Origin: Desulfovibrio sp.
GTDB lineage: Bacteria; Desulfobacterota; Desulfovibrionia; Desulfovibrionales; Desulfovibrionaceae
NCBI GenBank assembly: GCA_016208105.1
Contig: JACQYS010000002.1
Location: 1-64,000, forward strand
DNA length: 64,000 bases
Direction: 5' to 3'
Shown in pieces: positions 1 to 64,000 of the stretch. A model generated the notes under the pieces. It made no database searches, was not told the DNA's origin, and saw only the letters and a program-made list of their open reading frames with translations. Within the stretch, counting starts at the first letter, position 1. Each line of letters starts with the position of its first letter. The translations under genes were made by a program, and so were the position numbers.

Positions 1-65
1 GCCTTTTCGGTTCCGAACCGGCGCTGGAATGTAATCAGGTCCATATCGTGGTAAGGTTTGGCCAT
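1..65 (-). CDS. N-terminus of an IS1595-type transposase (partial, runs off the window)
   Basis: Only the first 21 codons lie in the window. The reading begins MAKPYHDMDLITFQRRFG, which resembles the start of IS1595-family transposases just before their N-terminal zinc ribbon. A strong GAGGAGG ribosome-binding site at 72-78 sits six bases before the ATG, which supports this start. The assignment rests on a short match recalled from the family, so it is tentative; the rest of the gene and the terminal repeats are outside the window or were not identified. Confidence 0.45.
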   Translation of the reverse strand, partial: MAKPYHDMDLITFQRRFGTEK

Positions 66-195
66 GGCGAGCCTCCTCAACAGTCTAGATTCTTTCTATA
101 AAGTATGGAAATTGCGGAGCGAAGGCAATAGCCACGTAAAGTTATGTAACGTTTCCTATAAATGATACTGTAACTGAACGGAGATTGTTGCAACA

Positions 196-972
196 ATGCA
201 CGACAAATACGATACAACGTCAAGAAAGAACATGGATAACGTCGTAACGGGGCGTAAACCAGTTCTGGAACTGGTGGGCAGGGATCCTGGCAGCATCGAA
301 CAGGTGCTCCTCCGGCAAGGGCTCAAGGGGCAGGACATAAAAGAACTGATTGATGCATGCAAGGCGCATGGTGTGCGTTTCAGATTCCTCCCTGAAGACG
401 CTCTCAGCCGTAGCGTCCCTGGTTGCAGGCAGGGAGTCGCGGCCTTTGTCGCAGCCAGGGCGTTCATTTCATTGGAAGAACTGCTTCACGGCGCAAGAAG
501 AGCACCATTGCCGGTCGTTCTTGCCTTAGACCAAGTGCAGGACCCAGGCAATGTTGGAAGCTTGGCCAGGACACTCCTTGCACTCGGCGGCGGAGGGCTC
601 ATAGTGCCCAAGCATCACGGTGCACGCTTGGGTGGGGCCGCGTCAAAAGCGTCCGCCGGTGCACTGGAGCGCCTGCCGGTACATCACTGTGTGAATCTTT
701 CCCGGGACCTGGAAGAATGCGCCGAGGCGGGGTTCACCATCTGCAAGGCCGAGGCCGGCCCTGAGGGGCGAAATGTGTTCACCGCAACATTCGATTTCCC
801 CCTGGTGCTGGTGCTGGGCGGAGAGGAAAAAGGGGTCCGGCCGGGAGTGGCCAAGCGTTGCGATCAAAGCCTGTTCATCCCTATGCCCGGCAACTTCGAA
901 TCCTTGAACGTGGCTCAGGCCGGAGCCATCGTGCTCGGTCAGATGGCCAGGCAGTCTCTTATCAAAGCGTAG
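196..972 (+). CDS. rlmB: 23S rRNA 2'-O-ribose methyltransferase, RlmB/TrmH type (SPOUT)
   Basis: A SPOUT-class RNA methyltransferase expected to methylate the ribose of a guanosine in 23S rRNA with S-adenosylmethionine. The 258-residue protein has an N-terminal substrate-binding part (GRKPVLELV near residue 17) and the three TrmH motifs: LDQVQDPGNVGSLART near residue 113, LGGEEKGVRPG near 206 and LFIPMPGNFESLNVAQAG near 226, which form the trefoil-knot cofactor site. The ATG at 196 has only a weak GGAG at about 12 bases; an in-frame ATG at 232 gives MDNVVTGRKP, a more typical family start, so the true start may be 232. It is convergent with the pseudouridine synthase gene downstream. RlmB versus another TrmH paralogue cannot be settled from sequence alone. 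Confidence 0.85.
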   Translation: MHDKYDTTSRKNMDNVVTGRKPVLELVGRDPGSIEQVLLRQGLKGQDIKELIDACKAHGVRFRFLPEDALSRSVPGCRQGVAAFVAARAFISLEELLHGARRAPLPVVLALDQVQDPGNVGSLARTLLALGGGGLIVPKHHGARLGGAASKASAGALERLPVHHCVNLSRDLEECAEAGFTICKAEAGPEGRNVFTATFDFPLVLVLGGEEKGVRPGVAKRCDQSLFIPMPGNFESLNVAQAGAIVLGQMARQSLIKA

Positions 973-1031
973 AGACGCAGCGGAGTGATTTTCCCGGCCT
1001 GCCGGGAGCCAAGGCTTGTGGAACCAGATGT

Positions 1032-1991
1032 TTATTCAGGCGGGGTCCCGGCGGCCCACTCCCCAGCCCATGGAGCGGGACAGACGAAGGTCTGGTCCGC
1101 GAGAGACAGGCGCCAGGCATGCAGGTACATGGGGGGAGGGCCTCCCCCGTACTTTGCATCGCCGACAATTGGGTGGCCCCGCGAGGCGAGCTGGGTCCGT
1201 ATTTGATGCGTGCGTCCGGTGAATAACCGTACCTTGAGAAGCGTCCTCTCCGCTTCAATGACAAGCGGCAGGGCCTGCAATCTGGCCTCCTTGCCTGTCT
1301 CTTTGACCTCTCCCTCCGAGTTCAATTTGCCTTTCCCCATTCTGTTGCTGGGCACCATTTTTTCGCGTCCAACAGGGCCAGCTTTTTCCAGGTGGTCGGT
1401 GAACTCTGCGGGTTCTCCCTGCGCGGAGAGGGTCCACCGGCCCCTCACCCAGCACAGATATTCTTTTACGGCCCGCCTGCTCTTGAAGGCTTCGTGCGCA
1501 TGGGTCAAGGCCCAGTGGGTCTTGGCGACCAGAAGCACACCAGAGGTATCGCGGTCCAGACGATGTGCTATGGAGGGAACGAAGGGTGCCGCGGCATAGG
1601 CCTTGGCAAGGCGGGTCTGCACAGAATCCGTCCAACCGCTGCCAGGGTGAACCGGCAGGCCAGTTGGCTTGGCGATAACCAGCCAGTCTTCTGTTTCCGC
1701 CAGTATGACGAGATCAAGCGGCGCGGGATCTTGAAAGTATACGTCGAGAGACCCAACCCTGTCGGTCCGCCCCTGGGGAACCTCGGCAAAAGGCGGCAGA
1801 CGGACGGTCTGACCCTTAGCCAGCCGGTCAAAAGGTTTAACCCTTTTCCCGTCCACTCGGATTTGGCCGGTGCGAATCCAGCGCATGAAGACCGAGCCGG
1901 GCACGTCCTTGCCCAATACCCGGGAGAGGTACTGCAGGAGCTTTTGGCCTGCCTCGGCATGAGAAACAATGAGATGCATGGGACCGGACAC
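1032..1991 (-). CDS. RluA-family pseudouridine synthase (RluC/RluD-like)
   Basis: Isomerises uridine to pseudouridine in RNA, most likely 23S rRNA. The 319-residue protein starts with an S4-like RNA-binding domain (residues about 10-75, with GQIRVDGKRVKPFDRL) and continues with the RluA catalytic domain. The catalytic aspartate is in HRLDRDTSG near residue 145, and the family motif GRTHQIRTQLASRGHPIVGD is near residue 265. An in-frame ATG four codons downstream (MHLIVSHAEAG) is an alternative start. The target uridine cannot be assigned. It is convergent with rlmB on the left; on the right, the terminator of the exported-protein cluster lies beyond its 5' end. Confidence 0.88.
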   Translation of the reverse strand: MSGPMHLIVSHAEAGQKLLQYLSRVLGKDVPGSVFMRWIRTGQIRVDGKRVKPFDRLAKGQTVRLPPFAEVPQGRTDRVGSLDVYFQDPAPLDLVILAETEDWLVIAKPTGLPVHPGSGWTDSVQTRLAKAYAAAPFVPSIAHRLDRDTSGVLLVAKTHWALTHAHEAFKSRRAVKEYLCWVRGRWTLSAQGEPAEFTDHLEKAGPVGREKMVPSNRMGKGKLNSEGEVKETGKEARLQALPLVIEAERTLLKVRLFTGRTHQIRTQLASRGHPIVGDAKYGGGPPPMYLHAWRLSLADQTFVCPAPWAGEWAAGTPPE

Positions 1992-2101
1992 GTCGCCCTC
2001 CGCTCGGAGGTATGTCGTGCCGTCTCGCCAGGGTCAAGCTCCCGTGTGGAGTATCCTTCAAGGCAATAGAATTACAGAAAAGAGGGCGAGGAATAGGCAA
2101 G

Positions 2102-2132
2102 AAAAAAGGGGGAGGCATTCGCCTCCCCCTTT
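2102..2132 (-). terminator. Rho-independent terminator of the exported-protein cluster
   Basis: A 12-bp stem (2105-2116 with 2121-2132, loop ATTC) is followed on the minus strand by a run of six T. It sits directly behind the stop codon of the gene ending at 2140, so it should end transcripts of the minus-strand cluster. Confidence 0.85.
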
Positions 2133-2139
2133 GTCCACG

Positions 2140-3003
2140 CTATTGCGCGGGTTTGCCGGTCATGTCCTGAGGCGGCTGCGAGCCGGGGACGCCCAATTCC
2201 ATATACTGGGTCTTGGCTCCAGGGTCCCTGGTGAGGTCCACCTTGCCGCCCTGGTTCTGGGGCGTGGACAGCTCGTCCACCTGTGCTCCGCGGCCGATCA
2301 CGGAGATGATGTTCTCTTCCTTGTAGACCAGCAGATTGCCCAGAAGATCACGCACCTTGCGGGCATCCATCTCCAGACGGACAAAGGCCATGCCGCTTGC
2401 GTCCCAGCCCCAGCCCCTGTTGGCGTCGTCTATGCGGGGATTGGGGATGTAGGCGCCGTACACTGCCGCTGCTATCCGGGACTTGTTGGAGTCACGGGCG
2501 AGGACGCCGTTTTCCGCGGTTGAGCGGGAAAAGATCTTTTCGCCAACCAGGGCCGCGCCCATTTCGTCATAGGCATTGATCATTGCGGCGCGAAGAGCCC
2601 TCAGGGGAGGCCTCGATGTCTCGGTCATGGTGCCGAAACCAAAGCCTTCCACGCGTACGTCCTTGAAGGAGAGCTTTTCTCCGAGCACGTTTATGATATC
2701 GCCGTTCAAGTCGATGTAGCCCACGGCCAGGGCGATGTCCTTGGTCTTGTCGTAGATGACCTGCTTGACCTTGATGTCCTTGATCACGGCCTGGGCCTTC
2801 ACGTCGGCCTTGTACTGGGCGTCCTCGGTGAGCCCGAATTCACCCTGGCTTTTCACTTTGTACCCGATGATCGTCTCGATGATCATCCGTTTCATGTCCT
2901 GGACGGCCATCTTTTCGCTCATGAGCTGCTTGTTTCCCTGGGCCATGGCCTGGCCGGAGAGGGCCAGGAACAGGGCCAGGAGCAGAACTGTGGCTCGGCG
3001 CAT
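2140..3003 (-). CDS. exported protein of unknown function (LPP20/FlgT-like flavour)
   Basis: A 287-residue protein with a clear Sec signal peptide (MRRATVLLLALFLALSGQAMA), so it acts outside the inner membrane. The ATG at 3003 is chosen because it opens the signal peptide and follows a GGAG site; the reading frame upstream is open but not signal-like. The mature protein begins AQGNKQLM, much like the mature start of the neighbour at 3305-3790 (AQGNKALM). The central part resembles small LPP20/FlgT-like domains found in envelope and flagellar accessory proteins, but this is an impression. Last gene of the cluster, followed by a terminator. Confidence 0.7.
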   Translation of the reverse strand: MRRATVLLLALFLALSGQAMAQGNKQLMSEKMAVQDMKRMIIETIIGYKVKSQGEFGLTEDAQYKADVKAQAVIKDIKVKQVIYDKTKDIALAVGYIDLNGDIINVLGEKLSFKDVRVEGFGFGTMTETSRPPLRALRAAMINAYDEMGAALVGEKIFSRSTAENGVLARDSNKSRIAAAVYGAYIPNPRIDDANRGWGWDASGMAFVRLEMDARKVRDLLGNLLVYKEENIISVIGRGAQVDELSTPQNQGGKVDLTRDPGAKTQYMELGVPGSQPPQDMTGKPAQ

Positions 3004-3014
3004 TGTGGTCTCCT

Positions 3015-3257
3015 TTATTCGAACAGGCTTTTGAGCCGTTCCCAAAACGTGGGTTCCGGGGCCTTGGCGGCCGGGGCCGGCTCCAGGGTGGATTCGGAAG
3101 GGACTGCGGGTGCACGCATCGGGACGGGCACAGGCAAAGAGGCATAGGTGAGCCGCGGCAGCTCGCGCGGGGCAAAGACGCCCTCGAGCGGCGATGCCCA
3201 CGTTCTGGCCGGGACAGCTAGTGCCAGAATAATGATAAAGTAACGAAATTTCGTCAT
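3015..3257 (-). CDS. small exported proline-rich protein
   Basis: An 80-residue protein with an N-terminal signal peptide (FRYFIIILALAVPARTWAS) followed by a Pro/Ala-rich linker and a short C-terminal helix (PTFWERLKSLFE). No domain is recognised. It lies 11 bases before the next gene of the same strand, so it is probably co-transcribed. The sequence looks like a periplasmic or envelope-tethered peptide; function unknown. Confidence 0.6.
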   Translation of the reverse strand: MTKFRYFIIILALAVPARTWASPLEGVFAPRELPRLTYASLPVPVPMRAPAVPSESTLEPAPAAKAPEPTFWERLKSLFE

Positions 3258-3304
3258 GCGTGGCTCTCTCAGTACTCTTTCACACAGGAAAGCAAGGCCC
3301 GTGC

Positions 3305-3790
3305 CTACGGCTTGGTCCCCTTAGGAGCCGCTTTGTAGTCAGGCACACCATTCGTAACGGTAATGGTTTCGCGCATGGTGGTGCCCGTCTGTATGGTGCC
3401 GGATTCGCGGACCGGACCGGTCCCGGGGTCCCGGGGCCCGAACACCGGGTCGGACGTCTGGGGTCTTTGCCCGGCAGGGGTGTCTTTGACCACCACGGAG
3501 TCGATCCGCACCTTGGCGGCGTCGGGTTTTCTCGGGTCTGGCTTCACAGTGGCCTCAAACGTTATGGTGCCGTTGTGGGGAACGGCTCCCTGGCGTTTGA
3601 GCTCCTTGTACACTTCGTCCTTGGTCTGCTGCTTCTTGCGAGCCCAATCTTCCATCAGAGCCTTGTTGCCCTGGGCATTGGCCGGCTGAGCACAAAGGCT
3701 CCATGCAATCGCAACCACGGCCAGAAGAGCGATTGAACAACGGGTGCAACAATTGCGAAGGCGGTATCTTGAAAAAAACTGTCGTGCCAT
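3305..3790 (-). CDS. exported hypothetical protein
   Basis: A 161-residue protein. The first 40 residues are a long signal peptide: a basic n-region, then SIALLAVVAIAWSLCA and a predicted cleavage before AQGNK. The rest is hydrophilic, with a Lys-rich helix (ARKKQQTKDEVYKELKRQG) and a beta-rich tail. The AQGNK-LM mature start matches that of the last gene of the cluster, which suggests a shared ancestry of that end only. No known domain. Confidence 0.6.
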   Translation of the reverse strand: MARQFFSRYRLRNCCTRCSIALLAVVAIAWSLCAQPANAQGNKALMEDWARKKQQTKDEVYKELKRQGAVPHNGTITFEATVKPDPRKPDAAKVRIDSVVVKDTPAGQRPQTSDPVFGPRDPGTGPVRESGTIQTGTTMRETITVTNGVPDYKAAPKGTKP

Positions 3791-3897
3791 TGGGGTATCC
3801 GTTTACGGTCCGTCCGCGTCCTGCCGTGTGGCAAGCTCCGCTTGCGGCTCCCGGTTCTTATTGCCGGAAGCCGCAAACGGTGCGGATGTATTCGTTT

Positions 3898-4539
3898 CTA
3901 GAACTGGCCAGGGGCGAGCGGAGCAGCCCCGCCCTGCAGCGATTCCATCGGTGCGCCTTGCACCTTGCGTTTGGGTGTGGCCTTTCCAGGCTTGCCGCAG
4001 GTCTTCTTGGCCTGGTCGAGCTCGCTCTTGAGGGCAAGATTGGCCGAGTCCACGTTCAGGCCCCGTTGGAAGGCTTCAAGCGCCTCGGGGCAGTTCGATT
4101 CCATGACATAGATGCGGCCCAGGGCCAAGTAGACCTCCGGGTTGATGGAAGCCAGGTTCTTGGCTGCCTCCAGGTTGCGCTTGGCCTCGGCGAAGTTGGC
4201 CTCCCTGTACAGGAGAATGCCCAGGGACTCGCGCGCGTACAGATGCCCGGGATTTAAGTTGAGCACTTCCACGAAACTTTTCTTGGCATTGCCCAGCATG
4301 TTGAGCTTCCAGTAGGACAGGCCAAGATAGTAGTGGGCGTCCTGCATGCTGGGGCTCTTGCCTGCGGCCATCTCAAAGTACTGCGCTGCCTGCTGGAAGC
4401 TTTCCGTCTTGTAGGCACGCAACCCGGAGTCGAAATATTCCTGGGCCGTGGGTTCGGGGGGTGGGGGCGGGGCCTTCTTGGCGCAGCCCAGACCCACCAG
4501 GGTCAGGAGCAGAATAAAAAGTGCAAGGGACTTTCTCAT
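3898..4539 (-). CDS. TPR-repeat lipoprotein
   Basis: A 213-residue lipoprotein: signal peptide with lipobox LVGLGC (acylated Cys near residue 19), a Pro-rich stretch, then three to four tetratricopeptide repeats (for example AQEYFDSGLRAYKTESFQQAA, NPGHLYARESLGILLYREAN and NPEVYLALGRIYVMESNCPEALEAF, read as overlapping repeat units) and a basic tail. TPR lipoproteins usually scaffold envelope complexes, as PilF or BamD do. No sequence feature ties it to either. It lies 11 bases downstream of the CsgG-like lipoprotein gene. Confidence 0.75.
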   Translation of the reverse strand: MRKSLALFILLLTLVGLGCAKKAPPPPPEPTAQEYFDSGLRAYKTESFQQAAQYFEMAAGKSPSMQDAHYYLGLSYWKLNMLGNAKKSFVEVLNLNPGHLYARESLGILLYREANFAEAKRNLEAAKNLASINPEVYLALGRIYVMESNCPEALEAFQRGLNVDSANLALKSELDQAKKTCGKPGKATPKRKVQGAPMESLQGGAAPLAPGQF

Positions 4540-4550
4540 GTGTGTCCTCT

Positions 4551-5312
4551 CTATTTCAGCTTGTCGATGTCAGCCACGCAGCGCTGAATGAGGCGCTGGA
4601 CCAGGCTGTCCAGGGTTTGGATTTTGGTGGAAGAGGAGCTGACTCCCAGAGCGCCGCCGCCCTTGGAGGAGATTTCCATCTTGTCCTCGTAGTACCCGGT
4701 GGCCTTCTGTTCGCCGGTATTGGCGTCGAGCACCTTGTAGCGCATGCCCACGATCCACACGCCGCTGGCTTCCTGGGCGTGAACGGAGCCCACTCCGGCG
4801 CCGGTGGCAGTGCCGGCAACCCAGCTGTTGCTGGCGGAACCCACGGCGGAGCCGGCGATGATGCCCAGGTAGGTGCCGTCGAACTTGCGTTCGGCCTGGG
4901 CCACAGGCTCGGCGCGGATCACGTCGAAGCGCACAAGCCAGTTGGTGGCCTGCATCTTGCCTTTCTTGAACTTCTTCAGGGTGTTTGCGTCGCCCATGTT
5001 GGCGGCCACCTCGATCTCCTGGATCATGGAGCCGAGATCTTGGCGTTCGAGCACCTGGAAGTTGTCCTTGCTAAGTTCGATCTCAGCGAAATCGGCGATG
5101 TTGTTGGGGCCGTATTTCTGCGTAAAGGTGGCGTTCATGGACTTGACCGCTCCGGGAATGACCACCAGTTGCGGACCAGGCTTGCCCTGGTTTGCATAAA
5201 CCACGGGCTGGTACATTTCCTGGTCGGCCTGCTGGTTGGCTTCTTTCGAAGCGGACTGGCAGCCCGCCAGCAGGGCAAGAACGATCAGAACTGCAAATGC
5301 GCGATAGGTCAT
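4551..5312 (-). CDS. lipoprotein with CsgG/LpoB-like features
   Basis: A 253-residue protein with signal peptide and lipobox LALLAGC (Cys18). The body has the pattern of the CsgG/LpoB envelope fold: DFAEIELSKDNFQVLERQDLGSMIQE near residue 100 (a residue-rich run on losing or gaining paralogues), a glycine-rich membrane-like segment (GIIAGSAVGSASNSW), and a C-terminal region ending in a conserved hydrophobic helix. It probably sits in the outer membrane or periplasm. Neighbours are all exported proteins on the same strand. The CsgG-like reading is moderate; the specific role is unknown. Confidence 0.65.
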   Translation of the reverse strand: MTYRAFAVLIVLALLAGCQSASKEANQQADQEMYQPVVYANQGKPGPQLVVIPGAVKSMNATFTQKYGPNNIADFAEIELSKDNFQVLERQDLGSMIQEIEVAANMGDANTLKKFKKGKMQATNWLVRFDVIRAEPVAQAERKFDGTYLGIIAGSAVGSASNSWVAGTATGAGVGSVHAQEASGVWIVGMRYKVLDANTGEQKATGYYEDKMEISSKGGGALGVSSSSTKIQTLDSLVQRLIQRCVADIDKLK

Positions 5313-5353
5313 GTCGGGTTCCCTCCCTCCAGGTGTCGAACTACCACCTTGCC

Positions 5354-6697
5354 TTAAAAGTTTTTCATCGCGTCAACCCCGGAAGCAGGCTTAGCACCGC
5401 CTTCCTCCGTGAGCTTCCTGGCCGTTTCCGGTGATAATTCGGCCACCTTCTTGAGCGTCTCTTCGCTTTTTACAACATCCTTGAGCCTCTCTGGAGCGGC
5501 TTGAACAAGGCCGGCCGGAGGGGCTTTTTGCAAAGTGTTCACGATGTCGGCCTGGGACTTGTAGCTGACCGTGACCACGGCTCCGTGGGCGGATTCCAGG
5601 GTCAGGGCGTCCCTGCCGAGCTTCTGGTTGAGCGGGGCCAGGATGGCCGACTGCAGGAACTGGTTGAAATTGGCCCGGCCACCCGCGAACTCGATTTCAA
5701 AAAGCGAGCCCCCGGCCCGGTCGAAATTGCGCAGATCGACGTTCAACACCGAACGCAGGCCGATGAACTCCTTGCGGAGCATCTGTCCGGCCTCGAAGCT
5801 GGGCAGCCCCTGCACCGTCAGCTGATACATGGCGGCCGGAGCCTGGAGGTGCTCTTCAAAGAACTCCTTGGAGAACTCGGAGCCGATGAGCTGGCCGATC
5901 TCTTTGATGGCCTGGTCCTCGTCCGGCCAGCTCTGCTTCTGGGGCACCTTGTTGTTGAAATAAATCTCTTCGCCAGTGTGGTTGTCCACGCACTTCACGC
6001 TCCAGGAGGTGAGCACGTACTTGGTTACCGTGAGTCCAGAGGCCTGAAGCTTGGCGGACACGGTCTTGAACTTGGCTTCGCCTGAGATGGTGAAGTCGGC
6101 CGCGGGCGCGGCACCAGTCTGGCCTGGCTGGGATGCGGACCACACCCTGTAGCCGAAGCCCTTGACCCGCTCCTTCAAGATGTTCTCGGCCACTTCGGAG
6201 CGTTCGGGCTTGATGTCCACGCCGCGCTCGGCGTCTCGGATGTTGATGGCCACCGCAATGCGGGGGTTGCCATAATCCTTGATGAGGCTCACCCGTTCCT
6301 GCTTGCCCATCTGGGAGAGCACATCCTTGACCTCGCCCACGTATACTTCCGCGGTCACCAGAAGATGCGCGAAGCCGTCTTCGCCCACCCACGGCTGGGA
6401 TTCCTTGACGATGCGCTTTATTATGCCTTGGGAGCGAGACAGCACCTTGTCGTGCACCAGGGTGTAGTTCTGCATCAGCGTCGAGGTCTCCATGTAGGAG
6501 CCCACGGCCTTTTCAATGACCTGGCGCTTGGCGTCCGCTCGCAGGTCCTCGATCATGAGGCCTTTGTCGCGCTTGTAGGTGTCGGCATTGGGGTCTGCCA
6601 GGCCTTCGGCCGTGACGGTGATGGTCTTGCCCTCCTGGGCTTGGACAGCCGGGCAAAACGCGCACAGCATGAGGACGGCGAGCATGAAAGCTCTCAT
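5354..6697 (-). CDS. exported protein with FlgT-like N-terminal domain
   Basis: A 447-residue exported protein; the signal peptide is MRAFMLAVLMLCAFCPAVQA, cleaved before QEGK. The start at 6697 is chosen because it opens the signal peptide. Residues about 20-150 resemble the N-terminal domain of FlgT-type proteins (RADAKRQVIEKAVGSYME, then SRSQGIIKRIVKE), and the middle resembles LPP20/CsgG-type domains. FlgT is a flagellar H-ring component in Vibrio, but no flagellar gene is near, so that role is not claimed. Largest gene of the cluster; the start of a shared pathway with the two lipoproteins is likely. Confidence 0.65.
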   Translation of the reverse strand: MRAFMLAVLMLCAFCPAVQAQEGKTITVTAEGLADPNADTYKRDKGLMIEDLRADAKRQVIEKAVGSYMETSTLMQNYTLVHDKVLSRSQGIIKRIVKESQPWVGEDGFAHLLVTAEVYVGEVKDVLSQMGKQERVSLIKDYGNPRIAVAINIRDAERGVDIKPERSEVAENILKERVKGFGYRVWSASQPGQTGAAPAADFTISGEAKFKTVSAKLQASGLTVTKYVLTSWSVKCVDNHTGEEIYFNNKVPQKQSWPDEDQAIKEIGQLIGSEFSKEFFEEHLQAPAAMYQLTVQGLPSFEAGQMLRKEFIGLRSVLNVDLRNFDRAGGSLFEIEFAGGRANFNQFLQSAILAPLNQKLGRDALTLESAHGAVVTVSYKSQADIVNTLQKAPPAGLVQAAPERLKDVVKSEETLKKVAELSPETARKLTEEGGAKPASGVDAMKNF

Positions 6698-6809
6698 TGT
6701 GTTCCTCTCGATTTTTGGGTGTCGTTTGCCCGCGGGCAGGCGGCTTAGGCCTTCACTTGGGAAACGAGTATTCTTGTTAAATAAAATGAATTGCCTCACC
6801 TGTGAAGAG

Positions 6810-7448
6810 TCATTTCGCCTTTCTGGCACAGAAATCGGAGTACAGTTTGGCCACGAGCTCATCGGCCTGGTCGTCGAGCACGGAGAGCGCCGCCCCGGTG
6901 ATGTCGGAACCAGCCCAGGATTGCCCGGAGGCCCTGACCGAAGAGATGGTCCTGCCGGAACCGTCGGACAGGGTGAGCATGATGTCCACGTTCACATCAT
7001 TGGCGCGCACCATCTTGTTGGCTCCGCTGCGCGCCGAGATGATGCCACGCAGGATGAAGCCCGCCCCGAGCTTTTTCGATGCGGCCATGGCCGCGTCCGG
7101 GTCGTTGTTCAATATGGCTTCGGCTTCGGCCCGGGCGATACGCGCGGTGATGGACTGTTGAGGGATGGTGTTCAACCCGATAGCCCGCAGCCTGGAATAG
7201 AGAGCCTCGAAAAGAACGCCCTGGTTGGACGCGTTGACGTTCTGCAAACCTTGCTGCTTTTCGGCGATCATGAGGGCGATGGTCTGGCCCTTGATGCTCT
7301 TGCGGCACGGCTCGGAGAGCATGGAGGCTATGCTGGACTGCTTTGCCTGCTTCGCGGCCGCTTCCTTGCCGGCTTCTTCCGAGAAGCTGAAGGCGAAGGC
7401 CTGCGCGGGCAGCAACACCGCCATAGCGAGCGTTAAGAACAGTCTCAT
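6810..7448 (-). CDS. exported hypothetical protein
   Basis: A 212-residue protein with signal peptide MRLFLTLAMAVLLPAQAFA. The mature part has a helical start (EEAGKEAAAKQAKQ), one or two cysteines (CRKSIKG, DFCARKAK) that could form a disulfide in the periplasm, and an alternating alpha/beta pattern (FILRGIISARSG, VNVDIMLTLSDGSG) like the CsgG/LpoB fold. It may therefore be a soluble relative of the lipoprotein at 4551-5312. Function unknown. Confidence 0.6.
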   Translation of the reverse strand: MRLFLTLAMAVLLPAQAFAFSFSEEAGKEAAAKQAKQSSIASMLSEPCRKSIKGQTIALMIAEKQQGLQNVNASNQGVLFEALYSRLRAIGLNTIPQQSITARIARAEAEAILNNDPDAAMAASKKLGAGFILRGIISARSGANKMVRANDVNVDIMLTLSDGSGRTISSVRASGQSWAGSDITGAALSVLDDQADELVAKLYSDFCARKAK

Positions 7449-7576
7449 GGTGTCACCTCATCGTTTGCCGGGTTTTACCGGTGGAGCCATTCGCGATGGC
7501 TCTGCGGGGTTTCCCGCTGGTGGAGTCGGGGGACTCCGGTACGTCTCAAAAGCGTGTAGTCAGGCTCATGTCCGGA

Positions 7577-8311
7577 TCAACCTCCGCCTCCGGGCAGCCC
7601 TCTGCGCGGCGGCGCCGGGTCGAAGTTTTCTCGCTTCGTGGCTGAAGAGCCGAAGCTTTGCTTCTCCTCGTCCGTGAGCGGGCGCACGCTTCCGGGCAGC
7701 TTGGGGCGCACCCAGGCCACATCGCCGGGTTTCTTCAGCACCAAAGTCTCGGTCTCGCTTTTGACAACCACTTCGTTCCCTGGCTTGGTTTCGCGCAGGG
7801 CGTGGAGTTCCGCTTCGATATCCGTGACCAGCTTGCCGCCGACGTTCTTCTGCTTGGTCTGAATCCAGTGGTCCGTGGTGGTTCCCCGGATACCGATGAC
7901 CGAGAGCGGGCTCTCGATTTTCAGGTTGTCCGGGTTCTGGGCCACCACCTTGCCGGTGACGAACCGGAAAATCCCCTTGCCCATGGAGATGACCTGCTTG
8001 GAATTATTCTTGTTGGCCTCGTCAAAGGAAAAGTCCTTGAGCGCGACCATGGACTCGGGTCCGATCTCCAGGGCGGAACCGTCCGCAAAGGCGATGCGGG
8101 CCTTGTCCTTGGCCGTGGGGGTGCTGATCACGTCCTGGGCAAACACGGGCGACCCCTTGGCCAGCTTGCGCGGCCCGTCCTGTCCCGTCTTGGCTTCGGC
8201 CTGTCCGGCCAAGTCGTCCACAGTGCCCGCCGGTTTGGGATTGTCGGCAAATGCCACCGCAGCCGCCAAGATGAGTGTCATAAAAATTACGAAATATCGT
8301 TGGCCTTTCAT
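7577..8311 (-). CDS. FecR-domain exported protein
   Basis: A 244-residue protein with a signal peptide (YFVIFMTLILAAAVAFA). Residues about 30-140 form a FecR-like domain: a VDDLAGQAEAKTGQDGPRKL strand pair, then IAFADGSALEIGPESMVAL and SPLSVIGIRGTT, the hallmark of stand-alone exported FecR proteins. Here it is not part of a sigma-factor/anti-sigma pair; such proteins are usually envelope beta-helix or adhesion-related. A Gly-rich tail ends the protein (RRGLPGGGG). It lies two bases downstream of the MerR gene, so the two are probably co-transcribed. Confidence 0.75.
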   Translation of the reverse strand: MKGQRYFVIFMTLILAAAVAFADNPKPAGTVDDLAGQAEAKTGQDGPRKLAKGSPVFAQDVISTPTAKDKARIAFADGSALEIGPESMVALKDFSFDEANKNNSKQVISMGKGIFRFVTGKVVAQNPDNLKIESPLSVIGIRGTTTDHWIQTKQKNVGGKLVTDIEAELHALRETKPGNEVVVKSETETLVLKKPGDVAWVRPKLPGSVRPLTDEEKQSFGSSATKRENFDPAPPRRGLPGGGG

Positions 8312-8313
8312 CT

Positions 8314-8631
8314 TCAGTCCTTTGGGTCGAGCAGGGAGCGGATTGCAAGAAGTTCACGTTCCACAAGGGTTTTCAGTTGATTCCCGCGTTCACGCTCAGC
8401 CAGCTTCCGGCGGGCTCCTTCAAGAGTCATGCCTTCTTCGTGGAGAAGCCGCTGGATGGTTTTGAGCAGGCGCAGGTGAGCCTCGGTGTAGACGCGCTGG
8501 CCTTTGGGCGTGCGGATAGGTTCAAGCGCCGGAAACTCCGTTTCCCAGAAGCGCAGAACGAATGGCTTAAGACCGAGTAGCCCGGCTATCTGCCCGATCT
8601 TGTATGTCTTCTTCGGTTTTTCGCCGCTCAC
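8314..8631 (-). CDS. MerR-family DNA-binding regulator
   Basis: A 105-residue MerR-type transcription factor: winged HTH at residues 8-75 (YKIGQIAGLLGLKPFVLRFW, then TPKGQRVYTEAHLRLLKTIQ) and a C-terminal coiled coil. It lacks the effector-binding cysteines of the metal sensors. The GTG at 8631 is preferred over an upstream ATG because GAGGA precedes it by six bases and the residues upstream are not family-like. Small stand-alone MerR proteins of this kind often follow tRNA synthetase genes; here it is the first gene of the minus-strand exported-protein cluster and may control it. Confidence 0.8.
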   Translation of the reverse strand: MSGEKPKKTYKIGQIAGLLGLKPFVLRFWETEFPALEPIRTPKGQRVYTEAHLRLLKTIQRLLHEEGMTLEGARRKLAERERGNQLKTLVERELLAIRSLLDPKD

Positions 8632-8990
8632 CGGCAGTCCTCGCCGCCTCCGGTTGGGGCAGGCAGGGTTTCGCCCGGGTCGGCCACAGCGAGAAGGAAA
8701 GTGCGACGGCCGAGGGGTGTTGTAGGGAAGAGAAAGAATCCGAGCGTTTCCGCCTGATTCCTTTGCTTTGAAACCGTGTAGCAACATGAAAGAGTGAAGG
8801 CAATCCTTGAGCTTTTTTTGATCCTGTTCGCATGATACCCATCGTCAAGCCGCTGCTCTCCTGCATGACATTCAGCTATCTTTGCCTTCCAGCCACCCAT
8901 GAATAGGAACGGCCCAGGAAAGCATGCCCCACTCTGTTGAAGCTCACGCAATTGACTTGAAATCAAGGGGTTGGCGGTCTATCGTTCTCC
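8632..8990. other. intergenic region between divergent genes
   Basis: About 360 bases between the minus-strand MerR cluster and the plus-strand acetylation pair. It must hold promoters for both directions, but I could not pick one with confidence. A tRNA-Ser-anticodon-like string near 8955 lacks an acceptor stem and was rejected. Confidence 0.5.
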
Positions 8991-10379
8991 ATGCCTGTTG
9001 ATTCGCCGCTTTTTCTCCTGGCCTTTTTGCCCGTCCTGCTCGGACTGTTCGTTCTGTGCCCTGCCGGTTCGCGCAACATCCTGCTCCTGGCCGCCAGCAT
9101 TCTTTTTTATTCACTGAGCGACCCCACATCCCTGCCGGTCTTCGCCCTCTCCATAGCCTTCAACATGCTCATGGGCTTGGCCATCGAGCGAGCGTCCGGT
9201 TCCTCCAGGCACAACGTCCTGGCACTGGGCGTGGCAGCGAACCTCGTTTTGCTGGCTTGGTCGAAGTACCTCACCTTCCTCATGGCCCAGATACCCGGCC
9301 TTGGTTTCCTGAAGGCCGTGGCACCGGCTTCCATGCCGCTCGGAGTGTCCTTCTTCACGTTCTCGGCCATAGCCTACCTGGTGGACATTGGCCGGGGACA
9401 GGGCAAGGCCGAGAGGAACATCATCAGTTTTGGCCTGTTCATGGCCTTTTTTCCGAAGATTACGGCTGGCCCCATTGCCCGCTGGCGGGACATGTTCCCG
9501 GATGGAGGTCAGCCGGGGCGGCCCTCGCTGGAGGATGTTCGCGAAGGCCTGATCCGCATGGGCATTGGGCTGGCCAAGAAGGTGCTCATTGCCGGGGCAA
9601 TGGGGCCCATGGCAGACGCCGCCTTTGGCGAGCCGGCCGGCCGCCTGGATATGGGCACAGCCTGGCTAGGGCTGGTGAGCTATTCCCTGCAGCTCTACTT
9701 CGATTTTTCCGGGTACACGGACATGGCCGTGGGCATTGGGCGGATGTTCGGCTACAAATTGCCTGAGAACTTCAACTACCCCTATGTCAGCCAGTCCGTT
9801 CGCGAATTCTGGCGGCGCTGGCACATGACGCTCTCCTCCTGGTTCCGGGACTACCTGTACATCCCCCTGGGCGGAGGCCGGGTGGCCCCCTGGAAAATCC
9901 AGCGCAACCTGCTCATCGTGTTCGTGCTCTGCGGGTTGTGGCACGGGGCCAGCTGGAGCTTCGTGGTCTGGGGGTTGTGGCACGGAGTGTTTTTGGCCAT
10001 GGAGCGCACGGCTGTGGGGAAGGCCCTGGACAGGCTGCCCAGGCCGCTTCGGCACGTGTACGGACTGCTGGCCGTGGGCATAGGCTGGGTTTTCTTCAGA
10101 GCATCGGACTTCACCCAGGCTGTGGCCTATCTTCAGGCTCTGGCCGGGCTTAATTCCAGCGGTTTCGAATATACCTGGATGGTGCGCATGACCCGGGAAT
10201 ACATGACCCTTCTGGCCGTGGGTCTGGTCGGATGCATCCCCACGGTTCCCTGGCTGGCCGAACGGTTGGGCAGGGCGGGAAGAGTGGCGGGCCAGATTGC
10301 GGCCCCGGTCTTTCTGGCTCTGGCGCTCATGCAACTGGCGGCTGGCTCCCATTCACCCTTCATCTACGCCCAGTTCTGA
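8991..10379 (+). CDS. MBOAT-family O-acyltransferase (AlgI/DltB-like)
   Basis: A polytopic inner-membrane protein (462 residues, about 10-12 hydrophobic segments) of the membrane-bound O-acyltransferase family, which moves acetyl groups across the membrane for polysaccharide modification. The signature block is FNYPYVSQSVREFWRRWHMT near residue 263, then WFRDYLYIPLGGGR, and the presumed catalytic histidine lies in CGLWHGASWSFVVWGLWHG near residue 313. The next gene starts two bases after its stop and encodes an AlgX/AlgJ-like partner, the usual pairing. No polymer synthesis genes are adjacent, so the acceptor is unknown. Confidence 0.9.
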   Translation: MPVDSPLFLLAFLPVLLGLFVLCPAGSRNILLLAASILFYSLSDPTSLPVFALSIAFNMLMGLAIERASGSSRHNVLALGVAANLVLLAWSKYLTFLMAQIPGLGFLKAVAPASMPLGVSFFTFSAIAYLVDIGRGQGKAERNIISFGLFMAFFPKITAGPIARWRDMFPDGGQPGRPSLEDVREGLIRMGIGLAKKVLIAGAMGPMADAAFGEPAGRLDMGTAWLGLVSYSLQLYFDFSGYTDMAVGIGRMFGYKLPENFNYPYVSQSVREFWRRWHMTLSSWFRDYLYIPLGGGRVAPWKIQRNLLIVFVLCGLWHGASWSFVVWGLWHGVFLAMERTAVGKALDRLPRPLRHVYGLLAVGIGWVFFRASDFTQAVAYLQALAGLNSSGFEYTWMVRMTREYMTLLAVGLVGCIPTVPWLAERLGRAGRVAGQIAAPVFLALALMQLAAGSHSPFIYAQF

Positions 10380-10381
10380 TC

Positions 10382-11512
10382 ATGCACCGCCTGACCACCG
10401 TACTATGCATCGCGCTGCTCCTGGCCCCGCTGGTTCTACCCCAGGGGCTTTCCTTCCTGGGGGTGTCTGAAGGGCCAGAGGCTCAGGAGAACCGCCTCAA
10501 GACCCCTCTGCCGCCTTTGAGCATGGCAACGACCGACTTCAAGGGGTTCGCCAAGCAGCTGGGCAAGGCCTACGGCGAGACATTTCCGTTCCGCGACTGG
10601 ATGATCCGCTCGGGAAACCTGATCAAGCTGGCAGTGTTTGACCAATCGCCCTCCAAGAACGTCATCCTGGGCCAGGACGGCTGGCTTTTCGTGAACATGG
10701 AGATGGACCTGGAGGACTGGCTGGGGGTGGACCTCTACTCGCCGGAGGAACTGACCAAGGCCGTGGAGGCGCTCACCAAACGCCGAGACTGGCTGGCCAA
10801 GCGGGGAGCGACCATGCTCCTGGTGGTGGCCCCGAACAAGGGCGCGGTCTACGGCGAGTTCATGCCCCCTTCTTTCCATAAGATGAACCCGGTCACCCGT
10901 CTGGACCAGTTGGGCGAGGCCCTGAAACAAGCTGGCATTCCGTTTTTGGACCTGCGCAAAGCACTCATTGAGGCAAAGGCGACACGCCGGGCATATTGGA
11001 AAACAGACACCCACTGGAACGGGTGGGGGGCCTTGATGGGCTCCGCAGCCATCGTGGATGCCCTGCGTGAGCAGTTTCCCGCCATGCCTCCTCTGCGCGC
11101 CCAAGACTATCGGGTGGAGGAATCGACCACTCCTGGGGGCGACCTGTCCGCCATGCTCCTTTTGGAGAACAGCCTGACCGAGCAGTCAATCGATATGATC
11201 CCGCTCTCTCCCAATCGGGCCAAACCGGCTGAGCCCAAGGGGTACAAGAACCCGGCCACTCTTTCAGGCCGGGACATGATCATCCGGGAAACCGGGGATA
11301 CGAGCCTGCCCAAGGCCGTCATCTTCCGCGACTCCTTCTCCTCTGCCGCCTGGCCGTACTTGGCTGAGCGGTTCCAGCGCAGCGTGTTTCTCTGGGAGCA
11401 CAGGTTCCAGCCGCACATCGTAGAAGCCGAAAAGCCGGATGTGGTCATCTACGAGGCAGTGGAGCGCTATCAGCACGCCCTCTTTGGGTTCCCTGATTCT
11501 ATTGAGCCATAA
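10382..11512 (+). CDS. AlgX/AlgJ-like SGNH-type O-acetylation protein
   Basis: A 376-residue protein with an N-terminal membrane anchor or signal (RLTTVLCIALLLAPLVL) and an AlgX/AlgJ hydrolase-like domain outside the membrane. Visible family motifs are GQDGWLFVNMEMDLEDW near residue 98, and KTDTHWNGWGALMGS near residue 208 with the Asp-His pair of the catalytic centre; the Ser would be in FRDSFSSAAWPYL near residue 318. It should take acetyl groups from the MBOAT protein and place them on an exported glycan. The ATG at 10382 follows the MBOAT stop by two bases, which indicates translational coupling. Confidence 0.85.
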   Translation: MHRLTTVLCIALLLAPLVLPQGLSFLGVSEGPEAQENRLKTPLPPLSMATTDFKGFAKQLGKAYGETFPFRDWMIRSGNLIKLAVFDQSPSKNVILGQDGWLFVNMEMDLEDWLGVDLYSPEELTKAVEALTKRRDWLAKRGATMLLVVAPNKGAVYGEFMPPSFHKMNPVTRLDQLGEALKQAGIPFLDLRKALIEAKATRRAYWKTDTHWNGWGALMGSAAIVDALREQFPAMPPLRAQDYRVEESTTPGGDLSAMLLLENSLTEQSIDMIPLSPNRAKPAEPKGYKNPATLSGRDMIIRETGDTSLPKAVIFRDSFSSAAWPYLAERFQRSVFLWEHRFQPHIVEAEKPDVVIYEAVERYQHALFGFPDSIEP

Positions 11513-11581
11513 GACTTGCATTCCACGGATTCCTGTATGTAAGAATATGGCGTTCACTATTTTTACCTCAGGAGCCTTTTC

Positions 11582-13393
11582 ATGAAACTTTCCACAAAGT
11601 TGTACGGTGGTTTCGGCGTCATAGTTTTCTTGGTGGCTGGCATCGGATTCTATGCTGTCCAACAGATGGCTGCCATCCATGCAGAAACGTCACTTCTTGC
11701 TGAGGACTGGCTGCCGAGCATCGTCCGGCTGGGGCAGGTGAATGATGCGATGCAGACTTACCGGCGCTATGAGCTTCTCCTCGTCGTCTCCTCCGAGGAA
11801 AAGCAAATGCGCAGATACGAAGAGCTCATGCGGGATACGCTCTCGGCCCTCGACAAATCTTTATCCGAGTACGATAAGCTCATCACAGCAGACCAAGTTG
11901 AAGAACGGAATGAATTCGATAAGTTGAAAAGCTTGTGGAAGGGCTACATCGCTGAGAGTGCAAAAATACAGAAAATGGCATGGATGAACAGGGACAAGGC
12001 GGGGGAACTCGCTGCAGGTGAATCCGCAAAATTCATCCAAGAAACCATTACCGAGTTGAACAAGCTCATCTCCATCAACACCAAGGGTGGCGAGCGGAGC
12101 GCATCCATGGCGCAGGAAGCATTCAGTTCTGGCAAACTCAAGCTTCTGCTGGCCCTCGCCTTGGCAGTTTCAGCCGGGCTGACCTTGGCTTTCTTCACAT
12201 CGAGGAATGTTTTGGGGCAACTGGGTGAAGACCCGGGCTATCTCCAGTCCGTGGCCACGGAAATCGCAGCCGGCAACCTGGACGTGCGCTTCAAGCCCGT
12301 GAGCGGCACTGGCGGCGTGTATGCCGTGCTCATCAAAATGGTGACCACCTTGAAAGAAAAGATTGCCGAAGCCGATGCAAAATCTACGGATGCAGCCAAG
12401 CAGGCCAAAGCCGCGGAAGAAGCCACACAGGTAGCGGAAGAAGCCAAGAAGCAGGCCGAACAGGCCAAGGCCGACGGCATGCTTCAGGCCGCGGCCAAGC
12501 TGGAGGACGTGGCGGCAATCATTTCCTCCGCATCGGAGCAACTGGCGGCCCAGGTGGAACAGTCAAGCCGGGGTGCTGAGGAACAGTCGGGCCGGGTGGG
12601 CGAGACAGCCACTTCCATGGAAGAAATGAACGCGACGGTGCTCGAAGTCGCCAGAAACGCTTCCCAAGCCGCGGAAACGTCCGAGCAGGCCAAGAGCAAG
12701 GCCCAGGAAGGCTCGGCAGTGGTGGGCGAGGTAGTACGCGAAATCGGCCAGGTGGAACGCCAGGCCCTGGAACTCAAGACAGACATGGCCACCCTGGGCG
12801 CCCAGGCCGATTCCATCGGCAGGATTATGAACGTGATTTCCGACATCGCGGACCAGACCAACCTTCTTGCCTTGAACGCAGCCATCGAAGCGGCCCGCGC
12901 TGGCGAAGCTGGACGCGGATTCGCGGTGGTTGCCGACGAGGTGCGCAAGCTGGCCGAAAAGACCATGTCCGCCACCAAGGAAGTGGGAATAGCCATAAGC
13001 GACATTCAGGACGGTACGAGAAAGAACGTAGCCAACGTTGAGCGCACCGTTGACCAGATAGAAAAGGCGACCGGACTTGCCGGCAAGTCCGGGGAAGCAT
13101 TGACCTCCATTGTCGGACTTGTGGACCTCTCCACAGACCAGGTCCGATCAATCGCAACTGCTTCCGAGCAGCAGTCCGCCGCCAGCGAGGAGATCAATCG
13201 CGCCATCGAGGACATCAGCCGGATTTCCAGCGAAACGTCCGACGCCATGCGCCAATCCGCCCAGGCCGTCACCGAACTTGCCGGTCAGGCCCAGGTACTC
13301 AGCCGCCTCATTGACGAATTAAAGTCCGAAGGCGGAGCGGGGGGGCAATCCAGCACGCTTGCAGGGCGCAGACAGAAAGCTTTGGGGGCGTAG
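11582..13393 (+). CDS. methyl-accepting chemotaxis protein (4HB sensor)
   Basis: A transmembrane chemoreceptor of 603 residues that controls the CheA kinase. TM1 is at residues about 8-28, a four-helix-bundle periplasmic sensor fills 30-185, TM2 is at 187-208, a HAMP domain follows ([20 protein letters not shown]), then a long Ala/Glu/Lys coiled coil and the signalling hairpin with the invariant tip motif ([20 protein letters not shown]) near residue 425. There is no C-terminal CheR-tethering pentapeptide. AGGAGCC lies just before the ATG. Ligand unknown. Confidence 0.92.
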
Positions 13394-13479
13394 AGAGTCC
13401 AGGCGGATTCTTTCCAGAGTGGGCGCTTAATCCGCAATTTCATACCCTTCCGGCAGGTGATGACTCCCCCTGCAAACAT

Positions 13480-13517
13480 CGAGGCGGGCTCCCAGTTTAT
13501 CCGGGGAGCCCGCCTCG
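13480..13517. terminator. long perfect hairpin between convergent genes
   Basis: A perfect 14-bp GC-rich stem (13480-13493 with 13504-13517, 10-base loop) stands between the convergent chemoreceptor and pheT genes. Neither flank has a good T-run, so it may be a bidirectional stop or a mRNA-stabilising stem. Confidence 0.6.
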
Positions 13518-13556
13518 CGTCTTAGATCCATAGATCAGAAAGTGATTCTTGAGACG

Positions 13557-15953
13557 TTACTGGAAACGCACTGGCAACGACTTGGTCAGAGCTTCGCACA
13601 GACCGGCGTGGTTCTTGTCCACGTCTTTGTCCGTGAGGGTGCGTTCGGGATGCCGGTAGGTGACACGGAAGGTCACGTTCCTGACGCTTTCCCCTTCGGG
13701 CTCGAAGAGATCGCAGACCGAAACATCCTCAAAAATGCCGGACTTGTGGGTGCTGATGGCGGCCAACACGTCCGCCACAGAGAGAGAGACGGGCATGACA
13801 AGGGTCATGTCCCGGCGGGATGGCGGGAACTTGGGGAGCCCGGCATAGCGCGTCGAACGGTGCTGGTGCAGGTTCATGAGTGCCTCGGCGTCTAATTCGG
13901 CAACCCACAGGTCATTCTTGGCTTCGAAGCTCTCGGCGATGTCAGGCAGGATGCGGCCCATGACACCAAGCGCTCGACCGGCGGCAGTTACGCGCACGCA
14001 GGGAGAGAGCCAGGGGTGGTCCTTTTCAACCGCATACTGGGCTTCTGGCAGGCCAAGGGAGTCGAGCAGATTTTCCACCATACCTTTGAGGTCCGAATAA
14101 TCCGCCTTTTCCTCGGGCCAGGGGAACGCGCCGAAACGGGCTCCGTACAGAGCGAGGCCCAGGCGGTGGGCTTCCCGCACGGTGGTCTCGCTGGCCGGGT
14201 CCGCCGTAAATGCCTTGGCCACCTCGAACAGGCGCAGGGTAGTGTTGCCTTGGTTCAGGTTGTGGCGGACGGCCTTGAGAAGTCCGGGTGCGAGTGCCGT
14301 ACGCATGACGTTCTGGTCCTCGGACAGAGGATTGGCCACGGGAACGCGCCCCTCGCCGGGCAGGCCGAGAAGATCCAGTTCATGCTGGCCCACAAAAGAA
14401 TAGTTGACGGTTTCGCGGAGCCCGGCACCGCAGGCCCAGGTCTTCAGACGGCGCAAAAAGGGTACTTCGGCTCCCAGCTTGTCCGGCACGTCAAGGGACT
14501 TCAGCATCTTTGGCATGGCCGCGGGGATGCGGTCCATGCCGTAGACCCTGGCCACTTCCTCTATGAGGTCCACCTCGCGCTCGAGGTCGAGCCTGGCAGG
14601 AGGGGGAGTGATCGTCCAGGCATCAGTGGACTTGGTCTGCACGTCGCAGCCCAGGCCCTGGAAGGTCTTGCGGCAGAAATCGCCGGAAAGGTCGATGCCC
14701 AAGAGGCTCACGGCCTTGGCCGGGCGGAAGGATATGGGAGTGGAAACCCAGGGTTTGGGTTCAGCTCCGGCTATGCCAGGGAGGACGCGGCCATCGGAAA
14801 CCAGGGCCATGAGGGCTGCTGCGCGGTTCATGGCGTACAGTGAACCGGGCTGGTCCACACCGCGCTCGAAGCGGTAGGAGGATTCGCTGGAAAGCCCCAA
14901 ACGGCGGGCGGTCTTTCGGATGCTGGCCGGATTGAACACGGCGCATTCCAGGAGCACTTCGGTGGAACGCGTCGATATCTCCGTATTTTCGCCGCCCATG
15001 ACCCCCGCCAGAGCCACGGCTTTGGCCGAATCGCAGATGAGCAGATCGCGTGCGGTGAGAAGGCGTTCCTGCCCGTCCAGGGTGGTAAAACGCATTCCCT
15101 CGGAAGCGCGTTTTATTTCGATGAAGTCCCCGGCCAACAGAGCTTTGTCGAACGCATGCAGGGGCTGCCCAAGTTCGAGCATCACGTAGTTGGTGACGTC
15201 CACGATGTTGTTCACAGGCCGCTGGCCCATTGCGGTGAGGCGGTAACGCATCCAGGCGGGTGAGGGCTTGATTTCCACGCCGCGTATGACGCGCGCCCGG
15301 TACACGGGGCACAAGTCGGGCTCAGGGATGCGAATGGAAACCAGAGAGGAAGCGTCCGGGCCGTCCTCTTTGATGTGCACCTTGGGCAGCGTCAGGGGCA
15401 GGCCGAAAGCCATTGCCGCTTCCCGGGCCAGGCCCAAAATGGAGAGGCAATCAGCCCGGTTGGGGGTGATACCGATCTCCAGCACCACGTCGTCCAGGCC
15501 CATGGCGCTGGCCAGTGTCTTGCCCGGAGCGGGCGTGCCTTCAAGAACGAGTATTCCGTCGCTCTTCTCGGCCAGGCCGAGTTCCGTTTCGGAGCAGATC
15601 ATCCCGAAGGATTCCACTCCGCGGATCTTGCTCTTTTTTATGGCAAGTCCGCCGGGAAGCAAGGTGCCTATCTTGGCCACGGGCACGTATTGCCCGGCAG
15701 CGACATTGGCTGCGCCGCAAACGATCTGGAGCGGGGCGGTTTCGCCCACGTCAACTGTGCACAGGGAGAGCTTGTCCGCGTCCGGGTGTTGTTCGCGGGT
15801 GATGACATGGCCCACCACCACGTCGGTGCAGGCAGCGAAAGGGCGGCTTATGCCTTCCACTTCGAGGCCGAGCATGGTCAGCCGGTCGGCCAGGGTGTCG
15901 ATGGGACCCTCGTAAGGGACGAACTCGCGAAGCCAATTGAGAGAGAGAAGCAT
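13557..15953 (-). CDS. pheT: phenylalanine-tRNA ligase beta subunit
   Basis: Beta subunit of the (alpha-beta)2 enzyme that charges tRNA-Phe. The 798 residues match the long bacterial form: an N-terminal EMAP/tRNA-binding domain (residues about 40-150, VVVGHVITREQHPDADKLSLC), B3/B4 editing domain (SYRFERGVDQPG near 353), B5 and the catalytic-like core, and the C-terminal ferredoxin-fold anticodon-binding domain (YAGLPKFPPSRRDMTLVMP near 712). It is the last gene of thrS-infC-rpmI-rplT-pheS-pheT, 67 bases after pheS. Confidence 0.97.
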   Translation of the reverse strand: MLLSLNWLREFVPYEGPIDTLADRLTMLGLEVEGISRPFAACTDVVVGHVITREQHPDADKLSLCTVDVGETAPLQIVCGAANVAAGQYVPVAKIGTLLPGGLAIKKSKIRGVESFGMICSETELGLAEKSDGILVLEGTPAPGKTLASAMGLDDVVLEIGITPNRADCLSILGLAREAAMAFGLPLTLPKVHIKEDGPDASSLVSIRIPEPDLCPVYRARVIRGVEIKPSPAWMRYRLTAMGQRPVNNIVDVTNYVMLELGQPLHAFDKALLAGDFIEIKRASEGMRFTTLDGQERLLTARDLLICDSAKAVALAGVMGGENTEISTRSTEVLLECAVFNPASIRKTARRLGLSSESSYRFERGVDQPGSLYAMNRAAALMALVSDGRVLPGIAGAEPKPWVSTPISFRPAKAVSLLGIDLSGDFCRKTFQGLGCDVQTKSTDAWTITPPPARLDLEREVDLIEEVARVYGMDRIPAAMPKMLKSLDVPDKLGAEVPFLRRLKTWACGAGLRETVNYSFVGQHELDLLGLPGEGRVPVANPLSEDQNVMRTALAPGLLKAVRHNLNQGNTTLRLFEVAKAFTADPASETTVREAHRLGLALYGARFGAFPWPEEKADYSDLKGMVENLLDSLGLPEAQYAVEKDHPWLSPCVRVTAAGRALGVMGRILPDIAESFEAKNDLWVAELDAEALMNLHQHRSTRYAGLPKFPPSRRDMTLVMPVSLSVADVLAAISTHKSGIFEDVSVCDLFEPEGESVRNVTFRVTYRHPERTLTDKDVDKNHAGLCEALTKSLPVRFQ

Positions 15954-16020
15954 GTGGAAAGCCTCCGGAGTCCGGAGCGCATAGCCCTCCAGGCCCCTCG
16001 TGAAAGCGTCTGTCCGGTGG

Positions 16021-17070
16021 CTAGGCGAACTGGCCCAGGAACCGGATATCGTTTTCGAAAAAGAGCCGCAGGTCCCCGACGCCGTACTTGAGCATGGTAA
16101 CGCGTTCCACGCCCATGCCGAAGGCGAATCCGGAGTATACTTCCGGGTCGATGTCCACGGCCGTAAGCACGTTGGGGTCGATCATGCCGCAGCCCAGAAT
16201 CTCGACCCAACCCGTGGACTTGCACACCCGGCAGGTCTCGCCGTTTATGTGTCCCTTGCCCTCGCACATGACGCAGGAGATATCGACCTCGGCGCTGGGT
16301 TCGGTGAATGGGAAGAAGCTCGGGCGGAACCGGACCAGGGTTTCAGGTCCGAAAATCCTGTGTACGAAAAAAGTGAGCGTGCCCCGAAGGTCCGCCATGG
16401 TCACTCCCTTGTCCACGAGAAAACCTTCGATCTGGTGGAACATGGGGGAGTGGGTGAGATCCGAGTCGCGGCGGTAGACCTTGCCCGGGGCGATGGCGGC
16501 CACGGGCGGCTTGCGGGAAAGAAGGGTGCGTACCTGCAGGGGAGACGTGTGGGTGCGCAGCAGGATGTTGTCCGCTATGTAGAGCGTATCCTGCATGTCC
16601 CGGGCGGGGTGCTCGGGAGGGAAGTTGAGGGCCTCGAAGTTGTAGAAGTCGGTTTCGATCTCAGGGCCGGTGACCACCTCGAAACCCATGCCGGAAAAAG
16701 CCTGGCAGATTTCCTCGGTGACGATGCTCAACGGGTGCAGGCCGCCCACATGGCTCGATCTGCCAGGCAAAGCGGGATCGAACCCCGCGAGCATGGCTTC
16801 GTCCTGGGCACGTTTGAGGGCTTCCAGGCGCAGAGTGTAGCGGCCCGTCAGCTCCTCCTTCACGGTATTGGCAGTCTGGCCGGCCTCGCGCTTCTCTTCA
16901 GGCGTAAGGCCGGGGAGTTTGGCCATGATCTGGGCCAGGCGGCCCTTGCGGCCAAGGTAGGCGACGCGCAGTTCTTCCAGATTCTCGAAAGAGGGTGCCT
17001 GGCCGAGGGTGTTTGCAGCTTCCCCGGCCAGGGCGGTCAATTCCTCTATGAGAGCCTGGCCAAGACTCAC
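16021..17070 (-). CDS. pheS: phenylalanine-tRNA ligase alpha subunit
   Basis: Catalytic alpha subunit (349 residues) with an N-terminal coiled coil and the class II synthetase core: motif 2 [20 protein letters not shown] near residue 204 and motif 3 [17 protein letters not shown] near 317. A Cys-rich zinc-ribbon-like stretch ([18 protein letters not shown] near residue 274) is inside the catalytic domain, as in a subset of bacterial enzymes. The start ATG overlaps the rplT stop by four bases, which indicates translational coupling. Confidence 0.97.
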
Positions 17071-17423
17071 GCGGAAACCTTGGCTTTAGCCATCTCGACC
17101 AGCTTGGCGAAACCGGCCTTTTCGCGAACGGCCATGTCGGCCAGAACCTTGCGGTCCAGCTCCACGCCGGCCAGGGCCAGACCATGGATGAACTTGCCGT
17201 AGCTCATGCCGTTCTCGCGGGCGCCGGCGTTGATGCGCATGATCCACAGCTTGCGGAACTCGCGCTTCTTCACCTTGCGGTCGCGGTAGGCGTACGCCAT
17301 GGCGCGTTCGACGTTCTCGCGGGCGGTCTCGTAGAGCACCGAACGGGCGCCGACGAAGCCCTTGGCCAACTTCAAATACTTTTTGTGCCGCTTGTGAGCA
17401 GCCTGTCCGCGTTTGACGCGCAT
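17067..17423 (-). CDS. rplT: 50S ribosomal protein L20
   Basis: 118 residues, the normal L20 length, with the basic RNA-binding N-terminus ([21 protein letters not shown]) and conserved [21 protein letters not shown]20 binds 23S rRNA early in assembly and represses its own operon in several bacteria. GGAGGA precedes the ATG. It is separated from rpmI by an unusually hairpin-rich spacer. Confidence 0.98.
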
Positions 17424-17451
17424 GAGTAGGTCCTCCTAGTAAGAGGAAGGT

Positions 17452-17596
17452 CCGAGAGGAAACTTTTCGAGAAAAGTTTCCTCTCGGGCTCTCCTTCAAA
17501 AACTTTTAGCGGGCTACGCGTTCACCCCGTAAACCCGTCCCCAATTGCGGGGTCCAGGGGGATCATCCCCCTGGTGGGGGCCGGGGCGAAGCCCCG
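17452..17596. repeat. cluster of three strong hairpins between rpmI and rplT
   Basis: Three stems follow each other: a perfect 17-base inverted repeat at 17452-17487, a near-palindrome at 17554-17574 (CCAGGGGGAT with its complement) and a short GC stem at 17582-17596 (CGGGGC, loop GAA, GCCCCG). Together they fill most of the 195-base rpmI-rplT gap. They look like dispersed intergenic repeats of the host genome, and could also affect rplT expression. Confidence 0.7.
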
Positions 17597-17618
17597 ACTT
17601 AGCAAAAAGCTTGGCTGC

Positions 17619-17816
17619 CTAGGCGTAAGGCAGCAGGCGGCTCACGGCGCCTTCATTGGCCGAATCCACGATGAGGGAAGACGACAAGGCGCGTTTGCGC
17701 TTGGCGCTCTTCTTGGTCAGGATGTGGCGCTTGTTCTGTTGGCGACGGCGGAACTTGCCGGTGCCGGTGGTGGTGAAGCGCTTGGCCGCGCTCTTGTTGG
17801 TCTTCATTTTAGGCAT
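17619..17816 (-). CDS. rpmI: 50S ribosomal protein L35
   Basis: 65 residues, the usual L35 length, starting [14 protein letters not shown] and with the basic [14 protein letters not shown] segment. The ATG at 17816 is the family start, preceded by AGGAGGA; the frame is open upstream but that part is not L35. Second ribosomal gene after infC in the conserved order. Confidence 0.97.
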
Positions 17817-17895
17817 GTCGTCCTCCTGAAAATACCGCCCGTCCAGGTTCACACCGGGACGGGCCGCAAGCCTTTGCTTGCAAATATGGTGTGCG

Positions 17896-18426
17896 CTATG
17901 GCTTCTTCTTTACAGTGGGGGCCAGCATCATGTTCATGATGCGTCCCTCGAACCGGGGTTCCTGCTCCACCTTTGCCAGATCGCCCAGGTCGACCACGAT
18001 GCGTTCCAGGATCCTCGCGCCGCGGTCCTTGTGAACCACTTCGCGTCCGCGGAAGAATACAGCCACTTTGCAGCGGTCGCCGTCTTCCAGGAAGCGGCGG
18101 ATGTGCTTCAGCTTGGTCTGGTAGTCATGCTCGTCAGTCTTGGGCCGGACCTTGATTTCCTTGACGAGGATAACAGTGGCTTTCTTCCGGGCTTCCTGTT
18201 GCTTCTTCTGCTGCTGGTACTTGAACTTGCCATAGTCCATGATCCGGCACACAGGGGGATCGGCGGCGGCGGCCACCTCGACCAGGTCCAATCCTTTTTC
18301 CTGGGCTAGGCGCAGGGCCTCGCTCGTGGGTATGATCCCCAGTTGCGAGCCATCGTCGGCGATCACCCGCACCTCGCGGGCGCGGATCTGATGATTGCAG
18401 CGGGCGGTGTCACTGGCAGAAGTTAT
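17896..18426 (-). CDS. infC: translation initiation factor IF-3 with a probable AUA start codon
   Basis: IF-3 keeps ribosomal subunits apart and checks the start codon. The N-domain ([20 protein letters not shown]), linker and C-domain ([20 protein letters not shown]) are all present. No ATG, GTG or TTG gives the full N-domain: the first GTG (18372) would cut off the conserved NHQIRARE. An in-frame ATA at 18424-18426 lies seven bases after AGGAGGA and gives a 176-residue protein, the normal length. A rare start fits the known use of AUU in E. coli infC, where it allows IF-3 to repress itself. The start overlaps the end of thrS by 17 bases. Confidence 0.9.
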
Positions 18427-20347
18427 AGCGCATTCCTCCTCGTTTGAATGGGGCTTGGCAGTCGTCCAGAATCAACCCGGCGACCTCGTCCACTCCCTTT
18501 AGTCCTAAATTCTCTCCAGAGCGGAGGCGAACATTCACCCCCCCCTGTTCCAGCTCCTGGTCCCCGATGACGAGCATGTAGGGGATTTTCTCCAATTGGG
18601 CCTCGCGCACCTTGTACCCGAGCTTCTCGTTGCGCGTGTCCGCTTCGGCTCGGATGCCGGCGTCGCGCAGGCGCTGAAGCACCAAGGCCGCGTGGGCGTC
18701 GTGGGCGTCGGTGACGGTGAGTATCCTCGCCTGCACCGGTGAAAGCCAAGTAGGAAAGGCCCCCGAAGTGTGCTCGATGAGCACTCCGAGGAACCGTTCA
18801 ACAGCGCCCAAAACGACGCGGTGCAGCATCACCGGCCTGTGCCGTTCGCCATCCTGGCCCGTGTAAGCCAGATCGAAGCGCTCAGGCAAGGTGAAATCGC
18901 ACTGTATGGTGGCGCATTGCCAACGGCGGTCTAAGGCATCCTTGAGTTTGATGTCAATCTTGGGGCCGTAGAAAGCGCCGTCGCCCTCGTTGATGGTGAA
19001 GGGCATGTCGATGGCCTGCATGGCCTGGGCCAGCGCCGTTGTGGCCAGTTCCCATGCCTCGTCCGAGCCGATGGATTTTTCCGGCCGGGTGGAGAGCTGG
19101 GCCTCGAATTCGAAGCCGAAGAGGTCCACCACGTCCTTGACGAAATTGATGATGCTTATGATTTCGTCCTGGAGCTGATCCGGGCGGCAGATGATGTGGG
19201 CGTCGTCCTGGGTGAACTGGCGCACGCGCAAAAGGCCGTGCAGCACGCCGGACTTCTCATGGCGGTGCACCACGCCCAGTTCGAAGTAGCGCAAGGGCAG
19301 ATCCCGGTAGGAGCGCAGGCGCGACTTGTAGATGAGCATGTGCGACAGGCAGTTCATGGGCTTCACGCCGTAGGCCTGCTCGTCGATCTCGGTGAAATAC
19401 ATGTTTTCCCGGTAGTTCTCGTAGTGCCCGGAGCGCTCCCAAAGGTCGCGCTTCAAAAGCTGCGGACCCTGCACGATGTTGTACCCGCGCCTCAGGTGCT
19501 CCTTGCGCTCGAAATCCTCCAGGATGGTGCGCACCAGTGCCCCCTTGGGATGCCAGATGACCATGCCGGCCCCGGCCTCTTCGGAAAAGCTGAACAGGTC
19601 GAGCTGGGTGCCCAGGCGGCGATGGTCGCGCTTCTTGGCCTCTTCCAAGCGGTGCAGGTAGCTCTTGAGCTCCTTGGGGTCGGCGAAGGCCGCACCGTAG
19701 ATGCGCGAGAGCATGGGGCGCTTTTCGTCGCCGCGCCAGTAGGCTCCGGCAACGTGGGTGAGCTTGAAGGCCTTGAGAAACCGGGTTGAGGGCACATGCG
19801 GCCCCCGGCACAGGTCCGTGAAGTTCCCCTGGGTGTAGAGCGAGACGGTGTCCGCAGGGATGTCCGCCAGGACCTCCAGCTTATATTCCTCGCCCATGCC
19901 CTTGAACACCTGCTCGGCTTCGGGCTTGGCCACGGTGCGGCAGGCGAAGGGATGGTCGGCGGAGGCGATCTTCTCCATCTCGGCCTGGATTGCTTCCAGG
20001 TCCTCGGGAGTGAAGGGCCGCTCGAAGGCGAAGTCGTAGTAGAAGCCGTTCTCGATGGCCGGGCCGATGGTGACCTGGGCGGAGGGGAACAGCTTCTTCA
20101 CGGCCTCGGCAAGCACGTGGGCGGTGGAGTGGCGGATGACATCCACTCCCTCGGGGCTGTCCGCGGCTAAGGGAGATATTTCGGTGCAGTCGGCGGGCAA
20201 AGGAGCGGACAAATCCAGCAGCGCCTCGCCGCAGCGAGCCACAACAGTGTTTTTGAAAGCCTTTCCGGAAAGGGCCTTGGCAAGCACTTCCCCAACCGGC
20301 TGACCGGCCATGGCCTCAACGATTTGATCACCAACGCGAACGTTCAC
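18410..20347 (-). CDS. thrS: threonine-tRNA ligase
   Basis: 645 residues, full length: TGS domain (1-60), editing domain with the [12 protein letters not shown] motif near residue 74, class II catalytic core with zinc-ligand Cys ([14 protein letters not shown] near 334) and histidines further on, and a C-terminal anticodon-binding domain. It charges tRNA-Thr and edits mischarged serine. The start is GTG with AGGGAG eight to nine bases upstream. A strong terminator ends only 20 bases before this start, so transcription must enter through it. The last codons hold the infC ribosome-binding site. Confidence 0.97.
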
Positions 20348-20367
20348 GCCTGTGCTCCCTGCACGTC

Positions 20368-20393
20368 AAAAAAAGGGAGGCTGCGCCTCCCTT
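20368..20393 (-). terminator. terminator or attenuator between tRNA-Val and thrS
   Basis: Perfect 9-bp stem (20373-20381 with 20385-20393, loop TGC) followed on the minus strand by seven T. It lies 10 bases after the tRNA-Val gene and 20 bases before the thrS start, so it serves as the tRNA terminator and may also gate thrS. Confidence 0.85.
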
Positions 20394-20403
20394 CCGGGTC
20401 ACG

Positions 20404-20478
20404 TGGTAGGACCGGGGAGATTTGAACTCCCGACCCCTTGCGTGTCAAGCAAGTGCTCTCCCCCTGAGCTACGGTCCT
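20404..20478 (-). tRNA. tRNA-Val (GAC)
   Basis: A 75-nt cloverleaf with acceptor AGGACCG/CGGTCCT, discriminator A and encoded CCA. The D arm reads GCTC...GAGC, the anticodon arm CTTGC-TTGACAC-GCAAG with anticodon GAC, and the T arm GGGAG-TTCAAAT-CTCCC. Followed at once by a strong terminator. Confidence 0.96.
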
Positions 20479-20573
20479 ACTCTGTCAAAAGGAAGAGGAT
20501 GTTTAAGCCCGGAGGAAAAAGGTGTCAAGCGATGATTTTTGCTTTTCGGAACTGATTGAAGGAAGAGGGAAGC

Positions 20574-22388
20574 TCAGGCTGCTCTTCTCTCCACAGGCAG
20601 GCTGATGACGAAGGAGCAACCCTTGCCCTCGGCGGCGTCCAGGCGAATGTCCCCGCCGTGGTCGTGCACGATGCGGTCGCATACCGGCAACCCGAGGCCC
20701 GTGCCTCGCTCCTTGGTGGTGTAGAACGGATTGAAGACCAGTTTGGCCTGGTCCGGGGCGATGCCCGGGCCGTCGTCGCGCACCTCCACTTCGATCATGG
20801 AGCGGTTCAGCCTGGTTGCCACCACAACAAGCCCGCCGCCAGGCATGGCTTCGGCGGCGTTCTTGACCAGATTGATGAGCACCTGACGGATCTGCGATGG
20901 ATCGTGAACAGCAGGCGGCAGGTTCACATCCAGGTTGGTCCTGAGTGTCACGCCCCGTGCGGCCAGGTTCGTTTCCAGGAGCATGACCGTGTCCCAGACG
21001 GTCGCGTTCAAATCCTGTCCGGTCATCTTGGGTGCCGCAGGGCGCGTGAAATCCCGGACCTCCTCCAGCATGGTTTCAAGGCGCTTGGCCTCTTCCTCGA
21101 TCAGGGCCAGTTTTTCGGCCTCTTTACCCTCCTTGGGCAGGGTGCGGCGCACCTGGCGCGCGAAACCGCCGATCAGCATGAGAGGATTTTTTATCTCGTG
21201 GGAGATGTGCGCGGCTGCCTCGCCCACGGCCGCGAACCGCTCCGAACGGATGAGCTTCTCCTGAGTTTGCAAGAGCTCCTGCAGGTTCTGCCTGATCTTG
21301 TCGCGAGCTTCACGAAGCTCAGCCGTGCGCACTTCCACCTCGGCTTTCAAGGTGGAGGACCAGCGGAAGGCGAAATACATGGTGATGGCCAGGCCCATGA
21401 ACACCACCACCTGGAAGGCGGCCACCATGAACATCTCCCGCAGAGCGGCCCTGCCAATGATGCCCTCCACCTCTTCAACAGGCGCGACCACAGCCACACC
21501 CCATATCACAGAGGGAACCTGCTCCGGGGCGAGCTTGGCCGGTGTGAACGCGATAAGCTTCTTCACCTCGCCCCAGCTCCCCCTGTGCCAGCCGGAAACA
21601 TACCAGTCCACGCCCTCTTTCCCAGCGAGAATCTGGTCGCGCATGATCGAATCGACGCGCTCGAAGTTTACTTTCGGGTCGCGAGCTTTTCGCGCCGCGA
21701 AAGCGTCCTTGGCAATGAAGTCCTCCACAAAGTGGTCGAGAAACACCCCTCGCTGGTCCAGTACCCAGGCGTAGCCGGTCTGCCCGGAGCGGACGTCGTG
21801 GGCGTAGCGTCTGGCAACGGACAAGGCGTCGACAACAAGGAAGACGACACCTGGCTGGTCAAACCCTGTCTCGCTGGGCCAATGCCTGGCCGCCATGCGA
21901 ACGATGGTCTTGCCCGCGAAAGGGCCAACTTCAGGGGATTCGCACATGCCAACCAGGATGTTCTGCTTGAGGTCCGCTTTTCTGGCCCAATTAAGAAACG
22001 GCCCGTAATCCAAAACCAAGGGGCCTGGCATGACACCGTCTTCATTATAGAGTGTGACGGTCCCGCTTCCCGGGGGGGCGTAGCCTATGGCCAGCACCTC
22101 GTTCGATTGCAGAATTTCCTGGAATGCGGGCAGGGCTCTCTCTGGTGAGCCCATGAATGTGGGATGCTTTCGCCAGATGGTGGTCAGTTCGAGAAGGCTG
22201 GTGCGTAGCAGGGTGAAATGCTGCTCGATGTCCTGGGCGACCTTCTGGGCCAGGATGAGCTGCTGCCTGTTGAATTGGTCTGTGGTAATGGTCTGAAGTT
22301 CGTTCTGGGCCCTCAGCCCCAGCTGCCACATGACGACCCCCAGGACAATAAGGGCGGCTGTGGCCAGTATGACGAACTTGCGGGTCAT
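20574..22388 (-). CDS. membrane sensor histidine kinase (dCache-like sensor)
   Basis: A 604-residue two-component kinase. TM1 (residues 5-27) and TM2 (about 318-340, FMVAAFQVVVFMGLAITMYF) flank a periplasmic sensor of about 290 residues resembling a double-Cache domain. A coiled coil leads to the HisKA domain with His in HISHEIKNPLMLIGG near residue 388, then the ATPase domain with N box (NLVKNAAEAMPGGG), DDGPGIAP and GTGLGLPVCDRIV. No receiver domain and no response-regulator gene next to it, so the partner is elsewhere. Confidence 0.9.
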   Translation of the reverse strand: MTRKFVILATAALIVLGVVMWQLGLRAQNELQTITTDQFNRQQLILAQKVAQDIEQHFTLLRTSLLELTTIWRKHPTFMGSPERALPAFQEILQSNEVLAIGYAPPGSGTVTLYNEDGVMPGPLVLDYGPFLNWARKADLKQNILVGMCESPEVGPFAGKTIVRMAARHWPSETGFDQPGVVFLVVDALSVARRYAHDVRSGQTGYAWVLDQRGVFLDHFVEDFIAKDAFAARKARDPKVNFERVDSIMRDQILAGKEGVDWYVSGWHRGSWGEVKKLIAFTPAKLAPEQVPSVIWGVAVVAPVEEVEGIIGRAALREMFMVAAFQVVVFMGLAITMYFAFRWSSTLKAEVEVRTAELREARDKIRQNLQELLQTQEKLIRSERFAAVGEAAAHISHEIKNPLMLIGGFARQVRRTLPKEGKEAEKLALIEEEAKRLETMLEEVRDFTRPAAPKMTGQDLNATVWDTVMLLETNLAARGVTLRTNLDVNLPPAVHDPSQIRQVLINLVKNAAEAMPGGGLVVVATRLNRSMIEVEVRDDGPGIAPDQAKLVFNPFYTTKERGTGLGLPVCDRIVHDHGGDIRLDAAEGKGCSFVISLPVERRAA

Positions 22389-22672
22389 TGCGGCGTCCAG
22401 GATGAGAGTTCAGTCGAATCTATCCTAGACAGACGTTGGGAGCAACGTTTTACGCCTCTTGCTTTTCTTCTGGCGCAATTAGTACGTTCGCCCGGATTAA
22501 AAATATGGTGCGCGATTCGATCGATTAGTCACCGGTGTCGAGTAGATGCGGTACGAAGAGGTTCTGGTGCAATTGTCTCCGGGGCGATATGTTTGAGACC
22601 GAGGAACGGCAACCGGTCTTGATAGCCGGGCCCGGACGGAGTAGGTGATTGAAAAATGGCATGGAGCGCTAC

Positions 22673-22744
22673 ATGAACAAAGCCGACGCGGTTTTCGCAT
22701 TGGCGGGAATGGCATTTTACGTCTTGGCGCTCACGTGGCTGTGA
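22673..22744 (+). CDS. 23-residue single-helix membrane peptide
   Basis: A very short gene: ATG at 22673, stop TGA at 22742-22744, product MNKADAVFALAGMAFYVLAL plus TWL, which is one hydrophobic helix. GGAG lies six bases before the ATG, and the lipoprotein gene starts 15 bases after the stop, so the two look like an operon. Such peptides often sit in the inner membrane as modulators. No homologue is known to me. Confidence 0.5.
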   Translation: MNKADAVFALAGMAFYVLALTWL

Positions 22745-22759
22745 GCCGTTGGGGGAAGC

Positions 22760-22999
22760 ATGCGTTCAGTGATACTTCTTGTCTTTGCCTTTGCGGTCGC
22801 GTCCGTCTTTGGGTGCAGCGCCAAACCGATGTATGAAAGCCCTGAACGCACTCAGGCGCAGATGGAACGGGATTTTTCCGATTGCGATTGGGAAGCCGCG
22901 AGGGCCACGGGCAACGTCGCCAAAGGGGGCGACCGCCAGGCACGCATCGAGGAACTCCTGGATAAATGCATGAAGGCTAAAGGCTACAAGAAGAACTGA
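22760..22999 (+). CDS. small lipoprotein
   Basis: A 79-residue protein with signal peptide and lipobox ASVFGC (acylated Cys near residue 19). The mature part is small and charged with two further cysteines (DFSDCDWEAAR, LLDKCMKAKGYKKN), which could form a disulfide. A GGGGGAAG site precedes the ATG. It resembles the small entericidin-like or YgdI-like lipoproteins only in size. Function unknown. Confidence 0.7.
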   Translation: MRSVILLVFAFAVASVFGCSAKPMYESPERTQAQMERDFSDCDWEAARATGNVAKGGDRQARIEELLDKCMKAKGYKKN

Positions 23000-23023
23000 T
23001 CCGGGAGCAGACGATTTTCATCG

Positions 23024-24847
23024 TCAACTCTGCTTCTCTTCCAGCTCAGCCCACCTGGAGTAAAATGAATCCACGGCTGCCTTGGCCTCTTCCATAAGGG
23101 CAAGGCGCTTCTGGAGTTCATCGTGATCAGAGGCCACGGAGGGGTCTTCAAGATCTTTCTGGCGTGATTCCAAAAGTTCTTCGGCTCGGGCGATAGCTTC
23201 TTCCATCCCGTCCCATTCGCGCTGCTCTTTGTAGGTGAGCTTCTTTGCCTTGCCTGTGGCCTGGGCCCGTACCTGCGGGGTGGATTTCGCTGAACACGCA
23301 TCCTGGGACTCCGCCCGCTCCATCTCCTGGCGGGCAGCCTCCCACTGAGCGTAGTCGGCGTATGTTTCCGCCCCCCCCTTGCCGTCAAGTCCCAGCAGAA
23401 TGGTGGAAACCGTGTCCAGCAGGTAGCGGTCGTGGGTGATGAGAACCACTGCCCCTGTGAAGTCCGACAGGCTCTCTTCCAGAACCTCCAGGGTGGGTAT
23501 GTCAAGGTCGTTGGTGGGTTCATCGAGCAACAGGACGTCCGCCGGGCGCAGCATCAACCGGGCGATGAGCACTCGCGCCTGCTCGCCTCCCGAGAGCAGG
23601 CCCAGGGGAAGGTCAAGCTGCTCGGGCCTGAAGAGGAAACGCTTGGCCCACGATGCCACGTGGATGGGCCTGTCCCGGTAGAACACGGAGTCGCCGTGGG
23701 GTGCGAAGGCGGTACGCAGGCTCATGGCCTTGTCGAGCTGTTCCCTGTTCTGGTCGAAAACGGCCACTTGGAGGGCCGGGGCGTATTTCACGCTGCCGTG
23801 GTCCGGGGTGGCCTCCTTGGCCAAGAGGCGCAGCAGGGTAGTCTTGCCGCTGCCGTTGGCCCCGACCAGGCCCAGACGCAACCCTGGGGACAAGACGAAA
23901 TCCAGGTTCTTGAACAGGGTTTTGCCGCCCAGGGACATCCCCAACTCTTCGGCCACGGCCAGGCGCTTGGTCTGACGGGATGAACCCGTGAAATCGATCC
24001 CGACCCGTCCGGTCAGCGAATTCCTTTCTTTGGTTTCCGCGAGCTCCTTCACTAAACGGCCGGCTTCCTCGATGCGGGCCTTGGCTTTGGTGGTGCGGGC
24101 TTTCGGACCGCGGCGAAGCCATTCAACCTCGCGGCGAACCTTGGAGGCCAGGACCCGCTCCTGTCCGGCCTGGGCGGAAAGGAAATCCTCACGTTTTTCC
24201 AGGAACGTGCTGTATGGGCCGTCCACGCTCAAATAGCCTTCGGGATAGGCCCGGTCGAGTTCAATGGTCCGCTGGGTGACGTTTTCCAGAAAGTACCGGT
24301 CGTGGCTGACCACCACATAGCCGAAGCGTGCTCCTGCCAGAAGTTTCTCCAGCCAGAGGATGGATTCCAGATCAAGGTGGTTGGTGGGTTCGTCCAGCAG
24401 CAGGAGGTCAGGTTCTTGAACCAGGGCCCTGGCCAGTGCCAGGCGCTTGTTCCAGCCGCCCGAGAGGCTGTCCGCAGGTTGGGCATGGTCCAAAAAGCCA
24501 GTCTTGCTCAAGCAGGCTCCGACCCTGGTGTAGAGTTCGGATTCAGGGAGCCCCGTCCCGAGCAAGGGCAACAGCGGCTCGGCCACGACTTCCTCAACGG
24601 TTTTTCCCGGTGGGAACGCGTCCTCCTGGGCAAGGTAGGCCAGCCTGGCCTGGCGGCGCAGGGTGAGTTCGCCTGAGTCCGGCTTTTCGAGCCCGGCCAG
24701 AATTCTCAGCAAGGTTGACTTGCCCGAACCATTGGCGCCGATCAGGCCGATGCGTTCACCCTGAGACAGGCTTAAGGATATGTTGGCGAAAAGCGTTCTG
24801 GCCCCGAAGGACTTGAATGCCTCGCGCAGGGAGACGATGGTGCTCAT
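23024..24847 (-). CDS. ABC-F family ATPase (Uup-like)
   Basis: A soluble protein of 607 residues with two ABC ATPase domains and no membrane segment: Walker A GANGSGKSTLL near residue 39 and GANGSGKTTLL near 334, signatures LSGGWNKRLALARAL and LSGGEQARVLIARL, and Walker B LLLLDEPTNHLDL and LLLLDEPTNDLDI. The C-terminus is a charged coiled coil (YKEQREWDGMEEAIARAEEL), typical of Uup. ABC-F proteins act on ribosomes or DNA junctions. The ATG at 24847 starts MSTIVSLREA; open sequence upstream does not fit the family. Confidence 0.92.
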   Translation of the reverse strand: MSTIVSLREAFKSFGARTLFANISLSLSQGERIGLIGANGSGKSTLLRILAGLEKPDSGELTLRRQARLAYLAQEDAFPPGKTVEEVVAEPLLPLLGTGLPESELYTRVGACLSKTGFLDHAQPADSLSGGWNKRLALARALVQEPDLLLLDEPTNHLDLESILWLEKLLAGARFGYVVVSHDRYFLENVTQRTIELDRAYPEGYLSVDGPYSTFLEKREDFLSAQAGQERVLASKVRREVEWLRRGPKARTTKAKARIEEAGRLVKELAETKERNSLTGRVGIDFTGSSRQTKRLAVAEELGMSLGGKTLFKNLDFVLSPGLRLGLVGANGSGKTTLLRLLAKEATPDHGSVKYAPALQVAVFDQNREQLDKAMSLRTAFAPHGDSVFYRDRPIHVASWAKRFLFRPEQLDLPLGLLSGGEQARVLIARLMLRPADVLLLDEPTNDLDIPTLEVLEESLSDFTGAVVLITHDRYLLDTVSTILLGLDGKGGAETYADYAQWEAARQEMERAESQDACSAKSTPQVRAQATGKAKKLTYKEQREWDGMEEAIARAEELLESRQKDLEDPSVASDHDELQKRLALMEEAKAAVDSFYSRWAELEEKQS

Positions 24848-24969
24848 GGCGAAGAAGCCAATAGAGCATCGTCCCGGGTGCGTCAAAGCGTACGACTGTC
24901 TGGCCGGAAGCGATAAGCCTCCGCCCAGGGTGAAACCTGGGGGAATATGGCCGGTGCTGTGTCTGCGGG

Positions 24970-25185
24970 CTATTTGGTGAGGTCGCGAAATATCTTGTAT
25001 CCCAGCAGCGCGAAGGGCCATGCATGCCAAAAGAGATCGAAGATATCGATGGGCTTTTTGAGGTCCCCGGCGAAAAGCATGCGTATCTTTTCCACGATGT
25101 GCGGCTGCGGATAAAACGGTGCGAAGCCGAGTATCAGCGCGAGCGGTATGAGGACGCGGTAATCCATCAGGGTGTTGAGGTTCAT
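24970..25185 (-). CDS. small conserved-looking membrane protein
   Basis: 71 residues with two hydrophobic stretches (YRVLIPLALILGFAPFYP and WHAWPFALLGYKIF) around a short charged loop (KIRMLFAGDLKKPIDIFD), so it probably spans the inner membrane or lies along it. A good GAGGAG site precedes the ATG, which supports it as a real gene. I do not recognise the family by name. Confidence 0.65.
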   Translation of the reverse strand: MNLNTLMDYRVLIPLALILGFAPFYPQPHIVEKIRMLFAGDLKKPIDIFDLFWHAWPFALLGYKIFRDLTK

Positions 25186-25351
25186 ATTCTCCTCTTTAGC
25201 ACGAGGGTGTTGTGGGATTCTTGGAAGCCCACGGCCCCTCGCGTGTGGCTGATACCTGGAGCGTGCAGCTTCTCATGAGTGTGTCCACTCAGGCTGGAGG
25301 GCTGGCAGCGCGATGTCAGGGCGTTTGAGTATCCGGTCGAACTTACACTTT

Positions 25352-27700
25352 CTAGCCGGACGATGTGGCGTATTTGGATATGGCCGTCTGTAGAGCCTCC
25401 ATGCTCACTGGCTTGGAAAGATATCCCGTCATGCCGGCCTGAAGAAACCGTTCCCGGTCGCTGGCCATGGCATAGGCGGTCAGGGCCACCACCGGCAAAG
25501 TCGCCGCACGCTGCCCGCATTCGCCAGCCCTGAGCCGGCGCACCACTTCTATTCCGTCGAGCTTGGGCATTTGGACGTCCAAAAACACGATGTCGTATTC
25601 GGCGGAGCCGAGCTCTGAAAGGGCCTCCTGGCCATCGGAAGCGGTAGTGACAACATGTCCCATTGAGGACAGGTAGTGAGTGAACACCCGGCGGTTCACG
25701 GGATTGTCCTCCACCACCAGAACACGCAAAGTGCCGACGGAGACCGTATCCAATGAGGAAGTTTCTTCAACGGAAACAGGGGCCTCGGCCAAAGGGAAAA
25801 CCCCGGTGAAATGGAAGGTGCTTCCGCTGCCCGGGGTGCTCTCCACCCAGATTCTGCCGCCCATAAGCGCTGTAAGTTCGCGGCAGATTGCCAGCCCCAG
25901 CCCAACGCCCTGGTAGGATTTCGAAAAAGAGGAGTCGGCCTGGCGGAAGCTCTCAAATATGACTTCGCACAGTTCCGGCGCGATGCCGATGCCGGTATCG
26001 GAGACCCGGAAGTGGAGCTCCACAAGCTCCTGGGAGGGCCTGCCCGAGACGTCCACAGACACGGTGACTGCCCCCTGCTGGGTGAACTTCACGGCATTGC
26101 CGATGAGGTTCGCGAGCACCTGGCCAAGGCGAACGGGGTCTCCCATGAGTTCGGTGGGCACGGCCTCGGGGATGTTGAGACTCAAGGACAGGTTTTTGTC
26201 CTTGAAAACGAGCCGGTAAGGGGCAAGCGATTTTTCAAGTGCCTGGCGAAGATCAAAGGGTTTGACAACAAGCGAAAGCTTTCCAGCTTCCACTCGGGAG
26301 AGATCCAGAACGTCGCCAACTATATCCAACAGGGTTTTTGCCGACTCGGCGATCATTCCCAGGTTTGCCGAGACTTTTGCAGGGTCCTTTACACGTTGGC
26401 TGAGTTCGGTCAGCCCGAGAATCGCGCTCAGGGGGGTGCGTATCTCATGGCTCATGTTGGCCAGGAACTCGCTTTTTGCGCGGCTGGCGGCCTGCGCTTC
26501 CTCGTTTAAGCGGCGCAACTCGGCTTCGCTTTTCCTCAAGGTCTCTTCGGCCAGCTTCCGGTCGGTGATGTCGATGAACATTGCGAACGAACCTTGGAAC
26601 GAGCCATCCTTTCCCTGGAGCGGGATGGCGGACAGGAGCGTCCAGATTTCACTGCCATCCTTTCGTTTCAGGCGACGTTCGTAGCGTTCAGGAAATCCAG
26701 CGCGTCGGGTTTGCACTCTCTTTTGCACATCCGGGAGGTCTTCGGGGAATATGTAATCAGCCACGTACGTGCCGATGATATCTTCGGGCTTGCCGCCAAG
26801 CATCTGTGCGAGGCGCCGGTTCGCATAGGTGATCCGCGTTTCGGCATCCATGGTGAAAACACCTTCGGAGGCCGTTTCAACGTACATTCGCCACCGTTCT
26901 TCGTTTTCCTTGAGAGTCTTCTCGATTCTTTTTCGTTCGGTAATGTCTATGTTCAGTCCAAGCGCGCCAATGATATGGCGCCCCTCCCAGATGGGCGCGA
27001 CCACGCACTCGGTGGTGATGTCCTCCCCAAAACGGTGGAAAGCGGTCTCTTTGTGAACGATCTCGCCCGTTAGGGCGCGCGTGTAGCATTCTTGCCAGGT
27101 CGCGAGGATTTCCGCGGAAACAGTGAGTTCATCCGGGCGCTTGCCTGTGACATCACCCCAGTTGCGCTTGGCGTTGGAATTCATCAGGAAATAACGGCCA
27201 TCGCGGCCAAGGGCCAAGAAGTCGAAAGGGAGGCTTTCTATCGTACTGGAAAGAATGGCCCGGTTTTTCCTTAAGGCGTTGTTGGCTTCTTCCATCTCTG
27301 TGGCGAGAACGCTCAGGGCATCCGCCTCGCTGGCGCGAATCCGGGTGCGTTGGGACTCCTTGAATGCCCATGAGATTGAGATTCCCACGAAAGTGAAGAC
27401 AGCGAGCGACAAATATCGCAACTCGTCCGGCGTCAGCGCAAATACTGGCTGGCCCGAAGATTGTATCATGGCCGCGAAACAAGCGGAAAGGAGAGTTGCA
27501 ACCAGTCCGGCGGGGAATCCACCGAACAAGGCCGCCAGTATGACGGCGGCAAGGAATGTGACGAAAGGAGCGCGCTCGCCAAGGCCCCCCATGAACCACA
27601 TCCGGATGGCTGCCGCGACGAGAACGAGCAGTACTGCCAAGGCGTAGCGCAACCAGGCGCGACGAATGGGCTTAATCCAGAACATGGGCCCCCACATCAA
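25352..27700 (-). CDS. hybrid sensor histidine kinase / response regulator
   Basis: A 782-residue hybrid kinase. The N-terminus has four membrane helices (residues about 18-115) of a KdpD/DUF4118-like kind, then two PAS domains (TIESLPFDFLALGRDGRYFL near 153 and YVETASEGVFTMDAETRITY near 292), a HisKA domain with His in FLANMSHEIRTPLSAILG near 420, an ATPase domain (LIGNAVKFTQQGAV, GVGLGLAICREL) and a C-terminal receiver whose phospho-acceptor Asp is in YDIVFLDVQMPKLDG near 707. The likely signal is cytoplasmic or membrane-related. It is the last backbone gene before the tRNA-Leu junction. Confidence 0.93.
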   Translation of the reverse strand: MMWGPMFWIKPIRRAWLRYALAVLLVLVAAAIRMWFMGGLGERAPFVTFLAAVILAALFGGFPAGLVATLLSACFAAMIQSSGQPVFALTPDELRYLSLAVFTFVGISISWAFKESQRTRIRASEADALSVLATEMEEANNALRKNRAILSSTIESLPFDFLALGRDGRYFLMNSNAKRNWGDVTGKRPDELTVSAEILATWQECYTRALTGEIVHKETAFHRFGEDITTECVVAPIWEGRHIIGALGLNIDITERKRIEKTLKENEERWRMYVETASEGVFTMDAETRITYANRRLAQMLGGKPEDIIGTYVADYIFPEDLPDVQKRVQTRRAGFPERYERRLKRKDGSEIWTLLSAIPLQGKDGSFQGSFAMFIDITDRKLAEETLRKSEAELRRLNEEAQAASRAKSEFLANMSHEIRTPLSAILGLTELSQRVKDPAKVSANLGMIAESAKTLLDIVGDVLDLSRVEAGKLSLVVKPFDLRQALEKSLAPYRLVFKDKNLSLSLNIPEAVPTELMGDPVRLGQVLANLIGNAVKFTQQGAVTVSVDVSGRPSQELVELHFRVSDTGIGIAPELCEVIFESFRQADSSFSKSYQGVGLGLAICRELTALMGGRIWVESTPGSGSTFHFTGVFPLAEAPVSVEETSSLDTVSVGTLRVLVVEDNPVNRRVFTHYLSSMGHVVTTASDGQEALSELGSAEYDIVFLDVQMPKLDGIEVVRRLRAGECGQRAATLPVVALTAYAMASDRERFLQAGMTGYLSKPVSMEALQTAISKYATSSG

Positions 27701-27817
27701 AAAGAACGCAGACGGCTTGTCTTATCATCTCACCTGGTGACACGCGCTACCGTGATATAGTTTCCGGAAAGCGAGTACTTCAGGACGGTCGGTTCGTCCA
27801 GGAGGCGCCAAAAGAGC

Positions 27818-27845
27818 GAGGCCTCTGGTTTTCACCAGAGGCCTC
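27818..27845 (-). terminator. terminator of the original tRNA-Leu gene
   Basis: Perfect 12-bp stem (27818-27829 with 27834-27845, loop TTTC) directly behind the CCA end of the tRNA-Leu fragment on the minus strand, followed by GCTCTTTT. It shows that the tRNA 3' end is in its native chromosomal place. Confidence 0.85.
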
Positions 27846-27852
27846 CAAAATG

Positions 27853-27910
27853 TGGTGCCGAAGAGAGGACTCGAACCTCCACGGAGTTGCCCCCACTAGA
27901 CCCTGAATCT
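27853..27910 (-). other. 3' fragment of tRNA-Leu(CAG): left attachment-site half of the island
   Basis: The minus strand reads from the anticodon loop (TTCAGGG, anticodon CAG) through the 3' anticodon stem, the long variable arm (GTGGGGGCAACTCC) and the T arm to CTTCGGCACCA. The matching 5' half (a GCCGAAG acceptor strand and D arm) is absent: upstream sequence is AT-rich and does not fold. This is what remains when an element integrates into a tRNA gene by recombination near the anticodon loop; the integrase gene starts about 110 bases away. The intact copy should be at the other end, outside the window. Confidence 0.88.
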
Positions 27911-28002
27911 GATTGCAAAGTTCCCTAAAATTCCTAGGGATAGTAATTTCAGTATGATATGCTAAACTAATGTTCCCCTGAGTGCCCTTGATTTCCCCCA
28001 AA

Positions 28003-28024
28003 AGTGGGGGCATAGTGGGGGCAT
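28003..28024 (+). repeat. tandem 11-bp repeat overlapping the integrase start
   Basis: Two perfect copies of AGTGGGGGCAT, at 28003-28013 and 28014-28024; the second copy ends inside the integrase ATG. Ten of the eleven bases also occur in the tRNA-Leu variable arm. Candidates for integrase arm-type binding sites that could also autoregulate the gene. Confidence 0.7.
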
Positions 28025-29249
28025 GAAAAAGCCCAAAATCAAGACACAGTACCCCGGCGTTCGCTACTACGAACACTCTACTCGCAAGCAGCGCAACGGA
28101 CAACCTGACCGCTATTTTTCCATTCGTTATAAAAAAGATGGGCGCACCATTGAGGAGGGCATGGGCTGGGCCACTGAACAATGGAATGCAGAAAAAGCGC
28201 ATAAGGTATTGTCTGGCATCAAGGAGAACAAGAAAGTGGGCAAGGGGCCTCAAAGCCTTGCCGAAATGCGAAAACAGGCCGCTGACGAACGTGCCGTCGC
28301 TGCAAAAGAGGCGTCTGAGGAATATGCCGCCAACATGTCCTTTCAAGATTTCTTTGAAAGGTACTACATGGCTGAGGCCAGGCGAACAAAAAGGAGCTGG
28401 CTCACGGACGAACAGCGCTTCAATAAAATCATCAAGCCTGCCATTGGCGCAAAACCCCTGTCTGCCATCACGCGGGAAGACATTCAGGCTATTGTTGACG
28501 GCCTGATGGACTCCGGTGCTGCCCCGTCCACCATAAAGCAGTATCGTAGCATCATCAGTTACACCTTCACTCAGGCCAGCCTCATGAAGCTGGAAGGAAC
28601 AACAATCTTCACCGGGCAAAGCCCTGTCCGTGGCGTCAAGATTCCTCCTATCAAAAATTCTCGTGAGCGTTTTTTGACTGCCAAGGAGGCAAAAGCTTTG
28701 GTGAGCACTGCCAAGAAGTTGCCAAACCAGGACTTGCACGACTGCATTGTCCTCTCGCTGAACACTGGCCTGCGCCTTGGTGAGCTTCAACGCCTTGAAT
28801 GGCCGGATGTGGACTTGGTTCATGCCATGCTCACCGTGCGTGATGAAGCGCACCGCAAGCCGGGAGGCAAAGTGCCCTTGAACGATGCTGCACTGAAAAT
28901 TTTTAAGGAGCGCCGCAAAAGCGAAAAGCAAGAATCGTCTATGGGCCTGGTCTTTCCGCCGGTCATAGGCAGTGAAATGCGCACAAACCTGTCCCATGCG
29001 TTCAGGGCACTTGCAGACTCCATTGGTCTTAATGACGGCATCAAGCAGGATGATAGGGCCAGGCGAATCGTATTTCACAGCCTTCGGCATACCTTTGCTA
29101 GCTGGCTGGCGTGTAATGGCGAAGACATATACCGTATCCAACGTCTGATGCGGCATAGAACCATTACTATGACCATGCGCTATGCGCATTTGATACCCGA
29201 TGCCACCCGATCCGCAGTCCATAACTTGAAGCCCCCTAAAGCTCTTTGA
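28023..29249 (+). CDS. int: tyrosine recombinase (site-specific integrase)
   Basis: A 408-residue phage/island integrase that should insert and excise the element at tRNA-Leu. N-terminal arm-binding domain (residues 1-70), SAM-like core-binding domain (about 105-195) and catalytic domain with the conserved set R251 (LNTGLRLGEL), H352 and R355 (FHSLRHTFAS), H378 (LMRHRTITM) and Tyr387 (MRYAHL). All catalytic residues are present, so it is probably active. It starts about 110 bases from the tRNA-Leu half-site, transcribed away from it. Confidence 0.95.
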   Translation: MKKPKIKTQYPGVRYYEHSTRKQRNGQPDRYFSIRYKKDGRTIEEGMGWATEQWNAEKAHKVLSGIKENKKVGKGPQSLAEMRKQAADERAVAAKEASEEYAANMSFQDFFERYYMAEARRTKRSWLTDEQRFNKIIKPAIGAKPLSAITREDIQAIVDGLMDSGAAPSTIKQYRSIISYTFTQASLMKLEGTTIFTGQSPVRGVKIPPIKNSRERFLTAKEAKALVSTAKKLPNQDLHDCIVLSLNTGLRLGELQRLEWPDVDLVHAMLTVRDEAHRKPGGKVPLNDAALKIFKERRKSEKQESSMGLVFPPVIGSEMRTNLSHAFRALADSIGLNDGIKQDDRARRIVFHSLRHTFASWLACNGEDIYRIQRLMRHRTITMTMRYAHLIPDATRSAVHNLKPPKAL

Positions 29250-29505
29250 TATTGTTCTTGAGTCTTGAAACGCCCATCGTACCTATCAGCCAGTTCACAA
29301 GGGATTCAGTGGGGTACACCACATTCCGGCCCACCTGAAAAGCTCCCAAGGGGCCGTCACCAGAGGAATCAGCATTGGCAAGTGTTTTGGGCGTTATTAT
29401 GCCACCAAGCTGACGCTCTACATCCTTGCGGGCTATGGTTGGCGGAAGTTTGGACAGCAACAACTGACGAAACTCGTCTTCTGGTCGTAAAGCAGTCTGT
29501 GTCAT
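29236..29505 (-). CDS. small putative DNA-binding protein (excisionase-like position)
   Basis: 89 residues, GAGGT before the ATG. The sequence suggests a helix-turn-helix of the excisionase/AlpA style (IARKDVERQLGGIITPKTLANAD, then GRNVVYPTESLVNWLI), though this is only a weak impression. It is convergent with int and overlaps its last 14 bases. Position and size fit a recombination directionality factor or a small element regulator. Confidence 0.55.
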   Translation of the reverse strand: MTQTALRPEDEFRQLLLSKLPPTIARKDVERQLGGIITPKTLANADSSGDGPLGAFQVGRNVVYPTESLVNWLIGTMGVSRLKNNIKEL

Positions 29506-29552
29506 GACTACCTCTGCGTTTGTTAGTTTTCAGAGTGCAGATCAAGTTAGAC

Positions 29553-29961
29553 TTACTCATGCTCACTATGTCTCTTATACTTTGCAATCAGCTCAATCAT
29601 AGATTCACATCCATTTTTCCATAGCATTTTTTCACAATGCCTGCGAACGCCACTTACACTCATACCTAATTGCAATGAAATTTGCTGATACGTAAAGCTG
29701 TGCATGAATAACTCTAACACTTGCCTTCCACGCGGCGACAGCTTCAAATTTGCTGACTGCGCTGCCTCAGTAGATTGAGGCGCATTGATTTTTAGCAGTA
29801 GCTCGCGTGTAGTGTGCACCAAAAAGCCTGCCCGTAAATTTTCAAGATGCCAACGAACTGTGCCGTAAGAGACAGAGAGAATTTGCGCAATTTCTTTTAG
29901 GCCGTACCCCGTGGGCAAGAAGCTCAACAATACGCCGCTCTGTCTGAGTCAATTTTTTCAT
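29553..29961 (-). pseudogene. LuxR-type regulator with two HTH domains, broken by a +1-base frameshift
   Basis: The ATG at 29961 has a perfect GGAGG five bases upstream and starts MKKLTQTERRIVELLAHGVRP, a normal LuxR/GerE HTH start. After a run of four A (29895-29898) the reading continues only in another frame: KEIAQILSVSYGTVRWHLEN, the second half of the same HTH, then a second complete HTH (LSPRGRQVLELFMHSFTYQQ). Deleting one A restores one continuous protein of about 135 residues. It therefore looks like a recently mutated gene or a phase-variable one; a TTG at 29930 could still start the downstream part. Confidence 0.75.
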
Positions 29962-30095
29962 CTTTGCCTCCGTGCATTTGTGTCTATAAAATACATACTT
30001 ACAGGCATTAGCACGGAGGTATTTTTGTAAACAGTGGCTTTTTGACAGGTATTTTAAATCGGCATAACATTCTCACTAAAGAGTTATAAAAATAA

Positions 30096-30135
30096 AAAAG
30101 GTCATACCGTTATTATTTTAACAGCAAGACCTTTT
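30096..30135 (-). terminator. terminator of the BREX operon
   Basis: Outer stem AAAAGGTC/GACCTTTT (30096-30103 with 30128-30135) and an inner GTTA/TAAC stem, followed on the minus strand by TTTTTTATTTTT. It lies 55 bases after the brxL stop. Confidence 0.75.
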
Positions 30136-30189
30136 ATGTATTATATATGTGCCAGAAACTTCTCTAAGCGCAACAATACAGTTTACACA

Positions 30190-32232
30190 TCAATCAGCTA
30201 TGGCCTTGATAATAGAGTCCCTGGCGTCTGAATAAAACTGGACGTCGATTTTTGTGGCCATATCATCTGACAGATCAAAAAGTTGCTTACGTGATGATAC
30301 TGGCATCAATATCACTGATGCACCTTTTTCAATTGCAATTTCGACAATGGAAACAGCATTATGTATAGTCTCGATTGATCCGCCAAGGTTAATCTCACCA
30401 ACGACAATAAGGCCAGCACGAACACTTTTCTTAAGCAAAGCGGTGCATAACGCAATAAGCGATGCCACGCCAATCTTTGCACCAGATTTTGAAGCATCAA
30501 AGGCCCTGAGCTGTGTTGTAAATTCATGTTGTCTGGGGTCTTTGTCGCCAACTAATTGCATAGCTCTAGTGTACAAATTTTGTTCAGCATACCCCATGCT
30601 TTCTTTAAAAGCAGGCGGCACAGGTTTATTGAGGATTTTAACCCCAGACCCAGGCCCTTCATTGACTTCTACACGATAAAGCCCTGGGTGCTCGCCATTT
30701 CCACCTGGAGACATAGTCCATACCTGTCCTGGTTCAAGTGGATCTGTGCCAATGCTATTCTCAACGTGAAGTTCTGGAGTAGAAACAAATTTTTCTATAC
30801 CTTCTGTACCCAATACATAACTGAAATGCGTGTTCCGAAACTCGACTGAGCCAATGCGTTTTTGTTGTTCCTTTACTCTTCTTCTTGATTCCAGCGCAAC
30901 CCGCACGGCCCATTCCATATCCTCTTCAGAAATTTCATCATTTCCAGGACTGAGCAGTTTTATAAGACCACTTACAGTTTTGTTGACCGCATTTGTATCG
31001 CGGCCAGAAAGAGCTCCTCCAAAAAATACCTTGCCCTGTAGTACGCTGATTCGGCTTTGATTACGAAGCTGGCTCCAGCACTCTGACAAAAAGTCGCTTA
31101 CAAGCCCAAAGTGGTCGGTTAAAAGCTCTTTATTTATCTTGGGTACATCCCAACCCGGCAAAAAAGCATGAATACGATCCATAAAGGCCGTATCATCGCG
31201 CATTTCTGGGGGCATAGGCCCAAATAAATGCCCGATACGCTGCTGATGCTCCACATCCACGTCGAAGTTACCCACCAAGACAATGCTGCCATCGGCTCGG
31301 ATGCTTTCTTTGCCTCGGCTAAACTCCCCAGACTCCATGTAGCCCTTCATGATGTTCACGCCATCTTTCTGGTCAAACGAAACCCCGGAAACTTCATCAA
31401 AGCACACCACATCGTACTGACACACCAAACCTCTTTGGCCCGATGCGTTATTGACAAACATCCTGGCCACAGTGGCTTTGCCACCGGAAATTAAGTGCGC
31501 ATAGGGTGAGACTTGTTGAAACAAGTGGCTCTTGCCTGTGCCTCTTGGGCCAAGCTCAACTAGGTTGTAGTTGCGCTCCACAAAAGGAACCATACGCAGA
31601 AGCAAGGCATTGCATTGTCTTTCAGAGAGGTGCTCTGGCTCAATGCCAATGGAGCGAAGCAGAAAACATTTCCATTCCGCAGTGGAAAAAGCCTTTCGTG
31701 CTTCGGCCAAGGCATCAAGAACATCTCGTTTTGAAAGCTGGATTTCCCGCAGTGACTCTATGCCAAAAGGTCTGCCCTTGCTTTCTTGCGCTATAGCCGC
31801 ATCATAGCTCAGGCTGATTTCTGCATAAAACCCGCCAGTCAGCATCCGTTCATGGGTATTGACCAATTCGGGGCTGATACGCACATCAGACAAGCGCAAA
31901 CTGGGGAGCGTGGCCACATAAGAGTCCGTTTTGGCGTCAAGCCTTGCAGTGATAAGGTCGATGAGCTTTACCTCACCATTTTCTCTGGCCTTGGCTTTAA
32001 ACAGTTCTTCCTCGCCTGCCTTCACCGTGCGTGATTGAAGTTGCCTTTGAACTATCTCCAAGCCTTCATTGATTTCATCCTGACTTGTGCTGGCACAGTA
32101 TCGACCGAGCAAAAACTCCACAACATAGGTTGGCACGGGAAATTGACGGCTAAATATTCGCACAAGGTCTTTGCGTACAAGATACCCGTCCAGTTGTGAT
32201 GCCGCGATGTTATCAATATGATCCATTTCCAT
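30190..32232 (-). CDS. brxL: BREX protein BrxL (Lon-like AAA+ protein)
   Basis: 680 residues. An N-terminal BrxL domain is followed by an AAA+ ATPase with Walker A GPRGTGKSHLF near residue 230 and Walker B VVCFDEVSG near 267, then a Lon-like C-terminal domain (SGAKIGVASLIALCTALLKK). In Lon the catalytic serine sits in GPSAG; the aligned stretch here is GAKIG, so the serine is missing, and the Lon lysine also appears to be replaced. BrxL is known to be a DNA-binding AAA+ ring needed for phage restriction in type 1 BREX. Its ATG overlaps the pglZ stop (TAATG). Confidence 0.93.
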   Translation of the reverse strand: MEMDHIDNIAASQLDGYLVRKDLVRIFSRQFPVPTYVVEFLLGRYCASTSQDEINEGLEIVQRQLQSRTVKAGEEELFKAKARENGEVKLIDLITARLDAKTDSYVATLPSLRLSDVRISPELVNTHERMLTGGFYAEISLSYDAAIAQESKGRPFGIESLREIQLSKRDVLDALAEARKAFSTAEWKCFLLRSIGIEPEHLSERQCNALLLRMVPFVERNYNLVELGPRGTGKSHLFQQVSPYAHLISGGKATVARMFVNNASGQRGLVCQYDVVCFDEVSGVSFDQKDGVNIMKGYMESGEFSRGKESIRADGSIVLVGNFDVDVEHQQRIGHLFGPMPPEMRDDTAFMDRIHAFLPGWDVPKINKELLTDHFGLVSDFLSECWSQLRNQSRISVLQGKVFFGGALSGRDTNAVNKTVSGLIKLLSPGNDEISEEDMEWAVRVALESRRRVKEQQKRIGSVEFRNTHFSYVLGTEGIEKFVSTPELHVENSIGTDPLEPGQVWTMSPGGNGEHPGLYRVEVNEGPGSGVKILNKPVPPAFKESMGYAEQNLYTRAMQLVGDKDPRQHEFTTQLRAFDASKSGAKIGVASLIALCTALLKKSVRAGLIVVGEINLGGSIETIHNAVSIVEIAIEKGASVILMPVSSRKQLFDLSDDMATKIDVQFYSDARDSIIKAIAD

Positions 32233-34583
32233 TATACGGCACCTCCTCCAATCACCGTGGCAGACTGCGCAGCTAAAGCACCATTTTCATCAAGGAGCAC
32301 AATAAAAGCCTGCCGTCCTGCCATATCCTCGTCCTCAACAACCACAGAGGCTGTACCATCGTCCCTGAGAGGTTTTATCCCCAGAACGATGCTTGAAGCT
32401 TCATTGCCAGCCTGCAATCGTATATCAAACAAAACTGTTGAAACATTACCATCAACGACCACAGTGCAACGCATTCCCTTCCATACCACGTCAGTAATGC
32501 GTATGGCCGCCGTAGGCACAGATGAAGGTGAGGTCACTACCAACTGGAGTGTCAGGCATTCTTGAAGGCTTAGCCCGCCGTGCGTATACTCTTCGCCCTT
32601 TTTAAAGCAACTCACACCGTCCGCAAGCGCAAACTGTTGTTCGGGGTTCCAGTACCACGGGTATAGCCTTTCTTCGCAGGCGGCCCCAGGCTTTAGCGAT
32701 GCACAACGCCCCCACTTATTTTCGGTCAAAAATCCGGGCAAATCTATTTTGGGCAAGCCGCCAGGCATGAGTAGCCAACCGTGATCCGTGACCACATGCA
32801 CCTGCGTCCATCCTGCTGCAAAAAGCTCCACCACGCGGTTTTTTATCTCGCCTATCAGGTCATCTAGGTGTCTTGCCAGCTTGGAGCCGCGATTATGGCC
32901 TTCGTGGTCAATATCCCCATACTCACACCAGGCTTTGCCTTGACCGTTACCGCTCATGGAGTGTTCAAGAACCGCCCACCCCGCATCGCAAAGCAGTTTT
33001 TTCAGATGATGCCCGCCCTTCAAAGATTGTCCTGTCCCAGCGACACTTGGTTCAAAATCTGAATTATCATTTGCCCCGCAGATACTTGCACCTACTGGGC
33101 TGACAGCAGCCTTTCCCGTAGCAGTGACACTGGGCAGTGCCGCCCATAGTGGCTCTTCCGCAACATGCAACCCATGTTTTAGCAGCACCTTTGCTAATCT
33201 TTTTGCTGCATCAAAGCGAAGTCCATCAACGAAAACTATGCAGTCGCCTGCTTTGGGCTTTGGAGCTTTTGCCGTTTTATGCGTTCCACCAGGATAGGAT
33301 GAACCATCCACCACTTTTTGAAGATGCCTAGCAGATGCTTCAGCCCAGGGCAGGTAGATTGAACGGACAACCGCAGTCACGGCCTCCATATCTGCTGCAT
33401 TTCTCACCTGTGCCAAGGCTCGCAGCACACCATCATCCACACGCCAGCCAACTTGCATGTAGCCGGTTATGAGGTCATGCACCGTTCCAGCCGCAAGGCT
33501 TATGGACATTTTGTCGGCAACATCAGCCAGATGTTCCAAAGCTTTGGCCAGTGGAGCTTCACCCAATTCGGCCCATACCAAAGTGCGCCTGCGGCCATGC
33601 CGTTTTTCAAGCTCTCCAATTTTTGCACGGGCTTCATGAGCAGGTAAATGAGCAAAGGCTAAACATTCGTGCCGCAATGCTTTTTCCTGCTCATCATTCC
33701 ATTGTGGCCACCCATCAAAGGTGTCCGTGCCTGAATGCCAGAAAATGGTGTCACTGGGGGGACTGCATTTGCGAATGTTCTGTGGAATACCGGGATAACG
33801 CTGTGGAGCCTCACAAAAGCGCTCCCAAACCGCAAGCCAAGGGCCTTGATGGTTTGCCAGTTTGACACAGCCAGCGAGGATGCCTTCGTTTTGAGGGATA
33901 AAGGCAAGCCCTGACTTGCATACTTCATTAAAAGCCTTCCATTCGTGGTCACTGCGCTTTGCCCGGAACACATCGCCTTGGTCAAGCCATTGCAGCACAT
34001 CACGAACAGGGTCGCCGCCCGTAAGCAAGGTATTAAAGTAATCTTTGTCCAGGCGCTTGCCCTTAAGTAGTTTGACATCCTCTTCAAGAAGCCTGGAAAG
34101 CACCAACTGCATCGCCTGTTTGGCATCATTATCTTGGGCTACATCAAGCCCCAGTCCGCCTTGATCGGATTTCAAATAGGCCAGGATTGTCCAATCTTTG
34201 GCATTTATCTGTGACCAAATGACACCACGGTATTGCAATTCGGCCAAGGGCTTCAGGTGGTCAGGGCAGCTTTCCACGGCACGTAAATCCTGACGACTCA
34301 CACCGGGCAAATAAAGTATTGGTGTCTTGCCTTCTGGTAGCAGTGTGGCGTCAATATGCCCGGCTAGGGCGCAACGCAGCCAGATGGCAGGCCCGGTGCG
34401 CTGTTCTGGGGCGTAATCGCCAAGAACCATAAGCTCTGGCAGCGATGCTTGGAGAACAGGAAGCACGGATTCCCACTGTCTTTCACGGTCTGGCCACAGA
34501 ATGCACACAGGGGCGACCTGTACTTCTGGATTGAAGGTGGCAGCAGCGCGAACCGTTTTTAGGAGATGAACAAGCACTCTCAT
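32232..34583 (-). CDS. pglZ: BREX protein PglZ (alkaline-phosphatase-fold)
   Basis: 783 residues, the expected BREX type 1 PglZ. The alkaline-phosphatase-like metal sites are visible as FVDGLRFDAAKRLAKVLLKH near residue 447 and VVTDHGWLLMPGGLPK near 603; C-terminal beta domain follows. PglZ is essential for BREX methylation and defence; its enzymatic activity is uncertain. The gene overlaps the DUF262 gene upstream by four bases (ATGA) and brxL downstream by one, so the three should be translated together. Confidence 0.93.
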   Translation of the reverse strand: MRVLVHLLKTVRAAATFNPEVQVAPVCILWPDRERQWESVLPVLQASLPELMVLGDYAPEQRTGPAIWLRCALAGHIDATLLPEGKTPILYLPGVSRQDLRAVESCPDHLKPLAELQYRGVIWSQINAKDWTILAYLKSDQGGLGLDVAQDNDAKQAMQLVLSRLLEEDVKLLKGKRLDKDYFNTLLTGGDPVRDVLQWLDQGDVFRAKRSDHEWKAFNEVCKSGLAFIPQNEGILAGCVKLANHQGPWLAVWERFCEAPQRYPGIPQNIRKCSPPSDTIFWHSGTDTFDGWPQWNDEQEKALRHECLAFAHLPAHEARAKIGELEKRHGRRRTLVWAELGEAPLAKALEHLADVADKMSISLAAGTVHDLITGYMQVGWRVDDGVLRALAQVRNAADMEAVTAVVRSIYLPWAEASARHLQKVVDGSSYPGGTHKTAKAPKPKAGDCIVFVDGLRFDAAKRLAKVLLKHGLHVAEEPLWAALPSVTATGKAAVSPVGASICGANDNSDFEPSVAGTGQSLKGGHHLKKLLCDAGWAVLEHSMSGNGQGKAWCEYGDIDHEGHNRGSKLARHLDDLIGEIKNRVVELFAAGWTQVHVVTDHGWLLMPGGLPKIDLPGFLTENKWGRCASLKPGAACEERLYPWYWNPEQQFALADGVSCFKKGEEYTHGGLSLQECLTLQLVVTSPSSVPTAAIRITDVVWKGMRCTVVVDGNVSTVLFDIRLQAGNEASSIVLGIKPLRDDGTASVVVEDEDMAGRQAFIVLLDENGALAAQSATVIGGGAV

Positions 34584-36376
34584 GCTTCACCCCCTTGTAG
34601 CTTGAAGAGTTGAGTTGTTTGCTGAACGAACTTTTTTGTTCGCGCAGTGATTTGACCAACGCTCCAGCCTGTAGCAGCAGCCAAGTCCTTATTAAGCTTG
34701 AGTCCGTTTTTATAGCCAACAGCACGACCTAGCCGGTCTACACGGTCTCGCTTGTCCTCAAAGCTCTTGTTGCCAAGCGCACTGTTAAATCCGGAAATTG
34801 TCAGGTTGCCCAATTTGTGAACATGCGTTTGTTGAATTTCCTTTGCTTTTACCTCATCGCCATCGGCAATCATGGTTATCCAAGACTGAGGGATGTTTTC
34901 TCCTTGCGGAAAAATATGCTCGATGGTCCACACGAATTGCTTATTTTCAAAACGCCACAGATCAACCCAGCTCTCTTTGGTCATAGATTGCTCGGCGAGT
35001 GCGCAAAGAATGAACCGGGTTACTCCTGAATTTTCTTCATAAATCGGCCCTTCCAGCTTGCGCTGGAATATCTCATCCGTTGCAGAGACGGCCACCAGTT
35101 GCTGCTCAATGGATTGGGGAATCGCATCAGCACGCAGCCCACTGATCTTGTCGATCACAGTCATGAACAGCCGAGTCAGATCCCGGGTTGGAGGTGTATC
35201 GGTCAAATTACGACGAACAAAAAAGCGGACAAGTAGTTCAACTATGGATTTCAGGTGGGCATTAGCAAGCTCAAGCTCATCCTTTCGCACAAGCAAATAT
35301 AACATCAGCAAATACGACGGGGCACCCTGAATCCGCTCCAAATCCTTGAGCGGCTTCTCGAGACTATTGGGGGCGTCATCCTGGTTGCGAGAAAGTATCA
35401 GCGAATAGAGACGCCCAGCGGCACTGATCTTCTGCAGACAATCCTTCGCGTCATGGTTGATGAACTTTTCATAGATATGAATCAGGTTGGATCGAGTGGC
35501 GACCGGGACCTGGTGGATTGCTTTGAGTTGATCCTTGAAGGCGTTGTAATACTGGCGGAAGAAGCGTTCCTGGATGGCGTAGTCGTCACCGAGGTAGCCC
35601 AAGAGACGACTCCAGTGCCCGAAATAGTGATCTACCTTGCCTGGCTCGATGGATTCCAGACGAGCAAGTAGTTTGTTCTTGATGAGGTCGATGGCTGTAA
35701 GCGGCATGCCTCGATTGTTTAACGACTCGAACAGGGTGTAAGCATCAGCGTGACTCGCCACCTCAATCTTGACCAGGCACGCATGACTGACCTTATCCAA
35801 GAATTCCATAATGGTTCCCAGTCGGTTGCTACGGCCGTTGGCCATTTCATCTATGCGATCCTGGAAATACCGATAGGCCCGAAAGATCTTACGGTTGCCA
35901 GCGTAGGCGGGGACATCACATTCACTGATGACCCCGATATCGGCGAGAACAGCGCGATAATCTTGGTTGTTATTGTTTTGAATCTGCGGAATCAGACGAA
36001 TCTGATCGTCCCCTTTTTTAAGAACCAACTTGCGCTTCAAATTAATTAGCTCAACCCGCTGTTCATCATCCAAGTCGGTTTCATGGCTTTTTAGGGCATG
36101 ATAAACAGCAGCAAAGAGCAATGAAAGCGTCGTCAAGCGCTGTTGTCCGTCAACCAGCTCAAGTTTCTGGATTGAGAGCACATCGGTCGATTGGTTGATG
36201 CAGATAATCGAGCCAAGGAAATAGCTCGGATCGTTCTCAAGTACATCGTCGAACAGGTTTTCCCACTGATTTTTACCCCAGGTGTATTCACGCTGGTAGC
36301 GTGGGATGGCGTAGACCACGCCCGCTTCAATATCGAAGAGCTGTGAGACTGGATAGTTATTTACGGATTTAATCAT
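34580..36376 (-). CDS. DUF262/DUF1524 protein, type IV restriction-like (BrxU/GmrSD-type)
   Basis: 598 residues. The N-terminal DUF262 nucleotidase/ParB-like domain has IPRYQREYTWGKNQWENL and the signature LELVDGQQRLTTLSLL; the C-terminal DUF1524 HNH-type nuclease has WTIEHIFPQGE and HKLGNLTISGFNSALGNKSF. This is the one-chain GmrSD arrangement, as in BrxU of Escherichia, which cuts modified phage DNA and complements BREX. Here it sits inside the BREX operon, between pglZ and the PHP-ATPase gene, with overlapping or nine-base junctions. The specificity is unknown. Confidence 0.85.
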   Translation of the reverse strand: MIKSVNNYPVSQLFDIEAGVVYAIPRYQREYTWGKNQWENLFDDVLENDPSYFLGSIICINQSTDVLSIQKLELVDGQQRLTTLSLLFAAVYHALKSHETDLDDEQRVELINLKRKLVLKKGDDQIRLIPQIQNNNNQDYRAVLADIGVISECDVPAYAGNRKIFRAYRYFQDRIDEMANGRSNRLGTIMEFLDKVSHACLVKIEVASHADAYTLFESLNNRGMPLTAIDLIKNKLLARLESIEPGKVDHYFGHWSRLLGYLGDDYAIQERFFRQYYNAFKDQLKAIHQVPVATRSNLIHIYEKFINHDAKDCLQKISAAGRLYSLILSRNQDDAPNSLEKPLKDLERIQGAPSYLLMLYLLVRKDELELANAHLKSIVELLVRFFVRRNLTDTPPTRDLTRLFMTVIDKISGLRADAIPQSIEQQLVAVSATDEIFQRKLEGPIYEENSGVTRFILCALAEQSMTKESWVDLWRFENKQFVWTIEHIFPQGENIPQSWITMIADGDEVKAKEIQQTHVHKLGNLTISGFNSALGNKSFEDKRDRVDRLGRAVGYKNGLKLNKDLAAATGWSVGQITARTKKFVQQTTQLFKLQGGEA

Positions 36377-36384
36377 CTAACGCC

Positions 36385-39207
36385 TCAAAAATGGTATTTC
36401 TCACGTCTACGGCGAAATGCTTCTTCCGTCCCTTCCATAATGTCGAGAACAGCCTTGGTTACAGACGCCTGATCAAGCCCCCCGCAAGCAAGTGTTTCAC
36501 CTTTGCCGTCTCGGGCTTCGAAGGCGTAGACCAACTCGGCATCTCCGTTCACTGGCAGATTGGCGTTGTGCGTTGCCATAATGAGTTGGCGCTTCGATTT
36601 CACTTTGCGTAGCATGGGAATCAATTCCCGAAACACAAAGTTAGAGTCCAACTCATCTTCGGGCTGATCTATAACCAGCGGCCCTCCTTCCTGTGCCAGT
36701 AACAGTGCGAGGGCGGCGGTGTTCCGCTGACCGTCAGAGAGGGAGCCTTCGGCAATACTACCTGCCTTCGAACCATCCGCTCGAAACAGTTTCAAGTCCA
36801 CGGTGTCTTGTACCCGAGAGCAACGGAGCTTTTCCCAACGTTCAAGATTGTCTTGAATGTGTTGGAACAGCTCTTGGCTGTTCGACCCAAAATCTGGCCC
36901 TGCCGAACCTTGTTCTACTGACAAACGCTCTTCCAGAATTTGCCAAGGGGACTCGGAATTGCCCTGTTCGGCAAAAAGCGTATAGAGGGTTTCTCCACAG
37001 CTTTCCCAATTTTTCCCTAGCCGCGTCCGCCCATCAGAGGGCGCAAAACTCTGCCAGAGCTCCCGGAAATTTTTATGATCCTGCTGGTATTTTGCTGAAA
37101 CCTCGATAAACCGCTGCCTGCCTTCGTTCAGCACAGCGAGTTCATTGGCTCGTTCAGCGGCTTCAACGCGCTTCTGGAATTGCTCTCTCCAGATTTGATG
37201 TAACTGCTGTATGAACAGGCCAGTGTCTCCCGCAGTTTCTTTTAGCCGCTGAATTTCAGCCCCAGCTGCATCAATCTCCCGTTGTTTCTTGGTACGTGAT
37301 TGGTCGATTTCCTGAAGATGACCAACATCATCCGTCGTCAGACCTTTAGCCGCACAAGCTTCACTGAACTTAGCGTCGGCCTGATCCAATTCTTCCCGGA
37401 TTGCATTCCATGACGAATCGCTGGTTTTAAGATCATCGACAGTAGCTTCGAATCGTTCAATGGCATCACGAATAGTCCGGGCTAGCGAATCCTTCGCGGC
37501 CTTTACCTTATGGTCGAATTGCTTAAACCAGGCCGCGTGAACTGAATCTGTAACCTGAAATGCTACGTGCGATGCGGCGATTGTCTCGGCCAAGGTGGCA
37601 ACGTCTGTAAACTGCTTGCCAGGGGTTCCTGCAAGCCCTTCGAGATAACGGGCCTCGGCCTTGAGAAGTTGATGCCGCCGAGCATCCTCTTGAATCTCAC
37701 TGCGTGCCTTCCACTGTCGGTCCAGTTCTTGATGCTCTTGCTGGAGCCGCTTGTAATCCTTTTCGATTGTCTTGGACTTGCGGAGTTTGGAAAAAGCGTC
37801 ATGGATTTGCAGTTTGAGCTTGTGCTCTCGATCCGCCAGTTCATCCAGTTCGTTTTTGGTGAATCCGTCGACCAGCTCCAGCAGACGTTGAGCCTGCCGA
37901 ACGCTTCCGTCGTCGGTTTTCGACTCGGTCAGCCGGTTGAGCTGTTGTTGGCTGTAAAAGCGAAGAGGCAAGCTATTGAAAAAGGTTTCAGGATCGGCCA
38001 GCTCGCGCCCCTGCACGGTTGGGCTGCCGTTTTGCCAAACGATACGATCTTCAACGCCATCTGCGCTGACCCAGCACACTTCGACTTCTGCGCGTGGTTC
38101 GTTCAGCGTCTCACGTACACGCTTGATCCGCTCTTTAGTATCATCGTCAATATCTTTGGATTTATCCTTACCCAAGATGATTCTCAGGTACTCAAGCAGA
38201 GTGGATTTCCCGCTGCCCCGACCACCGATCACACAGTTCATGTTGGGGGAAAAATGCACTTGCTGGTCGGCCAGGAACGCTACGTTCTTGATTGAGATTG
38301 ACTTGATTGTCGCCTGACGAACGCGCTGTGCGGGGTGCGTATCTATTGTAACATCTTCCGGCAGAATAATGCGGGATTCATGGTCGAGGAATGCCTGGCG
38401 AAGTGATTCGATGGAGGGCTCGGACATTTTGAACCAGGAGTACCGGTAGCCAATGCTGTTAGGAGTCGGCTTCCGATGCTCATCGCAATCGACTAACTTC
38501 TTGTTGTCCGAGGACATAAGTGTAGCAATGGGACGAATGCGCTTCCAGTCTGGCTGGCAATCGTCTCCAGAGCGCAGAAGCCGCCGATATCCAGCGTTCA
38601 TCAAGTGAACAGGCTTTGGCACTTCTACTGCAAGCAGATCAGGATTCGTGAATTGATCCTGTTGCAACCATTCCGCTATCGAATCGTCGTCGAAAATGCC
38701 GTCATTACTTGTTGCATGCGGCATGATGACTATTCCGCCATACTTGTCTTGGGTGATGCGTAAGATCTCTTTCAAATTTTTGTCTGATTTTTCGAGCTGA
38801 CCGGTGGCGCTTATTCTCGGGTAGCTCACGCCACATTCCGTAAGAATCGAGTCCACCCGAGCCTGGTCCGCCCAAGGGTCGAAAAGACAAAGAACATGAA
38901 CGCCCCTGCCAACGCCAGCCGCCTCGAACTCAAACCCTGGGAACAAGGTGATCTTGTGGCTGAATTCCCGCTCAATCTCATTGAACGCTGCCTGGAGATG
39001 TGGAATGAAGTCCTTGCTCAGAAAGTTGTGGTCAGTAATGCCCACCACATCCAGACGTTTTTCATAACAGGCCTTCGCAAAAGCCTTCGCTGCGGCAGCC
39101 TCTTGTCCGGCTTCGAGTCGGTCTCCGGCCCAGTGCCGTGCATCTGCAGGTGTTTGCATGTGCAGATCACATTTTAACCAACGCATTCCTTTATAGCAGG
39201 AAGTCAT
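36385..39207 (-). CDS. PHP-domain/SMC-like ATPase (TrlF-like)
   Basis: 940 residues. The N-terminal PHP phosphoesterase domain shows its metal-binding motifs: KCDLHMQTP (14 onward), GITDHNFLSK, LFPGFEFEA and IVIMPHATSN. An SMC/RecN-like ATPase follows: Walker A GGRGSGKSTLLEYL near residue 332, a long coiled coil, signature LSDGQRNTAALALLLAQ and Walker B LVIDQPEDELDSNF near 860. Proteins of this architecture are annotated as TrlF-like and recur in defence islands as nucleases with DNA-sensing ATPases. Its ATG is one base behind the pglX stop, so it belongs to the BREX operon. Confidence 0.85.
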   Translation of the reverse strand: MTSCYKGMRWLKCDLHMQTPADARHWAGDRLEAGQEAAAAKAFAKACYEKRLDVVGITDHNFLSKDFIPHLQAAFNEIEREFSHKITLFPGFEFEAAGVGRGVHVLCLFDPWADQARVDSILTECGVSYPRISATGQLEKSDKNLKEILRITQDKYGGIVIMPHATSNDGIFDDDSIAEWLQQDQFTNPDLLAVEVPKPVHLMNAGYRRLLRSGDDCQPDWKRIRPIATLMSSDNKKLVDCDEHRKPTPNSIGYRYSWFKMSEPSIESLRQAFLDHESRIILPEDVTIDTHPAQRVRQATIKSISIKNVAFLADQQVHFSPNMNCVIGGRGSGKSTLLEYLRIILGKDKSKDIDDDTKERIKRVRETLNEPRAEVEVCWVSADGVEDRIVWQNGSPTVQGRELADPETFFNSLPLRFYSQQQLNRLTESKTDDGSVRQAQRLLELVDGFTKNELDELADREHKLKLQIHDAFSKLRKSKTIEKDYKRLQQEHQELDRQWKARSEIQEDARRHQLLKAEARYLEGLAGTPGKQFTDVATLAETIAASHVAFQVTDSVHAAWFKQFDHKVKAAKDSLARTIRDAIERFEATVDDLKTSDSSWNAIREELDQADAKFSEACAAKGLTTDDVGHLQEIDQSRTKKQREIDAAGAEIQRLKETAGDTGLFIQQLHQIWREQFQKRVEAAERANELAVLNEGRQRFIEVSAKYQQDHKNFRELWQSFAPSDGRTRLGKNWESCGETLYTLFAEQGNSESPWQILEERLSVEQGSAGPDFGSNSQELFQHIQDNLERWEKLRCSRVQDTVDLKLFRADGSKAGSIAEGSLSDGQRNTAALALLLAQEGGPLVIDQPEDELDSNFVFRELIPMLRKVKSKRQLIMATHNANLPVNGDAELVYAFEARDGKGETLACGGLDQASVTKAVLDIMEGTEEAFRRRREKYHF

Positions 39208-39856
39208 TCTACGCCCCCCTTGCGGCTTGTTTTTCCGCCAGAGTCAGGTGGTGGTCGTTAATCCGGTCGCCATTGAACAGGTGATACCAGGGGGCGGATT
39301 CCACGTCTTTGCCCCTATCTTTGTCCCATTTGATATTGGGTTTGTCGCGCAGGATGCCCGCGCCTTTTTTACCCACGTCAGGCACGGTGAGGAAGGGGCG
39401 AATGTTCAGGCGCACGCCGTCATTGATGTCCGGGTTCCAGCCGATGGGCTGTCTATCCAGCGCTTTCCAGCGGACAAAGATGTCATGGGGAGCTTCACCC
39501 GCAAGGATCAGCTCCAGCTTTTTCTTGAGGGATTCGGCAGCGGCAAGGCGTTCGCCCGCACCGTCAATGCCGTTTTGCATATCTTGCTTCTGGCGGCTTA
39601 TCCAGTCGCCCACATAGGTGTAGGTGAGGGTTTCCAGATTTTTGTAATCCAGCTTATGGTAGTTGACCAAAGCGGAAAAGCCGTCGCGCAGGCCGTCCCA
39701 GATATGCCAGATGAAGGGGCGATGCTGAAAGAGCTTGCAGTGCTGGGTAAAGAACTTTTCGCGCAGCCAGGTTTCCAGCGTTTTGCCCGCGTGGTCAGCA
39801 TTGGCAAGCAAGGTGGCAAGCGTTGCGTTTGTCCACTCTGGCCCGTATGCGGCCAC

Positions 39857-41171
39857 TGTAGCGGTCCAGGGTTTCTTGGACAATTTTCCGTCTAATTCAA
39901 GCCGCCCTGGCAAGGGCTGAGAGGAGTATCTCCCGGTACTGCTCGGGCGTCCTGTAGCCGTGCCTCCCGACCCTCCAGCGGGTGTTGTAGGTTTCCTTGA
40001 AGGCCAGAAGGCCTTGGCGGAGGTCCTCGACGGTCTGAAAGCCCCGCACCCAGAGCAGGTTTTCCTTGAGGATTCGCACGAACCGTTCGGCGATGCCGTT
40101 GCCTTGGGGCTCGCGCACGTAGGACGGCGAGTCCTTGATTCCCAGGAAGGCGATCTCCTGTTGGAAGTCCTCCGAAATGAACTGGCTGCCGTGGTCATGG
40201 CGCAGTGTCAGTCCGGCCGCCACATCCTTGCCGAACGCGCCGAAATTGCGGCGCACGCCTTGCCGGATTGGCTCCAGAGCTTCAAGCCTGGTCCCTCGCT
40301 TGGCGGCGTGGATTCCGACCAACTCCAGCGAGCAGTGGTCGATGGCGAAAAATATCGAGGCGTTGCCTTCCGAGAGGGTCATGGTCGTGGTCATGTCCGT
40401 GCCCCACATCTCGTCCACGCGTTGCGTTCTGATCGTGCCGGTGTGGGCCCTGGGACCGTGCGGTCTGCCAGGACGCTTGTGCGCCAGCAGGCCGTTTTGG
40501 CGCATCAGACGGAGTGTGCGCTCCTTGGAGGTCCGGATGTCTTTGTCGCGCAGCATGGCCCAGATCTTCCGGTAGCCTTCGCCGGTGAACGGACTCTCCG
40601 TGAGGACGCCCTTGATCTCGCTCACCAGCTCGCCGTCGGTGTGAAATCCACAAGGACCGCGACGAATGGGCTCCGGGCGTGATGGCTGGCGTCGCCAGTA
40701 CACCGTTGAGCGGGCTACGTCCCAGATGCGGCAGACCCTGGCCACGCCGAAAGGCTTGCCTGTGGAGGCGGAAGAGATTCGGCTCACTTCCTCGACCGCC
40801 TGTGGGCCAAAGGGCGGTTCTGCTCCATGCGGGCGATCTTCTCCCGCAACAATTCGATCTCCATGGCCTGCTCGCCGATCTTGGACTGGAGTCGATCCAC
40901 CTCGACGCTTTCCCTGACGGGACGAGGTTTCAACCCGGATTCCCCGCCTTCGAGAAACGTGTCCCGCCACTCGCTAAGTTCCGCCGCCGTGACGCCAAGA
41001 TCCCGGCTGACGAATTCGAGGTCCTCACCGCGAAGAAGCCTGAGTACGACCTGCGCCTTGTGCTTGGCCCAATACCGCTTCCGACCTGTCGATTCGTTGC
41101 CCATCTGACACCTCCAGGACGTCCGATCCATACGTCCAAGTTGGTGTCCAAGAAAACCCTAGGGCAATCCA
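39857..41171 (-). mobile_element. IS3-family insertion sequence in pglX
   Basis: 1315 bp. Ends were fixed by comparing both junctions: the left end begins TGTAGCGGTCCAGGGTTTCT and the right end, on the other strand, TGGATTGCCCTAGGGTTTTC, sharing AGGGTTT(T)CTTGGACA. Both ends start with TG, as is usual in IS3. The 4-bp CCAC at 39853-39856 and 41172-41175 is the target duplication. Removing the element restores the pglX frame exactly, so the boundaries are reliable. Confidence 0.9.
39897..41104 (-). CDS. IS3-family transposase OrfAB (programmed -1 frameshift)
   Basis: OrfA (40784-41104, 106 residues, MGNESTGRKRYWAKHKAQVV) carries the HTH and a leucine-rich coiled coil; GGAGG precedes its ATG. 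OrfB in the -1 frame ends at 39897 and holds the DDE catalytic domain: Asp in MWGTDMTTTM, Asp in LRHDHGSQF, Glu in GNGIAERFVR. The two overlap, and a C-CCT-TTG heptamer at 40808-40814 is a good -1 slippage site that would give a fused transposase of about 402 residues. All catalytic residues are intact, so the element may still move. Confidence 0.9.
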
Positions 41172-44053
41172 CCACCAGCAAATCCAGCAGGCGGTCGGCG
41201 GCAGCAGCTTCTCCGCGCACCGGGGGAATGCACACAATGCCGTCAGCATCAGCATGGGGCAAAAGAGCTTCGCACCCCTCTACCCACTGGCGCTGTTCTT
41301 CGGACAGTTCCATGTTTTCATCCAGTTCAGCGGGCCAGCGATAGCCGAGCAAGCGGGTCACAGCCACATGCAGCACCGTGGCGTCTTGGCGCAGCGGGCC
41401 GTGGGCTGTCCATTTGGCGTATTCATCCCAAACTACCGAGCCACAGGGGTGCCCGTGAAAAATCCACTGGGTGGGGTCATCGGTATAGGGCTTAGGCAGG
41501 CCGTGGGGGTATTTTTCGGCGGCAACGGCTGTCCAGTGGTCAAGGTCAAAGGGGACTTTGACAAGGGTAGCATTGGTGACGTTAAGCTTTTGGTCTATCC
41601 TGCGCACGGAAATATTGTATTCTGGGGAGGAACAAAAACACCAAATGGCGGGGAGGTGCGCGGGGTTGTGGGGGATGATGGTTGCAGCATTTTTACCAAA
41701 GACTTCCCCTGAATAAATGAATTGTAATTGGGAGACTATTCATTTGTGTAATGCGCAATCCATTTTTCCCCCAAGCATTCTTACCTTTTATATATGAACC
41801 CTGAAAATTAGCTATCACCGCTCCATCTTTTCCCCAATGAATAATATCAGTTCTACCTTGATAGTGTGTAGTCGTATTAGCATTTTGAATATATGCAGCC
41901 CATTCTAGATTTCTTTGGTTTTCCCAATTTTTTTTTACAAACTGATCAATATCGCCTGTTGTCAGTCCTTCATAACTATAGGCAATGAACTCTAATAAAT
42001 TTCCCCCTGAACTTTCCCCCAGTGCTACCCGTGCATCCGGGTTCTCCAACTGCTTCGCCTGCTCAACGGTCTGCACAGCTTCTACGCGCAGGGCATCGGC
42101 CTTGTCCTGCGCGGTGGGGGCTTCGGCAACATCCAGCCCGCGTAAAAAGTGGGCCTTGGGCTTTTCACCCATGAGGCCCCCCACAGGCATGGAGGCTTTG
42201 CCACGGCTGAGGGTAATAAGCTGAACGTTGAAGTCCCACATGGGCGTTTGAAAGCCTTTCGGCCCCAAACGCGCCACCATATGCCATACATGCTGTTTGA
42301 GCAGCTTTTCGCGAAATTTCTTGTAGCGGGTCAAAAACAGCCAGTTTTGTGGCAACACAATGCTGGCCGTGCCGCCCGTGGTGCACAAGCCCAAACAGCG
42401 TTCCAGAAAGACGGTGGCAAGATCATTCTTGGCTTCGGGGTAGTGATTTTCACAAAACTCACTTAAGATATCCCCCTGTTTGCCACGGGCCAGATAGGGC
42501 ACATTGGTAATGACAAGGGTATAGTGCTTGCCCAGCAAGGCGGCGGCACTGGCAAGGCCTTGTGCGGCCACGGCGGCTTCGTACTCTGTGCCGTCTTCCC
42601 CTTGCAGGCTTTGCTGCAAGGCTGGCTGAAGTTCGGACATGTCCACAAGGCTTGCGGCAATGGATGCAGAAGGGTTAAGCAGCGAACCCAGCACCGGGGC
42701 CTGCCGAAATTCATCATAGAGCAAGTCCAGCGCATTGCGCAGTCTGGTATTGGGCTTGGCAAGGCCCGTCCACAAGGCTTTGTCCGCAGTGACATGCAGG
42801 CCTGAACAAGCCAGATTCAGGGCAGGCAAAGGCCTATAGCCCGCTTTTGCTGCCCAGGTGCCCTGATCCCACCCCGCAAAACCTGAGCCGTCAAAGCCAA
42901 AGGTAGTGGCTGGATCGGGGTTACAATATGTCCACGCGGCAAAGGCCAGCGCAAAGGCCGCCAGTTCCACACAGCGTTGATCCAGTTCCAGACCGTGAAT
43001 ATTGTCCCGCAGCACAGCGTCTATGGCCTGCTCTGTGGTCAGGGACTCCAATTCCCGCCGCATGGGCACCAGCATCAAAAAGGCAGCCACTAAAAAATGC
43101 CCGGAGCCGCAGCAGGGGTCGAGCAATTTGAGTTCTGCCAGAGTGTTGGGCCAGTCTTCAAAGCTGCCCGCTGCCAATGCCCAGCCGCCCCCATCCTGCC
43201 CCTTATCTGGCCCCTCATCTGGCCCATCATCTTGTTTGACAAAGCGCAGATATTCCAAGGGTACACCGGGAATGGCGGCCTTTTGGCGCAATTCTTCCTC
43301 GCTTGCGGCGCTTTTCAGGTCTTCGGCACTCAAACGCTTGGCGGCCCACCATGCCCCCAAGCTATTGTCCAACAAAAAACTCACCATGTACGGCTCTGTG
43401 AAGAGCTGGGTCACGGCGGGCAATTCGCGTGCGCCTATTTTGACTTCTGCGCTGTTGATGCGCTCTTTGTTGTCTGCCTGCCAGAACTGGTACACCCAGC
43501 CCAAGCTGTCAGAAGCGGAGAACACTTCTTGCGGCAAGGCCGCCAGCAGGCGTTCCAGCCCCTGTTGGTGCTCAGGGGGCAGAGCCAGATGGAATACGGG
43601 AGAGTCCAACCGAAAAATTTGTGGCAACATGCGGGCAGCAAAGCGGGCGGCCAGCTCCCAACCGTTAGCTGCGCCTTCATCGGCGGCCAGGTCTTCGCAT
43701 TCTTCCAACGTAACCGCCACCGGATCATCGGGGTCTGGGTACATCAACAGATTGTTCTCGGCCAGAAAGCGGGCAAAGAGCATACGGTGCCAGTGCTCGT
43801 AGGCTACCTCTTCCACCAGCCGCTCCATGCTTTGCACAGGGCCGCCATTGAGGGCATCCCCAAGCTGCCTGCCATGCGCCCGCAAACGGCGGCGCAACTC
43901 GCGTTGCGGCTCGGCAAGATGCGCGGGCACGGTTTGCTCGTCCACGCCAAGCTGCCCCAGCGCGGCACGGGCTGCTGTTTCCGCCATGACACGCGCTTCC
44001 CTGATGGTGCGCTCCAAACGGCTGCGGAGAGTTCTGTCGAGGGTGGGCATGGG

Positions 44054-44515
44054 CTAAATCCTTGCAGGTTGGTCATGGCCGGAAAGATGTTCGTCAAGTG
44101 ACCAAATATACACCCTTCGGCCATGATTAAGCGCGCACTGACGATTCCATTCGTGAATGATGGATAAATCGCCTATTCCTGACTTGCGCATGGCCGAATC
44201 AGGAAAATCCGCCAACCATTTTTGCATATCTTCACTTGTGGGAAAGCTGAGTGGAGTAAATGGAATTGTTCCATCAAGAGCTTTTTGTACCTGTTCTACA
44301 AAAAGCTCCGCGCACTTGCGGCGTTGTGTTCCATCACCATTTTGAGCGATATGATTGCCTGTTTCAAAAATGGTCGCCATTGGCAGAAATAAGGATTCAT
44401 TAGCAGCTATTTTTTGCTGAAGAGATTCAAATATTTCATCACGGCAACGTGTCATGCCGGGGATATTCAATATTTCTGCAAAAATAGTGGTGTCAATAAG
44501 GCATACCGCACTCAT
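44054..44515 (-). CDS. PIN-like nuclease, partner of the AAA ATPase
   Basis: 153 residues. The PIN fold is visible from its spaced acidic residues: D8 (CLIDTTIFAEIL), E51 (ATIFETGNH), D116 (SGIGDLSII) and D141 (IWSLDEHL), which would bind the metal of a ribonuclease site. The ATG at 44515 overlaps the stop of the ATPase gene (ATGA), so the two are translationally coupled; an open frame upstream is not PIN-like. pglX starts three bases after the stop. Probably the effector of a two-gene ATPase-nuclease cassette; RNA cleavage is inferred. Confidence 0.75.
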   Translation of the reverse strand: MSAVCLIDTTIFAEILNIPGMTRCRDEIFESLQQKIAANESLFLPMATIFETGNHIAQNGDGTQRRKCAELFVEQVQKALDGTIPFTPLSFPTSEDMQKWLADFPDSAMRKSGIGDLSIIHEWNRQCALNHGRRVYIWSLDEHLSGHDQPARI

Positions 44516-45843
44516 TGGGTAGCCCCCTCTTGCTTTAAATCGTCCAACCAAGACAGGGCCGCAGCTTTGCGTTCTTGCGAAGTAGTATTGTCCTTTAAAA
44601 AACGCTCCAAAATGCGCTTTGTTGCAAGCTGCCCCAACGAACCTTGTGCCACAAGAATAGGATAGCGATCCAAATCTTTTAACCGCATTATCTTGCTAAA
44701 CCCTGTTATTATATCGCGATAACAGCACAATACATCGCCTAGAGCTTTATCAGGCACAGCATCAAGCAAGGCGGGATTGTGAGAGGTTATGAGCACTTGA
44801 AGGTTACGGGCTGAGGCAATTTGAAGAATTTGGTTTACTAATGTTTCGGCTCGGCTTGGATGTACACCATTGTCAACCTCTTCAATGATGACAAGGCTAT
44901 TATCACGAGCACTAAACAGTGTTGCAGCGATAGAAAGAACTCGCAACGTTCCATCTGATAAAAGCGGAGCGTCTACAACACGCTCTCTTCCACCAAATGA
45001 TTCATGCAAGCGCACCATTACATCGCTGCGTTCTGTCTTTATGAAAGAAATATCTGTAATATCTTGCTCTGGTAATGAACAAACAAACTTTAGAAGTTCT
45101 TCTTTTTCAGCGCCACCTTGATTGCAAATACGATATAGAACACTTGAAACATTTGAACCGTTTTCTTTGATTTCATCATCATTTTTGGCAAATGAATATG
45201 ATCTCATTGTAGATGGATTAGGATCAAGAAAAACAATATTTTGTAACGCCTCACGAATTCTTTTAGTCGCAGTTGGAATGAGCTTCTGAGATTTTTTATG
45301 CTTTTCTTCAAACCGTCCAGGTGTTTCAAGTTGATAAAAAATCGCCTGCTGACTGGAGCATGTAATCCTTGGTTTATTTCCTCCCTGCAAAAAATTATCG
45401 TACATAACATATACAGTATTTGTTGAAACGTTAGGAATTCCATCAACGCTGTAAAGCCAGTTCTTTGAAGACGGCTGCCCCAAAGATTCTTCAGTAAGTG
45501 TTAACTTTTCAGCCACAATGCCTAAAGCAATATGAAAATTGTCACTATTTGACAGGCCGAGGTTTCTCATTGCGAGCGGGATATCACAGTCGAAAGACAA
45601 ATTTTTGTTTTTATCCAAAAACAAATCTGATGCCTGCCCTCGAATAAGAGTATCTGCACCAAGGATATTGCGCTCGATGTCATCCAGACGACTTCCTTTT
45701 GCCAACCAATTCAAAAGCCGTAAGGCCTCTAAGGCATTACTCTTGCCCGAAGCGTTGGGGCCTATTAAGAATGTCATTCTCGATAGGGGAAGTTTTGCTT
45801 CCTCATAGCTTTTAAAATTTCGTATTGTGAGTGAAGAAATCAT
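44512..45843 (-). CDS. AAA/OLD-type ATPase, partner of the PIN-like nuclease
   Basis: 443 residues of the AAA_15/AAA_21 (OLD-like, ABC-type) ATPase group: ISSLTIRNFKSYEEAKLPL start, Walker A LIGPNASGKSNALEAL (26-41), ABC-like signature LLSDGTLRVLSIAATLFSAR near 302, Walker B SLVIIEEVDNGVHPSR near 325 and the switch histidine in LITSHNPALLDAV. There is no TOPRIM domain as in OLD; the separate PIN protein may supply the nuclease. Similar sensor ATPases are found in PARIS, Septu and AbiL-type defences. AT content is higher than in brxC and pglX, which suggests later acquisition. Confidence 0.8.
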   Translation of the reverse strand: MISSLTIRNFKSYEEAKLPLSRMTFLIGPNASGKSNALEALRLLNWLAKGSRLDDIERNILGADTLIRGQASDLFLDKNKNLSFDCDIPLAMRNLGLSNSDNFHIALGIVAEKLTLTEESLGQPSSKNWLYSVDGIPNVSTNTVYVMYDNFLQGGNKPRITCSSQQAIFYQLETPGRFEEKHKKSQKLIPTATKRIREALQNIVFLDPNPSTMRSYSFAKNDDEIKENGSNVSSVLYRICNQGGAEKEELLKFVCSLPEQDITDISFIKTERSDVMVRLHESFGGRERVVDAPLLSDGTLRVLSIAATLFSARDNSLVIIEEVDNGVHPSRAETLVNQILQIASARNLQVLITSHNPALLDAVPDKALGDVLCCYRDIITGFSKIMRLKDLDRYPILVAQGSLGQLATKRILERFLKDNTTSQERKAAALSWLDDLKQEGATQ

Positions 45844-45851
45844 ACTCCCCC

Positions 45852-48800
45852 CTATTTTATCACAACAGGCCCGTTATTCAGGGCTGCTTTCATTACTTGC
45901 TTGGCTTCATCTGCCCAAGCGTCAATTTCGTCAGGCGTTTTCAAGGTGCGGCGCGGCAACAGCACAAACTGCACTTCCGGTTCGCACAGCTCCGCTGCGC
46001 CCTGAAGCACTTTATCAAAACGCCCCTGCATAGCCGCCACTTTGTCTTTAAACATATTCAACGTGCAATAGTGCAACGTATTCAGCACATCTGCCGTGGT
46101 TTGCACCGCAACTGTCGGGCGAGCGTTTCCTTGCAGACTTTGTTCCGTCAAAAGCTGGTGACGCTGATTTTGATCAAGCTGCTGCCAGTTTGCATCATCT
46201 GCCAGCTTTTTCATGCCTGCGGCATGGCCAGAAGCGTATTCGCTATCTAGGTGGTTCAGTTCTTCACGCAAAAGCTGCGTCAAACTGGCGCAAAGTGGGG
46301 CTATGGCATCAGGATCGTCCAATAATTGCCGCTTGTTCTCGATAATTTGCACCTGGGCCACGATCACTTCTGCTTCTGGCAGGTTGGTGGCATGAGCAGC
46401 AAGCTGTTTCAGCGCCAGCCAGCTTTGCCAGCGCGAAGTTATGCGCCCAGACAAGTCTGTCCAGTTGTCGATACTATGAGCAAGCTCGTCACGAAGGTTA
46501 TAGATGGCAAGAAGTTGTTCATTACCTGCGGTGAGGCGCACTCCGTCCAAAAACGCTGTATCCGGGCTCTGGGGTTTGGGAGCATCCCCGCCAGCCTGTT
46601 CCGCAAGCTCCAGCATCTTTTGCATAAACTGCGGGACGCAGGCAAGTTCTTCACCTTGTTTGGCGGTCAAGCCAAGCTTTTGGAACAGTTTACGAAGTTG
46701 TATGCGCTGCGCTGTGGTAATGGTGGCAGACTCCACCTTAAAGAAGGCCTTGCCCACGGCCTTGCGTTCCAGCTCTTTAGGGTCAAGGGTTTGCCCACGC
46801 TCGTCCTGTGCCCGAATGAGCCCTGCAATCAGCAGCACTTGTAGGCCGCCATCCACCGCATCACGCGACCAACCATATGGCGAGGATTCAAAGCAGGTGC
46901 GTATATCAACCCCCTTTTTTCCTGCCGCAAGAAAGCCAAGAATAGCTTTGCATACAGGATTTCTGGCTGGTTCGCCTTCATCACCCACGACTTTCAGGGC
47001 ATCGGGTGCGCCCCTTTGGGCTTTTTCGTATACCTTTGCCCATTGCGGGTGGTCAGCAATTTGAAACTGCGGGTACAGCCTTTGGAGCGAATTGCTGGCA
47101 GCCTCCAACACCATTTCCTGAAGGTCGTTGCCCAGCATCTCATTACCGCCCGCCTGAAAGATGCGAGCACCCGAGAATGCCTCATCAAGCAATTCACGAA
47201 TTTTACCTTCCGCGCCTTGCTTGGTGGTTTCCATTGCCGCCCGCGCTTCTGTGCCTTCGGGGGTGTTTGGTACGCCGCGTTTGTCTAGGGTAGCTGTGGC
47301 GGCTTTGTAGTTGATAAGATGGGTGCGCAGGTCATCAGCAGAGCGTTTTGGTATAAATACAAACACTGTGGGGGATTGATTGCCTGCCTGCCGTGCATCT
47401 GCTCGCACAGAGTTTTCATCCGTACTCCACCCATCACGCACCCAAACACACAGACGCTGATGGGCATCTGCTGGGAGCTGAGTATCAAAGACTGGGTGAA
47501 TGTCGCGAGGAACATTTGAACTACCGTGCATCAAGGATAGCTTGCGCACAACATCGCCAAATTTTTTGCGGATACGATCTTCACGTTCTGCGTCAATTCG
47601 GTGGGCTTCGTTGGATAAGGCAGCTTGCTGGCTGAGAAATTCGTCGTTCCACGCCGTGCTTTCTTCAGTCTGTATGCGATATTCATCGCCCACACGCATA
47701 AGCAGTTCGCAGTGTGCCAAGAGGCTTTGCAGCTTGCTGCGCAACGCGCCACTGCCTTGCGAAAGATTTTCTACCAACAGGTCGGCCAGGGTATCAATGG
47801 TGGCTTTAATGCCAAGCTCCTGATTCTGGCTGCCAAGTTTGTTGATCAAAAAAACCAGGCCGCAGGCACGGGCCATAAGTTTTTCGTCGTCTGTGCCTTT
47901 ACTCCAGGTGATGGTTTTTTCATGCACTTTGCGAGGCAATATACGCGACTGGAGCAATTTGTCGGCAGAGTCAAAATAAAGATAGTCAGCCGGTACAACA
48001 TGCCCCAAGGGTTCATTCAGGTTGGTTTGAATAACCTTGTGGATCATGCTGAGCTGGTTGCGGAGCTGGCTTTCGGTGCCAGTCTGATCCAAAACCCGAA
48101 GTGTGTTTTCCCAAAAACGGCGACGCACTGGCAAAATGGGATAGTCTTGTGAGAAGTGCTGAATATCGTCTTGCATGTGCCCGATGGTAGTGCCTGCAAG
48201 ATGCCGTGAAACTTCTCCCAGATTGGTCTGCATAATTTGTTCGATTTGCGGCTTGGCTTCTGGCTTCTTAGCCAGAATTACCTGACGGATAACTGCATCC
48301 ACATCTGCGTCTGAAAGTTCAACCCGCACAGTGAAACGACCCTGTAACCGGGCCAGAAGCGCAACACCGGTAAGGGCTGTTTGCCCCGTGCCCACAAACA
48401 AAATTTTACCACCAACATTCTGGCAAATGGCTTCAACCATTTCCTGCACTTCAATGGAGCGTTCTGCACTGCCCCCAATAAACTGTTGCACTTCATCAAG
48501 CACAATCAGGGTCAAGGGAAATTTGCCATCCTTTGTCAGGGCTTGGCGAACGGCCTTGAGCATGTCGTCACTCGAAACATCCTGAACATAGGGATAGAGG
48601 TTGTTCAGCGTTTCCACACAAGATTCTGGCGTAGCAAAAAGTTTGGGCTTGGCCTGCATTAAAGCGGCGTGAAGTCCTTCTGCTACATAGAAGTTATCCA
48701 GCTCTTCTTGCCAGTTAAAGCCATTTTGCTCTACATGGTTGCGCACTTGTTCATAAATACCATCCTGACGCAACCACATGACAAAACGCGCCACAGAGTA

Positions 48801-49289
48801 TTGCTCTGGCAGCCCTGAAGATTTGAAAATAATACGCAGAAGTGCCAGCCGCACACTACCGCTGGCTCCTGAGCCAAGGGTTCCAGATGCGGCGTGCAGG
48901 CCCCCATGCCGTTTGGCTTGCGTGCTAAGCTCTTTTAATAGATCGCTGATTCCCGGCGGCAGGTTGGCAATGCCACGAGCCGTGGCCCCGTCTGCAAAGG
49001 TGGTGTCTACCCAAAGAGCCCGAAGCATCTTTACAAGGTGGGACTTACCCGACCCAAAAAAGCCGCTTACCCATACCCCCGGCTGTTGCGCTTGGTCGGT
49101 ATTTTTCAGATAGGTTTCAAGGATATGCGACATCCCTTTTTCGTACTGACCATCGCAAACAAACGTTTCCAGCTCATAACGAAGCACTGCGAGCGCATGA
49201 CTGGTTGTTTCATCATTAACGCTGGCCACACCTTCATTGACAAGCTTTCGGGTGGCGGGGTCTTTTTGGTAAATGTCGTGATTGTACAT
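45852..49289 (-). CDS. brxC: BREX protein BrxC (P-loop ATPase)
   Basis: 1145 residues, the expected size. Walker A is GFFGSGKSHLVKML at residues 76-89 and Walker B FPLTLIVLDEVQQFIGG near 263-279, followed by ARLQGRFTVRVELSDADVDA of the AAA-like core; the C-terminal half is helical with coiled coils. BrxC is an ORC/Cdc6-like ATPase required for defence and methylation in type 1 BREX. It lies 14 bases after brxB. Confidence 0.95.
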   Translation of the reverse strand: MYNHDIYQKDPATRKLVNEGVASVNDETTSHALAVLRYELETFVCDGQYEKGMSHILETYLKNTDQAQQPGVWVSGFFGSGKSHLVKMLRALWVDTTFADGATARGIANLPPGISDLLKELSTQAKRHGGLHAASGTLGSGASGSVRLALLRIIFKSSGLPEQYSVARFVMWLRQDGIYEQVRNHVEQNGFNWQEELDNFYVAEGLHAALMQAKPKLFATPESCVETLNNLYPYVQDVSSDDMLKAVRQALTKDGKFPLTLIVLDEVQQFIGGSAERSIEVQEMVEAICQNVGGKILFVGTGQTALTGVALLARLQGRFTVRVELSDADVDAVIRQVILAKKPEAKPQIEQIMQTNLGEVSRHLAGTTIGHMQDDIQHFSQDYPILPVRRRFWENTLRVLDQTGTESQLRNQLSMIHKVIQTNLNEPLGHVVPADYLYFDSADKLLQSRILPRKVHEKTITWSKGTDDEKLMARACGLVFLINKLGSQNQELGIKATIDTLADLLVENLSQGSGALRSKLQSLLAHCELLMRVGDEYRIQTEESTAWNDEFLSQQAALSNEAHRIDAEREDRIRKKFGDVVRKLSLMHGSSNVPRDIHPVFDTQLPADAHQRLCVWVRDGWSTDENSVRADARQAGNQSPTVFVFIPKRSADDLRTHLINYKAATATLDKRGVPNTPEGTEARAAMETTKQGAEGKIRELLDEAFSGARIFQAGGNEMLGNDLQEMVLEAASNSLQRLYPQFQIADHPQWAKVYEKAQRGAPDALKVVGDEGEPARNPVCKAILGFLAAGKKGVDIRTCFESSPYGWSRDAVDGGLQVLLIAGLIRAQDERGQTLDPKELERKAVGKAFFKVESATITTAQRIQLRKLFQKLGLTAKQGEELACVPQFMQKMLELAEQAGGDAPKPQSPDTAFLDGVRLTAGNEQLLAIYNLRDELAHSIDNWTDLSGRITSRWQSWLALKQLAAHATNLPEAEVIVAQVQIIENKRQLLDDPDAIAPLCASLTQLLREELNHLDSEYASGHAAGMKKLADDANWQQLDQNQRHQLLTEQSLQGNARPTVAVQTTADVLNTLHYCTLNMFKDKVAAMQGRFDKVLQGAAELCEPEVQFVLLPRRTLKTPDEIDAWADEAKQVMKAALNNGPVVIK

Positions 49290-49303
49290 CAGCTATCCTT
49301 TAT

Positions 49304-49855
49304 TCAAAATTCCTTATCAGCAGTTATGGGCACCGCAAGATAATTCCACCCGTCATAGCCATCCAGCAGCCGGTAGTTGTTGTTTTCAAAACTACCGGGG
49401 AAGAAGACCAGCAGACGCCCTGAAACCAATGGGGCCAACGCATCTACCACATCTTTTACTTTCAAAAATCCAAATAATGAACCAACACCCTTCAGTGCTA
49501 TAACAGATTCTGCGCCGAATGCTTTTTTTTGCAGGAAGCTATCAAATTCTGCAACAATATAACTGAGGTACTTGGGTAACAAAGTCGGTAAGAGGTGTGG
49601 CTTTTGAAAATAGCTGGTGGCATAGCGCTGGGAAGTCAACCAGGCAGCAAAAGTATCGGTCAGGTCAAAAATACCCCACTCATGACCTGCCTGCCGGGTG
49701 GCAATTTCAAATTCATCTATCTTGGCCCTAAGCCAGCGTTCTTCAGTTTCATTGTAGACACAAAAAATCACACGCTGTGCGGCGGCGGCATCGTTTCGCC
49801 ACGGAATCGAGATAAATTTGCTGTAGGATTGTGTCAGCCGTTTAATCCTGTTCAT
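49304..49855 (-). CDS. brxB: BREX protein BrxB (DUF1788)
   Basis: 183 residues. DUF1788 features include SKFISIPWRNDAAAAQRVIFC near the start, ERWLRAKIDEFE, and the C-terminal PLVSGRLLVFFPGSFENNNY and RLLDGYDGWNYLAVPI. The ATG at 49855 is chosen over an upstream in-frame ATG because GGAG lies seven bases before it. It overlaps brxA by 14 bases. BrxB is a structural component of the BREX complex; its activity is unknown. Confidence 0.93.
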   Translation of the reverse strand: MNRIKRLTQSYSKFISIPWRNDAAAAQRVIFCVYNETEERWLRAKIDEFEIATRQAGHEWGIFDLTDTFAAWLTSQRYATSYFQKPHLLPTLLPKYLSYIVAEFDSFLQKKAFGAESVIALKGVGSLFGFLKVKDVVDALAPLVSGRLLVFFPGSFENNNYRLLDGYDGWNYLAVPITADKEF

Positions 49856-50630
49856 GGAGCAGCTCCAATTCATGTTGGCTGATCAATTTGGGGAATCCGA
49901 TTTCGATGATCTCACCAACCCGCTTGAGATCGATCCAGCCCTTGCGCGAAGCTTCTTCAGCCAGCTCAATAATTTTACCAGGCGGGCAATCAAGAAGTTT
50001 GCCATATTCGGATTGGATAAGGGTTTGCCCCCGAAGACCAGTAAGGTAGCCAAGAAACATGGCATACGAAACGCTTGCGGCAGTTGGAGTAGCCCGCCCC
50101 CGCACCTTTTTGGCACGGCCATTCAGGTGCCCCGATTTAGTCCATGTTGCATTGATGTTTTGAGCGGTGGACTTCAAGGTGGCCTTGCTAAAGCGTCCTG
50201 GCTTTTGTGCGTCAATAAACTCTTCTAGTGATTCGCGAGCAAGCACAGTTCCTTCAGAAATATTCAAAATATGATGAGCAGTAACGCGCAAAACCGGATC
50301 ACGAGCATAGGCACAGAGCAAAGCCAGTAATGGTCTGGAAGCTGTGTCACGATTCCAAAAATATAACAGGGCTCTAAAAAGAATATTTTTATAGTCAAGA
50401 GAGTACAAATCGACAAGATATCTGCCAGTAAGAGTGCGGGTTTTTGCCGAACGTTTCCCAAGGCAGTTTTCAGCAATGATCGCGTGGAGGTATTCTTTTT
50501 TTTCTGCATCTATTCGACTTGTATGTGCAAGCAAGATGTTTAATTCTTCGAGCATCATCGTGCGCGAAATATGGGCTCCCCCCAATCCCATATTGAAGCC
50601 CAAGGCGGAAAGATAGTTATTTTTTTTCAT
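49842..50630 (-). CDS. brxA: BREX protein BrxA (DUF1819, NusB-like)
   Basis: 262 residues from the ATG at 50630, preceded by AGGA; an ATG one codon earlier is also possible, and a longer in-frame start at 50678 would overlap the HTH gene by 62 bases. The DUF1819 start (KKNNYLSALGFNMGLGGAHI) and the region SRTMMLEELNILLAH are recognisable. BrxA is a small winged-helix DNA-binding protein. It is the first canonical gene of the BREX operon, overlapping the HTH gene's end. Confidence 0.92.
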   Translation of the reverse strand: MKKNNYLSALGFNMGLGGAHISRTMMLEELNILLAHTSRIDAEKKEYLHAIIAENCLGKRSAKTRTLTGRYLVDLYSLDYKNILFRALLYFWNRDTASRPLLALLCAYARDPVLRVTAHHILNISEGTVLARESLEEFIDAQKPGRFSKATLKSTAQNINATWTKSGHLNGRAKKVRGRATPTAASVSYAMFLGYLTGLRGQTLIQSEYGKLLDCPPGKIIELAEEASRKGWIDLKRVGEIIEIGFPKLISQHELELLHEQD

Positions 50631-50820
50631 CATGTCCTGCACTAGCATCGTTTGCGCCACCTGTTCGCACCCATTCATCGGTTTCGCCTTTTTTGAACTT
50701 CCAGAGACGACCTATTTTGTGGGCAGGCATATTCTTTTCACTGATCCATCTGTAAATTGTATCGCGTTTAACACCTAAATATTCACCGATTTCATCTACA
50801 GACAACCATCTGTCTTCCAT
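50617..50820 (-). CDS. excisionase-type HTH protein, first gene of the BREX operon
   Basis: 67 residues, almost all one HTH_17/AlpA-like winged helix: WLSVDEIGEYLGVKRDTIYRW, MPAHKIGRLWKFKKGETDEW. It is the first gene behind the BREX promoter and overlaps brxA. It probably regulates the operon by binding the inverted repeat at the predicted start site, taking the role that BrxR-type WYL regulators have in other BREX loci. The same fold is fused to the helicase at 54115-56148. Confidence 0.85.
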   Translation of the reverse strand: MEDRWLSVDEIGEYLGVKRDTIYRWISEKNMPAHKIGRLWKFKKGETDEWVRTGGANDASAGHDEKK

Positions 50821-50864
50821 GATTTTTACTCCACCCTTTCTTAACTCGTAGACATCTGTGGTTT

Positions 50865-50909
50865 GTAATGTATTACGCTAATTTTATTGAAGACAAGGCA
50901 AAAAGTCAA
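50865..50909 (-). promoter_or_regulatory. sigma-70 promoter of the BREX operon with operator-like inverted repeat
   Basis: On the minus strand TTGACT (50904-50909) and TAAAAT (50881-50886) are separated by exactly 17 bases. The predicted start site falls within GTAATGTATTAC (50865-50876), an inverted repeat with 5-bp arms, about 45 bases before the HTH gene. Confidence 0.75.
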
Positions 50910-50995
50910 GACCACCATACCATTTTAACCGTGTTTAGCATGATATGACAGATACTAGCCGTGTACGCCCAAATTGGTGGAATGCTCTAAAATGC

Positions 50996-51217
50996 CTACT
51001 TTGCCACTTTCGACAACGCCAATGTAACCCCTTCTTCGCCCAAAATTTCGCGTATTTCCTTCACGGAATAGCCCTTCTTCAAAGCCTCCTGAAAATCACC
51101 AGCCAGTATTTCCAGAGCTTCCTCGCGGGTTTTCCCCGTCTCTTTTGTAGGAAGTTTCTGGAGCTTTTTTTTGACCGCCATAATCTTTTCCATCGGTATT
51201 CTGGTCTTCACTGCCAT
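50996..51217 (-). CDS. small mobilization-region protein of unknown function
   Basis: 73 residues, starting MAVKTRIPMEKIMAVKKKLQ, with a GGAGG site nine bases before the ATG; the longer open frame upstream runs through the oriT region and is rejected. It is highly charged and helical, with KKGYSVKEIREILGEEGVTL, a pattern seen in small proteins next to mob genes of broad-host-range plasmids. It is divergent from mobC across the putative oriT, as accessory mobilization genes often are. Confidence 0.65.
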   Translation of the reverse strand: MAVKTRIPMEKIMAVKKKLQKLPTKETGKTREEALEILAGDFQEALKKGYSVKEIREILGEEGVTLALSKVAK

Positions 51218-51308
51218 TGATGTTTGCCTCCATTCTTGGAATTTCCCGACAGCATAGCACAAATATTCAATCCCTGTCATTACGCCACTCCCTGTTGTGG
51301 GTTCTTCG

Positions 51309-51365
51309 TGGCAGGATGGTAGTTGTCTGACGCCAACTACTATCCTGCCAAAGGGCTTGCGCCCT
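51309..51365 (+). other. putative origin of transfer (oriT)
   Basis: A 17-bp inverted repeat (51309-51325 with 51334-51350, one G-T pair, 8-base loop) lies 70-125 bases before mobC. Its right arm holds CTATCCTGCC, matching the IncP/MOBP nic consensus YATCCTG|Y, with the predicted nick between 51347 and 51348. A second small stem (AGGGC...GCCCT) follows at 51352-51365. This layout, next to a MOBP relaxase, makes it the likely nick region. Confidence 0.75.
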
Positions 51366-51435
51366 CTGGACTCCCAAAGGCAACGCATTCGGCGCAGGCT
51401 TCTCACGCTCTCAAGACAAAAGGCAGGGAGAAGGC

Positions 51436-51768
51436 ATGGCAAGGCCAGAGCGCAAATACCATAAGCGATACACCCTCTGGGTGTCCGAAGGCGAAGCAAA
51501 ACAGCTTGAGGAACAAGCCAGCCTGGCCGGGCTTTCGGTTTCCGAATGTCTCCGCCGTCGCGGCTTTGGCGGCAGGCCACCCACTCACATAGTCGCGCAA
51601 ACGGACATGACCACAGTCCGTGAATTGCGCCGCATCGGGGGCCTGCTCAAGCATCATTTTGAAACACTGCGGCAGGCAGGAGCCAGCCGTGAGCACCTGG
51701 AAGAGCAAGAAGAAACACTGCGGATTTTGGGCCGCGCTATTGAAAGGTTGGGGAGCACAAAACCGTGA
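51436..51768 (+). CDS. mobC: MobC-like relaxosome accessory protein
   Basis: 110 residues with a ribbon-helix-helix start (YHKRYTLWVSEGEAKQLEEQ, AGLSVSECLRRRGFG) followed by a helical C-terminus, the pattern of MobC/MbeC proteins that open the strands around oriT for the relaxase. GGGAGAAG precedes the ATG. Its stop overlaps the relaxase start (GTGA). Confidence 0.85.
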   Translation: MARPERKYHKRYTLWVSEGEAKQLEEQASLAGLSVSECLRRRGFGGRPPTHIVAQTDMTTVRELRRIGGLLKHHFETLRQAGASREHLEEQEETLRILGRAIERLGSTKP

Positions 51769-54029
51769 TCGTCAAGAAGGTGAAGTACACCGACACGGAT
51801 AAGCCCAAGGTCTGGCAAATTGGCGACCTGGTGGATTATATCCGCTATCCGCACAATACCAATGCGCAAGAGAAAATCGCCCACGCCGGGAGCAGAAACT
51901 TTTTCGCCGCCACGCACAATGGCCAGAAAGTGGAGATGATTGCGCTGGCCCAAGAGAGCGTCCACAGCAAAATGCCAGTGAGTCATTGGGTATTTTCGTG
52001 GCAGGAACACGAGCAGCCAACCCGCGCCCAGGTGGATGATCTGGTGGATATTTTTCTGGAGCGCATGGGCCTTGTCGAGCACCAGACCGTCTACGGTTTG
52101 CATTACAACACCGAAAATTATCACGTCCACATCGCGGTCAATCGCATGCATCCTGTGAGCGGTAAAGTGGTGCAACCGCACAAGGGGTTCGACAAAGAAG
52201 AAGCCCATAAAATTGTCGCCCTGGTGGAACACAAGCAGGGCTGGGCCAGCGAAGCAAATTCCCGTTACTCGGTGTTGGAAAGCGGCGAGCTTGCCCGAAA
52301 CTTACGGCCTAAAAAAGTCCAGCCTCGGCAAGAGGCAATGGCCGTGGAACACGCCACCGGCGAAAAATCAGCCCAACGAATTGCTCAGGAACGGGGGCAT
52401 GACATCATCAAAAATGCTAATTCTTGGCCGGAGCTACATCAGAAACTTGCTGAAAAAGGGCTGCGCTTTGAAAAGAAAGGCTCCGGAGCCATCGTCTTTG
52501 TGGGCGAAAAAGCGGTGAAGGCTTCGTCCATAGATCGTGATTTCGGCATGAGCAAACTGTGCAAAAGGCTTGGGGAATTTATGCCAGCAGAAATCCCACC
52601 GCCTCTGGAAAAAATGCAGCCCGAACCAGTAAGCGAGGTAAGTTTGGAAGAATGGCGAGAATATCAGAAAGATATTTCTTTGCCCGTTTCGGAGCAGAAT
52701 GAGGCAAAAAAACAGCAGCAACTTGAAGCTATGAAAGCCCGTCACAGCAGCGAACGGAAGCAGATTTTAAGCGGCCTTGGCAAACGCGGGCTGCCCGTGC
52801 TCAACGCCGAACGGCACCGTCTGAAAATGCGACAGCGTGATGAGTTGCGTCAGTTTAGGCAGCAAACAGGACGCAGGCAGAAGCCCGGCAAAGGTAAACC
52901 CCACTTTGAAACCTGGCTGCGCGGGCGTGGTCTGCACACGCAGGCCGACCGCTGGCGGCACAGGTTCCGCATAGAATCCAAACGCTCGGAGCTGCCCGTG
53001 CATATGGCCACCACGGCTCCATCCACACCTGTGCATGAACAGCTCCAGCACTATGTTTCCGCTGTGAATGCGGATCGCATCCGTGTGACCTGTATCCGCA
53101 TGAAACCAGATGGCGATAAAAAGGTCTTCATTCTGGACAAGAGGGACGGAGCATCCCAAGGCTTCACTCCAGAGGAGTTGGCCGCACACCTGCCCGAAAT
53201 GCTCCGGCTTCAGCAGCGCGGCGAAAATATCTATTACACACCGCTTTCCGAGAACAGACATCACATCCTTATTGACGATATGACGCGGGAGAGCCTGGAA
53301 AAGCTCTATGCGGACGGCTTCCGGCCCGCTGTGGTGCTGGAAAGTTCACCGGGCAATTATCAATGTGTGCTCACCATTCCCAAGCTGAAAAGCCCGCACA
53401 ACCGAGACGTGGGCAACCGGATCACGGAGCGCCTCAACAAGCTGTATGGCGATCCAAAGCTCTCCGGCTGCATTCATCCGCATCGAGCACCAGGCTTCGG
53501 CAACTTGAAGCCCAAACACCGGCGCGAGGATGGCTCCTTTCCCAAGGTAAGACTGCTTAAGGCCGAAAAGCGTGAATGCGCAAAGGCTTTGGAACTGGCC
53601 AGACAAATTGAGCGTGAATATGCCGCCGCAGAAAAGGCCCGGCAGCCACAGACACACCCCCGCCCCGTGACCACACATGCACGTTCTGGAGATTCAGTCG
53701 CTGCCTACTACGCGCACTATGCGAATATCCGCCAGCACCTTGCCCTGGAAGATTTGTCACGGGTGGATGCCATGATTGCCTTGCGTCTGCGGGCCACCGG
53801 CCATAGCCAGCAGGCCGTGGCCGAAGCCGTGCGCCAATGCGCCCCCACCATCAGAGAGAAAAACGAGGGCCGCGCCTGGCAACGCTATGCCGAACGCACT
53901 GCTGCTTATGCTTTCAGCGTGGCCGGAGACTTGGCTCTGGCGAAGAATGAGCGGTATCTGGAGCACTGGCAAAGGATTGAGGGATGTGAATGGACAAGGA
54001 TGAAAACGCCAAGCATAATGGTGCGGTAA
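51765..54029 (+). CDS. mobA: MOBP relaxase fused to a RepB-type primase domain
   Basis: 754 residues. The N-terminal relaxase domain has the presumed nicking Tyr25 (DLVDYIRY), the helper motif HAGSRNFF and the metal-binding histidines H113, H120 and H122 in LHYNTENYHVHIAVNRMHP. A helical linker follows. The C-terminal part (about residues 420-620) matches a RepB-type primase: NADRIRVTCIRMKPDGDKKV, SENRHHILIDDMTRE, GCIHPHRAPGFGNLKPKHRR. The same fusion is known in RSF1010 MobA/RepB. It would nick oriT, pilot the strand and prime the complementary strand. The start is GTG. The element needs another plasmid's type IV secretion system. Confidence 0.92.
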   Translation: MIVKKVKYTDTDKPKVWQIGDLVDYIRYPHNTNAQEKIAHAGSRNFFAATHNGQKVEMIALAQESVHSKMPVSHWVFSWQEHEQPTRAQVDDLVDIFLERMGLVEHQTVYGLHYNTENYHVHIAVNRMHPVSGKVVQPHKGFDKEEAHKIVALVEHKQGWASEANSRYSVLESGELARNLRPKKVQPRQEAMAVEHATGEKSAQRIAQERGHDIIKNANSWPELHQKLAEKGLRFEKKGSGAIVFVGEKAVKASSIDRDFGMSKLCKRLGEFMPAEIPPPLEKMQPEPVSEVSLEEWREYQKDISLPVSEQNEAKKQQQLEAMKARHSSERKQILSGLGKRGLPVLNAERHRLKMRQRDELRQFRQQTGRRQKPGKGKPHFETWLRGRGLHTQADRWRHRFRIESKRSELPVHMATTAPSTPVHEQLQHYVSAVNADRIRVTCIRMKPDGDKKVFILDKRDGASQGFTPEELAAHLPEMLRLQQRGENIYYTPLSENRHHILIDDMTRESLEKLYADGFRPAVVLESSPGNYQCVLTIPKLKSPHNRDVGNRITERLNKLYGDPKLSGCIHPHRAPGFGNLKPKHRREDGSFPKVRLLKAEKRECAKALELARQIEREYAAAEKARQPQTHPRPVTTHARSGDSVAAYYAHYANIRQHLALEDLSRVDAMIALRLRATGHSQQAVAEAVRQCAPTIREKNEGRAWQRYAERTAAYAFSVAGDLALAKNERYLEHWQRIEGCEWTRMKTPSIMVR

Positions 54030-54051
54030 AGCAAAGAGTCAAATTTGGAGG

Positions 54052-54097
54052 TTGACATCACTCCCGATTCTATCTATCGTTTAGTATCATTTGATAC
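54052..54097 (+). promoter_or_regulatory. promoter of the helicase operon with operator-like inverted repeat
   Basis: TTGACA (54052-54057) and TATCGT (54075-54080) are 17 bases apart. GTATCA-TT-TGATAC (54084-54097) covers the predicted start site, 17 bases before the helicase ATG. The layout mirrors that at the BREX promoter. The HTH at the helicase N-terminus is a candidate binder. Confidence 0.65.
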
Positions 54098-54114
54098 CAT
54101 ATGAAGGACAAAAG

Positions 54115-56148
54115 ATGAACCCCGAAAATAAGAATTGGTTGTCGGTGGAAGAAACAGCTTCCTACCTTAAAATAGGCAAAACTCTATTATATGCTATGGC
54201 GCAAGAGGGTAGAATGCCAGCAAGTAAAATCGGCAAAAAATGGGCTTTTGAAAAACAAGAACTTGATGCATGGGCCAGATCGAATCAGCCGGTGGAAACA
54301 TTCTTTACCAATATTGACTTTAACATTGAAGAAAATGATCTCCTTCGCGAGCCTCAAAAAAGTGCATACCTACAAGCGTATGACTTTTTCAAATCCGGTA
54401 AAAATAGAGCTATCATACAGATTCCTGTAGGTTGCGGAAAAACCGGCCTTGCTTCTATTCTTCCACTAGGGATTGCAAGTGGACGAGTCATAGTAATTGC
54501 TCCCAACTTGACCATTAAAGACGGTCTTTATGAATCAATGGATGTAACCAACCGCCAAAAGTGTTTTTGGCGTAAAGCAAAAGTTCTGGCTCCAGAACAA
54601 ATGTTGGCAGGCCCTTTGGCATGTACCCTTGACACAGGAAATATAAGCACTGCAACAAAATCTCATATAGTTATAACAAATGTCCAACAACTTGCGACCA
54701 ATTCTGAGAAATGGTTAGCGCAATTTAGTGATGATTTTTTTGATATGATCATTGTTGACGAAGCGCATCATAGTGCTGCCGCAAGCTGGCAAAAGGTCAT
54801 TGATAGGTTTCCAAAAGCTAAAATAATACTGATGACAGCAACTCCTTTTAGGAGTGACAGGCAAGAATTGAGCGGAGAACTTATATATAGATACCCATTT
54901 AGGAGTGCTTCGCTAAAAGGCTATGTCAAAAGACTTAAAGCAAGTTACGTTGCCCCATCGGAAATTCAGTTGGGATTTAAAGATGAACGTGGAAAAATTT
55001 ACACATTAGAAGAAATATTGAAACTTAAGGAGGATGACTGGTTTAGTAGAGGGGTTGCTTTGGCTCCACTGTGCAACAAACATATCGTTGATAACAGCTT
55101 GGGCAAGCTTGAAGAATTAAGAATGAGCGGAACGCAACACCAACTTATTGCTGTCGCATGTTCTATCAATCATGCAAAAGAAATTAGATCGCTATATATA
55201 GAGAGAGGTTTTACTGCGGAAGTTATTCATAGCAAACAAAAGCAGGATGAGCAGGATGCTATTCTGGTAGCGCTGAGAAATGGGACACTTGATTGTATTA
55301 TTCAAGTTCAAATGCTAGGCGAAGGATTTGATCACCAAAAATTAAGTGTCGCAGCTATATTTCGTCCATTTAGAAGCCTTGCGCCTTATATCCAGTTTGT
55401 AGGCAGGATAATGAGGGTCATTGTTCAAAATGATCCTGGACACCCAGACAATCTGGGGCACATAGTCACTCACCTTGGCATGAATCTGGATCAAAGGCTT
55501 AAAGAATTTAAGCAGTTTGAGAATGACGATCAATCTTTTTGGGATAAAGTCATTGGTGGCGAAGAGCCAGAAGTTTCGAGGGATGTTTTAAACGGTTCAA
55601 CGCGGTTACGGGCTGGAGAAAAAGTTGTAGTTCATAATGAAATTGTTGATGCTATTTGGGAAGAAGATTTTACAACAGTTGAGGAGCAACACATAATTGA
55701 GGAACTTCGCGAAAGGTTGAAGCTTTTGGGTCTTGATGAATCTCAAGCAGAGGGCATTGTAAAAAGTAGCCAAAATCCGAGCCTCACAAAAGTTGCACCT
55801 GCGGAGCCATTTCTCGTACAGCCACAAAAAGAGTGGGAAGAGGCCAAAAAAAGGCTCCATGAGCAAGCTCAACGACTTGCAAAAATTCTACTCAATCATG
55901 TTCAATTGGACATGAACGGTCTGGAAATTCCCCGTAAGTATGCAAGCTTAAAGCTTACAGGGAAAAACAACTATATATCTGCGTTGATGATGGTGAATGT
56001 CGAATTCAATAAACGGCTAGGGAAATCTCGCAATTCTGCAACCGTGGAAGATTTTAAAGCAATATTGGAGAACCTTGATGACATCATCAAGCCACTCACA
56101 AGACGACTTCGGAAAGCAAAGTCTGACTACGAAGAAAGCCAAACCTAA
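54115..56148 (+). CDS. SF2 helicase with N-terminal excisionase-type HTH
   Basis: 677 residues. Residues 8-58 are an HTH_17/AlpA-like domain (WLSVEETASYLKIGKTLLYA, MPASKIGKKWAFEKQELDAW). A superfamily 2 DNA helicase core follows: Walker A VGCGKT (105-110), DEAH box VDEAHH (214-219), TATPFR (241-246), and motif VI QFVGRIMRV near 417. The C-terminal 200 residues are helical and unrecognised. The ATG at 54115 is the family-like start with AGGA before it. The gene overlaps the next one by 71 bases. An HTH on a restriction-type helicase is unusual and suggests either self-control or site-specific loading. Confidence 0.85.
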   Translation: MNPENKNWLSVEETASYLKIGKTLLYAMAQEGRMPASKIGKKWAFEKQELDAWARSNQPVETFFTNIDFNIEENDLLREPQKSAYLQAYDFFKSGKNRAIIQIPVGCGKTGLASILPLGIASGRVIVIAPNLTIKDGLYESMDVTNRQKCFWRKAKVLAPEQMLAGPLACTLDTGNISTATKSHIVITNVQQLATNSEKWLAQFSDDFFDMIIVDEAHHSAAASWQKVIDRFPKAKIILMTATPFRSDRQELSGELIYRYPFRSASLKGYVKRLKASYVAPSEIQLGFKDERGKIYTLEEILKLKEDDWFSRGVALAPLCNKHIVDNSLGKLEELRMSGTQHQLIAVACSINHAKEIRSLYIERGFTAEVIHSKQKQDEQDAILVALRNGTLDCIIQVQMLGEGFDHQKLSVAAIFRPFRSLAPYIQFVGRIMRVIVQNDPGHPDNLGHIVTHLGMNLDQRLKEFKQFENDDQSFWDKVIGGEEPEVSRDVLNGSTRLRAGEKVVVHNEIVDAIWEEDFTTVEEQHIIEELRERLKLLGLDESQAEGIVKSSQNPSLTKVAPAEPFLVQPQKEWEEAKKRLHEQAQRLAKILLNHVQLDMNGLEIPRKYASLKLTGKNNYISALMMVNVEFNKRLGKSRNSATVEDFKAILENLDDIIKPLTRRLRKAKSDYEESQT

Positions 56149-56380
56149 AGGACCTGTTCCATCCCTTATTGGCAGCTCAAATGGCAAGCCAAAAAGGGTT
56201 GAAGTTTTGCGAAAATCGGAGTGCAAGCGCTGCAAAAGGGAATTATCAAAGGGTGAAAAGTGTATTGATATTCCTAAAGTTGGTGGGGCGCATACCAATC
56301 AAAAAAGATATTGTGATGACTGCTATAAAGCCATTCTCGATAAGACTGAGAAAGACCTTAATGAATTGAAAATGATATAG
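56078..56380 (+). CDS. small zinc-ribbon protein in the helicase operon
   Basis: 100 residues. Residues 1-45 are polar and unstructured-looking; residues 49-82 hold two CxxC pairs (CKRC and CDDC) with a further Cys62 and a histidine between, a typical treble-clef or zinc-ribbon arrangement. It may bind nucleic acid or join the helicase to the third protein. It starts within the helicase gene and ends 12 bases before the next. The start could be further downstream, because the N-terminal residues overlap the helicase coding region. Confidence 0.7.
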   Translation: MTSSSHSQDDFGKQSLTTKKAKPKGPVPSLIGSSNGKPKRVEVLRKSECKRCKRELSKGEKCIDIPKVGGAHTNQKRYCDDCYKAILDKTEKDLNELKMI

Positions 56381-56392
56381 AAGGAGCGGCAT

Positions 56393-56830
56393 ATGCGCAT
56401 ATTGGCTGTCAAACCCGGTGTTGATGAGATTACAATGGCTATTGTTAGCGGAGATCGAAAAACACCCAACTTAGAGTCCGTTAACAAAGAAGTCTATAAA
56501 ATACCGCAATCTGCTGACCCGTCCAAATGTTTGGTCGAAATTGTGCAAGAATTTAAAAGCATAATCAAGGAACGCAAAATAGAGGAGGTACACGTTGTTA
56601 AAGCAACAAAACCTCCCAAAGGTTCCCTTTCCCCAGAACGAGTAAAAAATGAAGCAGCAATCCAATTTGCATCGACTGAACAGGGGGTTCCCGTAAAGCT
56701 TATTGCGCCTCAAAGCATTAGGGCTGCTGAAAAAAAGGAAAATGAAACTGTAGATTCGATTTTTGACCATAAATTCAAATCAAAAGACAAGCGAGAGGTT
56801 GCATTTTTAGGTTTGATTGGGTTGCCTTGA
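56393..56830 (+). CDS. RNase H/RuvC-fold protein (DUF3010-like)
   Basis: 145 residues with GGAG before the ATG. The start MRILAVKPGVDEITMAIVSG, the middle IEEVHVVKATKPPKGSLSPE and VKNEAAIQFASTEQGVPVKL match the strand-helix order of DUF3010 proteins, which have an RNase H/RuvC-like fold. The first acidic position of a catalytic RuvC site (an Asp in strand 1) is not clear, so nuclease activity is uncertain; pseudo-nuclease binding of branched DNA is an alternative. Third and last gene of the helicase operon. Confidence 0.65.
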   Translation: MRILAVKPGVDEITMAIVSGDRKTPNLESVNKEVYKIPQSADPSKCLVEIVQEFKSIIKERKIEEVHVVKATKPPKGSLSPERVKNEAAIQFASTEQGVPVKLIAPQSIRAAEKKENETVDSIFDHKFKSKDKREVAFLGLIGLP

Positions 56831-56978
56831 GTCCCGCTACGCCCGAAGAGCAGAAGGCCCACATCCGTGACCTTGCCGAAAGGCTGGACGCCATCGCAAA
56901 GCCCGACAAGCCGTGCACCCGAAACTCCCCCTGACGGATATGTACGCGGTGCTGGAACAAGTGCTGTGTGCTGGTTGA
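56830..56978 (+). pseudogene. remnant of an unidentified gene
   Basis: A GC-rich stretch with coding character in two frames: PEEQKAHIRDLAERLDAIAK ends at a stop, then KLPLTDMYAVLEQVLCAG in another frame ends at 56978. It is unlike the AT-rich operon before it. It is probably the end of a frameshifted and truncated mobile-element gene. Confidence 0.45.
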
Positions 56979-57016
56979 GGCCGGAATTGTAGATCAATGC
57001 CAACTATAAATCTGAA

Positions 57017-58278
57017 CCAATGTTGTCCGGTTAAGCACCCATAGCTAACAGGCTATAACTATAGGTGTTTATAGTTTTTCGTCTTCGCGGATTCAGAAGT
57101 TCTTCCAGAGAATCCTTGCCGAACAGATTCAAGCAAATGAGCTCGAAGAGTTGTTGCACCGACAGCCCAAGCTTGCTCAGGAATTTCTGATAGGCCAGGA
57201 GTAAATACACGGTCAGGGCCGTATAAATCTGGATGTGCACCGCATTCTCCGAGCGCCCGACAAAGCTTTTAATATGCAGATTTTGTTTGACTTCGCGGAA
57301 GAATATTTCAATTTGCCAGCGTTCTTTATAGATATCAGCAATTGTCTTGGCGGACAGGCGGAAATGGTTGGTCAAAAATTCGTACCGTTTGCCGGTTTTC
57401 GCATCGCGATAGCCGATTCTGCGTAGACGAGTGGTTTTTCCCCGGCTGCTCACGTCAATGATGTGATCGGACGTGACCCCGGTTTTCCGGTCTACGGCGC
57501 GGCGATCAACGAGCTTATAGGCAGCATTGCTCTTCAGTCGGGTTACGAAGAAAATGCCCTTCGCGGTCAACATGCGAAACCAGGAATAGCAGATATAGCC
57601 TTTATCGAAGGTGACGATGGAACCCTTTGGCAATGAAAGACTTTTGGCCATGCGGCTTTCGTGGGTTTTGGCATTGTTGATATCGAGAAAAGCGGGAATG
57701 TAGCCATCGTGGTCAAGCACGGTATTTACTTTCACGCCAGCCTTGTTCCGCCGGAACGACGCCCAGGGAAAGATGGACAGGCATAGGCTGATGGTGGTGG
57801 CGTCCATGCTGTACAGCTTGCACTTGAAGCGGAATTTGTGACGAGGCGCACGAAGATGGCACAGGCCATACATTTCAGTGAACAGGTCTTTGAAAAATTC
57901 CACAGGCCTTGAATTGTTGGCATCGGCAACCGTGGAACGCGCTACTGATTTCAAGCCGAGGTGATACAGCCGTCTCTTGGCCGCCTCCAAGGCGCGAAGC
58001 CCATCGCGTAAAGAGCGCCTTGCAGCGAGTTGGATAAAGGCCATGACGGTGAATTGCTCCTTGAATCCAAATTGGCGTGAAGAGCGGCCAGTTTTGTGCT
58101 TGCGTTCGAGTTTTTCAAAAACATGTCCCGGTATCAGGGATAGCAGTTGAGAGAAGAGTGTAGTATGATGGCTCAAGTCCAAAATCTCCTTGTGTGGCAA
58201 GTTGTTGCGGTAACTTCTTATACCACATACTGCTGAGATTTTGGACTTTTTTGTTACCCCTTAGCCGGACAGCAATGG
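57017..58278 (-). mobile_element. IS4-type insertion sequence
   Basis: About 1262 bp. Imperfect terminal repeats: CCAATGTTGTCCGGTTAAG at 57017 and, on the other strand from 58278, CCATTGCTGTCCGGCTAAG. They flank a complete transposase gene. No target duplication could be fixed with confidence. Confidence 0.8.
57031..58200 (-). CDS. IS4-family transposase (DUF4372 plus DDE)
   Basis: 389 residues. The N-terminal DUF4372 domain (FKEQFTVMAFIQLAARRSLRD) and the IS4-type DDE domain are complete: Asp in LYSMDATTISLC, Asp in GSIVTFDKGYICYSWF, and the YREK-like motif with Glu in IYKERWQIEIFFREVKQNL. All three acidic residues are present, so the transposase may be active. It fills nearly the whole element. 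Confidence 0.9.
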   Translation of the reverse strand: MPHKEILDLSHHTTLFSQLLSLIPGHVFEKLERKHKTGRSSRQFGFKEQFTVMAFIQLAARRSLRDGLRALEAAKRRLYHLGLKSVARSTVADANNSRPVEFFKDLFTEMYGLCHLRAPRHKFRFKCKLYSMDATTISLCLSIFPWASFRRNKAGVKVNTVLDHDGYIPAFLDINNAKTHESRMAKSLSLPKGSIVTFDKGYICYSWFRMLTAKGIFFVTRLKSNAAYKLVDRRAVDRKTGVTSDHIIDVSSRGKTTRLRRIGYRDAKTGKRYEFLTNHFRLSAKTIADIYKERWQIEIFFREVKQNLHIKSFVGRSENAVHIQIYTALTVYLLLAYQKFLSKLGLSVQQLFELICLNLFGKDSLEELLNPRRRKTINTYSYSLLAMGA

Positions 58279-58318
58279 TATTTTTTGTTTTACAAATACG
58301 CTCATAAATGGATGAAAT

Positions 58319-58618
58319 ATGTATTTATCGCAATCTCAAAGAACAATAGAATTGTATACAGAGTTAACAACAATGATTTGTGATTTCATTGGCGTATCTA
58401 GAATAGCGCAGAGTACTGAATTTGACTATAATAATACAAAGCTAAATGAATTTTATGCTGATATAATTAGCAAGATGCACATGAATAAGGATATTTTAGT
58501 TAAGATTTTAGAATTGACTGGAAATGGAAGGTTAAAGCATCGCGGTTTCAAGTTCAAAGTGCAACACCCAGTCCTTGGGTATTGGCGTCTTCTAAAAAAA
58601 CTTCATAGGGTGTCTTAA
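58319..58618 (+). CDS. hypothetical protein, truncated by an IS30-type element
   Basis: The AT-rich gene starts MYLSQSQRTIELYTELTTMI and is helical and leucine/isoleucine-rich. From about residue 73 (58540 onward) the reading enters the IS30 terminal repeat, so the last 25 residues are not native. Truncated; no family recognised. Its base composition matches the helicase operon, so it may be the remains of further cargo. Confidence 0.5.
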   Translation: MYLSQSQRTIELYTELTTMICDFIGVSRIAQSTEFDYNNTKLNEFYADIISKMHMNKDILVKILELTGNGRLKHRGFKFKVQHPVLGYWRLLKKLHRVS

Positions 58619-59203
58619 ACCCAAGGCATTTTCTAGGCCGCCAGTTCAAGCGGCACATTGCCGCTATGATCTCATCTTGCGTGACCGATGCCAAGCTTAC
58701 CCCCTTGGGGAAGTATTGGCGTAGAAGGCCATTGGAGTTCTCGTTCAAGCCACGCTCCCACGAATGGTAGGGGTGCGCAAAAAATCCCTGAGCCTCGAGT
58801 GTAGCTGACACATCGGCATGGTAGCTGAACTCCTTGCCGTTATCATAGGTAATAGTCTGAACAAAGTCCTTAATGGGTGTCAAGAGTCCTTCAATGACCC
58901 GCCTTACTTCGCTGGCGCTTTTGTTGGGAGCCTTGCCAAACAGGAAAAGACGACTTTTACGCTCTGCAAGTGTCACCAAAACGGGGCCTCCTTTACTGCC
59001 TTCAACGGTATCAGCCTCCCAATCACCAAGGCGTGAGCGCTCGGCAACAATGGACGGGCGTATGTCTATGCTGATACGCCCCTTGATTTGACCTCGTCTG
59101 TCGGGTTTGCCATATCGTCGTTTGCGTTTGCGCTGGCAGCGCAAATGGCTGTGCAGCGTTCCTCCTCGTTTTTTGTCCGCCAGAATGTACTGGTAAATGG
59201 GGG
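58540..59203 (-). mobile_element. truncated IS30-type insertion sequence
   Basis: One end is intact near 58540 (CGCGGTTTCAAGTTCAAAGT). The other end is missing: at about 59203 the transposase gene stops matching and unrelated sequence begins. Only the catalytic part of the transposase remains. Confidence 0.7.
58554..59203 (-). pseudogene. IS30-family transposase, N-terminally truncated
   Basis: The catalytic domain is complete: IYQYILADKKRGGTLHSHLR, Asp in RLGDWEADTVEG, Asp in TITYDNGKEFSYH, Glu in WERGLNENSNGLLRQYFP, and the C-terminal LNWRPRKCLGFKTPYEVFLE. The N-terminal HTH region is missing at the 59203 breakpoint; upstream residues belong to unrelated sequence. It cannot be functional as it stands. 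Confidence 0.8.
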
Positions 59204-59395
59204 TATGAGCAGCTGAAACTGTACGGCGTGTATGTACAGGAACCGCCCCGCCCCCTGGACCCGGCAGAAACGCTGACCCCCTATCTGGAGACAACCATCT
59301 ACCGCCTGGACCGCACCCAGGACGGCATCGGGGTTGTCAGCTTTAAGGCTGGGCACGAAAAGCCTTTATGGCGTCATGTCCAATCGGCCCCGTGA
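59204..59395 (+). pseudogene. C-terminal remnant of an unidentified gene
   Basis: A GC-rich open frame from the IS30 breakpoint to TGA at 59393-59395, with GVYVQEPPRPLDPAETLTPY and IYRLDRTQDGIGVVSFKAGH. It has no start of its own. Its composition matches the flanking backbone-like DNA and not the island core. Family not recognised. Confidence 0.5.
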
Positions 59396-59491
59396 TGACA
59401 CGCGTTATGTGCAAGGTTCGCCTGCAAGCGAACAGCCCCGCCTGCTTTTAGCACGAGACGTTTCGGCTTGTACGTACGGGGGGAAAAAGAG

Positions 59492-59528
59492 CGCCACCCG
59501 CGTGTATGCATCACGGGCGGCGTTTTTT
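59492..59528. terminator. bidirectional terminator after ptxD
   Basis: CGCCACCCG (59492-59500) pairs with CGGGCGGCG (59514-59522, one mismatch). Six T follow on the plus strand; on the minus strand the stem is followed by CTCTTTTT. It lies 35 bases after the ptxD stop and should end the ptx transcript. Confidence 0.75.
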
Positions 59529-59562
59529 GTTTATTGGCAAAAAGCCAGGTCGCAAACGTTTT

Positions 59563-60558
59563 TCAGATTGTGTTTACGGGATTTCGGGGCGCTTTGCCGC
59601 AGAGCACGTCCACAATGTTGCGGGCTGCTTCCATGGCGATATCAATGCGCACCTGTTCCACGGCCGATCCAAGGTGCGGGGTGAACACAGTGCGCAGACC
59701 GGGGTCCCGCAGGGCCTCGGGCACATCGCGGGGGCGGTCTGCCAGCCCCCAGTCTTCAAAGGCAAAGACGTCGGCGGCATAGCCTGCAAGATGGCCTTTT
59801 TCCAGGGCTTCTGTCACGGCCTCTTCGTCCACGCACGAGCCGCGCCCGGTGTTGACAAGAAACGCGCCGGGTTTCATAGCGGCCAGTTCGGCCGCGCCCA
59901 AAAGCCCTTTTGATTCAGGGGTCAGCGGGCTTACGCACACCACCCAGTCGGCAGTGGCAAGCAGCGTGGGCATATCTGTTTGCGCCAGCGCAAGTTCGCG
60001 TTTGCGTTCATCCGGCAGTTCGGCAATGTCATAGCCAATAAGCTTCACGCCCCAGCCTGCCAGGCGTTGGGCCACGGCCTGGCCCAGGCGGCCCAGACCG
60101 ATGATGCCCACGGTGGAGCCGTGCAGGCCCTGGCCGTAAAAAATGGGCCGCCAGCCTTCAAAAGCCCCGCTGCGCACCCGTTTGTCCCCTGGCAGCACAT
60201 GACGTCCCAGGGCCAGCATAAGGGCAATGGTCAGCTCTGCCGTGGGAATGGTCAGAAGGTCCGGCACGTAGGAAAGCCACACGCCCCTGGACGTCAGCGC
60301 GTCCACATCAAAGTTGTCATAGCCCTTGAGGGCTGCCCCCACGATTTTAAGGCGGGGGGCATTGTCCAGCAGTTCGGCATCCACCCAGTCAGGCATAAAC
60401 ATCATGGCGGCGTCCGCCTCTTTGAGATGGTCAAAGAGGATCTGGCGCGGCCAGGTTTCGCGGGTTTTGTTAACGACAAGACGGCAATGCGGTTCAAGAT
60501 AGTTGATGATTTCAGGGTGCACCCAGTGGGTGACCACACAAAGGGGTTTTTGACTCAT
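59563..60558 (-). CDS. ptxD: NAD-dependent phosphite dehydrogenase
   Basis: Oxidises phosphite to phosphate with reduction of NAD. The 331 residues follow the Pseudomonas stutzeri enzyme closely: FMPDWVDAELLDNAP, ALKGYDNFDVDALTSRGVWL with the phosphite-binding Lys78, PDLLTIPTAELTIAL, nucleotide-binding GIIGLGRLGQ (151-160), catalytic R239 (NTGRGSCVDE), E268 (DVFAFEDW) and H295 (FTPHLGSAV). An acidic Asp177 after the second strand favours NAD over NADP. The start at 60558 overlaps the ptxC stop (ATGA). The FEDW and ADRPR residues help set it apart from generic D-hydroxyacid dehydrogenases. Confidence 0.92.
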   Translation of the reverse strand: MSQKPLCVVTHWVHPEIINYLEPHCRLVVNKTRETWPRQILFDHLKEADAAMMFMPDWVDAELLDNAPRLKIVGAALKGYDNFDVDALTSRGVWLSYVPDLLTIPTAELTIALMLALGRHVLPGDKRVRSGAFEGWRPIFYGQGLHGSTVGIIGLGRLGQAVAQRLAGWGVKLIGYDIAELPDERKRELALAQTDMPTLLATADWVVCVSPLTPESKGLLGAAELAAMKPGAFLVNTGRGSCVDEEAVTEALEKGHLAGYAADVFAFEDWGLADRPRDVPEALRDPGLRTVFTPHLGSAVEQVRIDIAMEAARNIVDVLCGKAPRNPVNTI

Positions 60559-61355
60559 GCGCATTTTCCTCGCAACCACGACCCAAGGGCGTCTACCAGT
60601 GTCACCATGACAAGAATAAGCAATAATATCGCGGACACTTCGCGATATTGCATAAGCCTGAGGGAAGCCATAAGTTCAAACCCTATGCCGCCAGCGCCCA
60701 CCATGCCCATGACAGTGGAGGCGCGAAAGTTATATTCCCAGCGGTACACGGTAATGTCGGCCAGTTGCGGAAGCACCTGCGGCATGACGCCGTACACCAG
60801 CACTTTCAGGGGGTTCGCGCCCGTGGCCCGGATGGCCTCAACGGGTTTGGGGTCGCAGTGTTCCACAGCTTCGGCAAAAAATTTGCCCACCATGCCCACG
60901 GAATGCAGACCCAGGGCCAGCACGCCCGGTAATGCGCCAAAACCCACAGCCGCCACAAAAAGAATACCCATGATCAGTTCCGGCACGGCGCGCAAAGTGT
61001 TCAGCAGGCTGCGTGCCAGACGGTAGACAACGGGGTGGGGCGAAACGTTGGCCGCCGCCAGAAAGCCCAGGGGCAGCGAAAGGCATACGGCCAGAAACGT
61101 ACCGGCCACGCTCATGGCGATGGTGTCCATAAGCGGACCCAGCCACGAGCGCCAGTTGCTGGGGTCCGGGGGTGTCATCTCGCCCAGCAGGTGCCACAGG
61201 GCGGGGCCGCCCTCAAGAATGCGCGGCACATCTGCCAGGCCGGAATAGGCAACGCACAGGGCTATGCCCAGGGCGATGCAGCCTATCAGCACCAGGCGTT
61301 CGCGGTAATTTTGGGCGACGTTGTTGACAATAAAGGTAGATTCCACCGCGGTCAT
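60555..61355 (-). CDS. ptxC: phosphite ABC transporter permease
   Basis: Inner-membrane permease of 266 residues with about six helices, of the PhnE family. The EAA loop that contacts the ATPase is EAIRATGANPLKVLVYGVMP near residue 177, followed by PQLADITVYRWEYNFRASTV, typical of phosphonate/phosphite transporters. With PtxA and PtxB it should import phosphite. Two bases separate its start from the ptxB stop. Confidence 0.9.
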   Translation of the reverse strand: MTAVESTFIVNNVAQNYRERLVLIGCIALGIALCVAYSGLADVPRILEGGPALWHLLGEMTPPDPSNWRSWLGPLMDTIAMSVAGTFLAVCLSLPLGFLAAANVSPHPVVYRLARSLLNTLRAVPELIMGILFVAAVGFGALPGVLALGLHSVGMVGKFFAEAVEHCDPKPVEAIRATGANPLKVLVYGVMPQVLPQLADITVYRWEYNFRASTVMGMVGAGGIGFELMASLRLMQYREVSAILLLILVMVTLVDALGSWLRGKCA

Positions 61356-61357
61356 CC

Positions 61358-63096
<1,739 letters not shown>

Positions 63097-63220
63097 GTTG
63101 CGCCTCCCACAAAAGTGTGTCTGTACATTTGCGGGAACTATGCCTTGGAGCTGTTGCACAACCATGTCGGGCCTGTGGCGTTTTTGTGTCGTCACAGGCC
63201 CTGTGGAAAGTGGAAATCGC

Positions 63221-64000
63221 TTATGCCGTCATATCCACCCCGCCCCGTGACAGCACGCGTTCTTCCAGGCGGCAGGCCGTGCCACTGGCCTGGTGGGCTG
63301 TGCGCACGGCGCGCACCAGGCCGCCGCAACAGGGTACTTCCATGCGCAGCACCGTGCAGGACCGAAGGTCTGCCTGCCGGAATATGGCGGTCAGTTTGTC
63401 TACCGTTGCGGCGGTGTCTTCAAATTTCGGGCAGCAGATCAACAAGGCTTTGGACCCCAGCAATTCTTGAAACTGCGGGGTAACGGGCGCGGCGCAGTCC
63501 GCCGCGATAAGCAGGTCTGCACCATGCAGAAAAGGCGCGTCCGGCGCGACCAGGCGCAATTTGACCGGCCAGGGGGCAGCCCCTGGCGTCCAGCCCGGCC
63601 CAGATCCGGGGCGGGTGCCGGGACAGGTGCCGCGCAGGGGCGATGCGCCCAACTGGGGCGTTAAGGCATGCAGGGACGGTGCTGCGTGCGGGGAAGGTGC
63701 AACACCATTTTTTCTTTCGTCTGTCTTCAGCGTGGCAAGCTGCGCCAGGGCAGCGGCCTCGTCAAAGGGGGGCGCTTCGCGCTGGATAATGCGCAAGGCG
63801 TCGGTCGGGCATCTGCCGATGCAGGCCCCCAGTCCGTCGCAAAAGGAATCGGAAATAACCCTGGCCTTGCCGTCTATAATGGCGATGGCCCCTTCGGCGC
63901 AGTCCGCCACGCAGTTGCCGCAACCGTTGCAGCGTTCTTCGTCAATTTCAATAATAAGGAGTAGAATAACAAATTGAGCACAGATTTTAAGCAGATTTTG
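63221..64000 (-). CDS. 4Fe-4S ferredoxin-type protein (5' end beyond the window or disrupted)
   Basis: Two 4Fe-4S motifs are visible: CNGCGNCVADC near the visible start and CDGLGACIGRCP about 25 residues later. A Pro/Gly-rich linker and a C-terminal domain with further cysteines (AADCAAP, LICCPKFED, MEVPCCGGLVRA) follow; such proteins are common in sulfate reducers as electron-transfer or sensor proteins. The frame stays open to the window edge with no ATG near the expected start before EIDEERCNGCGNC, and the sequence before it turns suddenly AT-rich. The gene may therefore start outside the window or have had its 5' end replaced by an insertion. Confidence 0.75.
   Translation of the reverse strand, partial: QNLLKICAQFVILLLIIEIDEERCNGCGNCVADCAEGAIAIIDGKARVISDSFCDGLGACIGRCPTDALRIIQREAPPFDEAAALAQLATLKTDERKNGVAPSPHAAPSLHALTPQLGASPLRGTCPGTRPGSGPGWTPGAAPWPVKLRLVAPDAPFLHGADLLIAADCAAPVTPQFQELLGSKALLICCPKFEDTAATVDKLTAIFRQADLRSCTVLRMEVPCCGGLVRAVRTAHQASGTACRLEERVLSRGGVDMTA

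What the first reader, a model, noticed from the sequence alone, without database searches (positions are those of the whole stretch)
54052..56830. HTH-helicase, zinc-ribbon and RuvC-fold trio: candidate undescribed defence or element-maintenance system
Three overlapping or closely spaced genes share one promoter: an SF2 helicase that carries its own excisionase-type HTH, a small protein with two CxxC pairs, and a DUF3010-like RNase H/RuvC-fold protein. They lie in a defence island between a mobilization module and BREX, and they are AT-rich like other recent cargo. Known helicase-based defences that I can name (Hachiman, Zorya, Gabija, DISARM, type I restriction) do not have this partner set. 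The domain calls are from motifs I can read; the link between the three and their role is inference.
Basis: partly seen in the sequence, partly recalled or inferred. Interest (0 to 1): 0.85.

Follow-up and report, generated by a model that had tools for sequence, protein, structure and literature searches.

The report
Helicase and zinc-finger-like gene pair
Two of the three flagged genes, a DNA-binding helicase and a tiny zinc-finger-like protein, form a widely shared pair that sits among phage-defence genes and probably controls its own promoter, while the third gene looks like a local neighbour.

Summary
The three genes exist as described, but the conserved unit is a pair, not a trio. The SF2 helicase (54115-56148) and the four-cysteine small protein (56078-56380) stay together: the small gene adjoins the helicase in 77 of 79 testable genome loci and in 6 of 6 helicase-bearing genomes, own included, of 395 in the phylum. 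The DUF3010-like gene adjoins no other helicase in the 126 loci tested. Neighbours are rich in defence genes: 104 PADLOC families matched among 93 neighbour proteins, 2 among 107 control proteins from the same 11 genomes; Gabija, Hachiman, SIR2-HerA and type I restriction genes lie beside it. HTH-bearing helicases have three direct repeats of 10-bp period at their promoter (46-48 of 51 close, 16-17 of 30 distant relatives); HTH-less ones do not (1 of 18). In the window the repeats overlap the -10 box and the pattern occurs once in the 4.18-Mb genome. The small protein's model resembles PARP1 zinc finger 1, weakly. Best reading: an autoregulated, horizontally spread anti-invader helicase module. 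Defence activity and repression are inferred, not shown.

The parts
54052..54080 (+). promoter-like site TTGACA-17-TATCGT
   Evidence: consensus scan
54075..54104 (+). three direct repeats of 10-bp period (TATCGTTTAG TATCATTTGA TACCATATGA), putative operator; the first coincides with the -10 hexamer
   Evidence: sequence; pattern; statistics
54115..56148 (+). SF2 helicase of ResIII/RadD-XPB type with N-terminal HTH, 677 aa
54136..54285 (+). excisionase/MerR-like HTH_17 domain of the helicase (residues 8-57)
56078..56380 (+). small partner protein, 100 aa, two CxxC pairs, predicted PARP-Zn1-like fold
56393..56830 (+). DUF3010-like protein, 145 aa; local third gene, not part of the conserved pair
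51765..54029 (+). context: relaxase fused to RepB-type primase
51436..51768 (+). context: NikA-like mobilization protein
41693..50678 (-). context: BREX genes PglX, an AAA protein, BrxC, BrxB, BrxA

Best explanation
A two-gene module that limits foreign DNA (phages, plasmids) and spreads by horizontal transfer. The helicase is an SF2 translocase of the ResIII/RadD-XPB type; the small protein is its constant partner and most likely a DNA-binding zinc finger that recognises DNA ends or broken DNA and directs the helicase to it. The helicase's N-terminal HTH binds direct repeats, one per helical turn, that overlap the -10 box of its own promoter, so the helicase represses its own operon; when foreign or broken DNA engages the helicase the operator is freed and expression rises. 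Shown: pairing, defence-gene neighbourhood, spread across phyla, conserved ATPase motifs, repeats that track the HTH. Inferred: binding and repression, DNA-end recognition, titration, any effect on phage or plasmid. The DUF3010-like gene is a passenger or an optional accessory.
For: Pairing: 77 of 79 testable genome loci (in the other two, L042 and L090, the small gene is nearby); 6 of 6 helicase genomes of 395, own included; G073 holds remnants of both genes. Defence context with matched control: 104 against 2 PADLOC families; GajA/GajB in L030, HamA/HamB and a type IIG enzyme in L025, SIR2-HerA in L138, HsdR and a DrmD-like helicase in L139; Shedu in L004 (annotation); BREX in the window. 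Spread: the window's supported set of 14 tree rows spans seven other phylum-level groups. One copy per genome in 26 of 26. K109, D215, E216, H218, T243, R431 and R434 invariant in 56 of 56. Operator: period-10 repeats in 46-48 of 51 and 16-17 of 30 HTH-bearing loci, 1 of 18 HTH-less, 6 of 60 other genes of the same loci; different repeat words in the two groups; the two-repeat pattern occurs once in the own genome. Fold: PARP1 entries are 13 of the top 16 PDB matches of the small protein; RadD tops the helicase list.
Against: No phage or plasmid assay. No nuclease domain was found in either protein. The PARP match is weak: best E 0.42, 0 of 70 matches at E 0.001 or better, TM about 0.4. All four cysteines are kept in 50 of 50 close but 0 of 46 distant small proteins; 20 of 46 keep C49, C79 and C82, so zinc binding may not be universal. 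Many copies lie on plasmids or viral contigs, one directly after a replicase gene (L009), which also fits element maintenance. The neighbour test covers 11 loci, control positions were picked by hand, and one protein can match many PADLOC models. The two-repeat pattern was not found at the helicase promoter in 4 of 8 genomes searched.
Confidence: 0.6

Rival explanations
1. Element maintenance: the helicase and its partner help a plasmid or conjugative element replicate, repair or transfer its own DNA, with the repeats acting like iterons of a replication region.
For: Relaxase-primase gene 85 nt upstream in the window; helicase gene overlapping a replicase gene on a 5.9-kb plasmid (L009); no replicase recognised on the 16.6-kb plasmid L006, where 5 of its 14 proteins were scanned; many plasmid copies.
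Against: L009 and L174 carry their own replicase. HTH-less versions sit in SIR2-HerA and type I restriction operons and, as a group of 18, lack the repeats. Copies sit on large chromosome contigs. Defence-gene enrichment against control.
Confidence: 0.2
2. Damage control for restriction: a RadD-like repair helicase that tends DNA ends made by neighbouring restriction or BREX systems, protecting the host instead of attacking the invader.
For: RadD is the closest solved fold and best NCBIfam hit; PARP Zn1-like partner; type I restriction genes next to the pair in L139.
Against: Neighbour systems are very varied and some, such as SIR2-HerA, are not known to cut DNA (recalled).
Confidence: 0.12
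3. A real three-gene system: helicase, zinc protein and RuvC-like nuclease act together.
For: Identical GC of the three genes, tight spacing.
Against: No other helicase locus has the third gene; two of its three relatives go with a kinase; the first catalytic aspartate is missing.
Confidence: 0.05

Closest known systems
RadD (YejH) DNA repair helicase
   Same: closest solved fold and best NCBIfam hit of the helicase
   Different: 77.8 bits against a cut-off of 720; here an HTH at the N-terminus, a separate small partner, and mobility
Hachiman (HamA-HamB)
   Same: helicase plus one partner, in defence islands
   Different: no HamA or HamB match for these proteins; true Hachiman genes lie beside the pair in L025
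SauUSI type IV enzyme and HsdR motor subunits
   Same: partial PADLOC and fold similarity of the motor
   Different: no nuclease domain recognised here
MADS MAD1 HTH protein
   Same: similar HTH, 57.2 bits
   Different: below the cut-off of 80, and fused to a helicase
PARP1 zinc finger 1
   Same: predicted fold of the small protein
   Different: weak score; cysteine pattern not the same; stand-alone protein of 100 aa
DUF3010 (PF11215)
   Same: the third protein passes the Pfam cut-off
   Different: only 28-39% identical to its three relatives, two of which precede a Ser/Thr kinase gene

Membership tests
Hachiman | HamA (DUF1837) gene beside a HamB helicase | tested here: not met
   no HamA or HamB model among the matches of the three proteins at E 0.01
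other PADLOC 2023 helicase systems | full-length match of helicase and partner to a system's models | tested here: not met
   helicase best 55.4 bits over part of an mREase_IV model; small protein and third protein none
RadD | NF053632 score of at least 720 | tested here: not met
   77.8 bits
MADS MAD1 | NF047737 score of at least 80 | tested here: not met
   57.2 bits
SF2 helicase | Walker A, DEAH, TAT and motif VI residues, core domains | tested here: met
   residues invariant in 56 of 56; ResIII and Helicase_C above cut-off
PARP-type zinc finger | fold | tested here: inconclusive
   13 of top 16 PDB matches, but best E 0.42
PARP-type zinc finger | binds zinc and DNA ends | not testable with these tools
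   needs purified protein
DUF3010 | Pfam gathering score of 25 | tested here: met
   37.2 bits
RuvC nuclease | Pfam cut-off and first catalytic aspartate | tested here: not met
   12.7 against 22.2 bits; K, T, C or V at that position in four proteins; position of the aspartate recalled
anti-phage defence system | protects cells from phage or plasmid | not testable with these tools
   context evidence only
plasmid replication module | host plasmids have no other replicase | tested here: inconclusive
   replicase present on L009 and L174; none recognised on L006

The most novel reading that the evidence does not exclude
A widespread, undescribed immune module in which one protein is both effector and repressor: the helicase sits through its HTH on repeats spaced one helical turn apart over its own promoter; a PARP-Zn1-like partner finds DNA ends of invading DNA and draws the helicase away, which attacks that DNA and at the same time releases the operon. 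It would be a PARP-finger-type DNA-break sensor in prokaryotic immunity.
Probability: 0.25. Interest if true: 0.85.

Novelty: new variant of a known kind. Interest (0 to 1): 0.62.

Why it matters
The pair occurs in many bacterial phyla and in one archaeal assembly, yet no PADLOC 2023, NCBIfam or Pfam model describes it as a unit, and seven library searches listed no paper that I could recognise as describing it; that library lacks most subscription papers, so earlier description is not excluded. The match of HTH and promoter repeats gives a sharp, cheap test of a self-regulated helicase, and the two-protein set is small enough for biochemistry.

Tried and rejected
The trio as a unit: rejected; a profile of the DUF3010-like proteins found, among 126 loci, only the window's own copy (L001, L010) and the three loci that had been fetched with it as query. 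P0003 in plasmids: no match. P0003 in viral contigs: 10 pattern stretches, none a relative. Two weak hits of the P0003 profile in the phylum (G276, G303; 25 and 24 bits) were not followed; I take them for ordinary RuvC, untested. G383 has a partial match of 43 profile positions to the small protein and no helicase in its 3.1-kb locus; it is counted among the 8. A palindrome as operator (GTATCATTTGATAC) was dropped for the period-10 direct repeat, since palindromes differ between loci. The pattern TATCRTTTNNTATCRTTT with at most one mismatch lies at the helicase promoter in 4 of 8 genomes (own included); in G564 the only hit is elsewhere; G565-G567 have none; the reversed control pattern hit once in the 8 genomes. 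Upstream rows (51, 30, 18) were not dereplicated: near-copies such as L050/L051, L115/L121 and L116/L117 count separately, and L107 among the 18 'HTH-less' is a broken copy that may have had an HTH. In the distant group period 9 also gave a weak signal (z 3.0). The neighbour comparison used 93 of 161 listed neighbour proteins and 107 of 191 control proteins, because of the residue limit. Viral contigs L109, L111 and L113 share another small gene in place of the zinc protein; L110 and L016 have still other ORFs there. The helicase in phage records: 9 records, none covering 80% of the query, at most 27% identity.

Full report
What is there. The block at 54.05-56.83 kb holds three genes: an HTH-bearing SF2 helicase, a small four-cysteine protein and a DUF3010-like protein. 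All are 40.6-40.7% GC in a window of 55.0%. Upstream on the same strand are NikA-like and relaxase-primase genes, and BREX lies beyond them on the other strand. Downstream are transposase genes recognised by eye. Further along the contig are genes that I read by eye as T4SS genes, so the whole is probably an integrative conjugative element.

The pair. tblastn found the helicase at about 73% identity in Rhizobium and Aminobacter plasmids, followed by a small gene that the plasmid gene table does not list. One genome scan gave 80 loci at 39-76% identity from many bacterial phyla and one Methanolobus assembly. A profile grown from the small protein matched 98 of 126 loci, the window's own counted twice. 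Of the 80 genome loci, 79 have room downstream of the helicase; in 77 the small gene starts between -160 and +60 nt of the helicase end. In L042 (helicase frame broken) and L090 (1.3 kb away) it is nearby; L064 ends at the contig edge. In 395 genomes of the phylum, own included, the helicase was found in 6 and the small protein in 8. All six helicase genomes have both, adjacent. Of the other two, G073 holds remnants of both genes and G383 only a partial match to the small protein.

The third gene. A DUF3010-like gene was found in 4 of 198 genomes, own included. Of the three relatives, L128 follows an HsdR gene and precedes a Ser/Thr kinase, L129 precedes a Ser/Thr kinase, and L127 shows no such neighbour. 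No helicase locus but the window's has it among the 126 loci searched. Majorek et al. (PMC3985635; passages seen) place DUF3010 in the RNase H-like superfamily, similar to Holliday junction resolvases, and report conserved active-site residues; in the four proteins here the position of the first RuvC aspartate is K, T, C or V. In seven loci a different gene of about 155 aa follows the small gene. The slot after the pair is therefore variable.

Defence context. Proteins of 180 aa or more within 6.5 kb of the pair in 11 loci (93 proteins) matched 104 PADLOC families at E 1e-25; 107 proteins from control stretches of the same 11 genomes matched 2. One protein can match many models, so these are not counts of systems. 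Named cases: GajA and GajB directly after the pair in L030; HamB, HamA and a type IIG enzyme beside it in L025; SIR2 and HerA directly after it in L138; HsdR before it and a DrmD-like helicase after it in L139.

The operator. Upstream of HTH-bearing helicases lie three direct repeats with a period of 10 bp. Among closer relatives (45% identity or more) 48 of 51 rows exceed the 95th percentile of their own dinucleotide shuffles (46 in a second run), among distant ones 16 of 30 (17). Periods 8, 9, 11, 12 and 13 stay near chance, apart from a weak signal at 9 in the distant set (z 3.0). Controls: 1 of 18 HTH-less helicases and 6 of 60 other genes of the same loci. The repeat word differs by group: TATCRTTT in 26 of 51 close and 0 of 30 distant rows, KGTTGYATA in 0 of 51 and 10 of 30. 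In the window the first repeat coincides with the -10 hexamer. The two-repeat pattern occurs once in the own genome; in seven other genomes it lies at the helicase promoter in three, elsewhere in one, nowhere in three; the reversed control pattern hit once in all eight. That repeats and HTH go together is direct evidence; that the HTH binds them and represses is inference. Excisionase-type HTH proteins can bind side by side on direct repeats (recalled).

Structures. The small protein (46-row alignment, mean pLDDT 83) has PARP1 entries as 13 of its top 16 PDB matches, the best with prob 0.96 but E 0.42. The helicase (56 rows, mean pLDDT 84) has RadD in its first eight rows (best E 5e-16), then XPB and HsdR. 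All four cysteines are kept in 50 of 50 close small proteins and 0 of 46 distant ones; 20 of 46 keep three of them.

Evolution. In a 56-row tree the window falls in a supported set of 14 rows with members from Pseudomonadota, Nitrospirota, Chloroflexota, Acidobacteriota, Bacteroidota, Melainabacteria and Binatota (several are metagenome bins). Of the five other helicases found in its own phylum four are 39-44% identical and one 52%. This points to horizontal transfer.

Mechanism and rivals. The best reading is an anti-invader helicase module with a DNA-end-finding partner and an autoregulated promoter. Element maintenance is the main rival: relaxase or replicase genes adjoin some copies, but L009 and L174 have their own replicase, HTH-less versions sit in defence operons and as a group lack the repeats, and no phage record carries a relative that covers 80% of the helicase.

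Literature. Searches showed listings and abstract starts only; passages of PMC12458937 on YprA helicases do not describe the pair.

Noticed in passing
50617-50820 (-): A small HTH gene at the start of the BREX operon scores 79 against the NCBIfam cut-off of 80 for MADS MAD1 and is 43% identical to the helicase's HTH.
   Followed up: partly
44512-45843 (-): A protein matching the PADLOC candidate PDC-M07A (630 bits) lies between BrxC and PglX.
   Followed up: no
L128:5827-7304; L129:4890-6474: DUF3010-like gene directly followed by a Ser/Thr kinase in two genomes, one behind type I restriction genes: possibly a separate two-gene set.
   Followed up: partly
L004, L027, L031, L085, L090, L092, L097, after the small gene: A gene of about 155 aa (CGHFPI motif) follows the pair in seven loci; its L004 copy has no Pfam match.
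   Followed up: partly
L109, L111, L113: Viral contigs with an HTH-less helicase and a different small partner gene that starts at the helicase stop.
   Followed up: no
56831-57030; 57031-58200 (-); 58554-59294 (-): Downstream of the block a GC-rich stretch (57%) unlike it, then two putative transposase genes recognised by eye.
   Followed up: no
G000:C2:76001-96000 (L142): Genes read by eye as a type IV secretion system on the same contig: the region is probably an integrative conjugative element.
   Followed up: no
L137, L138, L139: HTH-less helicase and zinc protein embedded in larger operons with SIR2-HerA (L138) or type I restriction and a DrmD-like helicase (L139); L137 neighbours by eye only.
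   Followed up: partly
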